NCBI GenBank assembly: GCA_018654745.1
Contig: JABILA010000110.1
Span: forward strand, 1-64,000
Direction of reading: 5' to 3'
From: Alphaproteobacteria bacterium
GTDB lineage: Bacteria > Pseudomonadota > Alphaproteobacteria > UBA2966
Length of the DNA stretch: 64,000 nucleotides
The notes beneath the pieces are model-generated. The model searched no databases and had not been told where the DNA came from. It was given only the letters and a program-made list of their open reading frames with translations. Shown here in pieces: positions 1 to 64,000 of this stretch; the stretch's first letter is position 1; every line of letters begins with the position of its first letter. The position numbers were made by a program, and so were the translations under genes.

Positions 1-508
1 ACAGAGATTCCGGGTCAAGCCCGGAATGACGGTGTGGGGAGAGATGATCTTGCAGGGCCCTTTGGGCATTGGAAATCGTTGGTAACGACAAGCTTCTGAT
101 TTTCTAACCGCGTCATTCCGCACTTGATGCGGAATCCATGCGGTGGCCAAGCAATGCTGACTCTGTGGAATTATGCAAAAGCGTGGACCCCGCATCAAGT
201 GCGGGGTGACGGTTTGTGGTTGGGTAAGTTCTGTTTCTCACTCCTTACTCTTCGTCACTCCGGTCTCCGACCCGGAGTCTCTGCTGAGTTACCGATATGC
301 AGTGATGCGTCCACCGCTACAGAGATTCCGGGTCAAGCCCGGAATGACGCCGGAAATGGGTGCACGGCTATTCCTAAGATCACCGTCATACTGGCGCAGG
401 CCAGTATCCATACTGAGGTGGAAGTTTGCTGGGTCTGTCCGTGTGTGAAATGCCTCATGGATTCTGGCCGTCACGCATTTGCGTGCAAAGCACGATGCCA
501 GAATGACG
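1..508. repeat. Cluster of about seven small palindromic (REP-like) units in non-coding DNA
   Basis: Hairpins read directly: attccggg-tcaag-cccggaat at 7-27 and again at 325-345; ccgcacttgatgcgg near 118-132; accccgcatcaagtgcggggt near 187-207; actccgg..ccggagt 257-278; atactgg..ccagtat 388-407; attctgg..ccagaat 461-504. Most are flanked by GTCA/TGAC. Confidence 0.8.
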
Positions 509-521
509 AATAGCTGTAAAC

Positions 522-556
522 AAAAAATGGGGCCGCTGGTTTTTACCGGCGGCCCC
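522..556 (-). terminator. Rho-independent terminator downstream of the quinone oxidoreductase gene
   Basis: Minus strand reads GGGGCCGCCGG-TAAAAA-CCAGCGGCCCC followed by ATTTTTTG, just after the stop at 576. Confidence 0.75.
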
Positions 557-575
557 TGAATTTTGTGTGGTAACC

Positions 576-1550
576 CTATACCGTAAAGATCGTTGAGCCT
601 GTGGTTTTGCGGCCTTCGAGGTCGCGGTGGGCTTTGGCGGCGTCTTTTAGTTTGTAGGTCTGGTTGATCTCGATTTTGACGGCACCGGACTGCACGACCT
701 TGAACAGGGCGTTGGCGGATTTGGTTAGTTCGGCGCGGGTGACGTTGTAGCTCATCAGAGTTGGGCGGGTCAGGAAAATGGATCCTTTGGCGGCGAGCAA
801 GGCGGGCGAGATCGGTGCGACCGGGCCGGAGGCATTGCCGAAGGTGACCATGGTGCCGAGACGCTGCAGGCAATCGAGCGAACCTTCCCAGGTGCTTTGG
901 CCAACGGCGTCATAAACAACCGGCACGCCTTCGCCTTTGGTCAGGCGTTTTACTTCCTTCACAAAATCCTTTTTGTTGTAATCGATGACGTGGGCAAAGC
1001 CATGGGCCCTGGCAAGCTTGACCTTGGCCGGACCACCGGCGGTACCGATGGCGTTGACGCCAAGTTCTTTCAGCCACTGACCGGCGATCAGGCCGACACC
1101 ACCAGCGGCGGCTTGCCATAAAATATTCATGCCTTTTTTGACCTTGAAGGTCCGGCGAATGAGATATTCAACGGTCATGCCCTGCAGCATCATGGCGGCC
1201 GCGGTTTCATCTGAAATACCATCGGGAATTTTCACCAGCACATCAGCCGGGATCAAACGGGCCTCGGCATAGGCACCCGGAGGGCCACCGGCATAGGCCA
1301 CGCGGTCGCCGGGTTTGACGACGGTGACACCCTTGCCCACGGCTTCGACAACACCGGCGCCTTCGAGGCCAATGGTTGAACCCGGCGCCATCGGGTACAG
1401 ACCCGTGCGCTGATAGATATCAATGAAGTTCAGACCAACGGCGGTGTGACGGATCAGGGCCTCACCTTTTTTGGGTTTGCCGATTTTGACGTCGCGCCAT
1501 TTCATGGTGGAGGCCGCGCCGAAGGTGTCGTTGACCATTGCTTTTGTCAT
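576..1550 (-). CDS. Quinone oxidoreductase / zinc-independent MDR-family alcohol dehydrogenase-like
   Basis: 324 aa ORF; GLEGAGVVEAVGKGV, AAAGGVGLIAGQWLKELG nucleotide-binding motif. Confidence 0.88.
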   Translation of the reverse strand: MTKAMVNDTFGAASTMKWRDVKIGKPKKGEALIRHTAVGLNFIDIYQRTGLYPMAPGSTIGLEGAGVVEAVGKGVTVVKPGDRVAYAGGPPGAYAEARLIPADVLVKIPDGISDETAAAMMLQGMTVEYLIRRTFKVKKGMNILWQAAAGGVGLIAGQWLKELGVNAIGTAGGPAKVKLARAHGFAHVIDYNKKDFVKEVKRLTKGEGVPVVYDAVGQSTWEGSLDCLQRLGTMVTFGNASGPVAPISPALLAAKGSIFLTRPTLMSYNVTRAELTKSANALFKVVQSGAVKIEINQTYKLKDAAKAHRDLEGRKTTGSTIFTV

Positions 1551-1579
1551 AGTGAAAATCTTTCAGGTTTGGTTGGCTC

Positions 1580-1653
1580 GGCCAGCCCGCTCCCCCTCCC
1601 AACCACCCACAGGATAATCGCACTGGGTGGTTGGGAGGGGGAGCGGGCTGGCC
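1580..1653. repeat. Perfect 30-bp inverted repeat with 14-nt loop
   Basis: ggccagcccgctccccctcccaaccaccca (1580-1609) / tgggtggttgggagggggagcgggctggcc (1624-1653) are exact reverse complements. Confidence 0.9.
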
Positions 1654-1675
1654 AGGAAATCGAAACTCCAAAAAG

Positions 1676-2152
1676 CTAAAGCAGTTGGCCCTGAATGGCT
1701 ACACCTTCCAGTCGCAGCAATTGCTTTTTGGTCTCCACACCACCGTCGCCGGAAAAGCCGCCGAGACCATCCTGGGCGACAATGCGGTGACAGGGAATAA
1801 TGATCGGTATGGGATTGGCACCGCAGGCTGTGCCCACGGGCTGGGCGGCGCTTTCAAGTTCCTTTGCCACCGATCCATAGGTGCGGGTTTTGCCTGCAGG
1901 AATTTCACACATGGCTTTCCAGACGGCTTTTTGAAAATTGGTGCCTTCAGGTGCCAGAGGTAAATCAAATTCTTTTCGTTTGCCGTCGAAGTAATCGTTC
2001 AACTGACCACAAGCTTCGATCAACAACGGATGATCGGGGTTCATGTCGGGCAGGTCGGACGGCACGCGCCCCCATTCCAGAACGATGATTTTTTCATCTT
2101 CTTCATAGACCGTGATATCGCCGACGGGGCTGTGAATGGAACGACAGGACAT
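1676..2152 (-). CDS. ogt: Methylated-DNA--[protein]-cysteine S-methyltransferase
   Basis: IPCHRIV active-site motif, GLGGFSGDGGVETKKQLLRLEG C-terminus. Confidence 0.92.
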   Translation of the reverse strand: MSCRSIHSPVGDITVYEEDEKIIVLEWGRVPSDLPDMNPDHPLLIEACGQLNDYFDGKRKEFDLPLAPEGTNFQKAVWKAMCEIPAGKTRTYGSVAKELESAAQPVGTACGANPIPIIIPCHRIVAQDGLGGFSGDGGVETKKQLLRLEGVAIQGQLL

Positions 2153-2156
2153 GGGG

Positions 2157-4238
2157 TCAGGTTACGCCACCTGCCATGATTTCCGCAAGTCGGCTTTGAT
2201 CTGTCACCGGCAGGGAACAGACCTGGCCCCGACAAACATAGGCCGTGGGTTTGCCGTCAATCCGTTCCTTGCCGTGGGCCGGATGCGCAGGGGGCAAGTC
2301 CTTGCCGGGAGAAACGATCTGCAGAATTCTGTTGGGATCGGGTGAGGCCCAGGCGGTACGGGCCAGACTTTGGGTTTCGATATCGTCGCGATGACCGATG
2401 ATGACAACCTGCAAGGCGTCGTGCAGGAATTCCGTATTATTCATCAGGCCGGTGATGGCGATAAAGTTGCGGGCGACCTCACCGGCAAAACAGTCAATGA
2501 TCGACAAGGCACGTTCACGGAACCTGGCGTCTCCGGTTGCCAGCCAGACCCGCGCCAGTACACTGACGATGGTGCTGTTGCCTGCAGGCACAGCATTGTC
2601 TGTCGCGTTTCGGGTGCGGGTGATCAGGGCTTCACCATCGGCGGCTGTGAAGAAATAGCCGCCAAATTCTGTATCAAGAAATTGTGCTTCCAGGACATCA
2701 ATCCAGGTGACGGCATGCTTGAGATATTCTGCCTCGCCGGTTGCCTCATAAAGCGCCATGGCGGCTTCGGACATGTTGGCATAGTCATCCAGAAAGCCGG
2801 GTCCGCTGCTGACACCGGCACAGGCATTGTGATGCAAACGGTTGCCGTCGGTCATGGTGCGAATGATTGTGGCAAAAGCCGTTTCAGCCATCTGCAACCA
2901 GGCCGGTGTATCAAAGACCATGGCCGCACGGGACAGCGCCGTAATCATCAGGCCGTTCCAGTCTGCAAGGACCTTGTCATCACGTCCGGGCCGGATGCGT
3001 TTGGCGCGCGCTGCCAGCAACAAATTTCGGCTGATGCCAAGTGCGGCTTCGGTGGCACCATCGGCCAGCTGCAAATTGTGCGAGCGATTGAGAATGGTTT
3101 TGCCTTCCCAGTTGCCACCGGGCTGGACGTCATAATGTTCCTTGAAGACGTTACTGTCAGCACCTAGTAACTTGTCGATCTCACTTTCCTGCCAGACATA
3201 AAAGCGGCCTTCCTCACCTTCGGAATCTGCATCCAGGGCAGCGGTAAAGGCACCGGTGAAATCGTCGCTTTGGGCTTCGCTGCGGTCCTTGCCGTCGCTC
3301 ATCATTTCGCGGCCCAGCCAGTCAATGGTTTCGCGAATACGCACAGCATACAAAGGCGATTTGGTTTGTCGCCAGACCAGGGTCATCAAGTCGATTAACA
3401 AGGCATTGTCGTACAGCATTTTTTCAAAATGCGGTGCCAGCCAATAGGCGTCAGTGGAGTATCGTGCAAAGCCGCCGAGCAAATGATCGTAGATACCGCC
3501 CTGGCAAATCTGATCCAGGGTCAGGGTCACGGCATCGGCCAGATCTTGCGCATCCGTCCGTTGGGCCGCGCGCCACAAAAACGAAAATATGTGCGGCTGC
3601 GGAAATTTTGGTGCGCCGGAGAGGCCACCATATTGATCATCAACTGCACCCAGTAACTGACGTGCTGCTGTGTCCATCAAGCCCGGTGTCAGACCGCCAT
3701 GAGAAAGTGCGTCCGGGGCGGGACCGGCGGCGGGTGTTGATAATCGATCAAGCCCCGATTTCAACGCGGTGGTATTTTTGGAAATTGTTTCCGGCCGGTC
3801 GGTCCAGACCTCGTAAATCTGATGAAGCAATTCTGGAAAACCCTGGCGGCCATAGGCGGGGCGGGGCGGGAAATAGGTGCCACCCCAATAGGGCTCGGTC
3901 TCAGGTGTCAGGAACATGGTCAGGGGCCAGCCGCCCTGTTCGCCCATCAACGACAAGGCTTGTTGATAGATGGCGTCAATGTCAGGGCGTTCCTCGCGAT
4001 CAACTTTTATGCAGACGAACAATTTGTTCATGATGTCTGCTGTGGCCTGGTCCTCGAAACTTTCGTGGGCCATGACATGACACCAGTGACAGGCGGCATA
4101 TCCGACGCTCAGCAATATAGGCCTGTTTTCAGTGCGGGCCTGGCTCAGCGCTTCCGGCCCCCATGTTTGCCAGTGCACCGGATTGTCCCTGTGTTGCAAC
4201 AGGTATGGACTTGTTGCTTCGCCTAAACGGTTACGCAT
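2157..4238 (-). CDS. Thioredoxin-domain (DUF255/YyaL, spermatogenesis-associated protein 20-like) protein
   Basis: 693 aa; MRNRLGEATSPYLLQHRDNPVHWQ..., SVGYAACHWCHVMAHESFED, GGIYDHLLGGFARYSTDAYWLAPHFEKMLYDNA. Confidence 0.93.
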   Translation of the reverse strand: MRNRLGEATSPYLLQHRDNPVHWQTWGPEALSQARTENRPILLSVGYAACHWCHVMAHESFEDQATADIMNKLFVCIKVDREERPDIDAIYQQALSLMGEQGGWPLTMFLTPETEPYWGGTYFPPRPAYGRQGFPELLHQIYEVWTDRPETISKNTTALKSGLDRLSTPAAGPAPDALSHGGLTPGLMDTAARQLLGAVDDQYGGLSGAPKFPQPHIFSFLWRAAQRTDAQDLADAVTLTLDQICQGGIYDHLLGGFARYSTDAYWLAPHFEKMLYDNALLIDLMTLVWRQTKSPLYAVRIRETIDWLGREMMSDGKDRSEAQSDDFTGAFTAALDADSEGEEGRFYVWQESEIDKLLGADSNVFKEHYDVQPGGNWEGKTILNRSHNLQLADGATEAALGISRNLLLAARAKRIRPGRDDKVLADWNGLMITALSRAAMVFDTPAWLQMAETAFATIIRTMTDGNRLHHNACAGVSSGPGFLDDYANMSEAAMALYEATGEAEYLKHAVTWIDVLEAQFLDTEFGGYFFTAADGEALITRTRNATDNAVPAGNSTIVSVLARVWLATGDARFRERALSIIDCFAGEVARNFIAITGLMNNTEFLHDALQVVIIGHRDDIETQSLARTAWASPDPNRILQIVSPGKDLPPAHPAHGKERIDGKPTAYVCRGQVCSLPVTDQSRLAEIMAGGVT

Positions 4239-4397
4239 GGAAATCTTGTCCCCTGGCCTTCGACTTTGGAAAATTACTTCTTTGACTTTGCGCTTCTGTG
4301 GATCATCTCGATTGTGGCCGTTGCGCAGTTTTCGAGAACGGCCTAGTGTCGCCCGACTGCCAACCCTTGAACCAAATGACGACCCGGAGAGACTTCA

Positions 4398-4652
4398 ATG
4401 AAGGTCACTATCGATATTGATTGTTCGCCCGAAGAAGCAAGGGCATTTATGGGATTACCTGACGTAGCCCCCATGCAAAAAGCTGTCATGGACAAGATGC
4501 AGGAAGAGATGTTGAGCAAGATGACAATGCTGGATGCCGAGACCATGTTCAAAACCTGGATGCCCAACAATGTTGAAGGATTTGAATCCATGCAAAAGTT
4601 CTGGAGTCAGATGGCCGGTTCCATGAGCGGCATGGGTGGTAAATCCAAATAG
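4398..4652 (+). CDS. Small conserved hypothetical protein (DUF6489-like)
   Basis: 84 aa; MKVTIDIDCSPEEARAFMGLPDVAPMQ; sits directly upstream of ferredoxin-like gene. Confidence 0.65.
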   Translation: MKVTIDIDCSPEEARAFMGLPDVAPMQKAVMDKMQEEMLSKMTMLDAETMFKTWMPNNVEGFESMQKFWSQMAGSMSGMGGKSK

Positions 4653-4707
4653 GAATTTGAAGTGGCAACCCGGAACGTTCCCCGGGATTGCGCCGGAGGG
4701 GGACGCG

Positions 4708-5067
4708 ATGACACGTAAGGAAGACGATCCGGGTTTGTATTTTGAGGCTCATGTTTTTGTCTGTACGAACCAGCGAAGTGCCGATGATCCACGCGGTTGT
4801 TGTCAGGCGCGCGGTGGCGTAAAACTGCGTAACTATTTGAAAAGGAAGGCAAAAATGGAAAACATTGACGGTGTGCGGGTCAATGTTGCGGGTTGTCTGG
4901 ACCGGTGTGAATTTGGTCCTGTGATGGTGATTTATCCGGAAGGCGTGTGGTACCGGATGGACAATGAAGCTGATGTTGATGAAATTGTTGAACGTCATCT
5001 CAAAGGTGGTGAACGTGTCGAGCGTCTTATGCTGCAGCCCGACGAGGCCGCACCGGACGCCGGTTAA
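4708..5067 (+). CDS. (2Fe-2S) thioredoxin-like ferredoxin domain protein
   Basis: VFVCTNQR...CCQARGG...VNVAGCLDRCEFGPVMVIYPEGVWY cysteine pattern; start refined to ATG at 4708 within ORF 4636-5067. Confidence 0.85.
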   Translation: MTRKEDDPGLYFEAHVFVCTNQRSADDPRGCCQARGGVKLRNYLKRKAKMENIDGVRVNVAGCLDRCEFGPVMVIYPEGVWYRMDNEADVDEIVERHLKGGERVERLMLQPDEAAPDAG

Positions 5068-5094
5068 CAGACGCCTGTCTGGAAAGATTATTCT

Positions 5095-6465
5095 GTGATG
5101 CGTCCACCCACCATATTCGCCCTGTCCAGTGGCGCACCACCTGCAGGGGTCGCTGTGGTCCGTTTGTCAGGGCCAGATGCTGGTCCTTTGCTGGAAAAGA
5201 TGATTGGCAAAATGCCTGTGCCCCGGATGGCGACACGGGCGCACCTTAAAAATATTGATAACGGGAACCCATCTGCGCACATAAGCGGGGAGCGCATCGA
5301 TGATGCCCTTGTCCTGTGGTTTCCCGCACCCAACAGTTTTACCGGTGAAGATGTGGTTGAATTTCATCTGCATGGTGGTCGGGCCGTCATTGCAGCCCTT
5401 GGTGATGTTTTGTCCGCCCAGGCCAATGTCGGCATGGCGGAACCCGGCGAATTTACCCGACGTGCTTTTGAAAACGGCAAGCTTGATCTGACCCAGGCCG
5501 AGGGCATTGGCGATCTTGTGCATGCAGAAACCGAGGCCCAGCGACGCCAGGCCTTGCGCCAGACTGATGGCGCGCTGGGGGAATTGTATGAAAACTGGCG
5601 CATGGGTTTGTTACGCTCGCTGGCCTATATGGAAGCCGACATCGATTTTTCGGATGACGAGGACCTGCCAGACAATCTGGTCGAACAGGTCAGACCAGAG
5701 CTCGTCCGCATACAGGGTGAGATAGAGGCGCATCTTGCGGATAATCATCGCGGGGAGCGTTTAAGGGATGGCATTTATGTTGCTATCCTGGGCCCGCCAA
5801 ATGCCGGAAAATCCAGTCTTTTCAATGAGTTAGCGAAGCGCGACGCAGCCATTGTCTCGCCGCAGGCCGGGACCACACGGGATGTGATCGAGGTTCATCT
5901 TGATCTTGGTGGCTATCCAGTGGTGGTTGCAGATACGGCCGGATTACGCCGCACAGCAGACCAGATCGAAGACGAAGGCGTCAAACGGGCGCTGCAACGG
6001 GCCGAACAGGCAGACCTGAAGATCATTGTGCTTGATGGCGCGGACGCGCAAGGGCCGGATGCGGCGACAACCCGGTTGATTGACGAAGATTGTTTTGTTG
6101 TCCTGAATAAATCCGATACAGGTGAGATATCGGCGGCGATGAAGGCTGTCAGCGACACGGCCCGATCGATTTCTGTCAAGACCGGGGAAGGGGTAAAGCC
6201 CTTGCTTGATGATCTGGGGGCGGAAGTTGCGCGGCGATTTGGATTGCAGGCAGCACCTGGCCTCACACGCGTTCGCCATCGGGAGGCCTTGCAGGCCTGT
6301 CTTTTAAGTTTGAACCGGTTTATTGAAAATAAAAGTGAGATTCCACCCGAGCTGGCTGCGGAAGATATTCGACTGGCGGCAAGGGCTCTGGGTGTGATTA
6401 CAGGTCGGGTGGATGTCGAGAGTCTACTAGATGTAGTATTCCGTGATTTTTGTATCGGCAAATAG
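5095..6465 (+). CDS. mnmE: tRNA uridine-5-carboxymethylaminomethyl(34) synthesis GTPase MnmE
   Basis: GPPNAGKSSLFNELAKRDAAIVSPQAGTTRD, NKSD, C-terminal CIGK. Confidence 0.97.
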   Translation: MMRPPTIFALSSGAPPAGVAVVRLSGPDAGPLLEKMIGKMPVPRMATRAHLKNIDNGNPSAHISGERIDDALVLWFPAPNSFTGEDVVEFHLHGGRAVIAALGDVLSAQANVGMAEPGEFTRRAFENGKLDLTQAEGIGDLVHAETEAQRRQALRQTDGALGELYENWRMGLLRSLAYMEADIDFSDDEDLPDNLVEQVRPELVRIQGEIEAHLADNHRGERLRDGIYVAILGPPNAGKSSLFNELAKRDAAIVSPQAGTTRDVIEVHLDLGGYPVVVADTAGLRRTADQIEDEGVKRALQRAEQADLKIIVLDGADAQGPDAATTRLIDEDCFVVLNKSDTGEISAAMKAVSDTARSISVKTGEGVKPLLDDLGAEVARRFGLQAAPGLTRVRHREALQACLLSLNRFIENKSEIPPELAAEDIRLAARALGVITGRVDVESLLDVVFRDFCIGK

Positions 6466-6508
6466 CCAGGTTAGTTCTGGTAGTGAAATGAGTTCAGTTT
6501 TGGCATAA

Positions 6509-6524
6509 TGTTTCACGTGAAACA
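6509..6524. promoter_or_regulatory. parS: parS centromere site (ParB binding)
   Basis: Perfect 16-bp TGTTTCACGTGAAACA, extended to a 20-bp palindrome AATGTTTCACGTGAAACATT at 6507-6526, in the mnmE-mnmG intergenic region. Confidence 0.95.
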
Positions 6525-6622
6525 TTGGCAGGGCGACGGCCGGGTGTCGTAAGGCATTTGAAGCTGTTTCCACCGCAATCACCGTTTGACTTGGGCCGCA
6601 AGGCTGCGTAGGTTCCCCGGCC

Positions 6623-8557
6623 ATGAGCCAGACATCTTTCCATAACCCGATCCAGCCATTGGTCCTTCATGATGGCCAGCGCTTTGACGTCATCATCGTT
6701 GGTGGCGGACACGCGGGCAGTGAAGCTGCGGCGGCGTCGGCGCGCTTCGGGGCCAACACTTTGTTACTGACGCACAGGGTTGATACCATTGGTGAAATGT
6801 CCTGCAATCCTGCCATTGGCGGGCTGGGCAAGGGGCATCTGGTGCGGGAGATCGATGCCCTGGATGGTATCATGGGCCGGGTTGCGGACCAGTCCGGCAT
6901 CCAGTTTCGTTTGCTGAACAGGCGCAGAGGTCCCGCTGTACGCGGGCCACGGGCGCAGATTGATCGCAAGCTCTATCGCCAGGCTATGCAAACAACATTG
7001 GCGGCGCAGGATAACCTTTCCATTGCTGAAGGTGGTGTTGAGGACCTGATCATAAGCGAAGACGGCAGTAATCGGGTAACTGGCGTTCGCACCGGAGACA
7101 GCCTTACGGTCTATGCGGATGCGGTTGTTGTTACCACAGGAACTTTCCTACAGGGTCTTATTCATATCGGCGAAGAAACCACGCCTGCAGGACGGGCGGG
7201 GGAAGCGCCGGCGCTGGGCCTTTCCGATACCTTGAAATCATTGGGTTTGCGGCTGGGTCGCTTGAAAACCGGCACGCCGCCGCGACTTGATGGCCGCACC
7301 ATTGATTACAGCCAGCTGGATGAACAGCTGGCGGATGATCCCCCGGTGCCTTTTTCCTTCCTGAATTCCGACATCAGCGTTCGCCAGATATCTTGCCACA
7401 TTACCAGTACGACCAAAGCCGGGCATGACCTGATCCGGGCCAATATACACCGTGCGCCCATGTACAGCGGCAAGATCGAAAGTACAGGCCCGCGTTATTG
7501 TCCCTCAATTGAAGACAAGGTGGTTCGCTTCGGTGAGCGTGATGCCCATCAGATCTTCCTTGAACCCGAAGGGCTGGATGATCATACGGTTTATCCCAAC
7601 GGCATATCGACTTCCTTGCCCGAAGATGTTCAGCGCGACTTGCTGAAAACAATTCCGGGGTTGGAGAACGCCGTTATTCTGCGACCGGGCTATGCCATTG
7701 AATATGACTTCGTTGATCCGCGTGAACTGTCTGCCAGTTTGCAAACCCTGAAAGCGCCTGGGCTTTATCTTGCCGGGCAGATCAACGGGACCACGGGGTA
7801 TGAAGAAGCGGCGGCACAAGGCCTGATGGCGGGATTGAACGCAGCAAGTGCGGCCAAGGGGGGAGAGCCTCTGATCCTTGATCGGGCTGAAGCCTATATC
7901 GGGGTGATGATTGACGACCTGATTTCGCGGGGAACCGAAGAGCCGTACCGCATGTTCACTTCGCGCGCCGAATATCGCCTGACATTGCGCGCCGATAACG
8001 CAGACCAGCGCCTGACGGAACGCGGCGTTGCCTTTGGCTGTGTCGGAGAAGAGCGCAAGGGCGCGTGGGTATCATGGAAGCAGGAGTTGGCCGATATTCG
8101 CGCGCTGGCCGCACAATCCCTGATCACACCAAACGAAGCGCAGAAGCATGGCCTGAAAGTCAATCTGGATGGCGTGCGCAGATCTGTTGTTGATTTGCTG
8201 GCCTATCCCCATATAGATATTAAAGATATCTGCCGCATCTGGCCTGCCTTCGAAAAGTATTCGGCCAGGGCAACGGAGCAGCTGGAGACAGAGGCGCTCT
8301 ATTCCGGTTACATGGATCGCCAGGTTGCCGACATTGAAGCCTTCCGCCGGGATGAGGATTTGAAACTTCCAGACGGCCTCGACTATGCCGCTGTCGGTTC
8401 CTTGTCGAATGAAGTGCGCAACAAGCTGCAAGACGCCAGACCGGCGACATTGGGTGCCGCTGCCCGGATATCCGGGGTCACACCGGCGGCCCTGACAGCT
8501 TTGCTGGCGCATGTGAAACGGGGCCACCACCTGGACCCGAACCGTCGCTCAGCCTGA
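6623..8557 (+). CDS. mnmG: tRNA uridine-5-carboxymethylaminomethyl(34) synthesis enzyme MnmG
   Basis: [44 protein letters not shown]. Confidence 0.97.
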
Positions 8558-8580
8558 ACCCCATAAGTCAGTAAGTCTTT

Positions 8581-9228
8581 ATGTCTCCAGAAGAATTTCA
8601 ATCTGCCAGCAATGTTTCACGTGAAACAATGGACCGGCTCAAGGTCTATGCCGGGCTGCTGATCAAGTGGCAGAAGGCCATAAATCTCGTAGGCAAGAAC
8701 ACACTGCCTGACCTGTGGCAGCGACACATGATGGACAGCGCCCAGCTGTTTGGCATCGCCCGGGAAATAGTGGAGGGCCGCGGCCCGGAGTCGCGATCAC
8801 TGGCAGATAGTGTCTGGCTTGACCTGGGGAGTGGTGCCGGGTTCCCTGGACTTGTACTGGCCATCATGGGTGTGGGCCAGGTTCATCTTGTTGAAAGCGA
8901 CGCCCGTAAATGCACGTTCATGCATGAAGTCGCGCGAGAGACGGGCGCGGATGTTGTAATTCACACCTGCCGTATTGAAAAACTTCAGGATAAGGCAGGC
9001 CAACCGGGTCAGGTTGACTTCATTTCCGCTCGCGCTTTGGCAAAAACGGATCAATTATTGTCATGGTCTGTGCCTTTTCGGTCACAAAATACAGTTTGTT
9101 TGTTCCCAAAAGGACAAGATGTTGATTTAGAGCTGGAAAATCTGCTAGAATTTGACAATTCCGTTATAAAGAAATGGCCAAGCCGCACACATTCCGAAAG
9201 CGTCGTATTACAAATATCGTCGCCCTGA
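8581..9228 (+). CDS. rsmG: 16S rRNA (guanine(527)-N(7))-methyltransferase RsmG
   Basis: WLDLGSGAGFPGLVLAIM; N-terminal NVSRET encoded by a parS site; synteny with mnmG and parA. Confidence 0.95.
   Translation: MSPEEFQSASNVSRETMDRLKVYAGLLIKWQKAINLVGKNTLPDLWQRHMMDSAQLFGIAREIVEGRGPESRSLADSVWLDLGSGAGFPGLVLAIMGVGQVHLVESDARKCTFMHEVARETGADVVIHTCRIEKLQDKAGQPGQVDFISARALAKTDQLLSWSVPFRSQNTVCLFPKGQDVDLELENLLEFDNSVIKKWPSRTHSESVVLQISSP
8613..8628. promoter_or_regulatory. parS: parS centromere site inside rsmG
   Basis: Perfect TGTTTCACGTGAAACA, in frame encoding part of N-V-S-R-E-T. Confidence 0.95.
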
Positions 9229-9276
9229 GCTTTGGTTTTCCGGTTGCTTGCAGCAGCACGGACAAGGACCTGCAAA

Positions 9277-10143
9277 ATGACAGAGACAGAAATTATGGAT
9301 GATACCGTTGAGGTGCTTGAAGTGCTTGATGCCAACGAGGTACAGGAAACCACCAATGCCGGGCCGGGACCGCAAATTCTGGCCGTCGCCAATCAAAAGG
9401 GCGGCGTTGGCAAGACCACGACAACGATCAATCTGGCGACAGCGCTTGCCGCAGTTGGCTGCAAGGTTCTGATTGTCGATCTTGATCCGCAGGGAAATGC
9501 CAGCACCGGCCTCGGTGTGGACAGGGCCCAGCGCGAAACGTCCACATATGAAGTGCTGACTGGACTTGCCACACTTGAACAAGCAATGTTCCGCAGCCGT
9601 ATTCCCGGCCTTGATATAATTCCGTCGACGGTTGATCTCTCCGGCGCCGAGCTGGAACTGGTTGATGTCGAGAACCGCAGTTATCGTTTGCGCGATGCCA
9701 TGAAGGGATTTGTCGAGAAATATCAATATGTTCTGATTGACTGTCCGCCGTCGCTGGGCCTGCTGACCTTGAACGCCCTGACGGCCGCACATTCAGTTCT
9801 GGTGCCACTGCAATGCGAATTTTTTGCCCTCGAAGGTCTCAGCCAGTTGATCCGGACTATTGAACGGGTGAGTGTGGCTTTTAATCCTGAACTGCATATC
9901 GAAGGCGTCGTTCTGACAATGTTTGACAAGCGCAATAATCTTTCAGGTCAGGTTGCCAGTGATGTGCGGGAGTTTCTGGGCGACAAGGTCTACAAGACGG
10001 TCATCCCCCGGAACGTCAAGATTTCAGAAGCGCCATCCTATGGTAAGCCGGCGCTGCTTTATGATCATGAATGTGCGGGCAGCCGGGCTTATATCTCGCT
10101 TGCCAGTGAAATGTTGAAGCGGGATCGCAGCCGTGCAGCTTGA
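9277..10143 (+). CDS. parA: Chromosome partitioning ATPase ParA (Soj)
   Basis: ILAVANQKGGVGKTTTTINLATALA deviant Walker A; start refined within ORF 9232-10143 (MTETEIMDD). Confidence 0.96.
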   Translation: MTETEIMDDTVEVLEVLDANEVQETTNAGPGPQILAVANQKGGVGKTTTTINLATALAAVGCKVLIVDLDPQGNASTGLGVDRAQRETSTYEVLTGLATLEQAMFRSRIPGLDIIPSTVDLSGAELELVDVENRSYRLRDAMKGFVEKYQYVLIDCPPSLGLLTLNALTAAHSVLVPLQCEFFALEGLSQLIRTIERVSVAFNPELHIEGVVLTMFDKRNNLSGQVASDVREFLGDKVYKTVIPRNVKISEAPSYGKPALLYDHECAGSRAYISLASEMLKRDRSRAA

Positions 10144-10171
10144 AGAAACGACGGACGTTGAGGAAATAGTT

Positions 10172-11062
10172 ATGGCAGAAGACGGAAAACGCAAAAGCCT
10201 GGGTCGGGGACTGTCAGCCTTACTGGGCGATTCCCCGCCTGCGGCAAGCCCTACGGCTTCGTCGGAAGCGCCCGTCAAGGCGACCCGCGAAGTCTCCATC
10301 GACCAGTTGCGCCCCAATCCTTTCCAGCCGCGGCATCATTTTGCTGAAGACGACCTTGCGTCTCTGGAAGCTTCGATCCTTGAGCTTGGCATTTTGCAGC
10401 CTATTCTGGTCCGCCATGCCCGTGGCAGCGACACTGAATTTGAAATTATCGCCGGTGAACGTCGCTGGCGGGCTGCCCAACGTGCGCAACTGCACCAGGT
10501 ACCGGTTGTTGTGCGGGACATGGACGATGTTCAGGCCCTCGAAATTGCCATTGTTGAAAATGTACAGCGTTCTGATCTGTCTGCCCTGGAAGAGGGCGAT
10601 GGTTATCAACGTTTAATGGACGAATTTGGCCATACCCAGGAATATCTGTCCGGTGTTATTGGCAAAAGTCGCTCCCATATCGCCAATACCCTGCGTTTAC
10701 TGGGCTTGCCCCCCAAGGTAAAGGCCTTGATTGAAGATGGCAGTTTGTCTGCCGGTCATGGCCGCGCCTTGTTGGCAGCAACTGATCCCTGGGCCATGGC
10801 CAAAGTTGTTGTCAAAAAAGGCCTGAATGTCCGACAGGTCGAAAAGCTGGTCAAAAAAGAGGGCTCAGGTCAAAAAGCCAGCCGTCACCAGCCCATGCCC
10901 GGCAAGGATGCCGATACCCTGGCCCTGGAAGCCAATATTTCGGCAGCACTTGGTCTGAAGATCGATATTGATCACAAAGGCGAAAGTGGCGGACAGGTCC
11001 ATATCCAGTACCAGACGCTGGAACAACTGGACGAGATTTGTCGTCGACTCTCAACAGATTAA
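10172..11062 (+). CDS. parB: Chromosome partitioning protein ParB (Spo0J)
   Basis: KRKSLGRGLSALLGD, NPFQPRHHF, EIIAGERRWRAAQRA, GKSRSHIANTLRLL HTH; start likely ATG at 10172. Confidence 0.96.
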   Translation: MAEDGKRKSLGRGLSALLGDSPPAASPTASSEAPVKATREVSIDQLRPNPFQPRHHFAEDDLASLEASILELGILQPILVRHARGSDTEFEIIAGERRWRAAQRAQLHQVPVVVRDMDDVQALEIAIVENVQRSDLSALEEGDGYQRLMDEFGHTQEYLSGVIGKSRSHIANTLRLLGLPPKVKALIEDGSLSAGHGRALLAATDPWAMAKVVVKKGLNVRQVEKLVKKEGSGQKASRHQPMPGKDADTLALEANISAALGLKIDIDHKGESGGQVHIQYQTLEQLDEICRRLSTD

Positions 11063-11108
11063 ATTATAAAGCAATATCAATAACTTAAATTAGGCAAGAG
11101 GTGAGATT

Positions 11109-12113
11109 ATGTCCGGAAGGTACCGATTATTTGGCTCTCTGGGCTCACCCTATTCGCGGAAAATGCGCTCAATCATGCGCTATCGTCGCCTGCCACATGA
11201 CTGGGTGTTGCGGACGGAACGCAACCGGGATGAGATCGCACACCTGAAACCGGCACTTGTTCCGGTTCTGCAATATCCTGACAGCGATCAGATGAAAAAT
11301 GATTCAACGCCGCTCGCTTATGACCTCGAAGGCCGTCATGCAGGGCGCAGCATTATGCCGGATGATCCCTGTCATGCGTTCTTCAGTCATTTGATCGAGG
11401 ATATGGCGGATGAATGGTTGACCAAGGCCATGTTCCATTATCGCTGGACCTATGCAGCGGATATTGAATATGCCAGTCACTGGATTGCCGATGACAGTTT
11501 CCCGGACCATTTCGGTGAAGATCGCGAATCAATGGCCAACATGTTTGGCGAACGCCAGGTAGGCCGCATGCCCATGGTCGGCTGCACACCTGAAAATGCG
11601 CCGGTAATCGAAGCCAGTTATCTGCGCCTCCTCGCGTTGCTGGAAAGTCATGTTGGTTTGCACAGCTATCTTTTTGGCAGCAGACCAGCTCTGGCGGATT
11701 TTGGATTGTTCGGGCAGTTGATCGTCCTGGCCACCGACCCGACACCAATGGATTTGATGCGCAAACATGCGCAACGCACGGAAGACTGGTTACGACAACT
11801 GGATGACGCATCCGGAATAGAGGGGGATTGGCTGTCGCCGGAAGATCAGTTACCGGATGCGACGCACGGTATTTTGAGCATGGCCGCCGACATTTATTTA
11901 CCTTTCCTCAGCGCCAACGCCGACGCTGCAAAGACCGGCGCAGAAAGCTTTTCACTGAAGATAATGGGTATGCCGTATGCCCAGGACACATTCGGTTATC
12001 AGGTTAAATGCCTGACAGATTTGCGTCAGCGATTTGCGGCGTTAACAGACGAGCCCCGGAAACGCGCAACAGACATCCTTGAAAGCTGTGGCGCAATATC
12101 CTATCTGGTTTAG
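11109..12113 (+). CDS. Glutathione S-transferase family protein
   Basis: GSPYSRKMRSIMRYRRLPHDWV N-terminal thioredoxin-like fold; C-terminal GST-like region. Confidence 0.75.
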   Translation: MSGRYRLFGSLGSPYSRKMRSIMRYRRLPHDWVLRTERNRDEIAHLKPALVPVLQYPDSDQMKNDSTPLAYDLEGRHAGRSIMPDDPCHAFFSHLIEDMADEWLTKAMFHYRWTYAADIEYASHWIADDSFPDHFGEDRESMANMFGERQVGRMPMVGCTPENAPVIEASYLRLLALLESHVGLHSYLFGSRPALADFGLFGQLIVLATDPTPMDLMRKHAQRTEDWLRQLDDASGIEGDWLSPEDQLPDATHGILSMAADIYLPFLSANADAAKTGAESFSLKIMGMPYAQDTFGYQVKCLTDLRQRFAALTDEPRKRATDILESCGAISYLV

Positions 12114-12136
12114 ATAAACAGTTATATTTCAATGAC

Positions 12137-13180
12137 TTACCGCTTGCGCCCGCTTGACGTTCCTTGTCGAGCGGCCTGGGCAACCCGCATTAATGAACGT
12201 CCGAGGATAGCCCAGTCAGGTAAATCGGTTGATTTACAGTCGAGCTCGGTCTCCGTCAAAATTTCCATCGCCGTGGACAATGTCGCGGGTCGCCAGATCC
12301 CTAACTGGCGGCGAAAAGCATCCTGGGTTTTGTAAAAAACCGGTGGACGTAACGTCGCCATGGCGGCGTTTGCGTTCATGCCGGATTGCATGGCACCGGC
12401 GGCAAGATGCAGGCGGTGAAAATATCTTTGCACGGCACGCACGATCATTACCGCCGCATCTCCGTTTGCCTGACATCGACGCAATGCTGTATCGAGCGTC
12501 ACATAATCTCCGCCAGCTGTTGCGATGGTCACGTCATCCATGGACGTCGCCGCACCATCGCCGACACAGGCTTCGGCATCCTGCAGACTGACGCGTGCAC
12601 CGGGCTCGACATACAGCACAATCTTTTCCAGCTCTCGCCGTGTTACCTGACGATCACCGCCAAGATTTGAAGACAGATAATCCAGCGCCGCCGGATCAAC
12701 CGTCAATCCGGCCTCGCTCAACATCTGGCGGATGGTGCTTTCGAGGCCGACACCTTCATCAACATAACAGGGCAGGGCTGCAGCAATATTGGCTTTTTCA
12801 AAACAGGTTCTGAGTTTCGCCCGGGCCTGCAGTTCACCGGCTTCAACAACGATCAGGGCATCGCCACCGGGGTGATCAAAAAAATCGACGAAGCGATCGG
12901 CAATATCATTACCGGCACCGCGGATACGAATGACACGGCGACCACCGCCAAAGGCAATGGCGGCGGCTTCGTCCGACAACAAGGCCGGATCATCTTTCAA
13001 TCTTTTTGGTGTCAGTTCGACGACGCGGAAGGTGTCCCGCATATCATCGACAACCGATTTGCAGAGCAGCACAGCCCGTTCACTGATCGCCCCCTGGTCC
13101 GGACCATAAACCAGGATGGCACGTACTTCGGGATTGGGGGCACGGACAAATGCTTCGACCTGACGGGCAGCGATTTTCAT
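12137..13180 (-). CDS. holA: DNA polymerase III subunit delta
   Basis: MKIAARQVEAFVRAPNPEVRAILVYGPDQGAISERA; synteny with lptE and leuS. Confidence 0.93.
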   Translation of the reverse strand: MKIAARQVEAFVRAPNPEVRAILVYGPDQGAISERAVLLCKSVVDDMRDTFRVVELTPKRLKDDPALLSDEAAAIAFGGGRRVIRIRGAGNDIADRFVDFFDHPGGDALIVVEAGELQARAKLRTCFEKANIAAALPCYVDEGVGLESTIRQMLSEAGLTVDPAALDYLSSNLGGDRQVTRRELEKIVLYVEPGARVSLQDAEACVGDGAATSMDDVTIATAGGDYVTLDTALRRCQANGDAAVMIVRAVQRYFHRLHLAAGAMQSGMNANAAMATLRPPVFYKTQDAFRRQLGIWRPATLSTAMEILTETELDCKSTDLPDWAILGRSLMRVAQAARQGTSSGRKR

Positions 13181-13213
13181 GGAGAGAGTATAGGGGAGCG
13201 CAAGCGAAAAGGA

Positions 13214-13729
13214 TCAGGAAGATTTGGTTCGGCGTGAGAAAAAGACGCCAAGCCGTGTTCGTAATTCTTCAGCCACATCTTGTGCAGCCCGACGTTCGGC
13301 GTCCTGACGCGCGATCAGGGTGGCGTATTCGCTGGTGATCACATTGTAAACGGCGATGGATCTGGCGACGCCAACAAAGACCTTTTTGTTTGTCGAAAGA
13401 TCAACAAGCGTAAAATTCGATGTCAGTGTGAGATTATAACGCGTGGCACTTTCATCCTGGGCGAGGGCGGTGCCGACGCTGGACAAGGACAATTTCACAT
13501 TCAGCTGATACCTGTTCTGGGCGCCCTGACCGCGCGGTGTCAGATATTCGACAAGCTGGTTGCGCACCAATTGCCCGAGCCGATCAGGGATGGGCGCGAC
13601 CCGGATGGTTGCCAACTCCCCCTGCGGATCAGAGAGCCCGGAAGGGTCTGTTCCATACAGCGGTTTGAACCCACACGCTGCGAGGGCGGTCAGCAGGATC
13701 AGTGTTGCAAGAGTTCTAGACAACCACAT
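13214..13729 (-). CDS. lptE: LPS assembly lipoprotein LptE
   Basis: Lipobox [14 protein letters not shown]; start refined to 13729, overlapping the leuS 3' end. Confidence 0.85.
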
Positions 13730-16292
13730 TGACGATCCGGTTCGGGACCACAATAACCTTGCGGATCTCCCGATCTCCAATGGCAGATTGCACAGTTGCC
13801 AGCGCCAGGGCTGCTTCTTGTACCAGACCCTGGTCGGCATCTTTTGCAACATCAATGGTGCCGCGCATTTTGCCCGCAACCTGAACACCGATGGTAATGG
13901 TGTCTTCTTCAGCCAGCTCGGCGATGACCGTTGGCCAGGGTGTATCAGCCAGCAAGACGGTGTGCCCCAAACGTTGCCACATTTCTTCCGCCAGGTGCGG
14001 CATCATGGGGCCAACGACCTGAACCAGAATGGTCAGCGCTTCTCTCAGGGCTGCGTTATCGACATCGCTTTCCGGTTTGAAGGCACTTGCCGTATTGGTG
14101 AATTCATAGATCCGGGCAACGGCGCGGTTAAAGCGAAACTTCTCAACATCATCTGTGATACCGGCCAGCATGCGATGGGTTTCCCCGCGCAAGGCGTTGC
14201 CTGTGGCACTCAGATCTGCGGAAATTTCATCGCCTTCCGGCAACTGATCCAGAACACCTTCAAACAATCGCCACAAACGTTGGGTGAAGCGCCATGCACC
14301 GGCGGCACCGGAATCCGTCCATTCCAGATCTCGCTCGGGCGGGCTGTCGGACAGCATAAACCAGCGCGCTGTATCGGCGCCGTATTCGTTGATAATGGAG
14401 CTTGGATCGACCACGTTCTTTTTGGATTTTGACATCGATTCAGATCGGCCAATTTTGACCGGTGCGCCGCTTTCTTTCAGACTGGCAGCACCGCCATTGC
14501 CAAAAACAACTTCTTCCGGATAGAGCCACTGACCGGCTTCATCCTTATAAGTCTCATGACAAACCATGCCTTGCGTAAACAAACCCTGGAACGGTTCATC
14601 GACAGACAGGTGTCCACATTTTTTCATGGCGCGGGTGAAAAAGCGTGAATACAGCAGATGTAAAATCGCGTGTTCGATGCCGCCAATATACTGATCTACC
14701 GGCAGCCAGTAATCGACTGCGGATTTGTCTACGGGCTGATCAACACGCGGCGAACAGAAGCGGGCGAAGTACCATGAGCTGTCGACGAAAGTATCCAGCG
14801 TGTCGGTTTCGCGTGTCGCAGCCTTGCCGCATGTCGGGCAGTCGACGTGTTTCCAGGTCGGATGTTCATCCAGCGGATTGCCAACCGTATTAAAGACAAC
14901 ATCGTCCGGCAGCACGATTGGCAGGCTCTCTTTCGGTGCCGCAACCGGACCGCAATCGGGGCAATGAATAATCGGGATTGGACAGCCCCAATATCGCTGC
15001 CGCGAGACACCCCAGTCACGCAAGCGGAAGTTTACAGTACGCTCGGCATCGTGGGATTTTTCCAGACGACTGGCGACCTCATCCTTGGCGGCGGGCACCT
15101 CCATACCATCAAGGAAATCGGAATTGATCAGCAAGCCGTCGCCGGTATATGCTTCGGTCCCGATTTCTATGGTCGCCGGATCAACCCCCTTGGGGCCGAC
15201 AACGGGCACCACAGGCAAGCCATACTTTCGGGCAAAATCCAGATCGCGTTGATCGTGCGCCGGGCAGCCAAAAATGGCGCCCGTGCCATATTCCATCAGG
15301 ACGAAGTTGGCGATGTAAACTGGCAGGTCTTCGCCGCCAAACGGATGGGCCGCTTTCAGGCCGGTATCAAAGCCGCGTTTTTCGGCGGTCTCAATGGCTT
15401 CTTCGGTGGTGCCGCTGCGATGACACTCGGCAATGAATTCCGCTGCGGCCGGATTGTTGCCAGCGACTTCACCCGCCAGGGGATGATCCGGTGACAGGGC
15501 CATGAAACTTGCGCCAAATAATGTGTCGGGCCGTGTCGTGTAAATCTCCAGGCCGTCGTCGCGATCTTTCAGCTCAAACTTCAGGGACAGGCCTTCGGAC
15601 CGGCCTATCCAGTTCTGTTGCATCAGGCGAACACGTTCGGGCCAGCGATCAAGACCGTCCAGGGCTTCCAGCAATTCGTCTGCATATTCGGTGATCTTGA
15701 AAAACCATTGCGACAGCAACCGCTTTTCAACTTCAGCACCGGATCGCCAACCCTTGCCGTCGATGACCTGTTCGTTTGCCAGAACGGTATTGTCGACCGG
15801 GTCCCAGTTGACCCAGCTTTCACGCCGATAGGCGAGGTCATGTTCAAACAGATCCACAAACAAGGCTTGTTGATGTTTGTAATAGCCGGGATGACAGGTG
15901 GCGATTTCACGCGACCAGTCAAGCGACAAGCCCATGATCTTCAATTCCGACTTCATATTTTCGATGTTGGAATAAGTCCACTCAGCGGGATGAATGCCTT
16001 TGTCTCTGGCGGCATTTTCAGCAGGCAGTCCAAAGGCATCCCAGCCCATGGGATGCAATACGTTGAACCCTTGCGCTTTTTTATAGCGTGCGACAACGTC
16101 ACCCAGAGTGTAGTTGCGAACGTGGCCCATGTGGATACGTCCCGATGGATAGGGAAACATTTCCAGCACGTAATATTTGGGTTTGTCGGGGTCTTCCGAC
16201 ATTTCAAAGGTGCGGTTTTCCGCCCAGGTGGCTTGCCACTTCTGTTCGGTTTCGCGAGCGTTATATTTTACGTTGGCGGTATCGCGCGCCAT
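13716..16292 (-). CDS. leuS: Leucine--tRNA ligase
   Basis: [25 protein letters not shown] (HIGH-like), MSKSKKN (KMSKS), 858 aa. Confidence 0.98.
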
Positions 16293-16358
16293 TACTCTAT
16301 TCCTGTGATTAACGGTTGAAGCATTTTCGCTAGCCGGAAATGTGGGTCGAAAAGCCCT

Positions 16359-17030
16359 TTATTTGGTATCGGCCGTCGCAACATGAAGTTGCCGGGCGCG
16401 GGTCAGGATCGCGTCTTCCAGCTCAGTCGGTGTGGTTGAGGCAACGGCAGCATCATTCCATGCAGCTGTTTGTGTTATGCGGGTCTGGCGAAAGACGGTG
16501 ACTTTCAATCCATCTGCCCGCAACTTGCGATCAAGGATATAGACCGTCATCTTGAAACGCTCCAGCGGCGACGCCGGTGGGGAATACCAGTCTGTTATGA
16601 TCACGCCGCCAAAAGGATCAGCGGACGATAGTGGCATAAATGAAATGGTGTCCAGCGATGCCCGCCACAGAAACGTATTGACGCCAATACCGGCAGGGCC
16701 GCTGCTTTCTGTCGTATTGCCCAGAATGCTAATGCCTTCGCCGCCAAACACGCGCCCGGCTTCCGACTGCTCGCGCTCACTCTGGTTTTTTGCCAGACCT
16801 TCCGTGTTTTCGGTCTTGATGCCGGAACAGGCAGACAACAGAAGAACTGTCGCCATAACAACAAGCGTTGTCAGGGGGCGAAATTCATATCCGGATTTGG
16901 CGACAGAGGTACGGGTCGTGGGCAAAACAAAATTCCTGAAATCTATAATTGGCGCGAATGTTAGCCTTGTTCCTGACTTTATCAACGATTTTGACAAAAA
17001 TAACCACTCTCGAATGCAAAGAGGGACCAA
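16359..17030 (-). CDS. DUF3576-type lipoprotein
   Basis: Lipobox VLLLSACSG; VNTFLWRASLDTISFMPLSSADPFGGVIITDWY; position upstream of leuS; exact start uncertain. Confidence 0.75.
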   Translation of the reverse strand: MVPLCIREWLFLSKSLIKSGTRLTFAPIIDFRNFVLPTTRTSVAKSGYEFRPLTTLVVMATVLLLSACSGIKTENTEGLAKNQSEREQSEAGRVFGGEGISILGNTTESSGPAGIGVNTFLWRASLDTISFMPLSSADPFGGVIITDWYSPPASPLERFKMTVYILDRKLRADGLKVTVFRQTRITQTAAWNDAAVASTTPTELEDAILTRARQLHVATADTK

Positions 17031-17056
17031 AAATCATTAAAGATGTAAATTCCAGC

Positions 17057-18613
17057 CTAACTATTGCGTCCTGCAAAGGCGGCGGCCAATGGCTGCAGGA
17101 TGTTGGCATAGGGCTCCCACGCCCTCAGTGATGTGGTGTATACCGGGGATCTGATCTGTACGGAACTGGCCGTCCGAACCGCGCGCTTGTTTTTGTGGAA
17201 GTCCAGGCAGTCGGGGTCCCATGGCACACCGCAATAGTCCAGTAAACGCCGCGTTTGCCCTTCCTGGTCGGCAGTCATTTCTTCATAGGCAAGCTCAAGG
17301 AAACCACCAGGGCAAGTCTTTCGCCAGTGATCCATAAGCTTTTCACTGGCCTCAAAATAGCGGATCAGCTCTTCCTGGCTGGATGTATGATAGTTTCCTT
17401 CCCGAAACGGTGTCTTAAAGTTGGACCAGGCGCAATCCATCAGGTTGCGTTTGCAATAAATGATCAAGGCATCCGGCCAAAGACGCTTGATCAGGCCGAT
17501 ATACAGAAAGTTCTGTGGCGTTTTATCGATAACATAGGGTGCTGCGGGAACTGTTTCGGCCAGAATTTCGAGAATGCTCTTCGAGATAAAGGCAAAATCC
17601 TTTTCTTTCCAGAACGGCAGACCGTCTGGATATCTCCTGTTACGAGGGTCCGCCATTTTTGTCAGGGAAATATCAATTGAGCCTCTTTCCCCGGCACCGC
17701 CAATCAAGTGGTGATGAGACAATATCTGTTCTATCAGCGTTGTCCCTGACCTTGGCAGACCCAGAACAAAAATGGGTTGCTGTTTTCCCAGCGGTGCAGG
17801 CGTTTCGGTTTTGATGAACGAGGCCGTCAGAACTTTTGAGATTTCTGCCATGTAGTCTTCGTCTGTCGACACATCATATTGGTAGCACTGTCGGCGACGC
17901 TGATTGGCCAGCACAAGATATTCGCCTGCCTTCTCCGTATCGCCGCGTTGTTCGAAGGTTCGAAACAGGGCATAGGCGATCTGGTCCCCTTCAAGCGGTG
18001 TCTCTAATTGTGCGGCCAGAACTTTTTGCATGACGACAATGTCTTCGTCGCTGATATCCTTGTCCATTTCCGCCAACATGATCCAACTACCACCATGTGC
18101 TGGCGAAAGCGTTACGGAGCGCCGCAAATGAACGATTGCCTTGTCAAAATCGCCATGGTTCATCAGCAACGTGCCAATCAGATTTTGCAGGCCGGCGTCT
18201 TCGGGTTCCAGTTCACCCAGCTGTTGATAAACGTCCAGGGATTTTGTCAGCTGGTCCTGATCACGAAGCAGCTTCGCCAGATTTCGCAATGCCCGGTGGT
18301 TCCGGGGGTTTGACCTGATTGCCGTTTCAAAGGCTTTTGTGGCTTGTCCGACCCTGCCTTCTCCAAGATAAAGAACACCCAGGGTGTTATTCGAATCGCT
18401 GTGGTTCGGATCCAGTTTCAGCGCCTTGGCCAGAAATTTTCGGGCCGACGTCGTGCGATCACTTCTGATGCTGGCGTATGCCGCCAGGTGCAAAAGCTCT
18501 ATGTCACGTGGGCTTTTCTTGAGAACTTTCCTGAAAGCAAGAACAGCAGAATCCGGGTCCCCGCGCTCAAGCGCGTCCAGTCCGACTTGTGTCAGATCTC
18601 TCAGGTTTGACAA
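17057..18613 (-). CDS. TPR-repeat sulfotransferase
   Basis: N-terminal TPR units (e.g. ALKLDPNHSDSNNTLGVLYLGEGR), C-terminal PIFVLGLPRSGTTLIEQILSHH (5'-PSB-like). Confidence 0.9.
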   Translation of the reverse strand: MSNLRDLTQVGLDALERGDPDSAVLAFRKVLKKSPRDIELLHLAAYASIRSDRTTSARKFLAKALKLDPNHSDSNNTLGVLYLGEGRVGQATKAFETAIRSNPRNHRALRNLAKLLRDQDQLTKSLDVYQQLGELEPEDAGLQNLIGTLLMNHGDFDKAIVHLRRSVTLSPAHGGSWIMLAEMDKDISDEDIVVMQKVLAAQLETPLEGDQIAYALFRTFEQRGDTEKAGEYLVLANQRRRQCYQYDVSTDEDYMAEISKVLTASFIKTETPAPLGKQQPIFVLGLPRSGTTLIEQILSHHHLIGGAGERGSIDISLTKMADPRNRRYPDGLPFWKEKDFAFISKSILEILAETVPAAPYVIDKTPQNFLYIGLIKRLWPDALIIYCKRNLMDCAWSNFKTPFREGNYHTSSQEELIRYFEASEKLMDHWRKTCPGGFLELAYEEMTADQEGQTRRLLDYCGVPWDPDCLDFHKNKRAVRTASSVQIRSPVYTTSLRAWEPYANILQPLAAAFAGRNS

Positions 18614-19118
18614 TTATTGTTACTCCAGACGACCCGACCAATTGAAACTGGATCCGGGGGATGCACAAGCAAAGGGTTAACTCGGGACCCTACTTAAACT
18701 TGAATAATACTATGCTTTTACAAACGCAACAAATAGCCGGGGCAGCATCTGGTTTCCTGCAACGTGCAGGCCAGGAGCACATTTGAACTCAAATATAGTG
18801 TGAATTCAACAATTGTTGTATCCTGACAAAATCTCTCCAAAACGTGCAGTGTGGCAATATCGACACAGTAGTGCAAAAAACACGCAGCGATCCCTTTAAG
18901 CTGTTGATAATCATCCAATCTTGCCGCTACACTCCTAGCCACTCGTAGTCAGGGGAGTCGCCGTTCGCGAATGCCGCTGTCTAAATACGAAATTATAGCG
19001 GAAAGTTCCGGTTTGATTTCCATTTTTACACTGACTGTGACTGCAAGCTGCAAGCAGGCTAATAAAATAACCCGTTTGCATTCAAACAAAATGTCTTTTG
19101 TATGAGAGGGAAGACCTA

Positions 19119-20222
19119 ATGAAAAAAGCACTCCTCGCCACATCCGCGATCATCGCGGCTGGCGTTATTGCTGCTCCGGCCATTGCTGCTGAAAAGAAAG
19201 CTGCTGGACCAATCGCTCTGAAACTTGGTGGTTACTTCACCGCTCTGGCTGTTCATTCAAGCCAGGACGATGGTGCTGGCCAGCCTGCTGCCAACACTCA
19301 CAACATGATGCTGACCCGTGAAGCTGAAGTTAGCTTCAGTGGTTCAACCACTCTCGACAACGGCGTTAGCGCCGGTGTTGATGTTCAGCTCGAAGCTGAA
19401 ACATGTGGTGACCAGGTCGACGAAAGCTACATCTGGTTCAAAGGTTCTTTCGGTCAGGTCGTCATCGGTGCTGAAAACGGCGCTGGTAACAAATCTTTCC
19501 GTGGTTCAAGTGTTCCTATGGCTGGCTTCGTAAGCACATGGTCATCTAACTATCGTCTGTATGCAACAGGTACGAACGCAGCTGCAAGCCCGTTCCGCTC
19601 TGACGTTTCAGGTGACTCCGAGAAGCTGACTTACTGGACACCGAAAATGAGCGGTTTCCAGGTTGGTGTTTCTTACACATGGGATAGCGGCGAAATCGCT
19701 TCTTCTTATGGTGGTCAGGAATCAGACAACGACGCACAGCAGTCTAACATCTGGGAGCTGGGTGCAACTTACTCCGGCAACACAGGTAAAGACGGCGTTG
19801 CATACAACGTTTCTGGTGCTTACATCAAAGGTGACAACGAAACTTCTGGTGGCGTTGACCAGAAGGTTTGGGCTCTTGGTGCTGACGTAACTTTCTCCGG
19901 CATTACAATTGCTGGTGGTTACGGTAAAGACAACCAGGCAACATCTGGCAACAACACTGACCGTACTGACTGGAACGTTGGCGCCAAAGGTTCTTCAGGC
20001 GCTGTTTCTTACGGTATCAGCTACTCCAAGACCAAGGATGAAGTCTCCGGTACAGGCGATGACACCCGCGATCACTGGATTGCAGCAGCCAGCTACGCGT
20101 TTGGCCCTGGTATCAGCTTCTCTGCTGGTATTGAGAACGTCAAACTCGAAGACGGTGCTAATGCAGCAGCCGCTGAAAACAATGCTACAAGCATCATGCT
20201 TGGTACGGCGTTGTTCTTCTAA
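19119..20222 (+). CDS. Outer membrane porin
   Basis: Signal peptide MKKALLATSAIIAAGVIAAPAIAA, EVSFSGSTTLDNGVSAGVDVQLE, C-terminal Phe (LGTALFF); strongly biased codon use. Confidence 0.92.
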   Translation: MKKALLATSAIIAAGVIAAPAIAAEKKAAGPIALKLGGYFTALAVHSSQDDGAGQPAANTHNMMLTREAEVSFSGSTTLDNGVSAGVDVQLEAETCGDQVDESYIWFKGSFGQVVIGAENGAGNKSFRGSSVPMAGFVSTWSSNYRLYATGTNAAASPFRSDVSGDSEKLTYWTPKMSGFQVGVSYTWDSGEIASSYGGQESDNDAQQSNIWELGATYSGNTGKDGVAYNVSGAYIKGDNETSGGVDQKVWALGADVTFSGITIAGGYGKDNQATSGNNTDRTDWNVGAKGSSGAVSYGISYSKTKDEVSGTGDDTRDHWIAAASYAFGPGISFSAGIENVKLEDGANAAAAENNATSIMLGTALFF

Positions 20223-20257
20223 AAAATACAAACGCCTTAACGGGCATTTGAATTTGA

Positions 20258-20294
20258 GAGAGGGCAGGATTTTTTCCTGCCCTCTTTTTTTGTT
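20258..20294 (+). terminator. Rho-independent terminator after porin gene
   Basis: gagggcagg-atttttt-cctgccctc followed by a T-tract. Confidence 0.9.
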
Positions 20295-20379
20295 ACATAA
20301 GTTTTGTTTCCCGATTTAATATTGTCCTGAATGCCGCTATTGTGCGCCGGGCATTTTTTGACAGGCGAGTGAGAATATT

Positions 20380-21222
20380 ATGGCTGGCATACTCTGGTTG
20401 GCTTCATATCCCAAATCAGGAAACACCTGGTTGCGGGTCTTTTTGTATAACCTGTTGACCAACGCCCGAACGGTCGGCGCTGTCAGTCAACTCGGTCAAT
20501 TCAATTACAGTGACACACATATCCCCCTGTTCCAGTCCCTGACAACAAAACCCGTTACCGAAATGACGGTTGAGGAAACAGCTGTGTTGCGGCCCGTAAT
20601 GCACCGTAAGCTGGCCGCCAGTTCCCCCAATACGACGTTTGTTAAAACTCATTGCGCGCTGACCGAATTCGGGGGTCAGGACCAGATCACCATGGATGCC
20701 ACATCAGGTGCCATGTATGTGGTGCGCAATCCGCTGGATGTCTGTCTGTCCATGGCACCACATTTTGGCATTTCAATAGATGAGGCAATTGACTGGCTGG
20801 CGGATTCAACTTTTATGGCCGGCGCAGACGATGGCGAAGTGCCTTATCTGATATCGTCCTGGTCGCGTCACGTAGACAGCTGGACCAGGGAGGGTGAGAA
20901 CGCTTCACTGCATATCGTGCGCTTTGAAGACATGACATACAAACCCGGTCCGACCTTCAAATCGGTGGCAAAATTCATGGGATTGAAGCCACCCGCCGAA
21001 GTGTTGAAGCGCGCAATTAAACTTTCATCATTTGATAGCGTGCGCAAACAGGAAGATGAAAACGGCTTTATTGAGCGAAGCGTCCATTCGGAGAAATTTT
21101 TTCGTTCCGGCAAAGCCAACCAGTGGAAATCAGAATTATCGAAAGCACAGGTTGACCGGGTTGTTGAAGCCAATCATGACATGATGAAGAAATTTAACTA
21201 CCTGCCGCCAGAATACAAATAG
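20380..21222 (+). CDS. Sulfotransferase domain protein
   Basis: ILWLASYPKSGNTWLRVFLYNLL 5'-PSB motif; MYVVRNPLDVCLSMAPHFG 3'-PB-like region. Confidence 0.9.
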   Translation: MAGILWLASYPKSGNTWLRVFLYNLLTNARTVGAVSQLGQFNYSDTHIPLFQSLTTKPVTEMTVEETAVLRPVMHRKLAASSPNTTFVKTHCALTEFGGQDQITMDATSGAMYVVRNPLDVCLSMAPHFGISIDEAIDWLADSTFMAGADDGEVPYLISSWSRHVDSWTREGENASLHIVRFEDMTYKPGPTFKSVAKFMGLKPPAEVLKRAIKLSSFDSVRKQEDENGFIERSVHSEKFFRSGKANQWKSELSKAQVDRVVEANHDMMKKFNYLPPEYK

Positions 21223-21238
21223 GGCGACTGCTGTCGGG

Positions 21239-22468
21239 TCAGCTCGACAGTTTTGACTGAATATCTTTCCGCACAAAATCCAGAATATCATTTGTCTCGT
21301 CTGCCAGGGCAGAGACACAGGGGATCGGGTTATCCAGCAACAGGTTTTTGACGACATTGTTGTCTGTTGATCGGGGCGTTGTTGGCAGGTCCTCAAGTGT
21401 AGATTCCAGCGACGCCATACATCCCGTTTCACCTGCCCCGTTGCAGCGTAATTTTGCCAAACCACAAGGTGCCGAACAGTAGTCACTCTGGTATTTTACC
21501 GACCAACGCGCCAGATTTTGAAAACGGCCCTGCAAAATATCCCCGTGGGCGGCGGTATAAAAAGCAACACCTGGTGTGCCAAAAAGCTTGCTCATATGGG
21601 CCGGTCCACTATCCGCAAAAACGGCGTAATCAAAACTTTCGACCGCCGCCAACAATCCGCCGATCGTTTCATAGGCGTCGACAATTGTGCAACTGTTCTG
21701 CAGGTCTGGCCGGATAACCTGATCATAGAGCCGCCCCTGATGCTGATACTTGTTCAAACAAACAGTGACATCCCCGAGATCGCCCAAAGACTTTGCCAGT
21801 GCCAATGTCAGCGCAGGCGGCAACGTACGCAGCGGCGATGACGCAAGGGGTAAAATTCCGATGCGGGGCTTTTTGGCCGCAGGGCGCTTTCGTGGTGTTG
21901 CCAGGTAATTTGCCCCTGGCACCAGACCGAAGGCCGCCAACAAATCCGCTTCCATATCCACCGGCCAAACTTCGATATCGCGACGGCTTTCCAATTCACC
22001 CAGGTCGACGACCATGTGCCAGTGCTTTAATTCACTGCGCGAAATCCACAAGGTATAAAGTTTGGCTAGATCAGATGTCAGGTAAACATCGGCAGAGGAG
22101 CCTGCACAAAAAACACCGACTTCTTTTGCGCCCAGCTGGGCCTTGAAGGCGTCCAGAAACAACAGGGTTGAAACGTTACTGCCGAGCATGGCAGAGGGCA
22201 GCAAAAACAGGACCTTCTTGTTTTTGAAGTTGGTGGTTTGCCAGCGCTTTTTTGCAAGGGTTTTCAGTTTGGCTTTGGTTGTCCGTATACGAAAGACATT
22301 GCCGTTGGGTACAATTGCCTGGTTCACAAAGGCTTGTGAAGAAGAATAATAACGACCAACGCCGTCTTCTACCTGCTCGGTTTCGGGCGCGGCGTTATGC
22401 TGCGTAAACCGGAAGGGTTGATTGGCCGTGAATTCAACCAGTGGCGTTTGTGTGGGTCTGGCGTTCAT
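21239..22468 (-). CDS. Glycosyltransferase family 9 (heptosyltransferase)-like protein
   Basis: KVLFLLPSAMLGSNVSTLLFLDAF; FADSGPAHMSKLFGTPGVAFYTAA. Confidence 0.7.
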   Translation of the reverse strand: MNARPTQTPLVEFTANQPFRFTQHNAAPETEQVEDGVGRYYSSSQAFVNQAIVPNGNVFRIRTTKAKLKTLAKKRWQTTNFKNKKVLFLLPSAMLGSNVSTLLFLDAFKAQLGAKEVGVFCAGSSADVYLTSDLAKLYTLWISRSELKHWHMVVDLGELESRRDIEVWPVDMEADLLAAFGLVPGANYLATPRKRPAAKKPRIGILPLASSPLRTLPPALTLALAKSLGDLGDVTVCLNKYQHQGRLYDQVIRPDLQNSCTIVDAYETIGGLLAAVESFDYAVFADSGPAHMSKLFGTPGVAFYTAAHGDILQGRFQNLARWSVKYQSDYCSAPCGLAKLRCNGAGETGCMASLESTLEDLPTTPRSTDNNVVKNLLLDNPIPCVSALADETNDILDFVRKDIQSKLSS

Positions 22469-23061
22469 CTTTCTGACGTCACCGGTTTATTGGCTTTCAG
22501 AACAACGTGCGTCTCGACGACAACGTTATTGAGATTTTGCGCCGCTTCGGCAAATTGCTGGTTGTCCATTTCACCGCGTTCGAGCCGACCCCGCCATGGG
22601 TGATCCGGCACGAATGTCGCTGATACCAGTTCAAGATCAATACCAAGGGATAATCCCAACGGTGAATTTCCCATGCCCTTTTCGATCCATTCCAGATTTT
22701 TCTTCTGGGAAAACAGCTCAAGCCCGCCTGGCGTGATGGCCCGAACATGGGTTGGATCGTTTAAAAAGTGATCATGACGATGATGCGGTACGATGATCTT
22801 GATCAAGGCGCCATCCTGGCAAATGCGCCAGAATTCGCACATGATATCAAGATACAATTTTGTTGCCTGGCCCAGATGCTCAAGTGTGTGCTTAATCAGA
22901 ATTTCATCGACCGCATTGTCCTCCCATGGCCACGGCAAAACCTCAAGGTCAACGACCTGATCCGGATTTCCCAGATCTGACACGTCGACATTGATGTAAC
23001 CATCTTTATGATCATGGCCGCAGCCCAGGTTTAACTTCATATTGGCTTCCGGTTGGTACAA
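22465..23061 (-). CDS. Class I SAM-dependent methyltransferase
   Basis: MKLNLGCGHDHKDGYINVDVSDLGNPDQVVDLE; EILIKHTLEHLG. Confidence 0.85.
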   Translation of the reverse strand: MYQPEANMKLNLGCGHDHKDGYINVDVSDLGNPDQVVDLEVLPWPWEDNAVDEILIKHTLEHLGQATKLYLDIMCEFWRICQDGALIKIIVPHHRHDHFLNDPTHVRAITPGGLELFSQKKNLEWIEKGMGNSPLGLSLGIDLELVSATFVPDHPWRGRLERGEMDNQQFAEAAQNLNNVVVETHVVLKANKPVTSER

Positions 23062-23106
23062 ATGCCATCGCCTGTTTAATCAATCAGGCGTTCAAGGCTT
23101 GAAAAC

Positions 23107-24321
23107 ATGGATACAAGCCGATATCAGAAACTTCTGCAACAGGAGAACCGTTTAATGACGACAACTGCGCCCGGACCCGGTCCCTTGAGGATCGCAATTC
23201 AGATACCCGCCTACAGTCCGACGCTGGACCTGTCAGGCGAATTGCTGTCCGGGGAGATCAAGGTCGGTGATCGCGTGCTCTTTTCACCGGACAATCAGGC
23301 TGGCGTCGTTTCCGAATTTGAATTAAGTGCTGAAAACAGGATCAACCTGTCCCTGACCTCACCAATACACCTTGCCGGTTCGGCGCTTGTCAGCCACGAA
23401 GATGATGTGCCGGTTCAGACTGACGTCTTCTTGATAAAGCTGGATACGCCTTTAAGCAAAGACCAAATTCTCTCCGAAGACCTTGAAGTCCGCATCTGTA
23501 CGAACCAGATTTCTGTATCTGTCGTGGCACCGGATGAAGCCTTGAACACGCACAAGGAAATCACAGTTCGTTGCGCGGCTGTTGTCGCCGTGGACGAATA
23601 TGATGACCTTGCCGCGACAGGCTCGTGCGAATTGTTCCTGGACGGCATCGAGATTTCGCGCGGACAGATCAACATGAAAGGTTATGCGGACCAGCGTCAA
23701 TTGCGGACTGTGCGGGCGACTAACATTACCCGGGTCAATCACCGTGTAACCGATGAAGATCGCCGCAATCGTTTTGGCCACACCGGTGGCGTATTATGGC
23801 TGACCGGCTTATCCGGGTCGGGGAAATCGACCCTGGCGGTTGAGCTGGAAACCGAACTTTTTAACAGGGGCTATCAGGTTTACGTTCTGGATGGCGACAA
23901 CATTCGCCATGGCCTGAATGCCAATCTTGGTTTTTCACCGGAAGATCGTTCCGAGAATATCCGGCGTGTCGGTGAAGTTGCAGCCTTGTTTGCGCGTGCC
24001 GGCTTCATTGCCATCAGTGCCTTTATCTCGCCCTATCAATCAGACCGCGAGCGGGCCAGAGCCGCCGCTGATGACTTCCACGAAGTCTTTGTCAGTGCTG
24101 ACCTCGGTGTCTGCGAAAACCGTGATCCCAAGGGGCTTTATGCCAAGGCGAGAAAGGGAGAAATCCCGGACTTTACGGGTATTTCGGCACCCTATGAGCT
24201 GCCGGAAAAGCCTGAATTGACAGTGGATACCGGTAATCTGTCTGTAGAACAAAGTGTCCAGGCTGTGCTTGAGTATGTAACGGCCAACTTTGGCGCAACC
24301 CCAGAACATCCAGGGGTGTGA
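23107..24321 (+). CDS. cysC: Adenylyl-sulfate kinase with N-terminal EF-Tu/CysN domain II-III-like region (no GTPase domain)
   Basis: C-terminal VLWLTGLSGSGKSTLAVELE...VLDGDNIRHGLNANLGFSPEDRSENIRRVGEVA; N-terminal LDLSGELLSGEIKVGDRVLFSPDNQAGVV resembles EF-Tu domain 2. Start may be 23107 or 23155. Confidence 0.88.
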   Translation: MDTSRYQKLLQQENRLMTTTAPGPGPLRIAIQIPAYSPTLDLSGELLSGEIKVGDRVLFSPDNQAGVVSEFELSAENRINLSLTSPIHLAGSALVSHEDDVPVQTDVFLIKLDTPLSKDQILSEDLEVRICTNQISVSVVAPDEALNTHKEITVRCAAVVAVDEYDDLAATGSCELFLDGIEISRGQINMKGYADQRQLRTVRATNITRVNHRVTDEDRRNRFGHTGGVLWLTGLSGSGKSTLAVELETELFNRGYQVYVLDGDNIRHGLNANLGFSPEDRSENIRRVGEVAALFARAGFIAISAFISPYQSDRERARAAADDFHEVFVSADLGVCENRDPKGLYAKARKGEIPDFTGISAPYELPEKPELTVDTGNLSVEQSVQAVLEYVTANFGATPEHPGV

Positions 24322-24322
24322 C

Positions 24323-24994
24323 GTGAGCGAAAACCTGGCAGGTGTACAAACAAGAATAACTGCGGCGACCCGTCAGGCTGGTCGAGCGCCAGGCAGCGTC
24401 GGGCTTGTGGCTGTTTCCAAGACCAAACCGGCAGCAGAAATAAGACCTGTTCTTGAGGCAGGACAACGCCTTTTTGGCGAAAACCGGGTTCAGGAAGCCG
24501 AAGGCAAATGGCCAGAATTAAGGGCGGATTTTCCGGACGCCAATGTACATCTGATCGGCCCCTTGCAAACCAACAAGGTTAAACAGGCGGTGGCCTTGTT
24601 TGACGCCATTGAAACGGTTGATCGACCGAAGCTTGCCCGGGCCCTGGCGACCGAGATGCAACGGACAGATCGTTACCTTGATTGTTATATTGAAATCAAT
24701 GTTGGCGAAGAAGATCAGAAGGCTGGCATAGCGCCTCAGGACGCAGATGAATTTATCGCCCTTTGTCGGGATGAACTGAAACTACCGGTCAAAGGCCTGA
24801 TGTGCATTCCGCCTGCAGGCGAAGAGCCAGCGCCCTTTTTTGCCTTGCTGGCAAAAATAGCGGCGCGCAATAATCTGGCAGAAATCAGTATGGGCATGAG
24901 TTCAGATTTCGAAGTGGCCATAGAATTTGGCGCAACCCTGGTCCGTGTTGGCACCGCTATTTTTGGTGTCAGGAACTATTCGCCCACAAAATAA
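24323..24994 (+). CDS. YggS-family pyridoxal-phosphate-dependent protein
   Basis: VGLVAVSKTKPAAEIRPVLEAGQRLFGENRVQEAEGKW, HLIGPLQTNK, ISMGMSSDFEVAIEFG; GTG start at 24323. Confidence 0.93.
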   Translation: MSENLAGVQTRITAATRQAGRAPGSVGLVAVSKTKPAAEIRPVLEAGQRLFGENRVQEAEGKWPELRADFPDANVHLIGPLQTNKVKQAVALFDAIETVDRPKLARALATEMQRTDRYLDCYIEINVGEEDQKAGIAPQDADEFIALCRDELKLPVKGLMCIPPAGEEPAPFFALLAKIAARNNLAEISMGMSSDFEVAIEFGATLVRVGTAIFGVRNYSPTK

Positions 24995-24996
24995 AT

Positions 24997-25515
24997 CTAG
25001 TTCGCCGCAGTAATTTCCATCCTGCAACCTGGCGTGATCCGGCCCAGCACATACAGCATGTCCTCAAGGGGTACGGCCGCACAGCCTTCTGTGGGTGCAA
25101 AATTCTCTCGCGCCAGGTGAAAAAATATGGCGCTGCCAGCGCCCGGCACGACCGGATTGCTGTTGTGATCCAGGGTAATAATCACATCATAGACATGGTC
25201 TTCCCGCCACAAATTTTCGCACGACGCGGTATGCGGCAAGGTTACGAACTTGTTGTAGTCGGGATGCGCAGGATCATCGCACCAGCCATCATTTGGCGAT
25301 AATGCAATAACAGGCAAGGCGCTGACGGGTGCTGCCATGCGGTCCGGGCGGTAATATATTTTTTGCAAGACCCAGGATCCAACCGGGCTGACGCCATCGC
25401 CTTCGATTTTTTCAGTCTGCCTGCCGCCCTTGCCCAAAGCACAGGTCATGACCCTGCTACCCAGACAGAGTTTGCCGTCTGGTCTGACGATCAGATTATT
25501 CGATTGATGGGTCAT
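24997..25515 (-). CDS. L,D-transpeptidase family protein
   Basis: IFFHLARENFAPTEGCAAVPLEDM catalytic H...C motif. Confidence 0.85.
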   Translation of the reverse strand: MTHQSNNLIVRPDGKLCLGSRVMTCALGKGGRQTEKIEGDGVSPVGSWVLQKIYYRPDRMAAPVSALPVIALSPNDGWCDDPAHPDYNKFVTLPHTASCENLWREDHVYDVIITLDHNSNPVVPGAGSAIFFHLARENFAPTEGCAAVPLEDMLYVLGRITPGCRMEITAAN

Positions 25516-25590
25516 GCGGACAAATCCATGACGTCAGGATAACCAGATTACGTGGCTGTCCGTCAATATACAGCATTGATTGAGAGGACT

Positions 25591-26691
25591 TTAGTTCGCC
25601 TGTGATCCCTGCAGGGATTTTACCCGGTTATCCGTGTTGTAAGCTGCGTGGCTTTTGAAGGCAGCGCGCAGGTCTCGTGCTGCAGCCAGGAGGGCATCAC
25701 GATTCGCTGTCTTTTGCTGCAACGGGGTCAGACCATTTTCATTCAGGCCAGCCAGGGAAGCGCCTGTTGAGTTTGAACCTGGCTGTGTCGGAGATATATA
25801 GGGCCGTGCCAGCGGTTGTGGGCTTTCTGGTCGGGCAACCTGTTGGTTGGCCATCGCCAGATTTGTCAAAACGGGCCCTGGTTTTGTTAACGCGGGTGCG
25901 GCCTGGGCCTGGACCATGGTTTGTGCAGGGCCTGCATCGGGGCGGAACATAGTATTCCGAATGGCGCCAGGGCTTGCCATGACGGCAGATATTTGTGCGG
26001 AAGCCGAAGCGCCTGCAGGCCTGTCGTGCATGTTAAAGAAATTGATGCCGCCGGCTTGGGCTATCGACTGGGCTTCGGACATTGCTGGTGCACTTGATTC
26101 TGCTGTAGCACTTGATCCTGCTGTAGCTCCGGGCGATTCAGTCGCTGGTGCTGCCGTTGCGAACTGAAGGCCAATAGGTTTGCTGGCCACGGTCGCCGCC
26201 GCGGGATTTGCCCCAGCTTCGGGTGTCGCGGCAGCTATTGCGGTCTCAGGCAAGGTTGTGGGCACGGTATCATCTGTGTCACCGTTGCCAAACAGGCTGG
26301 CGATTGCCATTTCACCGGCATCCTGCCCCGTCACTTCCTGCAAGGCTGTGTTTACGGCGGCAATTGCGAGACCGGGAATACCACCCAGAAGACCACCGCC
26401 CAGCATGCGTGCCGCCGGGGCGATTTGATCGCCGGTGATGGCGCGATAGATGTCGGAAACAATGGGAATATGCTGCAAGGGATTGATGACATCGAGAATA
26501 TCACCAAAGGTGAAGCCATCCTCGCCCCACGCCATGGTCTCAGCCCCTTCCGCCACTTCAGGTTTTACTGAATTGGCAGAGTTCTGATCCCGTGTTTTCA
26601 TCGCACGTGCGTAGTCCGCGTACCTGTCAAAAGGCTCGCCACCACCGCTCGGTGCAATATTTTCCAATGTCATTTTAACTCCTGTACTCAC
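25591..26691 (-). CDS. Hypothetical Ala/Pro-rich protein with a conserved-looking N-terminal segment
   Basis: 366 aa ORF; N-terminal DGFTFGDILDVINPLQHIPIVSDIYRAITGDQI; low-complexity C-terminal half. Confidence 0.7.
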   Translation of the reverse strand: MSTGVKMTLENIAPSGGGEPFDRYADYARAMKTRDQNSANSVKPEVAEGAETMAWGEDGFTFGDILDVINPLQHIPIVSDIYRAITGDQIAPAARMLGGGLLGGIPGLAIAAVNTALQEVTGQDAGEMAIASLFGNGDTDDTVPTTLPETAIAAATPEAGANPAAATVASKPIGLQFATAAPATESPGATAGSSATAESSAPAMSEAQSIAQAGGINFFNMHDRPAGASASAQISAVMASPGAIRNTMFRPDAGPAQTMVQAQAAPALTKPGPVLTNLAMANQQVARPESPQPLARPYISPTQPGSNSTGASLAGLNENGLTPLQQKTANRDALLAAARDLRAAFKSHAAYNTDNRVKSLQGSQAN

Positions 26692-26871
26692 CAGGACCGT
26701 AGCAAGCGGGATGCCAGGAATCGGAAAGCAGTAAAAATCGTTTAATGACAGTGAGTTAGGATAATATTTGGTGGCCAGATCGCATTCGGATCTGGCAATT
26801 CAGGCAATTTCTGCCGTTTGCGCGCGCCTGAAGCGGGTTCTTGCCGGGCAGGCCTGGTCGAGAGGCCAAAT

Positions 26872-28047
26872 TCAGAGCAAATGTCCACTGCGGCGGCGTT
26901 TGGTCGCCAGGTAGCGTTCATTATGGGCATTAGGCGGAAAATGATGGGCAACACGCTCAACGACTTCAATGTCTGCTTCAGCAAGGCCTGCCACCTTGTC
27001 GGGGTTGTTGGTCATCAACCGGACCTGCGAAAACCCCAGTAAATGCAACATACGAGCCGCTGGCTGAAAGATACGCTCGTCTGATTCAAAACCCAGACGC
27101 TCGTTGGCATCAACAGTGTCAAAGCCCTGGTCTTGCAGGTCATAGGCCCGCAGCTTGTTAATCAGGCCAATACCGCGCCCTTCCTGGGCCAGATAACACA
27201 AGACCCCGCCCCCGGCTTCGCCCATCAATCGCAGGGCACCGCGCAATTGATCACCACAATCGCATTTGAGAGACCCGAGCAAGTCGCCTGTAAAACATTC
27301 AGAATGAAGTCTGGTCAGCACAGGCTGGTTCCGGGGCGGATCGCCAACAATTATGGCCAGATGTTCGATGCCGCCATCAGCCGGGCGAAAAGCCACGATA
27401 CGGGTATCTTCCGCACCTTCCAGAGGCACTTTTGCGGATGTTACCTCGGTCAGGGCGTTGGCTTCTGTTTCAGGAAAGCCTTTTATTTCAGATACTTGTG
27501 TGGAAAGAACATCATTGTTTCGCATCCACAACAAAAGTGCTTCAGCGGCCCCGGAGGCTGCGCTGATGACTACGGCAGACGGCAGTAACCGGGCCAGCTT
27601 GCAAAGTTTGATCGCGGCTTCTGTTAACAGGGGATTTGGCGCTTCATTGCGGGCAAAGGGGCCACGCAGGGGATGTGTCAGGTCGTCCGTCGGGTCCGCA
27701 AGGGCGGAAAGATCAGACGCCGTGTCATTTTGTCCAATGCGCAGGGAAATGGCGTTGGATTTTGGCGGAATATGCAGGACTTCAGCCCGTCGAGCGCTGA
27801 TGATAAAGCCAAAATGCGGGGCATCCGTATCCCTGGCCAGATCACGCATCTCTTTCAGGCCGGTATCCGTCAGGTCTTCTGCTGCCCTGGCGATCGCAAC
27901 AGACCCGTCTCCATCGATCAGGGCCACGGCCAATCCGCGGCGCAAATCGGCAATGGCACGACCAATGCTGCGAAGGGGACGGTTCAGGGGAACGGATGTC
28001 GTCATAATTCTCGTTATCGCTTGTGCACAGTCAGCAACTGGCGGCAA
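26872..28047 (-). CDS. ribA: GTP cyclohydrolase II with degenerate RibB-like N-terminal domain
   Basis: RLHSECFTGDLLGSLKCDCGDQL zinc site, AQEGRGIGLINKLRAY; N-terminus AIADLRRGLAVALIDGDGSVAIARAAEDL. Confidence 0.9.
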   Translation of the reverse strand: MPPVADCAQAITRIMTTSVPLNRPLRSIGRAIADLRRGLAVALIDGDGSVAIARAAEDLTDTGLKEMRDLARDTDAPHFGFIISARRAEVLHIPPKSNAISLRIGQNDTASDLSALADPTDDLTHPLRGPFARNEAPNPLLTEAAIKLCKLARLLPSAVVISAASGAAEALLLWMRNNDVLSTQVSEIKGFPETEANALTEVTSAKVPLEGAEDTRIVAFRPADGGIEHLAIIVGDPPRNQPVLTRLHSECFTGDLLGSLKCDCGDQLRGALRLMGEAGGGVLCYLAQEGRGIGLINKLRAYDLQDQGFDTVDANERLGFESDERIFQPAARMLHLLGFSQVRLMTNNPDKVAGLAEADIEVVERVAHHFPPNAHNERYLATKRRRSGHLL

Positions 28048-28228
28048 CCCTTGCCAAATTACGACAGGGCGTTAGATATGATATCAAACGTTCCGTGTCC
28101 GCCAGGGCTTGCCGGGTATGGTGTGTGCGGTCACAATTACCTGCTTATTCAAGCTGGCACAAGCGCCGGAAATATGAAGTTTCGTTGTAAACCAGGGTGG
28201 AACGCTGATCCGCCACAGGAGAATATGT

Positions 28229-29089
28229 ATGGCCCCTGAGGGCAAAGACGATACCACGCCATCGAACGACCGTTGGGAAAGTGGCATTCACACAGATTTT
28301 TCCAGGGCGATGTCTTATGGCGACTATCTGCAACTGGACAAGATTCTGGATGCCCAGGAAATCAGGTCCGAAGCCCATGACGAGATGCTGTTTGTCATCA
28401 TCCATCAGGCATCGGAACTTTGGCTGAAACTGATGATCCATGAAATCAGGGGCGCTGCGACGGCACTGACAGACGGCAAATTGCAGGCGGCCTTCAAGAT
28501 GCTGGCCAGGGTTTCGCGCATTCAGTCGCAGATCATTCAGTCGTGGGACATCCTGTCGACGATGACACCTTCTGATTATCTGACCTTCAGGGATACGTTG
28601 GGCCAGTCGTCGGGGTTTCAGTCCTGGCAGTACAGGTCTGTTGAATTTATGCTGGGTAACAAAAACGGTGCCCTGGTGAAGCCCCATATGCACGACAAGG
28701 CGCTGTCAAATAATCTGACCAGCATTCTGAATGCACCCAGTGTCTATGATCTGGCTTTAAAGATCCTGGCTGAAAACGGTCTCGCCATTGACGCCTCGAG
28801 GCTGGATCGGGACTGGTCAAAACCTTATGAGCCGCATGAGAGTGTTGAGGCGGCGTGGGTGGAAATTTATCAGCAGCCGGAAAAATATTGGGAACTTTAT
28901 CAGTTGGCCGAAAAACTGATTGATGTTGAAGACTGGTTTCAGCAATGGCGCTTTCGCCATATGAAAACAGTTGAACGGATCATCGGTTTCAAGACCGGCA
29001 CAGGCGGCACATCGGGTGTCGGCTTTTTGAAAAAAGCGCTGGATCACAGGTTCTTTCCCGAACTTTGGTCCTTGCGCACGGCACTATAG
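28229..29089 (+). CDS. kynA: Tryptophan 2,3-dioxygenase
   Basis: [62 protein letters not shown]. Confidence 0.95.
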
Positions 29090-29121
29090 AAATTAACCGG
29101 AACCAGTCAGGAAACAATAAT

Positions 29122-29994
29122 ATGAGTGACGTCATTTACCGTGGATATGATCGGGAAGCCCTGGACGCGCAGTATTTTTTGCGCCCACAAGTTGATGATT
29201 TTGAGGCATTTGTTACCTTGTATCAACAACTTAGTAATGAAGCTCGGGAAGAGTTCAGTTGTGCGCTGGACATAGCCTATGGGGAAAAACCTGGCGAAAA
29301 ACTGGACGTGTTTATGCCGGATAGTGCCGCTGGCGCGCCGGTGCATTTTTTCATTCATGGCGGCTACTGGCAGTCCATGGACAAAAGCGACTTTGACTAT
29401 GTTGCCAAGGGACTGGTGCCAAGGGGTGCCGTCACTGTTGTCGTCAATTACACCCTGGCCCCTGAAGTTCATATTGATGAAATTGTCCGCCAGAACCGGG
29501 CAGCGCTTGCCTGGACCTGGAAGAACATTGCGCAATATGGTGGTGATCCGGAAAATATCCATGTCTCTGGTCATTCCGCCGGCGGCCATCTGACCGCGAT
29601 GATGGGAGCGACGGACTGGCCGGGTTTTGATAGTGATCTGCCCGGTAATCTGGTCAAAAGCGGTTTGCCGATCAGTGGTGTTTTTGAGCTTGAACCCGTC
29701 CTGAAATCGTATCTCAATGAGGTCCTGGACCTGGATGAAGCCGAGGCCGAACGCAACAGCCCGGCCTTGCTGACGTCGCCGCAACCGATGCCCTATGTCC
29801 TGACCCTGGGCGGCGACGAAACCGTGGAATTTCACCGCCAGACCAACGATTATGCCCAGACCCTCAGGGATCAGGGGTCCGAGGTCGAGGTGATTATTCC
29901 GGACGGGCTTAACCACTTTACAATTGTTGAGGAATATAAGGATCCGAACAGTAATCTAAGCAATATTGCCTGCCGTTTGATGGGACTTGGCTGA
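29122..29994 (+). CDS. Alpha/beta hydrolase, probable kynurenine formamidase
   Basis: HFFIHGGYWQSMDKSDF (HGGYW), VSGHSAGGHLTAMM nucleophile elbow; immediately downstream of kynA. Confidence 0.85.
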   Translation: MSDVIYRGYDREALDAQYFLRPQVDDFEAFVTLYQQLSNEAREEFSCALDIAYGEKPGEKLDVFMPDSAAGAPVHFFIHGGYWQSMDKSDFDYVAKGLVPRGAVTVVVNYTLAPEVHIDEIVRQNRAALAWTWKNIAQYGGDPENIHVSGHSAGGHLTAMMGATDWPGFDSDLPGNLVKSGLPISGVFELEPVLKSYLNEVLDLDEAEAERNSPALLTSPQPMPYVLTLGGDETVEFHRQTNDYAQTLRDQGSEVEVIIPDGLNHFTIVEEYKDPNSNLSNIACRLMGLG

Positions 29995-30101
29995 GGCGTA
30001 AGCTATTTGCAAACATGGTTGTTCGAATCGAGCTTTTGATGCATCCTTGTTTGTGTTAATCCGGGCGTGCAAAAGCAATATGACACGGGAGTATTAAGCG
30101 C

Positions 30102-30791
30102 ATGAGTGCTGGCAAGTCAGTCTTGTTGGTTGACGATGACGAGGCCCTGCGCCAGACGTTGTCAGATCAACTCGGCCTGCATGAAGAATTCAGCGTATCT
30201 GTTTCAACAACAGGTGCTGATGCTCTGGAGCTGGTGAAAACCGGCGTTTATGACCTGATATTGCTTGATGTCGGCCTGCCGGACCTTGATGGACGCGAGG
30301 TTTGCAAGTTGATGCGCAAGGCAGGCGTCAAAACCCCGATCATCATGTTAACCGGTGCCGATTCTGATTCTGATACCATTCTTGGTCTTGAGTCGGGCGC
30401 CAACGATTACGTCACCAAGCCGTTTCGCCTCGGCGTTCTTGTTGCCCGGATGCGGTCACAATTACGTCAACACGAACAAAGTGAAGACGCCGTCTTCAAT
30501 ATCGGTCCCTACAGTTTCAGGCCTGCAAATAAATTGCTTGTGGAACTTGAGACGGAAAAAAAGGTTCGGCTGACGGAAAAGGAAACATCGATCCTGAAGT
30601 ATCTCTACCGGGCAGGATCAAAAGTTGTTGGCCGCGAAATCCTGTTGGCCGAAGTTTGGGGATACAACGCCGGCGTCACCACACATACGCTGGAAACCCA
30701 TATCTATCGGCTGCGTCAAAAAATAGAACTCAATCCATCGGAGGCAGCCATATTGGTTACCGAGCCAGGCGGCTATCGACTGGCACCATAA
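30102..30791 (+). CDS. OmpR-family response regulator (no adjacent histidine kinase)
   Basis: VLLVDDDEALRQTL, LDVGLPDLDG, winged-helix LTEKETSILKYLYRAG...THTLETHIYRLRQKIE. Confidence 0.93.
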   Translation: MSAGKSVLLVDDDEALRQTLSDQLGLHEEFSVSVSTTGADALELVKTGVYDLILLDVGLPDLDGREVCKLMRKAGVKTPIIMLTGADSDSDTILGLESGANDYVTKPFRLGVLVARMRSQLRQHEQSEDAVFNIGPYSFRPANKLLVELETEKKVRLTEKETSILKYLYRAGSKVVGREILLAEVWGYNAGVTTHTLETHIYRLRQKIELNPSEAAILVTEPGGYRLAP

Positions 30792-30815
30792 ACTGAAACC
30801 GTAAGGGGGCGACGG

Positions 30816-31649
30816 TTGAACGATCAAGACGACTTTTCTATAAAGTTCTGGGGTGTGCGTGGCAGTATTGCCTGCTCAGGTCCCAAAACTGTGCGCTATG
30901 GCGGTAATACGTCTTGCCTCGAGGTGCGTTGTGGTGATCGCATCATTATTCTTGATGCCGGTTCCGGCATTCGCTATCTCGGCAATGAATTGATTACCAA
31001 GGGCCCCCTGGATGTCGATATCTTTTTGACCCATACCCATTTTGACCACATCTGTGGCATGCCGTTTTTTACGCCCTTTTTTGTACCGCAAAGCAAGTTC
31101 CGTATTTCTGCCGGACATTTGTTGCCGGAGCATAATGTTGAATTTGTGCTCAGCGAAATGATGATGGCGCCCTTGTTCCCGGTCCCGATGGCGATCTTCA
31201 ATGCCGACATTGCTTTCCAGGATTTTATGTCCGGCGACACGCTTGATCTGGGTGATGGCATCACCTTACGTACGGCACCGCTCAATCATCCCAACCGCGC
31301 CACCGGCTATCGCATTGAATATCAGGGCCGCTCAATTTGCTACATCACAGACACGGAACACACACTGGATGCGCCGGATGAAAATGTCGCCGGTCTGATC
31401 CGTGGTGCAGATATTGTGATCTATGACGGCACCTACACGGATGAAGAATTCCCCAACCATATTACCTGGGGGCATTCGACGTGGCAGGAAGGTTTGCGCA
31501 TGTGTGAAGCAAACGATGTTAAAAAATATGTTCTGTTCCATCACGATCCCGAACGCGATGATGACCAGCTCGACGAGATCGGTCGCCAGCTTGAAGAGCT
31601 GAGGCCCGGAACGGTCGTTGCCCGTGAGGGCATGGTCCTCAACCCCTGA
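30816..31649 (+). CDS. MBL-fold metallo-hydrolase
   Basis: IKFWGVRGSIACSGPKTVRYGGNTSCLEVRCGDRIIILDAGSGIRYLG, FLTHTHFDHICGMPFF; alternative (TTG) start. Confidence 0.9.
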   Translation: MNDQDDFSIKFWGVRGSIACSGPKTVRYGGNTSCLEVRCGDRIIILDAGSGIRYLGNELITKGPLDVDIFLTHTHFDHICGMPFFTPFFVPQSKFRISAGHLLPEHNVEFVLSEMMMAPLFPVPMAIFNADIAFQDFMSGDTLDLGDGITLRTAPLNHPNRATGYRIEYQGRSICYITDTEHTLDAPDENVAGLIRGADIVIYDGTYTDEEFPNHITWGHSTWQEGLRMCEANDVKKYVLFHHDPERDDDQLDEIGRQLEELRPGTVVAREGMVLNP

Positions 31650-31655
31650 TCTGAT

Positions 31656-32507
31656 ATGCGATTTCGCCAATTAGTTATGGGCCTGCAAACGGTTCTGGGT
31701 TTGCGCCAGCGTGGATTTTTTATTCCCTATCGCTATGCCGACACCCTGCCCAAATCAGGCACCGGGGTGGGCGACATCAAGCCCTATGATCCGATGCTGG
31801 CGGCCATGGCAGAGAAGACACCGGAAATGTCGGCCCTGGTTCAGACCATCAACGGCTTTGCAAATGATCTGAGAAATATTGGCGATCAGCCGCCGCCTGC
31901 CCCGCGCTGGACCCAGGATTGGTTTCCCGTTCTCGACGCCGCCGCGGCCTATGGCATGGTACGCCAGACAAAACCAAAGCGCATTGTCGAAGTGGGCTCC
32001 GGCCATTCAACCCGGTTTATGGCGCAGGCAATTCGGGACCAGGCATGTGCGACTGAATTTACGGCCATAGATCCTCAACCGCGTGCTGTGATCGAGGGCC
32101 TGGACATTCAGTTCATCCGCGCGACATTGGCGGACGCACCGACTGCGCCGTTCGAAAATTTGCAGGCGGGGGATATTCTGTTCATTGATTCCAGTCACAT
32201 CCTGATGCCGGGCTCGGACGTTGATGATCTGTTTAATCGAATTTTACCAATGTTGCCGCCCGGGGTTCTGGTTCATATCCATGATGTTTTTTTGCCCGAC
32301 GACTATCCTGCCTCCTGGGCCTGGCGGGGATATAACGAACAATTATCGATCCCGTCCATGGTGCTCTCGGGTGGTTACGAAATCGTGTTTTCAAGTCATT
32401 ATGTTCGTCATCACACAGCGGCTATTCTGGCCGGAACAATCGTGGAAGAACTGGTGCTTCCCAAGACAGCTTTTGAAACCAGTTTGTGGCTCAGGAAAAT
32501 AACATGA
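31656..32507 (+). CDS. Class I SAM-dependent methyltransferase
   Basis: KRIVEVGSGHSTRFMAQAIRDQ; DILFIDSSHILMPGSDVDDLFNRILPML. Confidence 0.8.
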   Translation: MRFRQLVMGLQTVLGLRQRGFFIPYRYADTLPKSGTGVGDIKPYDPMLAAMAEKTPEMSALVQTINGFANDLRNIGDQPPPAPRWTQDWFPVLDAAAAYGMVRQTKPKRIVEVGSGHSTRFMAQAIRDQACATEFTAIDPQPRAVIEGLDIQFIRATLADAPTAPFENLQAGDILFIDSSHILMPGSDVDDLFNRILPMLPPGVLVHIHDVFLPDDYPASWAWRGYNEQLSIPSMVLSGGYEIVFSSHYVRHHTAAILAGTIVEELVLPKTAFETSLWLRKIT

Positions 32508-33871
32508 CGGAAATAACCGGAAACCGGATCCAGCGTCTTGGCCGGTTTCTGTTTGGCGAAGCGCCGGACGACAACCCGCCCGAACGTGTGCGCTCGGCGA
32601 TTGCACAACAGCAATATGAAAGTGAAATCCTGATCGGCTGGGTGCAGCTGGCGGTCGTCCTCACTTTTGGTGTGCTCTATTCCCTGTCGCCCAAAACCTT
32701 TAATTCCGAGATCATGTTTGCGCCGGTACCATGGGCCCTCAGCCTCTACGGCGGCTTTACCTTGCTGCGTCTCATCCTTGCCTATGTCGGGCGTATCCCG
32801 GGCTGGTTCCTCGGCTTGTCGGTGGTGATCGACATGTCCTTGTTGATGGGTCTGATCTGGTCTTTTCATCTGCAGTATGATCAACCGCCGTCGTTTTTTC
32901 TGAAAGCCCCGACGCTGCTATATGTCTTTATATTTGTCGCACTCAGGGCTCTGCGCTTCGATGCATTCTATGTTGTGCTGTCCGGCATTGTGGCGAGTTT
33001 GGGTTGGCTGTTGATGGTGGGGTATGTGCTTTATTTTCAAGGCATGGACCCGTTGACGCGCGATTATGTTGAATACATGACCTCGTCGAAAATGCTGTTG
33101 GGGGCCGAGTTCGACAAGATCATTTCAATATTACTGGTGACATTGATATTGGCTGTGGCCATCGTTCGTGCCCGGCGTTTGTTGATCCGTTCTGCCATCG
33201 AGGAAACCGCCGCTGCCGATCTGTCGCGCTTCCTGCCGCCGGAACTGGCGCAACAAATTACGGAACAAAAAATCCGGGTTCAGGCCGGAGAAGGCGAGCT
33301 GACAGAAGCCGCAACCCTGACCTGCGATATTCGCGGTTTCACCCGGTATTCCATGAATTTCGATCCGCGTGAAATCATGGTGTTGCTGGCCGACTACCAG
33401 TCTCGCATGGTGCCGGTCATCAACAAACATGGCGGCGTCGTCGACAAGTTTCCGGGTGATGGCATCATGGTGATGTTCAACACCGTGACCAAATCCGAGA
33501 CCTATGCCGCTGATGCCCTGCGCTGTGTCGACGACATGTGCGCCGCCTGTATGGCTTGGGGCAAGGAACGTGAAGCAGCAGGCGAAGCGGCTATGGAACT
33601 GGTCTGGTCCGTCGCTGCCGGGCCGGTTGTTTTTGGTGCCGTCGGCGATACCACACGTTTGGAATATACTGTCATCGGCGACAGCGCAAACATGGCTGCC
33701 AAACTTGAAAAACACACCAAGGAAGAAGGCGTGCACGGCCTGACGACAAAGGAAACTTTTGATCTCGCCGTTTCCCAGGGCTACGAGCCCCCTGCCCCGC
33801 GCGCCGTTCTGGGCGACCGCAATGTCGGTGGTGTTGATGCGCCCATTGATCTGGTGACGTTGGTGTCGTGA
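32504..33871 (+). CDS. Membrane-anchored class III adenylate/guanylate cyclase
   Basis: N-terminal TM helices; LTCDIRGFTRYSMNFDPREIMVLLADYQSRM, KFPGDGIMVMFN, YTVIGDSANMAAKLEKHTKE. Confidence 0.93.
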   Translation: MTEITGNRIQRLGRFLFGEAPDDNPPERVRSAIAQQQYESEILIGWVQLAVVLTFGVLYSLSPKTFNSEIMFAPVPWALSLYGGFTLLRLILAYVGRIPGWFLGLSVVIDMSLLMGLIWSFHLQYDQPPSFFLKAPTLLYVFIFVALRALRFDAFYVVLSGIVASLGWLLMVGYVLYFQGMDPLTRDYVEYMTSSKMLLGAEFDKIISILLVTLILAVAIVRARRLLIRSAIEETAAADLSRFLPPELAQQITEQKIRVQAGEGELTEAATLTCDIRGFTRYSMNFDPREIMVLLADYQSRMVPVINKHGGVVDKFPGDGIMVMFNTVTKSETYAADALRCVDDMCAACMAWGKEREAAGEAAMELVWSVAAGPVVFGAVGDTTRLEYTVIGDSANMAAKLEKHTKEEGVHGLTTKETFDLAVSQGYEPPAPRAVLGDRNVGGVDAPIDLVTLVS

Positions 33872-34752
33872 TGGCACCGGAAATATTCCACGCACACATG
33901 GATGCCCGGTCCGACCTGTTTTGCAGCGATGACCCGGACCTGATTTTTCCCTGGTGGAGTTTTTCCAAAACCGTATTGGCAACTGCTGCGCTGCGGCTTG
34001 TCGGCAAAGGAAAGCTGGAACTTGATCAGCGCCTGCCGGATCGACAATTCACTTTACGTCAGTTGCTTCAGCATCAGGCCGGTGCGCCCAACTACAGCAA
34101 ACTGGCAGCCTATACCAGGGCTGTTGAGGAACGAGCAGATCCCTGGGATGTAGAGGATATGCTCGATCAATGTCATGCTGCTCAGCCGGAATATATGCCC
34201 GGGTCCGGCTGGGCGTACTCCAATACCGGATACCTTATTGTCAGGTGCTTGATTGAACGGGCAGCAAATGATGATCTGGGCTCCGCTTTGCAATTCCTTG
34301 TTTTTGATCCCCTGGAAATTGATTCGGTATTTCTTGCCAAAACGCGGCAGGACATGGCTCGGGCGGTGTGGGGAAACGAAAACGGTTATCATCCGGGCTG
34401 GGTTTACCACGGACTATTACTGGGAACCGCCGGTGATGCCGTCAGGTTTTTGAACGGCTTGATGACCAGGGACATACTGTCAGCCACTTTGCACGAGCAG
34501 ATGATTTCCCCGCATCATATTGGCGGTCCGGTTTCCGGTCGACCCTGGCAAAAAACAGCTTACGGGTTGGGCCTGATGTGCGGAGAGATGAATTCAGTTG
34601 GCAGGTCCATCGGCCATTCAGGTGGCGGTCCGGAAAATGTTTGTGCGGTGTATCATTTTCCCGATGTGCAAGAACCTGTCACAGTCGCGGCCTTTTGTTC
34701 CGGATCAGACGAGGGTGTAGCGGAGAACGAGGTCGTCGAGCTGGTTGTTTGA
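33868..34752 (+). CDS. Serine hydrolase (beta-lactamase/penicillin-binding protein class C-like)
   Basis: PWWSFSKTVLATAAL (SxxK), GSGWAYSNTGYLIV (YxN), GRSIGHSGGGPE (HxG). Confidence 0.88.
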   Translation: MMAPEIFHAHMDARSDLFCSDDPDLIFPWWSFSKTVLATAALRLVGKGKLELDQRLPDRQFTLRQLLQHQAGAPNYSKLAAYTRAVEERADPWDVEDMLDQCHAAQPEYMPGSGWAYSNTGYLIVRCLIERAANDDLGSALQFLVFDPLEIDSVFLAKTRQDMARAVWGNENGYHPGWVYHGLLLGTAGDAVRFLNGLMTRDILSATLHEQMISPHHIGGPVSGRPWQKTAYGLGLMCGEMNSVGRSIGHSGGGPENVCAVYHFPDVQEPVTVAAFCSGSDEGVAENEVVELVV

Positions 34753-34831
34753 TTAAGCCGTTGCTTCTGGTGTCTGGCAGCATAGGCTGATAAGAGAGGC
34801 CTGAATTTCCATACTGAAAGCCTGAACTGCC

Positions 34832-35299
34832 ATGATTACCTATTCCCGCGAACTCACCGTAGCCTGGGGGGAATCCGATCCTTTTGGTCTGGTTTATTAT
34901 CCGATGATGTTCACCTGGTTTAATGAGACCGAACATGAACTGCTTCGCGCGCTGGGCTTTCCGACCAACAAACTGATTACCGAAACCCGCACGGCCTTTG
35001 TCATGGGCGATGTGCATTTCCGTTTCATCGGTCCTGCCGCCTATGGCGACAAGGTGCGCACGACCATCCAGATGCACAAGATGGGCAAAAGCTCGGTGCA
35101 TTGGGATTGCAAGGCGGTGCAGGCAACGACCGGAGACGTGGTTTGCGAAGGACGCGCCATCCGCATCTATGCCAGGATTCTGGAAGACGGCAACCTCGAA
35201 GCCCACACAATCCCGGATTACATTCGGGACGCCCTGTCCAACCCCGGCGGTTTGATCAGCTTACCCGAAGATGAAATGCCTACCAGTCAGGACGATTGA
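34832..35299 (+). CDS. Acyl-CoA thioesterase (4HBT hotdog fold)
   Basis: VAWGESDPFGLVYYPMMFTWFNETEHELL catalytic D motif. Confidence 0.87.
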   Translation: MITYSRELTVAWGESDPFGLVYYPMMFTWFNETEHELLRALGFPTNKLITETRTAFVMGDVHFRFIGPAAYGDKVRTTIQMHKMGKSSVHWDCKAVQATTGDVVCEGRAIRIYARILEDGNLEAHTIPDYIRDALSNPGGLISLPEDEMPTSQDD

Positions 35300-36678
35300 T
35301 AATTAAACAGCCCCCAGTGATTCCCCTGGCGTTTGGCCCGTCGATGCAAGACAACAACGGTTAGCAACAGGACCAGGACTTCTGCGACAATGCCGCCATA
35401 CCAGATACCGGGCTCGCCAAAGATAAAGGGCAGGGCAAAGGTCAGGGGCAAGGCAAACAGGTAGGTGCGCGACAGACCCAGCAAAGCCGCACGTCCTGCA
35501 TCACCAATGGCCTGAAACCAGGTGGCTATCATCATCAGGGGACCAAACAGAAACAGCAAAAATGTCGCCAGCGGCAGGATGCGGTTGATCTCGTTAACGA
35601 TGGCCATATCGTCCACAAAGATCAGGCCAATAACAGACCGGCTGCTTACAAAGATAGTTTGCACGCCAACACAATAGACGATGGCAACCACCAGGGCCGT
35701 GCGCAGACTGTTGTCGGAACGCTGCCATTTTTCCGCCCCGAAGTTATTTCCGGCAATGGTCTGAAAGGCCATGCTGATTCCCAGCAAAGGCAAAAATGCA
35801 AAGGTCATCAGGCGGGTGATGATACCAAAGGCCCCTGCAGTCGCCTCATATGATTCCCCCGCCCAAAGCTGCAGGCAATAGATCGTAAGACCGGCAGACA
35901 GGGAGACGCCGATGTAGCCAAGGCTGGTCGGTGCGCCCAGAGCCAGTAATTCGCCCCAGTGTTTCCAGCCCGGACGGATGTTTGAAAAGCGAAATACAGC
36001 GGATGACTTACCCAACAGTCGAAAGCAAATGATGGCTGAAACCGAACAGGCCTGAGCCAGTACCGTGCCCCATGCCGACCCGGCCACACCCCATCCAGCT
36101 TCGACTACAAAAATATAGTCAAAGCCGATATTCAGGAACGCCGAGGTCACCGAAATAGCGGCCATCATGCGCAACAGCCCCTCACATCGCAGGGCATCGA
36201 TATTGATCGACAGCATGAAAACCAGTGGCGAACACAGGATCAGAATGGAGATGTAGGTATAACCAGCATTTGCCAGTACGACCGATCCATTGGCCACTTG
36301 CAAGGTCAGGCTGCTGCCGCCGGACAAGAACAGTCCGATCAATACCGCGCAAACGACCAGGGCCAACAAGATGGCCTGACCGTAGACGGCCCCGGCCTCA
36401 GTGTGATCACCGGCCCCCAACCGTCGGGCATAGATGCTGGAAAAACCGCTTGAAACCAACGTCGAAAGAGCGACCAGCAACATGTACAACGGAAACATCA
36501 AAGTCACGCCGGTCAGGGCATCCGCGCCAACGAATGCCCCCAGGAACCAGGCGTCGACCAGAGTAAAGAGGCCGTTCAACAACATGATCAAGATGATCGG
36601 CGAGGCCGTTTTGGCAAACAGAACCGGCAGCGACCCGGCCAGATACATGTTTTGTGATGGGGAAGATGTATTGGTCAT
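35287..36678 (-). CDS. MATE-family efflux transporter
   Basis: 463 aa, about 12 hydrophobic helices; NGLFTLVDAWFLGAFVGADALTGVTLMFPLY. Confidence 0.9.
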   Translation of the reverse strand: MTNTSSPSQNMYLAGSLPVLFAKTASPIILIMLLNGLFTLVDAWFLGAFVGADALTGVTLMFPLYMLLVALSTLVSSGFSSIYARRLGAGDHTEAGAVYGQAILLALVVCAVLIGLFLSGGSSLTLQVANGSVVLANAGYTYISILILCSPLVFMLSINIDALRCEGLLRMMAAISVTSAFLNIGFDYIFVVEAGWGVAGSAWGTVLAQACSVSAIICFRLLGKSSAVFRFSNIRPGWKHWGELLALGAPTSLGYIGVSLSAGLTIYCLQLWAGESYEATAGAFGIITRLMTFAFLPLLGISMAFQTIAGNNFGAEKWQRSDNSLRTALVVAIVYCVGVQTIFVSSRSVIGLIFVDDMAIVNEINRILPLATFLLFLFGPLMMIATWFQAIGDAGRAALLGLSRTYLFALPLTFALPFIFGEPGIWYGGIVAEVLVLLLTVVVLHRRAKRQGNHWGLFNYQSS

Positions 36679-37145
36679 TTGTTCTCTCCCACATGCAAAA
36701 CAATTTGTGGCCGGCCGTTGGACGTCTTTTGTGGCGTGACTCCCTTGTGATCAATATTGCCGGTGACGCGTTGGCGAAAGGACGAAAAGGAATCATGCGT
36801 GACCACATCCACGGGCTCGTCAAAATGCATTGTGACACGAAACAAATCTCCGCTTTCCAGCGGCACCATATTCAGCACACTGGCCTCAAACGCCTGGCCA
36901 AGATAGAGACCTGTCACCCGATCACCGATGGCGACCGGACAGACTTTCAGGATCGCGTCTGCGGTCTGGTTTTCACTTGCGGCATGCAAGGTGTTCCAGT
37001 CACGATAACCATATTGTTTGGCAATCAGCTCAAGCGACTGGCTGTGGCCTGTTGTTGTTCCGCCGGATTGACGCTCCGCACGCAGGGCTTTGGCCTGCAG
37101 TTTCAGGACATCAATCGGAGGCAAAATAGATGAAGTACTCATCAT
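36675..37145 (-). CDS. Glyoxalase-superfamily / toprim-associated small conserved protein
   Basis: LKLQAKALRAERQSGGTTTGHSQSLELIAKQYGYRDWNTLHAA; 4-bp overlap with MATE gene. Confidence 0.65.
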   Translation of the reverse strand: MMSTSSILPPIDVLKLQAKALRAERQSGGTTTGHSQSLELIAKQYGYRDWNTLHAASENQTADAILKVCPVAIGDRVTGLYLGQAFEASVLNMVPLESGDLFRVTMHFDEPVDVVTHDSFSSFRQRVTGNIDHKGVTPQKTSNGRPQIVLHVGENK

Positions 37146-37342
37146 AAACCTCTTTCAAAGTTATGATGCGGAAAACCAGTTGGTGCTCGCGTTGCCATCA
37201 GACCGCACACAATGAAAGTGGGTAGATGATTTGATAAGAAGGCTTCACCATGGCAGAACCAGCGAGCGGCAGGGGCCTTCACCCAGGCCGGTTATATAGG
37301 AGGCGGAACTGTTCTTGTCAAAGGGAAAGTTGGAACAGGCCG

Positions 37343-38017
37343 TCAATCGAAACCGGTGAAGGTGATGATGTCGTCCGTTTCGGTGCGGTCTGATTTGACC
37401 TCATTGGCTTCAAAATCATAATCGGGATAGCCCATGGCGATACAGGTCATAATCACCTGTTCGTCCGGAATTCTGGCGTGCTCGCGCACAACGGCTGACT
37501 GCATGATGCCCTGACCATTGATCACGGTACCAAGGCCGCGCTCCCATGCTGCCAGCACCAGACCATAGGTCACAGCGCCCAGATCAAAGTGCGCAATGGT
37601 GGCAGGCTCAAGACTTTTGTCGTAGGTCATGACAATGGATACAGGTGCATCAAACTGGCGAAATCCGCGCATGACCCAGTCCTGGCGACGGGCCTTGTCA
37701 TCACGCTCGATGCCCATGGCTTCAAACAGTTTGACCGCAATGTCGACCTGGCGCTGGCGATGGACACCGACATAGGCTTCGTGTGTTGGAATTTCCCGCT
37801 GGGGTTTGACACCCGCCAGCATGCGTTCGGTGTTGCCCTCGCGAATACGGTCCAGAGGTTCTCCGGTGACGACATGGAAAAACCACGGTTGGGTATTCAT
37901 GGATGATGGTGCGCCCTTGGCGATTTCGATGATCTCACGGATCAATTCTTTTGGCACCGGATCCTTTTTGTATCCGCGAATGCTGCGGCGCTCGGCGACC
38001 AGCGTCTGATAATCCAT
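37343..38017 (-). CDS. Nitroreductase family protein
   Basis: MDYQTLVAERRSIRGYKKDPVPKELIREIIEIAKGAPSSMNTQPWFFHVV; start refined within ORF 37343-38062. Confidence 0.92.
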   Translation of the reverse strand: MDYQTLVAERRSIRGYKKDPVPKELIREIIEIAKGAPSSMNTQPWFFHVVTGEPLDRIREGNTERMLAGVKPQREIPTHEAYVGVHRQRQVDIAVKLFEAMGIERDDKARRQDWVMRGFRQFDAPVSIVMTYDKSLEPATIAHFDLGAVTYGLVLAAWERGLGTVINGQGIMQSAVVREHARIPDEQVIMTCIAMGYPDYDFEANEVKSDRTETDDIITFTGFD

Positions 38018-38140
38018 AAAACAAACCTTGTGATTGTGGTGCGCTGCAGGATACAGGCGCAAAAATATTGGTTATTGTTGGGTTATTCTAACGCCGGTAA
38101 ATTGAACCGGGAATGCCATCATTGCGGAAAAACCTGAATA

Positions 38141-38620
38141 ATGACGCCATCAAGCAATGAAAAGAACCTGTTGATCGTTGCACATGTGCCCTCCAACAAT
38201 ACCCGGGCCTTGCGCGATGCCGTTGTGGCGGGGGCCGGATCACCTGAAATCGAAGGCGTGAAGGTTGTGGTCTGCACACCGTTTGAAGCAGGGCCCGAGG
38301 ACGTGCTGGCTGCTGATGCCATCATTCTTGGCACCACCGAAAACCTTGGTTACATGAGCGGTGCCCTCAAGGATTTTTTCGACCGGATTTATTATCCCTG
38401 CCTCGAGGAAAAACAGGGCCTGCCTATGGCGGTCTATATTCGCGCTGGCCACGACGGCACCGGCACCCGCCGTGCCATCGACACCATCACTACCGGCTTG
38501 AAATGGAAAGCCGTTCAGGAACCCGTTATATGTCGCGGCGACTGGGACCCTGCATTTGTGGAACAGTGCGAGAAACTCGGCATGGCCATGGCCGCAGGGC
38601 TTGAAGCCGGGGTTTTTTAG
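38141..38620 (+). CDS. Flavodoxin-like / NAD(P)H-dependent FMN reductase family protein
   Basis: LLIVAHVPSNNTRALRDAV; DAIILGTTENLGYMSGALKDFFDR. Confidence 0.85.
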   Translation: MTPSSNEKNLLIVAHVPSNNTRALRDAVVAGAGSPEIEGVKVVVCTPFEAGPEDVLAADAIILGTTENLGYMSGALKDFFDRIYYPCLEEKQGLPMAVYIRAGHDGTGTRRAIDTITTGLKWKAVQEPVICRGDWDPAFVEQCEKLGMAMAAGLEAGVF

Positions 38621-38629
38621 GTTTTCTAC

Positions 38630-38731
38630 CCGTCACCCCGCACTTGATGCGGGGTCCATGCGGCGGCCCAATTGGGATGTGTTTTACGTTGCGACACAGG
38701 CGTAGACCCCGCATCAAGTGCGGGGTGACGG
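38630..38731. repeat. Bipartite palindromic element with perfect 27-bp terminal inverted repeats
   Basis: ccgtcaccccgcacttgatgcggggtc (38630-38656) and gaccccgcatcaagtgcggggtgacgg (38705-38731) are exact reverse complements; same layout as 109-212. Confidence 0.88.
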
Positions 38732-38742
38732 ATTGGTTTTGG

Positions 38743-39252
38743 TCAGCGTGACCCACAACATTTATTCAGGAACTTGTCGACGTCAGCCTGGCACGACAGC
38801 ACCTCCAGAGAACCTTCGAAAGTGCGAAGGGTTTCCATCAATTGCGGTCGGTGGGCGTTGCGAAAATTCCATACATACTTAAGAAACATCCAGTCGAATC
38901 GTTCAGGACACTCAGGCGCGACATCGGCGCGGTTTCTACCTTGTAGTCGGAGTGTGCGTACAATCACTCGCCAAATACATAACATCCGAGGCATATCCAG
39001 AAAGACTACCGTATCTGCTCTTTCCAGTCTGGCTATCAATGTAGAATGATAGTTTCCATCCATGATCCAGATAGGCTCGGTGATTAACTCGTCGACAATA
39101 GCGGCCCAATTGGCCATATCCGGTGATTTCCAGCCCGGAAAAAAGAAATGCTGGTCAAGATGGATGACAGGGAGTTCCGTTCCAGCGGAGAGTTTCAGCG
39201 AAAATGATGATTTGCCTGCGCCTGCATTGCCAACAACAAGCACACGCTTCAT
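38743..39252 (-). CDS. P-loop NTPase, topology-modulation (FlaR)/adenylate kinase-like
   Basis: RVLVVGNAGAGKSSFSLKLS Walker A; HLDQHFFFPGWK; IMDGNYHSTLIARLERADTVVFLDMPR. Confidence 0.85.
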   Translation of the reverse strand: MKRVLVVGNAGAGKSSFSLKLSAGTELPVIHLDQHFFFPGWKSPDMANWAAIVDELITEPIWIMDGNYHSTLIARLERADTVVFLDMPRMLCIWRVIVRTLRLQGRNRADVAPECPERFDWMFLKYVWNFRNAHRPQLMETLRTFEGSLEVLSCQADVDKFLNKCCGSR

Positions 39253-39270
39253 GACTTCATTTACCCCGCT

Positions 39271-40461
39271 TTACTTATACGGATCAGCTGCGTCTCTCAG
39301 GCCATCGCCGAAGAAATTGAAGGCCAGTACAACCAGGATCACCGGGGCGACTGGCAGCATCAGCCATGGATACAATGCTACAGCGTTGATGTTCTGGGCT
39401 TCGTTTAGCAACACGCCCCAGCTGGTAATTGGTGGACGCAGGCCTAACCCCAGGAAACTCAAAGCGGTCTCACCCAGGATCATCGACGGCACTGACAAGG
39501 TGGCCGAAGCGATCAGGTGGCTCATGAAGGATGGCACCATGTGACGACCAATAATGCGGGACGGTTTGGCACCCATCAGCTCGGCGGCGGAGGCGAAATC
39601 TTCCTCGCGTAAAGCCATGAACTTGCCACGCACCGCCCGGGCAAGACCGGTCCAGTCCAGCAGTCCCAGAATGATCGTGATGCCAAAGTAAATCAGCACC
39701 GGTGACCATGTCACCGGCAAGGCAGCGGACAGCGCCATCCACAATGGCAGTTCCGGAAACGAGCGTATGATTTCGATCAGGCGCTGGGCCAGAGGATCAA
39801 ACCAGCCGCCATAATATCCGGCAAAACCGCCAATAATAATACCCAATATGAAACTGACGGTAATACCGATCAGGCCCACGGTCAGGGATATTCGGGTGCC
39901 ATAGACAATGCGTGAGAACATGTCACGCCCCAGGCGGTCCGTTCCGAACAGGAACAGGGTGCCACGTTTTGCCGGGCAGGCCAGATGGAAGTCGGCCTTG
40001 AACAGATTCATGAACTCGTACTTGCTGCCGCTGCAGAAGAAACGAATGGGCTGAACCTTTTTGTGGTTGGGCTCGTAGAACCGTTTCATGGTTTTACGAT
40101 CAAGCTTCAGCTTGTAGCCATAAACAAACGGGCCGACAAACTCACCTTCATGAAACACGTGGATGGCTTGCGGCGGCGCATAGATAAAGCGCCGGTTCTT
40201 TTCACTCAGTTCGTAGGGGGCGATGACCTCACTCAATAATGCTGACGCATACATCAGCAGCAAGATAATGCCCGACGCCACGGCGATTTTATGGCGCTTG
40301 AACTTCCACCACATCATCGTCCATTGCGACGCCATGTAATAGCGTTCCTGCTCCGGCGTCAGTTTCTCGACGGAATAGGGATCAAACGGTTCCTGGCTGA
40401 CATAGTGCTCAAGCGGCCGGGCATCATTTTTGGAGGCATCATTTTTGCTGATGTCGGTCAT
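39271..40461 (-). CDS. Oligopeptide-type ABC transporter permease (DppC/OppC-like)
   Basis: FLFGTDRLGRDMFSRIVYGTRISLTVGLIG; RAVRGKFMALREEDFASAAELMGAKPSRIIGRHMVP. Confidence 0.93.
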   Translation of the reverse strand: MTDISKNDASKNDARPLEHYVSQEPFDPYSVEKLTPEQERYYMASQWTMMWWKFKRHKIAVASGIILLLMYASALLSEVIAPYELSEKNRRFIYAPPQAIHVFHEGEFVGPFVYGYKLKLDRKTMKRFYEPNHKKVQPIRFFCSGSKYEFMNLFKADFHLACPAKRGTLFLFGTDRLGRDMFSRIVYGTRISLTVGLIGITVSFILGIIIGGFAGYYGGWFDPLAQRLIEIIRSFPELPLWMALSAALPVTWSPVLIYFGITIILGLLDWTGLARAVRGKFMALREEDFASAAELMGAKPSRIIGRHMVPSFMSHLIASATLSVPSMILGETALSFLGLGLRPPITSWGVLLNEAQNINAVALYPWLMLPVAPVILVVLAFNFFGDGLRDAADPYK

Positions 40462-41483
40462 CGTGTGTTACCCCCGGTGAGACGAATACGGGGGTCGAGC
40501 ATGGCCAGGGCCAGATCAGAGAGGAACATACCAAACACGGTCAGGGCGGCCAGGAACATCAGGAATGATCCGGCAAGATATTGATCCTGTGAGCGCAAGG
40601 CTTCCACCAGCATGGGGCCGGTGGTCGGCAGCGACAGCACGACAGAAACAATGGCTGCACCGGAAATCACCTGCGGCAGCATGTTGCCAATATCGGCAAT
40701 GAACGGGTTCAGGGCCATGCGCAAAGGATACTTCATCAGCACCTTGAAGGGGTGCAGGCCCTTGGCGCGCCCGGTGGTGACATATTGCTTTTGTAGTTCG
40801 TCCAGCAGGTTGGCGCGCAAACGCCGGATCATACCTGCCGTGCCCGAGGTGCCGATGACAACAACGGGAATCCATAGATGCTCAAGTACGGACATCAATT
40901 TGGCAAAAGACCACGGCTCTTCCAGATATTGCGGGTCCATCAGACCACCGATCGACGTCCCGAAGGTGACATTGGCGTAATACAGCAATACCAGGGCCAG
41001 CAGGAAGTTGGGTGTCGCCAGGCCAATAAAGCCAAGGAAAGTCAGGGAATGATCCCCGATGCTGTACTGGTGTGTCGCCGAATAAACCCCGATGGGAAAG
41101 GAGACGATCCAGGTGAAGATAATGGTGGTGAAGGACACCAGAAAAGACAGGAACAACCGGTCGCCGACGACATCGCCAACAGGCAGGTTATATTCGAAGG
41201 AATATCCAAGGTCGCCTTGCAGCAGGCCTTCAAAACCGTTGTTGCCTGGCCAGATGCCAACCCAGACGGCATATTGTTCGACCATGGGCCGGTCCAGGCC
41301 ATATTGCTCGCGCAGGAATTCAATTTTCTCCAGCGCTGCTGTTTCGCCCTGGGCTTTCAGCTCCTGGATCTGGTTCGACAGATAATCACCGGGCGGCAAC
41401 TGGATAATAATGAACACAAGCACACTGATCGCCAACAAAGTCGGGATCATGATCAGCATCCGGTGCACAATATAGGTGAACAT
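40458..41483 (-). CDS. Oligopeptide-type ABC transporter permease (DppB/OppB-like)
   Basis: MFTYIVHRMLIMIPTLLAISVLVFIIIQLPPGDYL; RLRANLLDELQKQYVTTGRAKGLHPFKVLMKY. Confidence 0.93.
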   Translation of the reverse strand: MFTYIVHRMLIMIPTLLAISVLVFIIIQLPPGDYLSNQIQELKAQGETAALEKIEFLREQYGLDRPMVEQYAVWVGIWPGNNGFEGLLQGDLGYSFEYNLPVGDVVGDRLFLSFLVSFTTIIFTWIVSFPIGVYSATHQYSIGDHSLTFLGFIGLATPNFLLALVLLYYANVTFGTSIGGLMDPQYLEEPWSFAKLMSVLEHLWIPVVVIGTSGTAGMIRRLRANLLDELQKQYVTTGRAKGLHPFKVLMKYPLRMALNPFIADIGNMLPQVISGAAIVSVVLSLPTTGPMLVEALRSQDQYLAGSFLMFLAALTVFGMFLSDLALAMLDPRIRLTGGNTR

Positions 41484-41504
41484 ATCCTGTCTTACCTCAA
41501 ACCA

Positions 41505-43409
41505 TCACTTTTCGTAATAAAATGTATCAGGACGGTAAATGCCGAACATGGCACCCGGGTCCCAGTTATAAACCGCTTCGGCCGGAATGTTTCTCAGCTT
41601 GCCTGAGGCCACAACCGGCTGCATGACGCCCGAGACAATACCAATGGAAAAGGTCTCGTCTGCATGGATTTGCAACATTTGCTGCCAGATGTCGGCGCGG
41701 GTTGCATCGTCTGTCGAGACCAGCCATTGACCATTCAGGTCTGCCAGTTCCTTTGCCTTGGGCAAATCCGGTGCTTCTCCGGCCTGACCCTTGGTCTCAA
41801 AAAACTGTCCCCACTTTGGCCATTGCAGACTTTGCTGACTGGTCGGCGCCAGTTCCGCCGGATTCATACCAGCAGTGGGCAGGCCATTTTCAAAGCCACC
41901 CCAAATAGAGATCAGGGTCTCGCCCGAAAAAATACGGTTGCGGAAAACTTCCCGCTGGGATGGTTTGGTGAACAGCTTGATGCCAACCTCGGCCCAGCCA
42001 TCATGGACCAATTCCAGCACATCGGTCTGTTCGGTGTCTTCACCGGCGGTTTCGACAATGATGTTCATGGGCCGGCCATCAGGCAACAACCGGATGCCGT
42101 CTTCATCGCGTTTGTCTAACCCCAGGGCGTCCAGCATATCATTGGCTTTGGCTGGATCGTATTCGGTCCATTTCAGGGCGTAGTCTTCCTTGAATAAGGG
42201 ACTTTCTGGCAGGGCCGTGTTGTTGTGTTCCAGCGCCAGACCGAAGTAAAGCGATTCGTTGATCAACTCGCGATCCACAGACAGCGACAGGGCATTGCGG
42301 AATTTTGTCGTCCGCAGCAATTTGCGCCAGACCGGATCGTTGACGTTCAGGTTAGGATACAGTGCCAGATGCGCACCCTTGGCCGAGCGCCAGAGATTAA
42401 CCTTGTAGCCCACGCGTTCTTCTGAATCTTTCAGGAAAGTGAAATCCTTGAAGGCAAGGTTCCGGGCCTGCAGATCGGATTCGCCAGCACCGGCCTTGGC
42501 CGGGATCAGTTTGCCGTCAGACTGGTTCATGACGATCTTGTTGATGTAGGGAAGCTGGCGGCCTTCTTCATCGATGCGGTGATAGAAGGGATTGCGCCGA
42601 CCGGTAAAGCGGGTTGCCGGTGGCCGCGTGATGTTGGCCCAGGGCTGCAGGGTTGGCTGATCCGGATTGTTGAACTTGTACATATTGTCCAGCCGGTTAT
42701 GCAGGGCCGCCCAGTTGCGCTGGCCCTCTTCCTTGGCCATTTTATTCAGCGCAGTTTCGTCTGAATATTTGGCATGAAATTTTTTCAGATAATCGCTGGG
42801 GCGATAAACAAACAGCGGTGAGGCACCAGCCAGACGCGAGAGGAAAAACGGATTGGGCGTGTCCCAGGTGTAGCGAACCGTAACCTCGTCCAGCACTTCG
42901 AACATCGGCAATTTGCCATCGGCCAGCATGGCCACGGGTGGGCCGGACGGGGAAATTGATTTGTTGTTGGCGACGTCTTCCCACCAATAGCGGAAATCTT
43001 CCGACGTAAAGGCATCGCCATTTGACCACTTGTGGCCCTTGCGCAAAGTGAACGTAAAGATACGTCCCTCTTCGACTTTGTATTCTTTCAGGATGTCGGC
43101 GTGCATTTCAAAATTGTGGTCATAACCCATCAGACGGGCATAGCCCCAGACCACCAGATAGCGAACATCTTTTGATCGTCCGATCAGGGTGCGGAGGTTG
43201 CCGCCGTGCTGGCCAATGCTGCGCTCACCTGAAAATTTGACGATTTTGGGTTCAGCAGGCAGACGTTCTGCGATCGGTGGGATTTTGCCCTTGGCGATCA
43301 TCTTCTTGAAATAGGGCGTTTCGACCGGCGACAGTGCCAGCGCCTGGCTGGCGACCAAAACAGAAAGGCCTGCCGCGACGACGGCTGTCTTTTTCAATAG
43401 TCGGATCAT
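41505..43409 (-). CDS. ABC transporter substrate-binding protein, family 5
   Basis: Signal peptide MIRLLKKTAVVAAGLSVLVASQALA; FTFTLRKGHKWSNGDAFTSEDFRYWWED; start refined to 43409. Confidence 0.93.
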   Translation of the reverse strand: MIRLLKKTAVVAAGLSVLVASQALALSPVETPYFKKMIAKGKIPPIAERLPAEPKIVKFSGERSIGQHGGNLRTLIGRSKDVRYLVVWGYARLMGYDHNFEMHADILKEYKVEEGRIFTFTLRKGHKWSNGDAFTSEDFRYWWEDVANNKSISPSGPPVAMLADGKLPMFEVLDEVTVRYTWDTPNPFFLSRLAGASPLFVYRPSDYLKKFHAKYSDETALNKMAKEEGQRNWAALHNRLDNMYKFNNPDQPTLQPWANITRPPATRFTGRRNPFYHRIDEEGRQLPYINKIVMNQSDGKLIPAKAGAGESDLQARNLAFKDFTFLKDSEERVGYKVNLWRSAKGAHLALYPNLNVNDPVWRKLLRTTKFRNALSLSVDRELINESLYFGLALEHNNTALPESPLFKEDYALKWTEYDPAKANDMLDALGLDKRDEDGIRLLPDGRPMNIIVETAGEDTEQTDVLELVHDGWAEVGIKLFTKPSQREVFRNRIFSGETLISIWGGFENGLPTAGMNPAELAPTSQQSLQWPKWGQFFETKGQAGEAPDLPKAKELADLNGQWLVSTDDATRADIWQQMLQIHADETFSIGIVSGVMQPVVASGKLRNIPAEAVYNWDPGAMFGIYRPDTFYYEK

Positions 43410-45304
43410 GATCTCAAAAGCTCCTTCGCACTCGCACGGTCGCTTTCCACGGCGGCCCGGACAAAGTGTCCTTCGCCAATGTCGACCAGATGCGGTTTGA
43501 TGTCTCCGGTTTGTGTAAACGGGGCGTCCCATGCAGAGGGATCAGATGTTTTGCCTTCCATCAACGCCGTCAGGTCCAGCCTTGAATCCGGGTCTGTTTT
43601 TGGCACGGCAGACAGCAACGCCCTGGTATAGGGATGCACCGGGTTGGCAAACAGTTCTTCGCGCGGTGCCATTTCGACCAGGCGTCCGGCGCACATCACG
43701 GCGATCCGGTCGGCGATATAATCCACCACGGCCAGATTGTGCGAAATAAACAGATAGGTCAGCCCCAGCTTTTCCTGCAGGTCTTTCATCAGGTTCAACA
43801 CCTGGGCCTGGATCGATACATCCAGGGCCGAGACAGGTTCGTCACAAATCAGCAAGGAAGGTCGCAAGGCCAGGGCACGGGCGATGCCGATACGCTGGCG
43901 TTGTCCGCCGGAAAAACTGTGCGGGTAGCGACGCAGGAAGCTGACATTCAAGCCAACCAGTTGCACCAGTTCCTTGACCTTTGCGAAGCGCTCTTCTTCC
44001 GTGCCGATATTATGAATGACCAGCGGCTCGCTGATGATATCAAACACCGTCATGCGTGGGTTCAGTGATCCGAAAGGGTCCTGGAAGATATATTGAACCT
44101 TGCGGCGATAGGCCAGCAAATCGGCCCCCTTCAAGGAGCGCACATCGATATCTTCACCGCGATCATTCAGTCTGATTTCACCGGCATCGGCACTGAAGGC
44201 GCGCATGACCATTTTACTGGCGGTGGTTTTGCCGCAACCGCTTTCGCCGACCAGGCCCAGGCATTCGCCGCGTTCGATATGAAAAGAGACATCATCAACA
44301 GCCAGCTGAGAACCGCCCGGTTTGCTGCCGAACAAGGACGTCTTGCGGGTCGAGAAACTTTTTGTCAGGCCTTCGACCCTCAGCAAGGGATGTTTGCTGT
44401 CTTGCTCTGGCTCGGCCCGGCGCTCTTCCATTAAATGCGCTGTGTCGGTCTTGATCTCGCGGATCGGGATCAGACGTTCGCCGGGCTTCATGCCAAAGCG
44501 GGGCACGGCGCGTAGCAGGGCTTTCAGATAAGGGTGTTGCGGGTCACGGAAAATGTCGTGCAGGGTGCCGCTTTCCATGACCTTGCCGTGATACATGACA
44601 ACAATCTCGTCGGCCATGTTGGCGACCACACCCAGATCGTGGGTGATCATCAGGACGGCCATACCCAGCTTGTCGCGCAGGTCGTTCATCAGTTTCAGAA
44701 TCTGGGCCTGAATGGTGACGTCGAGGGCGGTCGTCGGCTCATCTGCAATTAACAGGGCCGGGCGACAAATCAGGGCCATGGCGATCATGGCGCGTTGGCG
44801 CAGGCCGCCGGACAATTCAAAGGGATATTTATGTACCGACTGGACCGGATCCGGAAAGCCAACCAGCTCCAGAATTTCAATGCTGCGTTCCAGGGCCTGG
44901 GCGGCATCGCATTTTGAATGCAGCTCGCAGGCTTCGCCGATCTGGTTGCCGATGGTGTGCAGCGGCGACAGCGAGGTCATGGGTTCCTGGAAAATTATGG
45001 AAATGCGGCCGCCGCGCAGATTGCGCATGGCACTGCCATCGGGACTCAATTTGGCGATGTCGACGAAATTGCCAGGCTTGTCGGGATCAAAAAAGACGAT
45101 TTCGCCGTTGGTGATATGCGCCGGTTTGGGCAGGATGCCCATGATGGCCTGACTGATGACGGTCTTGCCCGACCCGGATTCGCCAACGATGGCTACGGTT
45201 TTGCCTTTGGGCACACGAAAGGACACGCCCTCGACGGCTTTGACCACGCCTTCGGGCACGCGGAATTCGATCTTCAGATCACGGACAAGAAGTACATTGC
45301 TCAT
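43406..45304 (-). CDS. Fused DppD-DppF-like ABC transporter ATP-binding protein
   Basis: Two full NBDs: GESGSGKTVISQAIMG...LSGGLRQRAMIAMAL and GESGCGKTTASKMVMR...FSGGQRQRIGIARAL. Confidence 0.95.
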   Translation of the reverse strand: MSNVLLVRDLKIEFRVPEGVVKAVEGVSFRVPKGKTVAIVGESGSGKTVISQAIMGILPKPAHITNGEIVFFDPDKPGNFVDIAKLSPDGSAMRNLRGGRISIIFQEPMTSLSPLHTIGNQIGEACELHSKCDAAQALERSIEILELVGFPDPVQSVHKYPFELSGGLRQRAMIAMALICRPALLIADEPTTALDVTIQAQILKLMNDLRDKLGMAVLMITHDLGVVANMADEIVVMYHGKVMESGTLHDIFRDPQHPYLKALLRAVPRFGMKPGERLIPIREIKTDTAHLMEERRAEPEQDSKHPLLRVEGLTKSFSTRKTSLFGSKPGGSQLAVDDVSFHIERGECLGLVGESGCGKTTASKMVMRAFSADAGEIRLNDRGEDIDVRSLKGADLLAYRRKVQYIFQDPFGSLNPRMTVFDIISEPLVIHNIGTEEERFAKVKELVQLVGLNVSFLRRYPHSFSGGQRQRIGIARALALRPSLLICDEPVSALDVSIQAQVLNLMKDLQEKLGLTYLFISHNLAVVDYIADRIAVMCAGRLVEMAPREELFANPVHPYTRALLSAVPKTDPDSRLDLTALMEGKTSDPSAWDAPFTQTGDIKPHLVDIGEGHFVRAAVESDRASAKELLRS

Positions 45305-45876
45305 CGAAGGTGTGCGTCTCCGTAATCTTTTTCTGCAGGTGCCAGTTCTGCGGGTGCAAGTTCTGCAGGTGCCAGGCCCATCGCCTTCAGGTTTTCCAAA
45401 GTTGTTGTTTCAAGGTTCAATCCGTTTATACCTGCAATTCCTGTCGTTTCGGCAACAATCTGTTCAAAGCCGTCAATGGCGCTGTCCAGAGACAATTTTT
45501 CACCTTCACCGCCCAGCTGCAGCTGCATCCAGCCTGCCTCACGGTCCCGTCGTGTTGAAAAGTACCTTAACTTCAAAACTTGCATATTGCGCCACGAAAT
45601 CGACTTTTTCGGCGCAAAACGACCTGCGGTCCTGATGCCCTTGTCACAAAGCATTACCGTCGTGGCCTGTCGGATCATCGTGCGAAAGCCGAATATCAGA
45701 AAAACAATCACCAACAAAAACAGAATAACCTTCAAAACATCGACCAGATCGACCAGTAGCAATGGTCCTGCGGTCAGTATCAAACCAATTGATGTTCGGA
45801 ATAGATCGCCTGCCAGCGCACGCATCGGGTATCGATGTCGCGACTTGACCTGCCAATCGTCCCCTCCCACCATCAT
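45301..45876 (-). CDS. Hypothetical two-TM protein with PH-like C-terminal region
   Basis: ORF 191 aa, TM stretch LLLVDLVDVLKVILFLLVIVFLIFGF; 4-bp overlaps with both neighbours. Confidence 0.7.
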   Translation of the reverse strand: MMVGGDDWQVKSRHRYPMRALAGDLFRTSIGLILTAGPLLLVDLVDVLKVILFLLVIVFLIFGFRTMIRQATTVMLCDKGIRTAGRFAPKKSISWRNMQVLKLRYFSTRRDREAGWMQLQLGGEGEKLSLDSAIDGFEQIVAETTGIAGINGLNLETTTLENLKAMGLAPAELAPAELAPAEKDYGDAHLR

Positions 45877-46679
45877 GAAAGCTTAAAGGCTTCATGCGCA
45901 TCAAGCCAGCGTACAGAAGGCTGTTCCGCTGTCCAGGCCGCAAATTTTTCCAAAAAGGCCCATGTTTTCGCATCCTGGACCAGATGATGGGTTAAAATGC
46001 CGGTTATTTCCCCCTGATCGGCGGATAAACCCGCTGATCTTCCGCGTTTAGTCACCAAATGCTCTGTCAGCAGGTCCAATGTCGCGACTTCTCCCAAAAA
46101 TGTCTTGTCGGCTTTCCAGTTTATGGGGTCGACATGGCAATTGTTAATATGCAGGCCGGCATGCACAGAGTTCGGATCCCGGTCTTTGTAGGTCGACAAG
46201 CCGACAAAACCGGTTTCCGTTAAAATCGGGATCAAGGCGTCGGGGATCCGGTTCCAGGGCGGCACCAATACCGGTAAGGCGCGGTCGGGGAATGCATTAT
46301 TCAATAAGGCCAGGGCGCGAACAAGGTCGGCGGTCATATCCGCCAGGGGTCGCTGACTGGTGAATTCTGCTTTCTTTTCGTCTGCAAGTGCCCGGTTCCG
46401 ATGGTCCAGGCCATGAACCAGCAGACAGGTATCCGCTGCAAACAGGTCCGTATTATGGGCCAGGGTTTCCGACATATTTGCCGGAATGACGGCCAGGGAA
46501 AGAGGAATATCGTATCGCTGACTGATACCTGTCAGGCGTGCCAGTTCTGGTGTTGGCTCAATGACATCGTCGTCCCGCCACCATAATGCGACTTCCCGGC
46601 CTGCGATCTGCCATTTTTCAACTTCATCGGAAAGGCGTTGCCAGGCCGTCTGAATATCTGTGGAGGCCGTCGACATCAA
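45873..46679 (-). CDS. Polysaccharide deacetylase-like protein
   Basis: VALWWRDDDVIEPTPELARL; CLLVHGLDHRNRAL; VLVPPWNRIPDALIPILTETGFVGLSTY. Confidence 0.82.
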   Translation of the reverse strand: MMSTASTDIQTAWQRLSDEVEKWQIAGREVALWWRDDDVIEPTPELARLTGISQRYDIPLSLAVIPANMSETLAHNTDLFAADTCLLVHGLDHRNRALADEKKAEFTSQRPLADMTADLVRALALLNNAFPDRALPVLVPPWNRIPDALIPILTETGFVGLSTYKDRDPNSVHAGLHINNCHVDPINWKADKTFLGEVATLDLLTEHLVTKRGRSAGLSADQGEITGILTHHLVQDAKTWAFLEKFAAWTAEQPSVRWLDAHEAFKLS

Positions 46680-47836
46680 TCGTCCCAGGTCACAGCGTCA
46701 GCCCAATCATTGACCAGTGTTGCCGATCTCCTGGCCCCGCCCGTATCGATAAAGGCCCCTGATGGCGGCCCGTTGACGGCCTTGTCGACAGCGGCGGCGA
46801 GAATGTCGGGCGACAAGGTCGCTTCGTCAACAACATGCAAAACACCTTGTTCGGACAGCAACCGCGCTCGCAAGGTCTGTTCCGTCTCAATACCACCGGC
46901 ATAGGGCACAACCACAGCCCGGGCCCCGGCGTGCAGGGTTTCCATGATCGTGTTGTAGCCGCCCTGGCTTATGGAAACAGCGCAATTGGCCAGCAGACTG
47001 GTAAAATCGGGCCGCGCACGTTCCACCACGACGCCATTGGGAGCCAGTGATTTCAGGTCTGAAAATTCCGCTTCGAGAACGGTGTGGCCGACCAGCAATC
47101 GCCAGACCCGGTCATTCAGGCCGCTAACGGATCTGGCCTGCATTGCAGTGCGCAACAACTGGTCGCCAACTGCGCCGCCACCGGCAGAAACGATCACTTC
47201 ACCAAATCCGGGGCTGTCTGGGCCGCCTTTTATGCCAGAAGTATCAACGACATAGCCGGTATAGCGTGCTTTGTCGCCAAGTCGTTCCGCATGTGGAAAG
47301 GTTTGATCAAAGGAAATCAGATTGGGGTCGCCGTGCATCATCACGTGATCGAAATAGCGATTGATCAGATCAATCATCTCGTCGTTGCGGCCCGGCTTTT
47401 TTTGCGCCACCAGAATATCCCGGACCGAACAAATCACAGCTGGTGGTTTGGCCGCAGATGTTGCGGCGTCCAGCAAGGGCAGCAGTTCAAACCGCATTTG
47501 GCGGCGACCAAAGGGGAACAGCTCGAACATCAGGATATGTGGCCGGGTTTCCTGCCACGCCGTCATCAATGCGTCGGCACGGCGTTGTCGCCAGGCGTCG
47601 TCTATGGGCTGATCGCTTTCGTCGACCAGTTCCTTGAAATACAAGTCGACCGCGCGCACCGGGGGCAATTGTTTTAATGTTGCGCCGCCGATATCCAGAC
47701 CGGGTACGGGACTGCCACCTGAGACCAGCGTGACCTCCAGACCAGCGGCATCCATGGCACGCACCAGGGTTGCCGCTCGTCGCAGATGGCCAATGCCCAG
47801 AAGGTGTTGCACATAAAAGAGGACGCGGTGTGTCAT
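46676..47836 (-). CDS. MurG/COG4671-like glycosyltransferase
   Basis: RVLFYVQHLLGIGHLRRAATLVRAM; SISQGGYNTIMETLHAGARAVVVPYAG. Confidence 0.87.
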   Translation of the reverse strand: MTHRVLFYVQHLLGIGHLRRAATLVRAMDAAGLEVTLVSGGSPVPGLDIGGATLKQLPPVRAVDLYFKELVDESDQPIDDAWRQRRADALMTAWQETRPHILMFELFPFGRRQMRFELLPLLDAATSAAKPPAVICSVRDILVAQKKPGRNDEMIDLINRYFDHVMMHGDPNLISFDQTFPHAERLGDKARYTGYVVDTSGIKGGPDSPGFGEVIVSAGGGAVGDQLLRTAMQARSVSGLNDRVWRLLVGHTVLEAEFSDLKSLAPNGVVVERARPDFTSLLANCAVSISQGGYNTIMETLHAGARAVVVPYAGGIETEQTLRARLLSEQGVLHVVDEATLSPDILAAAVDKAVNGPPSGAFIDTGGARRSATLVNDWADAVTWDD

Positions 47837-47876
47837 GGTTTCATTTTATACACCGGGCCGCGCTTTTGGTCAGCCA

Positions 47877-48491
47877 TCAGGACAAATTAGTCAGTGGTTC
47901 ACCGACAGGCACATTCATTTTCCACGGCCTGGGGCTGCCATCGCGGTCCAGCTCAAAGATATGGGCGCTAGTCCAATCCAGCTTTACCGGTGCCTTGCCC
48001 ATCATGTCCCAGTTATAAGCCAATGCCATGACGGCCCGGATCACCCCTTTATGGCAAACCGCCGTTATGCCAGGCCGGGTTCCAGCGATATCGGACATCC
48101 AGGATTTCAGGCGCTGCTGCACATCACGCGGGCTTTCGCCGCCTGCGGGCCGAAAATCCAGACCCTTGTCTTCATTCTCCTGCAATGCCGGGCCAAGTTC
48201 TGCGCGAAGGTCGGCAAGTGTGCGACCCTCCCAGTCTCCCCAGTTCATTTCCATCAGGGCTGGCTCAAGCGGTGGGGCAAAGCCGCACAGCAAACCGGCT
48301 GTGGTACGCGCGCGCTTCAAGGGGCTGGACATCCAGTAAAAACCAGCCAGTTCAGGGTTCAGGGCGACACCAATATGATCCCTGATTTGCAGATATCCGG
48401 CGTCCGACAAGGGAATGTCCGTTTGCCCCTGCATACGGACTTCATCATTCCAGGCTGTGCGCCCGTGTCTGATCAGGGCAAGCCGGGTCAT
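47877..48491 (-). CDS. Histidine phosphatase (phosphoglycerate mutase) family protein
   Basis: LALIRHGRTAWNDEVRMQGQTDIPLSDAG (RHG motif). Confidence 0.92.
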   Translation of the reverse strand: MTRLALIRHGRTAWNDEVRMQGQTDIPLSDAGYLQIRDHIGVALNPELAGFYWMSSPLKRARTTAGLLCGFAPPLEPALMEMNWGDWEGRTLADLRAELGPALQENEDKGLDFRPAGGESPRDVQQRLKSWMSDIAGTRPGITAVCHKGVIRAVMALAYNWDMMGKAPVKLDWTSAHIFELDRDGSPRPWKMNVPVGEPLTNLS

Positions 48492-49654
48492 TTTGCGTGT
48501 TCCTTGTTCGATTTGGCCATTTCCAGACCCCTGTTCAGGGTTGCCGCGGCCTGTTGCAGGGATCGCTCGTTTGCAACGAATTCACCTGCCGCAGTGCCCA
48601 TATCAGTGCGCATGTCCCTGTCATCGATCAACTTGCTGACGGCCGACGCGAAAGCCTCCGGATTATCAGGGGGCACCAGCGTTGCCGTGGTTCCGCCCCG
48701 GACAACGTCAGGCACACCCCTGGAATCTCCGGCAACGACCGGCAGTCCTGCTGCTTGCGCTTCCAGCATGGCCATACCGTATGCTTCACCAACCGCTGGC
48801 CAGACACATATGTCTGCCGCGATAAGAATACGGGCAACCTCCGGTCCTGGCTGCTCACCGGCGAAAATAACGTGGTTTTTCAGCTTGTTTCGGCTCTGAA
48901 ACAGATTTTTTGTCTCCGCGGCATATTCACCGTCGCCGACAATTACAAGCTGCCAGCTTGTCGACACCGATATCAGCTCCAGGCTTTTGGCCAATTGTTC
49001 ATAGGAATGATATTTGTCACCTTTTCGCATCATGCCAACAGCGACCAATAGAACATCTGCTGTTGCGCCAAATGACTGGTTCAGGAAATTTCGGGCATCT
49101 GTTTTGTCAGAACGGTCGTATTGAAAAGACGTCGCATCTAGAAAGGGCGGTAAATAGACCAGTCGGTCAGGTGATGCCAAAACGGGTTCAACGCAGGCCA
49201 TATCGTGTCGCGTCAAACAAAACGCACAGTCAGCCTTTTTCAAGCTGGCTTCAACGCTCTCATGGGCCAGTTTCCAGGGACCGTTTGCACGTTTTGGCGC
49301 ATGACTTGGCTCGGCGACGACATAGGGAATACCCAGTGCGTCACTGACAGCTGGACCCAGATGATCAGGTGCCTTGTAATATTGGTGATAGGTGAACCAT
49401 ACGCTCGGTCTGTTTTGTTCGGGCTGTAAAAGACAGGTCTCAATTATGTGGTGTGCTTCCACCCGCCCGGCGGCAAACATACCCTCTTGCAGGGTCGGAT
49501 CTCCGGTGCCTTCATAGCTTCTGAAATCGGACGCAAGGGCAACTTTGTGGCCTGCAAGTTCCAGGGTCGTCATGAGCAATCTGGCCATGCGCCGGTCCCC
49601 TGACGGCACAGGATGCGTTGGTGCTTTCAGGGGGGCATAGAATGAAATACGCAC
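48488..49654 (-). CDS. Glycosyltransferase family 4 protein
   Basis: ADICVWPAVGEAYGMAMLEAQAAGLPVVAGDSRGVPDVV. Confidence 0.9.
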   Translation of the reverse strand: MRISFYAPLKAPTHPVPSGDRRMARLLMTTLELAGHKVALASDFRSYEGTGDPTLQEGMFAAGRVEAHHIIETCLLQPEQNRPSVWFTYHQYYKAPDHLGPAVSDALGIPYVVAEPSHAPKRANGPWKLAHESVEASLKKADCAFCLTRHDMACVEPVLASPDRLVYLPPFLDATSFQYDRSDKTDARNFLNQSFGATADVLLVAVGMMRKGDKYHSYEQLAKSLELISVSTSWQLVIVGDGEYAAETKNLFQSRNKLKNHVIFAGEQPGPEVARILIAADICVWPAVGEAYGMAMLEAQAAGLPVVAGDSRGVPDVVRGGTTATLVPPDNPEAFASAVSKLIDDRDMRTDMGTAAGEFVANERSLQQAAATLNRGLEMAKSNKEHAK

Positions 49655-49660
49655 GTTCGT

Positions 49661-50893
49661 TTACCTGATTTCAGATTCTGAAACTGTACGATTGAACAGA
49701 TTCAATAATTGCTCGATACCCTTGTCCAGCTTGAACTCCGCCCGTACGTTTTTCATGCCGGCGTCAGCCATCGATTGCCGCAGCTCCGGATTACGGCACA
49801 AGGTTTCCAACGCAGCCGTCATTTCGGAAGGGGATTCCGGGGGCACTAACAAACCCGTCCGTTCGTTCGTTATCAGCTCGGGGATTGCTGAAACGGTCGT
49901 ACTGATACAGGCCACCCCCAGGCTCTGGGCTTCCATCAAAACGTTGGGTAAACCGTCCCTGTCACCGTCGTTTGCAATCCGGCTGGCAAGCACAAAAATG
50001 TCTGCCTCACGATAGGCAGCGATGACATCTTCTTGGGACTTTGCGCCCATCCAGTTCGTCCGTTCGGAGATGCCTTTTTGGCTGGCGAGGGCTTTCAACT
50101 TGTCCCGCAAGGGACCTCCGCCGATATGCACAAATCGCCAGTTGATGTCTTTTGGCAGGTCGGCCAGGGCCGATAAAAGTACGTCATATCCTTTTTTGAC
50201 AACGGCCCGTCCGACGGACAGGATTACGACAGGTTTTTCAGCTGAATCAGTGATTTCCGACCGTTCGGTTTTGGGAAATCGTTTAAAATCAAGACCATGA
50301 TAGACCAGGTGTACTTTTTCGGCAGGCGCCAGCGTATCAAGATAATCACGATTGGCGCCGGTACAGGTGACCGCCCACGAACAGTCGTCCAGTTTTTCAG
50401 ATAACTCCCATTTCGGAAGCGTCCAGATATCTTTGGCGTGGGCGGAAACGCTCCACGGAATTTCCTTCATCAAAGCCGCATATCGCGTCACAGACCCGGG
50501 TGTGTGAATAAAATGGGCATATAAATGCCTGATTTCTGACGGCATTTCTGTTGCCAAAACCATTGCCTGGCCGAAACGACGAACGCGATTGGGCGTTGGA
50601 TCACGAAACAGATCCTGAAACCAGATTTTCCAGGTTTTTTTGAAACCGGGCAGCTTGCGTGCTGCTAACCAGGCTTTCAGGACCCGTCCGGGTTCCTGAT
50701 AAAGATATTCTGGCAGGTAGCTGACGGGGGCCGTTATCTTTTTATTCAGATCGTGAATGGCGGTGTCTGTGGGGTGGCGCAAACTGTAGATCTGCAGATC
50801 CATACCGGCTTGCTGCAGGGCCAGAATTTCCTGTGCGATGAACGTTTCGGAGAGGCGCGGATAGCCCTTCAGAACAATACCAACCTTGCCCAT
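49661..50893 (-). CDS. Glycosyltransferase family 4 protein
   Basis: MGKVGIVLKGYPRLSETFIAQEILAL; ADIFVLASRIANDGDRDGLPNVLMEAQSLGVACISTTVSAIPELI. Confidence 0.92.
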   Translation of the reverse strand: MGKVGIVLKGYPRLSETFIAQEILALQQAGMDLQIYSLRHPTDTAIHDLNKKITAPVSYLPEYLYQEPGRVLKAWLAARKLPGFKKTWKIWFQDLFRDPTPNRVRRFGQAMVLATEMPSEIRHLYAHFIHTPGSVTRYAALMKEIPWSVSAHAKDIWTLPKWELSEKLDDCSWAVTCTGANRDYLDTLAPAEKVHLVYHGLDFKRFPKTERSEITDSAEKPVVILSVGRAVVKKGYDVLLSALADLPKDINWRFVHIGGGPLRDKLKALASQKGISERTNWMGAKSQEDVIAAYREADIFVLASRIANDGDRDGLPNVLMEAQSLGVACISTTVSAIPELITNERTGLLVPPESPSEMTAALETLCRNPELRQSMADAGMKNVRAEFKLDKGIEQLLNLFNRTVSESEIR

Positions 50894-50982
50894 ATCAGCG
50901 ACCAGATTCCATATCAGTTACCAGATCCCACTTTGGTGTTCTGATCCATATCTGCCAACAGGCAAGCTCACTTGAATATTGA

Positions 50983-52248
50983 TCAGACCCGCTTGGCCAG
51001 TATCGTGGGGCTTTCGACATCTCGTTTACGGGCGTGCCGGTCAAGCCAGGGCGCGATCAGGCGACGTACATTCACAAGGCCTTCCAGCAGTCCCGGTACA
51101 ACAACGTCAGAAGGTTTGCTCTGACGTGGCATATGGCGCAAGGCGCTGGCCATAACTTCAGGATCATATTTGCCATCATCTTCCAGCATCCGGATCAGCC
51201 CCAGGCTTTCAGCCTTTGAGGCCCGGATAAACTGCTCCAGCCTTGGCACCTTGCGGGGAACGATGATGGCCTTTTTGTCGAGAGAGAGGATTTCACAAAA
51301 CGTGTTGTAGCCGCCCATGGCGACAATACCGACAGCATTGTCCTCGAGGCTTTCCATGTGCTGTTCAAAGGTTATGGCTTCAACCCTGTCCAGTTGTGAC
51401 GCTCTATTCAGGAAATCAGTCTGCAATTCCGTTTGCATGAACGGCCCCAGGACCAGCAAGGCTGGATAGGGCAGCATCGGATCTGTCTCGTAAGCACGCA
51501 AGACCCACTCGATCAATCCGTCACCATCGCCTCCACCCCCGGTGGTCACCAGCAAATAAGGCTTTTTGGTAATTTCCGGTGGTGGTGTAGTGTTGGGTGA
51601 GCTCGGGACACGGCGCTGCAAATAGCCGGTATAAGTCACTTTCTTGAGGACACTTTCCGGCAAATCAAGTGCGCCCAGGGGCTCGCAGATTTGCGGCAAC
51701 CCATAGACCCAGATATCGTCATAAAGGTTTTTCAGGGCTGGCAGAACCTTCTTGCGCTTCCATTCCGGGACCAGCAAGGCCGGTTCGTCCAGAACATCGC
51801 GCAAGCCCAGTACAAGCCGCGTTCCGCGCTTTTTCAGCATTTTCAGAGTGGGTAGAACCTCACCGCGCAAGCCCGATGGCTCCTTGTCGACAATAAAGAC
51901 GTCGGGATCAAAAATTGCCGCCGTGTGCTTGATGATGGAGGTTCGGATGGACAATGTTTCATCCAGATCGATCAGCAAATTAAGCGCCGTATAGTCGCCA
52001 TTGCGAAGTTTGATGACGCCAGGGATGCGCACAAAGTCCACACGGGCGCGAAAATCAAAGCTGCCGATAATGGGAGAGCCTGACAGGATCAGGACAGAGA
52101 GATTCTTGTTGCTCTCAACCATCGAATGGGCAAGCGTCAGCGCCCGCCTGAGGTGCCCCAGGCCGAAGGTATCGTGACTATATATAAGGACTCTGGCCCC
52201 GCGCCCACTTCCGGCGTCGCTCCCCTGCCCCTCAACTTCGTTCAGCAT
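50983..52248 (-). CDS. MurG/COG4671-like glycosyltransferase (paralogue of 46676-47836)
   Basis: ARVLIYSHDTFGLGHLRRALTLAHSM; GIVAMGGYNTFCEILSLDKKAIIVPR. Confidence 0.87.
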   Translation of the reverse strand: MLNEVEGQGSDAGSGRGARVLIYSHDTFGLGHLRRALTLAHSMVESNKNLSVLILSGSPIIGSFDFRARVDFVRIPGVIKLRNGDYTALNLLIDLDETLSIRTSIIKHTAAIFDPDVFIVDKEPSGLRGEVLPTLKMLKKRGTRLVLGLRDVLDEPALLVPEWKRKKVLPALKNLYDDIWVYGLPQICEPLGALDLPESVLKKVTYTGYLQRRVPSSPNTTPPPEITKKPYLLVTTGGGGDGDGLIEWVLRAYETDPMLPYPALLVLGPFMQTELQTDFLNRASQLDRVEAITFEQHMESLEDNAVGIVAMGGYNTFCEILSLDKKAIIVPRKVPRLEQFIRASKAESLGLIRMLEDDGKYDPEVMASALRHMPRQSKPSDVVVPGLLEGLVNVRRLIAPWLDRHARKRDVESPTILAKRV

Positions 52249-52411
52249 TTGCCGACTATCGCAGAACTTCTGTCCCCGTCAACTAAGAAATTTTGCTTAA
52301 TTTCAAAATACCTATTGCCTAACAACAGGGTTTTCCGGCAACTTTTATACTTGATATTGGGGGCGCTTTCGGATTTCACCTGTTTGAGGATATCCGGACC
52401 GGTTCAACAGG

Positions 52412-55069
52412 ATGGGCATGGAACCGACAATCTATAAATATTTGCTGAAATACAGCAAAAAACAGCAGATTTGGCTGACGGTGATGGCGGTGTTGTCATT
52501 TCCGTTTCTGTATCTGTTTTATGAACTGCCAAAGATGATCATCAATGATGCCATTCAGGGCGATCCTGGTGACTTCCCGGTGGAGCTTTTTGGTGTCGAA
52601 CTGGAACACGTGCCCTATCTGGTCGTGCTCTGTGTCGGCTTTCTGCTTCTGGTGGTCGTCAACCAGGCGTTCAAATATTACATCAATGTTTATCGCGGCC
52701 TGACCGGTGAGCGCATGTTGCGCCGTCTTCGCTATGAACTGTTTGGCCGGGTCCTGCGTTTCCCGCTGCCAACATTCAGAAATATGTCCCAGGGTGAAAT
52801 CATTCCCATGGTGACAGCAGAGGTCGAACCCCTGGGCGGATTTGTTGGGGAGGCTTTTTCCCTGCCGGCTTTCCAGGGCGGCACCTTGCTGGTTATTCTA
52901 AGCTTCCTGTTTTATCAAAACTGGATCATGGCTGTTGCCGCAGTCGCCTTGTACCCGCTGCAGCTCTACATCATTCCGCGCCTGCAAAGCAAAGTGAACC
53001 TGCTGGGCAAAGAGCGCGTCAAACTGGTCCGCAGCCTGTCGGACCGCATCGGCGAAAAAGTACAGGGCGTTGCAGAAATACATGCCCACGATACGTCGCA
53101 GCTGGAACGCGCTCGTTTCTCCGCACGTCTTGGCGAAATCTTTGTTGTTCGCTATCAGATCTATCGCAAAAAGTTCTTCATCAAATTCCTGAATAACTTT
53201 ATCCAGCAGATGGGCCCCTTCTTCTTCTATTCCATTGGTGGCTATCTGGTGATCACGGGTGGTCTGGAAATCGGCACCCTGGTTGCTGCGATTGCGGCGC
53301 ACAAGGATCTTGGCGCGCCGTGGAAAGAATTGCTCGGCTTCTATCAGCGCCAGCAGGATGCTCGCATCAAATACGACACGGTCATTACCCAGTTTGATCC
53401 GCCCGGCATGCGCACGGTTGAGCATCAGGAAAGCGATCCTTCCGGCGACGAAACATTTTCATCGACGCTGGCAATCTCCGGCCTGACACTTTCTGATGAT
53501 CAGGGCGAATCAATTGTTAATTCGGTTTCAGCCTCCCTTGACCTGCCGTCAAAGATTGCCATCGTTGGCCGTCCTTCCAGCGGCAAGGAAGAAATGGGCC
53601 AGCTGCTTGCCCGGCTTCTTGATCCGACAAAAGGCAAGATTTCCTATGACGACCGTGAACTGGAAGACTTGCCGGAAGGCGTTACTGGACGGCGGGTTTC
53701 CTTTGTTGGCCAGCAAGGTTTCATCTTCAATGCCACGCTCAGTGAAAACCTTTACTACGGCCTGAAGCACAGACCGCAGAAGGCTCTCGAGCGTGAAGGC
53801 GACGCCGCCGATGATTATAAGGAATTTGTTGAAGAGTCAGAACTGTCCGGTAACTCTGTACTTGATTCAGATGCAGACTGGACCGACTTTGCTGCATCAG
53901 GTGCTGAAAACCTTGAAGCCTTGCGCCATGAAGGATTGCGCGCCCTCAAGATTGTTGGTCTTGATGGCGACGTCTACCAGTTTGGTTTGCGCGGTACAAT
54001 CAATCCGAAATTAACACCGGATCTCGCCAACAAAATTCTGACAGCCCGGCACAGTCTACGGGATCGTCTGGCGGAACCAGATGTTGCCGACCTGATCGAA
54101 ACCTTTGATCAGGAAAAATATAATCACAATGCTTCCGTTGCAGAAAATCTGTTGTTCGGCAATGTCGTCGGCGACACCTTCGATATGGAAGCCCTTGGAT
54201 CAAACGCCCATGTCGTCTCCGTGCTGGATCAAATTGGCCTGACCGAACAGATGATCGAGATCGGTTATGCGGCGGCCTCTACGATGGCTGAAATTTTTGC
54301 CGACGTGCCGTCGGATCATGAACTGTTTCAGCAATATGCCTTTATCTCGGCAGATGAGTTACAGGATTTCCAGGCGCTGTTGACGCGCGTTGATCGTGAA
54401 AAGCTGGTTGAGGCCCGTGACGAAGATCGCACAGCATTGCTTTCCTTGCCGTTTAAACTGGTTCCAGCCCGACATCGTCTGGGCTTGATTGACGATGCGA
54501 TCATGGAAAAAATTCTCGAAGGTCGAAGGATGTTCCGTGAAACCCTGCCTGAGGACGTAGCGTCTTCTGTCGAATTTTTCGACGCAGAGTTTTACAACAG
54601 TGCTTCCAACCTGCAGGACAACATCCTGTTCGGCAAGGTTGCCTACGGCGTACCAAAAGCAGCGGAGCGCATTGGTGAGCTGATTTCAGAAGTGATCGAA
54701 ACAGAAGGTCTGTATGATTCGGTGGCCGAAGTCGGTATGAGTTATGATGCCGGTATTGGCGGATCACGATTGTCAGGTGCCCAGCGTCAGAAGCTGGCGA
54801 TTGCACGTGCTATCGTAAAACGACCGGATGTCTTGATATTGTCCGAATCCACGGCGGCTCTGGATTCGGCTTCCCAGAACGAGATTATGGAAAACATTCT
54901 GGGTGAATTTACCGACCGTACCCTGATCTGGGTATTGCATCGGGCCGATCTGGCCGTGCAGTTTGATCAGGTTCTGGTATTTGACCGGGGGGCAATTGCC
55001 GAAAAAGGAACAGTGTCGTCGCTGGATCGCGAGGGCACATTATTTAAGGAATTGGCAAGCGATGGGTGA
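52412..55069 (+). CDS. ABC exporter-like protein with degenerate, insertion-bearing nucleotide-binding domain
   Basis: N-terminal ABC TM domain; degenerate Walker A GRPSSGKEE; Q-loop FVGQQGFIFNATLSENLYYG; signature LSGAQRQKLAIARA; degenerate Walker B DVLILSESTAALDS; H-loop LIWVLHR. Confidence 0.9.
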   Translation: MGMEPTIYKYLLKYSKKQQIWLTVMAVLSFPFLYLFYELPKMIINDAIQGDPGDFPVELFGVELEHVPYLVVLCVGFLLLVVVNQAFKYYINVYRGLTGERMLRRLRYELFGRVLRFPLPTFRNMSQGEIIPMVTAEVEPLGGFVGEAFSLPAFQGGTLLVILSFLFYQNWIMAVAAVALYPLQLYIIPRLQSKVNLLGKERVKLVRSLSDRIGEKVQGVAEIHAHDTSQLERARFSARLGEIFVVRYQIYRKKFFIKFLNNFIQQMGPFFFYSIGGYLVITGGLEIGTLVAAIAAHKDLGAPWKELLGFYQRQQDARIKYDTVITQFDPPGMRTVEHQESDPSGDETFSSTLAISGLTLSDDQGESIVNSVSASLDLPSKIAIVGRPSSGKEEMGQLLARLLDPTKGKISYDDRELEDLPEGVTGRRVSFVGQQGFIFNATLSENLYYGLKHRPQKALEREGDAADDYKEFVEESELSGNSVLDSDADWTDFAASGAENLEALRHEGLRALKIVGLDGDVYQFGLRGTINPKLTPDLANKILTARHSLRDRLAEPDVADLIETFDQEKYNHNASVAENLLFGNVVGDTFDMEALGSNAHVVSVLDQIGLTEQMIEIGYAAASTMAEIFADVPSDHELFQQYAFISADELQDFQALLTRVDREKLVEARDEDRTALLSLPFKLVPARHRLGLIDDAIMEKILEGRRMFRETLPEDVASSVEFFDAEFYNSASNLQDNILFGKVAYGVPKAAERIGELISEVIETEGLYDSVAEVGMSYDAGIGGSRLSGAQRQKLAIARAIVKRPDVLILSESTAALDSASQNEIMENILGEFTDRTLIWVLHRADLAVQFDQVLVFDRGAIAEKGTVSSLDREGTLFKELASDG

Positions 55070-55117
55070 TAGTATCATGAGCCACCTGCTTGCAGCGTAT
55101 CAAAAGGAAACCCCGGC

Positions 55118-55567
55118 GTGAGTATCAACGAAGAAGTTGAGCTGTTACGGCAGATCCCGTTGTTCGCGAAGATCGAGCCGTCGAAGCTGAAATTGTTGGC
55201 GTTTACAAGTGAGCGTCTCAAATTCAAGTCTGATGAGGAGTTGTTTCATCAGGGCGATATTGGTGACTCGGCCTACATCGTGATCGGCGGTCAGGCAGAC
55301 GTTATTTTGTCGACAGATCGCGGTGACGTTGTCGTTTCGACTGTAAAACGAAATGATATCGTCGGCGAAGTGGCTATTCTTTGTGACGTTCCCAGAACGG
55401 CTTCAGTCAAGGCCAAGGAAGACCTTGAAGTGCTGAAAATATCCAAGGACCTGTTTTTTCGCATGATCAGCGAATTTCCCCAGATGTCTGTGGAAATCAT
55501 GCGCGAGCTTGCCGCACGCCTCGACCGGACCACGGATCAGCTGATGCGGGCCGTCAGCCAGAACTGA
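55118..55567 (+). CDS. Cyclic nucleotide-binding domain protein (cNMP domain only)
   Basis: LLRQIPLFAKIEPSKLKLLAFTSERL; LFHQGDIGDSAYIVIGGQADVIL; VGEVAILCDVPRTASVKA; GTG start. Confidence 0.92.
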   Translation: MSINEEVELLRQIPLFAKIEPSKLKLLAFTSERLKFKSDEELFHQGDIGDSAYIVIGGQADVILSTDRGDVVVSTVKRNDIVGEVAILCDVPRTASVKAKEDLEVLKISKDLFFRMISEFPQMSVEIMRELAARLDRTTDQLMRAVSQN

Positions 55568-55630
55568 TATCGGGATTTTTTTGACCTATCTAGTGATGAA
55601 TATTTCAGCGCCAGCACTCGTCTGGTATTC

Positions 55631-56119
55631 GTGAGCCGTCTCGACAGCGCCATTCGCCGACTGGAAGCCCAGCGGGACTGCCTCGCACTTGCCGCAGAAC
55701 TGATTAAAAACCTGACAGGCCCGGTTCTTGAGCTTGGGCTTGGTAATGGCCGCACCTTTGATCACCTCAGATCGCTGATGCCCGGGCGGGAAATATTTGT
55801 ATTTGATCGCCAGCTTGCAGCGCATCCCGACTGCATCCCGGACGCCAAACACGCAATTGTGGGTGATTTTACCGAAACCTTGCCGACGGCACTGGCCAGA
55901 ACAGGTGAGCTGGCCGTGCTGGCCCATTGTGACACCGGCAGTGGTGATCGTGCCGCAACCAGCGCCCAGGCGTCGTGGCTGGCGGAACCCGTCAACAATT
56001 TGGTGTGCAGCGGGGGCATTATTGTATCGGATCAGGCTTTTGAATATCCGGGCTGGATTGCAGTGGATTTGCCTGAAACCGTCTCACCCGGGCGATATTT
56101 TATCTATCGCAAGTCCTGA
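55631..56119 (+). CDS. Class I SAM-dependent methyltransferase-like protein
   Basis: GPVLELGLGNGRTFDHLRSLMPGREIFVFDRQLAAHPDCIP; GTG start. Confidence 0.78.
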   Translation: MSRLDSAIRRLEAQRDCLALAAELIKNLTGPVLELGLGNGRTFDHLRSLMPGREIFVFDRQLAAHPDCIPDAKHAIVGDFTETLPTALARTGELAVLAHCDTGSGDRAATSAQASWLAEPVNNLVCSGGIIVSDQAFEYPGWIAVDLPETVSPGRYFIYRKS

Positions 56120-56272
56120 ATTTCCGAAAACACTTCTGGTTTCCAATTTACCTCGCCGAATATTTGTATAAAATGCTTGGTATACAAACAGTCGTGTTGT
56201 CCAACAAATGCCAAAATCACACTATTTCGGTATTCACAGGGCTGGCGATGATCAGGAAGGCGGATCAGAACA

Positions 56273-56728
56273 ATGAATGCAGGTGACAAAACCAGGGACT
56301 CTGCCCGGTTCGGTATTCTGCCACGGCTGCTGGGCTACAATGTTCGCCGCGCTCACGTAAAGTTTTTTCAAAATTTCAGCGAAATCGTATCCGGGCAGGA
56401 TGTAACGCCTGGACAATTTGGTGTGCTCGCCATCATTGATGCCAACCCCGGATTGAACCAGAGCGAACTTGGTCAAGCCATGGGCGTTGATCGCTCGACC
56501 GTGGTTGCGGTTATTGACCGCCTGGAAGGTCGTGGACTTGTTGTTCGCGATCCCTCGCCCAAGGATCGCAGGTCCTATGCACTCAGGCTCAGCGATGTTG
56601 GTGAAAGCTTGTTGAGCGACTTGATCCCCATGGTCGAAAAGTATGATCGCGAGGCGGCCAACAAATTGTCTGATGAAGAAGTTGAAACGCTGGTTGATCT
56701 GCTGCGCCGAATGGTTGGTGACGCCTAG
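56273..56728 (+). CDS. MarR-family transcriptional regulator
   Basis: LNQSELGQAMGVDRSTVVAVIDRLEGRGLVVRDPSPKDRRSYALRLSDVG. Confidence 0.93.
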   Translation: MNAGDKTRDSARFGILPRLLGYNVRRAHVKFFQNFSEIVSGQDVTPGQFGVLAIIDANPGLNQSELGQAMGVDRSTVVAVIDRLEGRGLVVRDPSPKDRRSYALRLSDVGESLLSDLIPMVEKYDREAANKLSDEEVETLVDLLRRMVGDA

Positions 56729-56875
56729 GGCGATTCAGACTTAAACGGAGTTGCTTCTGCATTAGAATTTGGCGCACACATTGAGTCAAAAGCAGGGCTG
56801 CGTTTCCGTTAAACCCGGAAACGCTCCAGACTGATTGCCAGTGCGTTTCTGCAACACCGGTCGCACTTCAGGCGA

Positions 56876-57256
56876 TCAGGTCTCTATCGCTTCCCTGAAA
56901 GCCGTTTCGATCAAAACCGGATCCAGTGGTTTGGTGAAAGCTGCATGCACATTCAGGCCCCAGGCTTCCGCAAGTTTACTGGCACGATCGAGCAAACTTT
57001 GGTCAGCCCCGCTGATCAGAATTATTTTGGCTCCAACCTGCTTTTCGTTCATACGTTTGAGAACTTCGATGCCATCAAATTTTGGCATCACCAGATCCAG
57101 CACCACGATGTCTGGTGCGTCTGTGTCCAGGATAAGCAGAAAATCTTTTGGCACTGACGTTGCCTGAACCTTCAGGCCACAATTTTCACCAATGGCAGCA
57201 ATCAACCGCAATATCGGTTCATCATCGTCTATAACCAAAAGTTTTGTATCTGCCAT
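56876..57256 (-). CDS. Stand-alone response regulator receiver domain protein
   Basis: KLLVIDDDEPILRLIAAIGENCG; DIVVLDLVMPKFDGIEVLKRM; ILISGAD. Confidence 0.9.
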   Translation of the reverse strand: MADTKLLVIDDDEPILRLIAAIGENCGLKVQATSVPKDFLLILDTDAPDIVVLDLVMPKFDGIEVLKRMNEKQVGAKIILISGADQSLLDRASKLAEAWGLNVHAAFTKPLDPVLIETAFREAIET

Positions 57257-57366
57257 ACACGCGATTGTAGGCTTTTGAACAAAAACTTCCAGCGCTCAGA
57301 ACAAACTTTCCACTGTTGCAATTTTAAGCAACCATATGGGTGCAACTGGTTGTTGCCGGCGAAAGT

Positions 57367-58032
57367 TTATCTGGCCTTATCCAGTTCTTTTTTGGATGGC
57401 ATCACAAACAGGGTCGCTGGCAAATGCATGCCGGTTTCGATCTTGTCCAGCGTTACCGTCGTGCGTTGCCCCTGGCTATCGACAATTTTCCATTGTCTCA
57501 GGATCAGGGGTGCCATGCTGAAGACCAGAGACACCGTACCTTCGTCTGGTCGTTTCTGGTCGCGCAACGTTATGACCAGTCTGCCGGGAAAGCGGGTCAC
57601 TTCCTCGACATCCGGATTGTCTACAAGATTTACTTTTTCGGCGACGAGAACACCCAGCGGCGTATCCTGGATGGGCCAGTTCTGCGGCTCACCCAATTCC
57701 TTGTCGAGAAAATAAAGCCAGAAACCATCTGCCAGAACCAGGTAGGGTGAAGGCGGGTCATATTCGAACCGCAAGCGTCCGGGCCTGCGCAACATGAAGT
57801 CGCCTTGCGTAAAGCCGCCATCCGGTGAGACTTGTAAAAACCGTGACTTGAGGCTTTTGACATTGTTCAGATATCGTGAGGCTGCGCGAAGATCAGCTTC
57901 CTGAACTTCATTGAATGATGCGGCAAAGGCCTGCTTGCCAGTTATGGCATTTGCACCCCAGATTGATACCGCGATCAGGAACAGGACAAAGCGGAGCCGC
58001 GCGCCTGCGGCCACCAGAACTGAAAAGGACAT
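57367..58032 (-). CDS. lolA: Outer-membrane lipoprotein carrier protein LolA
   Basis: DLRAASRYLNNVKSLKSRFLQVSPDGGFTQGDFMLRRPGRLRFEYDPPSPYLVLADG; adjacent to ftsK. Confidence 0.9.
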   Translation of the reverse strand: MSFSVLVAAGARLRFVLFLIAVSIWGANAITGKQAFAASFNEVQEADLRAASRYLNNVKSLKSRFLQVSPDGGFTQGDFMLRRPGRLRFEYDPPSPYLVLADGFWLYFLDKELGEPQNWPIQDTPLGVLVAEKVNLVDNPDVEEVTRFPGRLVITLRDQKRPDEGTVSLVFSMAPLILRQWKIVDSQGQRTTVTLDKIETGMHLPATLFVMPSKKELDKAR

Positions 58033-58037
58033 AAGGT

Positions 58038-60497
58038 CTATTCCATGCTGTCTATGTCGCGCGCCAGCACTTCGCGTTTGCCGACACGATTGGCACCACT
58101 GATGACGCCTTCAGATTCCATTTGCTCAATAATTCTGGCCGCACGGTTATAGCCGATTTGTAAATGCCGCTGAACAAAACTGGTCGATGCCCGGCGTTCG
58201 CGACAGACCAGGGAAACCGCCTGATCATAAAGAGCATCGTTGTCACTGTTGCCGCTGCCGCCCCCTGGGATCAGCGAATAGTCGTCCCCATCCGGACTTT
58301 CGGTAATGGCATCCAGATATTCCGGCTTGCCCTGTTTCTTGAGAAACTTGACAACTTTTTCGACTTCGCGATCCGAGACAAATGGTCCGTGCACACGGCG
58401 TACACGACCGCCGCCTTCCATGAACAACATGTCACCAGACCCAAGCAATTGCTCGGCACCCTGTTCGCCAAGGATGGTGCGACTGTCTATTTTTGAGGTC
58501 ACCTGGAAACTGATACGCGTCGGGAAATTGGCCTTGATGGTACCGGTGATGACATCAACTGATGGACGCTGCGTTGCCATGATGATGTGAATACCAGCCG
58601 CACGCGCCATCTGTGCAAGGCGCTGAATGGCGGCTTCAATATCCTTGCCTGCCACCAGCATCAGGTCGGCCATTTCGTCGACAACGACCACGATGAATGG
58701 CAGCGGCGACAGATCCAGGGATTGCTCTTCGTAAACAGGCTCACCTGTTTCCGGATCAAACCCTGTCTGCACCGTGCGTTTGATTTCTTCGCCGTCTTTT
58801 ACGGCATCACCCAGTCGCTGGTTATAGCCATCAATATTGCGCACACCCAGTTGCGACATGGAGCGGTAGCGGTTTTCCATTTCCCGCACCACCCACTTCA
58901 GGGCGACCACAGCCTTGCCGGGTTCGGTGACCACAGGCGTCAGCAAATGCGGGATGTCGTTATAAACTGACAGTTCCAACATCTTGGGATCAATCAGGAT
59001 CAGGCGACATTTCTCGGGCGGCAATCGATAGATCAACGACAGGATCATCGAGTTCACACCAACCGATTTACCAGACCCGGTGGTACCCGCAATCAGCAAG
59101 TGTGGCATTCGCGCAAGGTCGGCGATCACCGGCATGCCGCCGATATCCTTGCCCAGCGCCAGGCTCAGTTTGGTCGATGTGTTTTCGTAATCTTCGCTGC
59201 TCAACAGTTCGCGCAGATAAACAGTTTCATGTTCAACGTTGGGCATTTCAATGCCGATGGCGTTACGGCCAGGGACGACCGAAACCCGGACACTGATTGT
59301 GCTCATGCTACGGGCGATATCATCTGACAAACCGATGACACGCGATGTCTTGGTACCTGGTGCCGGTTCCAGTTCATACAATGTGACAACTGGGCCAGGA
59401 CGGACCTTTGTGATTTCACCGCGCACACCAAAATCTTCCAGCACAGATTCAAGCAGGCGGGCATTTTGCTCCAGCGCATCTTCACTGATGGTATCTGCAA
59501 GGGTTGGCCCCTTGGCTTCTGCCAGCAATGAAAGTTCAGGCAACTGGATTTCACCTGTATTGCCGGAGCTCTCAAGATCGAGAGACGGTTGACGCTCGTC
59601 ATCGGCGCGCTTGCTGTTTTTTGACTTCGATTTTTTCGCGGTGTCGACGCGGCGTTTTGGCGGCGTAATTTTCAGGCCGGTGCGCGCGGCAGGCGCTTCT
59701 GTTGAAAGCCGTGGCTCGGATCGTTTCTCTTTTTCCAGGGAAGGCTCACGACGAATTCTTTCTTTCAGCTTGCGCGCGATGACGCCGTCTTCCTTGTCTT
59801 TGCCACCACGCCGGTCCAGCAATTCACCGGCTTTGTCTTTGGCACGTCCCAGACTGCCAACCACATCCTGTGTGCGACGCACCGAACGCCAGGCACCAAA
59901 ACTCAGGGCACGCCATTCGGACGGCGACAGGGCGAAGGCAATACCGATCAGGATCAACACAACAGGTGCGGCGATCAATCCATAAAGACCAGGGGACAAT
60001 GGCAATCCGGCCTCCTGCCCGAGACTAACCACGCTTCTGAAAAGACCGTCGCCGACCCAACCGCCGAGGCCACTGGCCAATGGCCAGTTTTGCGGCACAG
60101 AAAAAGCAGCCAGTACAAAGGCTGCACCCACAAGCATCACCGGCAGAGTACTCATGTTTAACCACAACAGTGGCAGGCCGCGATGGGAAATCATGCGCCA
60201 ACCCCAGGCAAGCAATGTCAGCGAAATCAGGCCAGCCGCCAGACCAATAGTTTGCAACACGATGTCGGCAACCCAGGCCCCCGGCACGCCGAGGTAATTG
60301 AAGACAGGTCCCGCCGTGGCGTGATTGGCACTGGGATCATCGACACTGAAAGACAGGAACGCCAGCGCCAGCACCAGGGCCGTGATAATCAAGGCCAGAC
60401 CCCAGGCCTCGGTGGCGCGGCGGCGCAAATAATCGCTTGCCCCGTCCGGTAAAAATTTCAGTTTGCTTACAGAATTAGTCGACATATTTGTTGCCAT
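58038..60497 (-). CDS. ftsK: DNA translocase FtsK
   Basis: N-terminal TM helices; [28 protein letters not shown]-terminal gamma domain [24 protein letters not shown]. Confidence 0.97.
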
Positions 60498-60538
60498 GTT
60501 CCTGCCTGTCTGACTTGCCTAAAAGCCTGATCCGGATT

Positions 60539-61756
60539 TCAGTTTAGTGTTTCAACAATGCGTTGCAGTGCCGTCTCGGTAGTTGCTGCATCGACCACAA
60601 GGGCGATACGGATATAGGGATCGCCCGGATTAAATCCGTTGTGATCGGTTCTACAGACATAGGCCCCCGGCACAATGCGCACCGCTGCCTCTTGCCATAT
60701 TCGTCTGGTCGCCTCTTCGCCGTTGCCCACTTTCAGCCACAGAAAAAATCCGCCGGGTGGGCGATAAAAACCGTAGCGGCTACCAAGTATGCGCTCTGCT
60801 ATGTCAATTTTATGGCGATACAGTGACCGGCTTTCGGCGACATGGTCATTTTCGCGCCACAAGGCCGCACCCGTTGCCAGGATGGGTAAGGGGATTTGTG
60901 GGGATGAATAAGACCGGAATTGCAAATAGCGTTTCAGCACGACGGGGTCGCCGGCGCAAAAACCGACCCGCAGACCTGGCACGCTGGATCGTTTGGACAG
61001 GGAATGAAAGACCAGAACATTGTCCATGATGTGGTCCGGGTCTCCGCCAATTTTTACACAAGCTTCCAACGCGCCAGGCGGCGGCGTGTTGTCATAGACC
61101 TCGGCATAACATTCATCCACGATCAGCAGAAAATCATGTTTGCGGGCCAGCCGGATCATGTCGCACAGCTGATCGATGTCGGCGACAGCGCCTTGCGGGT
61201 TGGTCGGGTTGCTGACATAGGCGATGGCAGCGCGTTGCAGGATATCTTCATCCAGGGCGGCAAAGTCGGGCAGGAAGCCGGTTTCTTCGGTGGCCGAAAC
61301 ATAGACCGTTTCCGCCCCGGCAAAGACCGAGGCTCCGGCATAAACCTGATAAAAGGGGTTGGCGACCAGGGCAGTGGGCTGAAGGTTCCGGCCGCCCACG
61401 CTTTTACTCTCTGGCACCACGGTCGGGGCGATCAGATAGAGGCCCTCACGACTGCCAGCCAGCGGCACAATATGTCGACCGGGATCAATCATGCCTGCCG
61501 GCAGATCGTAGCGCCAGTTCAGCCATTCGGCGACGGCCTCACGATACTCGCCCGTCCCCAGCAATAACGGGTATTTTCCATACAAATGGCGGTTGGCGTG
61601 CATGGTGTCGCCGACAAGATCCGGGTAGGCATGCTGCGGTTCACCGACGGCCATCATGATCGGCTCCAGATCCGTCGGGGGCGCGATCGGGTCCAACAGC
61701 AGTCGAAGCCGGTCAAATGTCGCAATCCCCAGATTATCCAGGCGCTCAAAGTTCAT
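60539..61756 (-). CDS. Class I/II aminotransferase (DapC/LL-DAP aminotransferase-like)
   Basis: AYVSNPTNPQGAV; VFHSLSKRSSVPGLRVGFCAGD PLP-Lys motif; start refined to 61756. Confidence 0.9.
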   Translation of the reverse strand: MNFERLDNLGIATFDRLRLLLDPIAPPTDLEPIMMAVGEPQHAYPDLVGDTMHANRHLYGKYPLLLGTGEYREAVAEWLNWRYDLPAGMIDPGRHIVPLAGSREGLYLIAPTVVPESKSVGGRNLQPTALVANPFYQVYAGASVFAGAETVYVSATEETGFLPDFAALDEDILQRAAIAYVSNPTNPQGAVADIDQLCDMIRLARKHDFLLIVDECYAEVYDNTPPPGALEACVKIGGDPDHIMDNVLVFHSLSKRSSVPGLRVGFCAGDPVVLKRYLQFRSYSSPQIPLPILATGAALWRENDHVAESRSLYRHKIDIAERILGSRYGFYRPPGGFFLWLKVGNGEEATRRIWQEAAVRIVPGAYVCRTDHNGFNPGDPYIRIALVVDAATTETALQRIVETLN

Positions 61757-62038
61757 CAAATCGCTTTCAGACGGGCTTCGCCAGCTTTGGGACAAAACGA
61801 AAACAGATTTTTGCCAAATAATCTTTGCCAAAGATAAAAGACAAGGTTCCACAACGTTTTAACGGTCAATGTGCATAATGTACCTGAGGAAGTTTTCAAT
61901 TCGTTAACGATAATCACCGACGACCACAAAAAAAGAGATGCCCCCAAATATCTGAAGACACCTCTTTTTCGATCAAACTGTCTCAATCATAAGATCAGAC
62001 CAGCTGATCTCCTCCCCCGGGGATGAACCGGATACGTC

Positions 62039-63268
62039 TTATCGAACGGGAACGTCATCCTCTGGATAGGCAGAAATCTTGTGAATACTAAGATCGGCGC
62101 CGTGATATTCGTCTTCTTCATCCATGCGAATGCCAACAGACAGGCGCAAACCGCCGTAAACGATTAGTCCGCCGATCAGGGCGACAACGATCCCGGCGAC
62201 GGTGCCAAATATCTGGGCACCCAGGGTAACACCACCCATACCGCCCAGGGCTTCAAGGCCAAATACACCGGCAGCGATACCACCCATGGCACCACACAGA
62301 CCATGCAAGGGCCAAACGCCCAGGACATCGTCGATCTTCCACTTGTTCTGACAGGTAGTGAAGGCCCAGACAAACAGGCCCCCAGCGATGACACCGGTCG
62401 CTAGGGCACCCAGCGGGTGCATGATGTCAGACCCGGCGCAAACGGCGACCAGGCCTGCCAGGGCACCGTTATGCACAAAGCCCGGATCATTGCGACCAAA
62501 GAACAGCGCCGCCAGAATACCGCCGCCCATGGCCATCAGTGAGTTCATGGCTACAAGACCGGTAATGCCTTCAACGCTCTGGGCGCTCATGACGTTAAAA
62601 CCGAACCAGCCGACACACAAAATCCACGACCCAAGGGCCAGAAACGGAATGTTGCTGGGCGGAATGCCAACGACCGTACCGTCCTTGCGATAACGACCCT
62701 TGCGGGCACCCAACAGGACAACGGCGACCAGGGCAATCCAGCCGCCCATGGCGTGCACCACAATAGAGCCTGCAAAATCATGGAACTGGGCCCCGAAAGT
62801 GCCTTCGATCCAGTCCTGCAGGCCAAACCGTCCGCCCCAGACCATGCCTTCGAAAAAAGGATAGATAACAGCAACCAGCAAGCCTGTAGCAGCGACTTGC
62901 GGCCAGAATTTGGCGCGTTCGGCGATCCCACCTGAAATAATGGCTGGAATAGCTGCCGCAAATGTCAGCAGGAAGAAGAATTTCACAAGGTCATAGCCAT
63001 TGCTGGCGAAGGGGCTGCCCTTCGCGCTGCCGCTTAGAACCTGGGCACTGGCGAAAAAATCGATGCCATAGGCCACGGCGTAACCAATAAAAAAGTAAGC
63101 CATGGTCGATGTCGCAAAATCGACAATGATTTTGACAAGTGCGTTAACCTGGTTCTTTTTGCGGACGGTGCCGACTTCCAGAAAGGCGAAACCTGCGTGC
63201 ATGAACAGCACCAGAATGGCACCCATCAGGACAAAAAAGACATCTGCCCCTGTTTTAAACGCTTCCAT
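62039..63268 (-). CDS. amtB: Ammonium transporter (Amt family)
   Basis: DFAGSIVVHAMGGWIALVAVVLLGARKGRY; FFGRNDPGFVHNGALAGLVAVCAGSDIMHPLGAL. Confidence 0.94.
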   Translation of the reverse strand: MEAFKTGADVFFVLMGAILVLFMHAGFAFLEVGTVRKKNQVNALVKIIVDFATSTMAYFFIGYAVAYGIDFFASAQVLSGSAKGSPFASNGYDLVKFFFLLTFAAAIPAIISGGIAERAKFWPQVAATGLLVAVIYPFFEGMVWGGRFGLQDWIEGTFGAQFHDFAGSIVVHAMGGWIALVAVVLLGARKGRYRKDGTVVGIPPSNIPFLALGSWILCVGWFGFNVMSAQSVEGITGLVAMNSLMAMGGGILAALFFGRNDPGFVHNGALAGLVAVCAGSDIMHPLGALATGVIAGGLFVWAFTTCQNKWKIDDVLGVWPLHGLCGAMGGIAAGVFGLEALGGMGGVTLGAQIFGTVAGIVVALIGGLIVYGGLRLSVGIRMDEEDEYHGADLSIHKISAYPEDDVPVR

Positions 63269-63513
63269 AAAATCCTCCAAAAACCCTGTTTGTTCCAGCT
63301 ACGAGATGATTTTCAGGCCAGAACCAGGCCAGAACCAGGTCATAACCGGGTATATGCTTTTACTTTTCGCGCAAAATTAGGGTTGCAGAGAAAAGTTCAA
63401 ATTCTGATTCACATATCAATCGCCGTGCCAGTTGATGAACAGCGCCAAATTTAGCCTTAAGCGATTGATATCAATAGACAAGTTTTCTGACACGAGCCGG
63501 TAAGGGAGACGAC

Positions 63514-63550
63514 GCAAAAAAGTCGCCTGCCCAATTAATAGGCAGACGAC
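63514..63550 (-). terminator. Rho-independent terminator after the upstream ammonium transporter
   Basis: Minus strand GTCGTCTGCC-tattaattg-GGCAGGCGAC followed by TTTTTTG. Confidence 0.8.
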
Positions 63551-63600
63551 TGGTTTGTGTCCAAAATTTAGGCGTTGAACCGCCTGGTTATCACTTGGTA

Positions 63601-64000
63601 TCAGACGGTTTGAGAACCATGACCGAATTCCGGGTAGGCTTCCAGGCCGAGTTCGGTACGGTCGGCACCCATGACTTCCGCTTCTTCATCAAGGCGAAGG
63701 CCAACGGTTGCTTTCAGCGCGAACCAAACAATGGAGCTGGCGACGATCACGAAGGCGCCGATGGCGACTACACCAACTGCCTGAGTGGCAAAGTTGGCAT
63801 CACCATTGGTGAAGGGAACGGCCATCGTGCCCCATATACCAGCCATCAGGTGAACCGGAATGGCACCAACGACATCGTCGATTTTCAGCTTGTCCAGCAT
63901 GGGAACCGCGAAGACCACGATGATGCCACCGACAGCACCAATGATCAGGGCTGATCCCATGGTTGGCGAATCCGGTCCGGCCGTGATGCTGACCAGACCA
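63601..64000 (-). CDS. amtB: Ammonium transporter (Amt family), C-terminal part; gene continues past window end
   Basis: Frame stays open to 64000 (GLVSITAGPDSPTMGSALIIGAVGGIIVVFAVPMLDKLKIDDVVGAIPVHLMAGIWGTMAVP). Confidence 0.92.
   Translation of the reverse strand, partial: GLVSITAGPDSPTMGSALIIGAVGGIIVVFAVPMLDKLKIDDVVGAIPVHLMAGIWGTMAVPFTNGDANFATQAVGVVAIGAFVIVASSIVWFALKATVGLRLDEEAEVMGADRTELGLEAYPEFGHGSQTV

Follow-up and report, generated by a model that had tools for sequence, protein, structure and literature searches.

A family of alphaproteobacterial ABC exporter-fold proteins with a degenerate nucleotide site, a tripled helical subdomain and a cNMP-binding partner

Described ABC systems and the window protein

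ABC exporters are the textbook case of ATP-driven transport, and a degenerate nucleotide site in such proteins is normally paired with a working one. The ABC fold is used for regulation, not for pumping, in SUR. In CFTR it is used for gating, again not for pumping (PMC7756269). TM287/288, TmrAB and TAP are exporters with degenerate Walker and signature residues in one NBD and the catalytic second site in the partner (PMC7756269), and loss of the catalytic Glu is the usual hallmark of the degenerate site in a heterodimer (PMC7544095). The PCAT exporter HetC of Nostoc is governed by an N-terminal cNMP-type domain that binds ppGpp, with no protection by cAMP, and the protein carries a C39 peptidase and needs an ATPase residue (PMC10986499). 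MsbA-type (type IV-fold) homodimeric exporters join a six-helix ABC_membrane domain to one NBD, in which the nucleotide site is intact and about 60 residues separate the Q-loop from the signature.

We analysed a window of 64,000 nucleotides (positions 1 to 64,000 of contig JABILA010000110.1 from an Alphaproteobacteria bacterium), in which an open reading frame without internal stops encodes a half-size ABC exporter-fold protein (Table 1). Like the MsbA-type exporters, this window protein has an ABC_membrane domain (PF00664, E 9.6e-22; six long helices in the AF2 model) followed by a single NBD, in which Pfam recognises the ABC_tran fold as two stretches (PF00005, E 1.6e-15). Foldseek searches with the whole protein matched ABC exporters (E about 1e-17 to 1e-19), including PCAT1, MsbA and TmrAB at a TMt of about 0.64; all structure models are of single chains. 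The best NCBIfam profile was MsbA (TIGR02203), at 215.8 bits against a curated cut-off of 602, and none of the equivalogs among the best 25 scored above its cut-off. Unlike the MsbA-type exporters, the window protein has lost the nucleotide site and has 354 residues between Q-loop and signature.

The family to which this protein belongs shares with TM287/288, TmrAB and TAP the degenerate Walker and signature residues, but it has no linked partner gene and the nucleotide contacts of the single chain are all affected. With HetC it shares the association of an ABC exporter with a cNMP-type domain; in the family, however, this domain is encoded by a separate gene or fused C-terminally and the motor is degenerate, and Pfam scans of the window protein and of four homologues gave no C39 peptidase match. 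CFTR and SUR differ from the family in being eukaryotic, full-length proteins that still bind ATP and carry unrelated regulatory domains. In the literature searched, mostly without subscription journals, we found neither a description of the family nor biochemical or genetic data on any member, and we regard it as an undescribed family across Alphaproteobacteria.

Table 1. Coordinates of the features in the window; locus counts refer to 29 loci with long flanks, member counts to the non-redundant set described in the text.
Feature	Coordinates	Strand	Evidence or remark
Class III adenylate/guanylate cyclase domain protein	32477-33868	+	PF00211; about 20 kb from the cNMP partner
Opp-type importer, whole	39271-45304	-	ATPase in 24/29 loci
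Opp-type permeases (two)	40458-41483, 39271-40461	-	
Opp-type large solute-binding protein (SBP), 675 aa	41505-43532	-	Rhizobium SBP orthologue, E 1e-216
Opp-type double ATPase	43406-45304	-	
Predicted membrane protein, 191 aa	45301-45876	-	No Pfam match; 24/29 clusters
Possible polysaccharide-deacetylase-like protein	45873-46679	-	By eye, weak DUF2334 match; 21/29 loci
Glycosyltransferase, GT28-like	46676-47836	-	26/29 loci; Rhizobium orthologue
Histidine phosphatase	47877-48491	-	27/29 loci
GT4 glycosyltransferase	48488-49654	-	26/29 loci
GT4 glycosyltransferase	49661-50893	-	27/29 loci; Rhizobium orthologue
Glycosyltransferase, GT28-like C-terminal domain, divergent neighbour	50983-52248	-	25/29 loci; Rhizobium orthologue, E 8e-131
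Putative pseudo-ATPase ABC exporter, 885 aa	52412-55069	+	ORF; Pfam ABC_membrane 43-294, split ABC_tran; AF2 pLDDT 87.8, pTM 0.82
Transmembrane domain, residues 43-294	52538-53293	+	Pfam PF00664 match; helices in AF2 model
Asp362 at A-loop aromatic position	53495-53497	+	Tyr at the aligned position in five control exporters
Degenerate Walker A GRPSSGKEE, residues 386-394	53567-53593	+	Residue 393 is E/D in 83/120 rows
Repeat 1: Q-loop (Q434) and helical subdomain copy 1, residues 425-536	53684-54019	+	hhalign to repeat 2
Repeat 2: helical subdomain copy 2, residues 537-640	54020-54331	+	hhalign to repeat 3
Helical linker between repeats 2 and 3, residues 641-689	54332-54478	+	AF2 helices; no similarity to repeats
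Repeat 3: helical subdomain copy 3, running into signature, residues 690-785	54479-54766	+	Ordinary exporter profiles resume here
Signature region RLSGAQRQK, residues 786-794	54767-54793	+	QRQK >80% conserved
Degenerate Walker B and D-loop DVLILSESTAALDS, residues 806-819	54827-54868	+	Walker B Asp in 15/115 members
H-loop His843	54938-54940	+	Present in window copy; 35/115 members
Stand-alone cNMP-binding domain protein, 149 aa	55118-55567	+	Pfam cNMP_binding, 5.6e-20
Phosphate-binding cassette GEVAILCDVPRTA of cNMP partner	55364-55402	+	Conserved in aligned separate partners
SAM methyltransferase (Methyltransf_17), frequent neighbour	55631-56119	+	16/29 loci

Distribution of the family and loss of the nucleotide site

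With the insertion alone as query, matches were obtained in 147 of 387 alphaproteobacterial genomes (91 of 263 by genus; genomes sampled by search, loci weighted to closer relatives), mostly as one copy per genome and in stop-free frames of about 900-1100 aa. In a phylum-wide sample the family was confined to the same class among the matches listed, and the few matches in metagenome bins labelled Beta- or Gammaproteobacteria or SAR324 may reflect mis-binning. Members occur in Sneathiella, Azospirillum, Inquilinus, Reyranella, Nisaea, Oceanibacterium, Minwuia and a Kordiimonadales strain, and on replicons of Rhizobium, Sinorhizobium, Ensifer, Phyllobacterium, Mesorhizobium, Ruegeria and Sulfitobacter. 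They carry the plain annotation 'ABC transporter ATP-binding protein', and their partners are sometimes labelled 'Crp/Fnr transcriptional regulator'. On pSymB of Sinorhizobium meliloti 1021 the homologue occupies 841723-844432 (841.7-844.4 kb), a position that rules out identity with MsbA2 (SMb21191), the msbA2 operon being near 938 kb (PMC3687685). One paper calls SMb20813 an msbA homologue, and this gene may be the family member of S. meliloti. Comparison of the window copy with that of a congener (91% identity) yielded an omega of 0.033 overall and 0.02-0.034 per domain, insertion included, which only indicates strong purifying selection because dS exceeds 1. The best conserved part of the family is the transmembrane domain, with many invariant residues. 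Among unusual members, a 1386-aa protein (L069:3347-7504) has an N-terminal extension of about 500 residues without a Pfam match, and the very divergent L042 (G238, genome family f60), which has a spacing of about 320 residues, a long tree branch and no detected cNMP domain, may be a separate paralogue.

A sequence-only reading had described a degenerate Walker A, a Walker B with Ser in place of Asp, an LSGAQ signature and a retained Q-loop Gln and H-loop His. We recovered the Walker A at the same position with the same sequence, and the signature (residues 787-791), Q434 and H843 were likewise found. The Walker B, LILSE with Ser at the Asp811 position, agreed in its substitution but had been ended too early, at 54850, short of the end of the Walker B/D-loop segment. 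That reading had missed Asp362 of the A-loop, the change of the third Walker A Gly to Ser389, that of the second signature Gly to Ala, and the repeat nature of the insertion. In all, the window copy retains 6 of 11 NBD features and thus lacks the functional set of Walker A, Walker B, A-loop, Q-loop, H-loop and LSGGQ. Since Lys392, Gln434, Glu812 and His843 are kept, weak ATP binding or hydrolysis may be possible in this copy, judging from its residues.

Degeneracy is a trait of the family. Because the architecture and the substitutions recur in about 150 homologues, the motif pattern of the window protein is not due to chance, and the search for homologues with canonical Walker motifs in the same locus, which would have marked the window copy as merely decayed, found none with a canonical catalytic set. 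We scored features in 115 members that are non-redundant at 85% identity. The A-loop aromatic is absent from every one of them, its position being Asp or Glu in 113 of 120 alignment rows. The Walker A Lys remains in 72 members (63%) and the Walker A Ser/Thr in 11 (10%), with Glu or Asp following the Lys/Arg in about 70% of the alignment rows; the Q-loop Gln is present in 33 (29%), the two signature Gly in 10 and 13, the Walker B Asp in 13% and the H-loop His in 30%. The catalytic Glu is retained in 71 members. Not one of the 115 combines Lys, Ser/Thr, Gln, Asp, Glu and His, and the commonest feature count is 3 of 11 (maximum 7), versus 10-11 for five control exporters of the same genome. Two elements are still largely conserved, the D-loop Leu-Asp and the QRQK that follows the signature, which argues that the fold and perhaps the dimer interface are retained. 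Two members, L055 and L056, have a Walker A GKS and a Walker B DE without A-loop aromatic, Q-loop Gln or His, and could be early-branching or partial reversions.

On the basis of these residue counts the family likely does not hydrolyse ATP, and the earlier suggestion of impaired hydrolysis thus gains strong support at the level of sequence. The companion suggestion that the protein binds ATP has become doubtful, since the residue that would stack on adenine is missing throughout.

The insertion and the cNMP-binding partner

The predicted gap of about 350 residues was borne out by measurement (354 from Q434 to S788, versus about 60 in exporters of the same genome), and its length is nearly fixed at 354-355 across the family. 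The insertion repeats the Q-loop-to-signature segment twice more. In the window protein, NATLSENLYYG after the Q-loop recurs as NASVAENLLFG and as SNLQDNILFG, and each repeat holds one invariant Asn (N446, N579 and N737). Comparison by hhalign aligned repeat 2 with repeat 3 over 81 columns (prob 99, E 1e-18) and repeat 1 with repeat 2 (prob 94, E 1e-7), and profile comparison matched repeat 1 with repeat 3 (prob 88); other segments of the protein stayed below prob 3, save one that overlaps repeat 1. BLAST self-comparison of the window protein did not detect the repeats. Ordinary exporters match repeat 1 best, as expected if the Q-loop-to-signature segment was copied twice. Modelled alone with AlphaFold, the insertion reached a pLDDT of 92.7, and it had no usable structural match in the PDB (best E 0.33).

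The gene downstream of the window ORF encodes a cNMP-binding protein in which Pfam found no DNA-binding domain. Among the 95 loci with sufficient flank, a cNMP domain is adjacent in 74 and C-terminally fused in 14, at least 88 in total, and three of the seven loci counted without one (L032, L033 and L035) have a cNMP-like C-terminal tail, confirmed by sequence search for L032 and L033. The phosphate-binding cassette, Gly-Glu ... Arg-Thr/Ser-Ala, is near invariant in the 75 separate partners aligned (Gly 75/75, Glu 73/75, Arg 75/75, Thr/Ser 73/75). The fused members form one clade (support 99), so that fusion or fission happened once and counts once as evidence. A divergent cNMP-fused branch (L031-L034, genome family f20) is present in two or three copies in some genomes, and the NBD of L031 is no longer recognised by Pfam. 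The conserved association with a cNMP domain, adjacent or fused, supports the earlier proposal of a regulated protein, and control of the ABC protein by a cNMP ligand is likely. On the precedent of the ppGpp-binding HetC domain, the ligand should not be assumed to be a cyclic nucleotide.

The gene cluster and candidate functions

The genes on the other side of the window ORF are conserved as a cluster (Table 1), and this conserved content makes it look like glycan synthesis coupled to an Opp-type importer. An orthologous cluster together with a class III cyclase is found on a replicon of Rhizobium etli and also in R. leguminosarum, S. meliloti and S. medicae, the last with an additional polysaccharide lyase, and a class III cyclase lies beside the family gene in eight further loci; the distant cyclase of the window may be a coincidence. 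The Opp-type SBP is unusually large and accompanies the glycosyltransferase cluster all the way from the window organism to Rhizobium; it could bind a fragment of a glycan or of a peptide. From the gene neighbourhood, a glycan or lipid-linked saccharide is a plausible substrate of the ABC protein, and the flippase role once suggested for the window protein is plausible on the same grounds.

We consider it somewhat probable that the family represents pseudo-ATPase ABC proteins, controlled by a cyclic-nucleotide-type ligand rather than by ATP hydrolysis, that act in surface-glycan assembly or translocation. Such a protein would be an exporter-fold homodimer whose NBD has turned into a pseudo-ATPase, with fold, D-loop Leu-Asp and post-signature residues kept and the nucleotide site lost; a homodimer is plausible because no half-exporter is linked. 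In ordinary exporters the helical subdomain between Q-loop and signature couples the NBD to the membrane domain. In the family, conformational control would pass from ATP hydrolysis to a cyclic-nucleotide-type ligand. The cNMP domain, whether adjacent or fused, would bind this ligand, and the signal would be relayed via the tripled helical subdomain; gating through the extra subdomains is speculative. The ABC protein would then serve a lipid-linked or surface glycan as its translocator, flippase or scaffold under ligand control, and movement of the glycan would be passive or otherwise driven. More tentatively, the ATP motor may have been replaced outright by a second messenger, the cNMP ligand gating or driving passage of a lipid-linked glycan through the triplicated subdomain without ATP hydrolysis.

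It is unlikely that the family supplies the degenerate half of a heterodimeric exporter whose canonical half, encoded elsewhere, hydrolyses ATP, as the sequence-only reading had allowed. Heterodimers with one degenerate site are common (PMC7756269) and the window genome has several canonical half-exporters, but none of 149 loci has a second half-exporter near the family gene, only Opp-type ATPases being found beside it. Moreover, a single chain has lost its Walker contacts as well as those of the signature, which would impair each of the two composite sites in a heterodimer, and the catalytic Glu (Glu812 in the window protein) tends to be kept, in contrast to the Walker B Asp and the Walker A Ser/Thr. 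Improbable, too, is a protein that transports nothing and instead, as a receptor or scaffold in the membrane, detects a lipid-linked intermediate together with the cNMP ligand and regulates the importer or the glycan machinery. Loss of the motor, conservation of the sensor domain, co-conservation of the Opp-type importer and glycosyltransferases, and the examples of CFTR and SUR, an ABC channel and a channel regulator rather than pumps, speak for such a role, but the best-conserved part being a transmembrane domain with many invariant residues fits a substrate path at least as well. We give little credence to an ATP-driven exporter with an unconventional site, in which the usual contacts would be replaced by the Glu or Asp that follows the Walker A Lys, together with the Glu and His that remain: Lys, Gln, Glu and His are present in the window copy and the residue after Lys/Arg is specifically acidic in most members, but a catalytic design should be conserved in the family, and here the aromatic is gone throughout and Gln, His and the Walker A Lys vary. 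A decayed copy or sequencing artefact, which the degenerate motifs of the window sequence might suggest, is ruled out by the same architecture in open frames of 147 of 387 genomes, the low omega (0.03) and substitutions common to the family.

The reading as a ligand-controlled pseudo-ATPase concerns a conserved, mostly single-copy family in which the nucleotide site is lost, the membrane domain is tightly selected and a second-messenger sensor adjoins. Its members occur in tractable organisms, including S. meliloti (pSymB), Rhizobium and Azospirillum, within a poorly characterised glycan cluster. If this reading is true, the family would pose directly the question of what an ABC fold can do without ATP.
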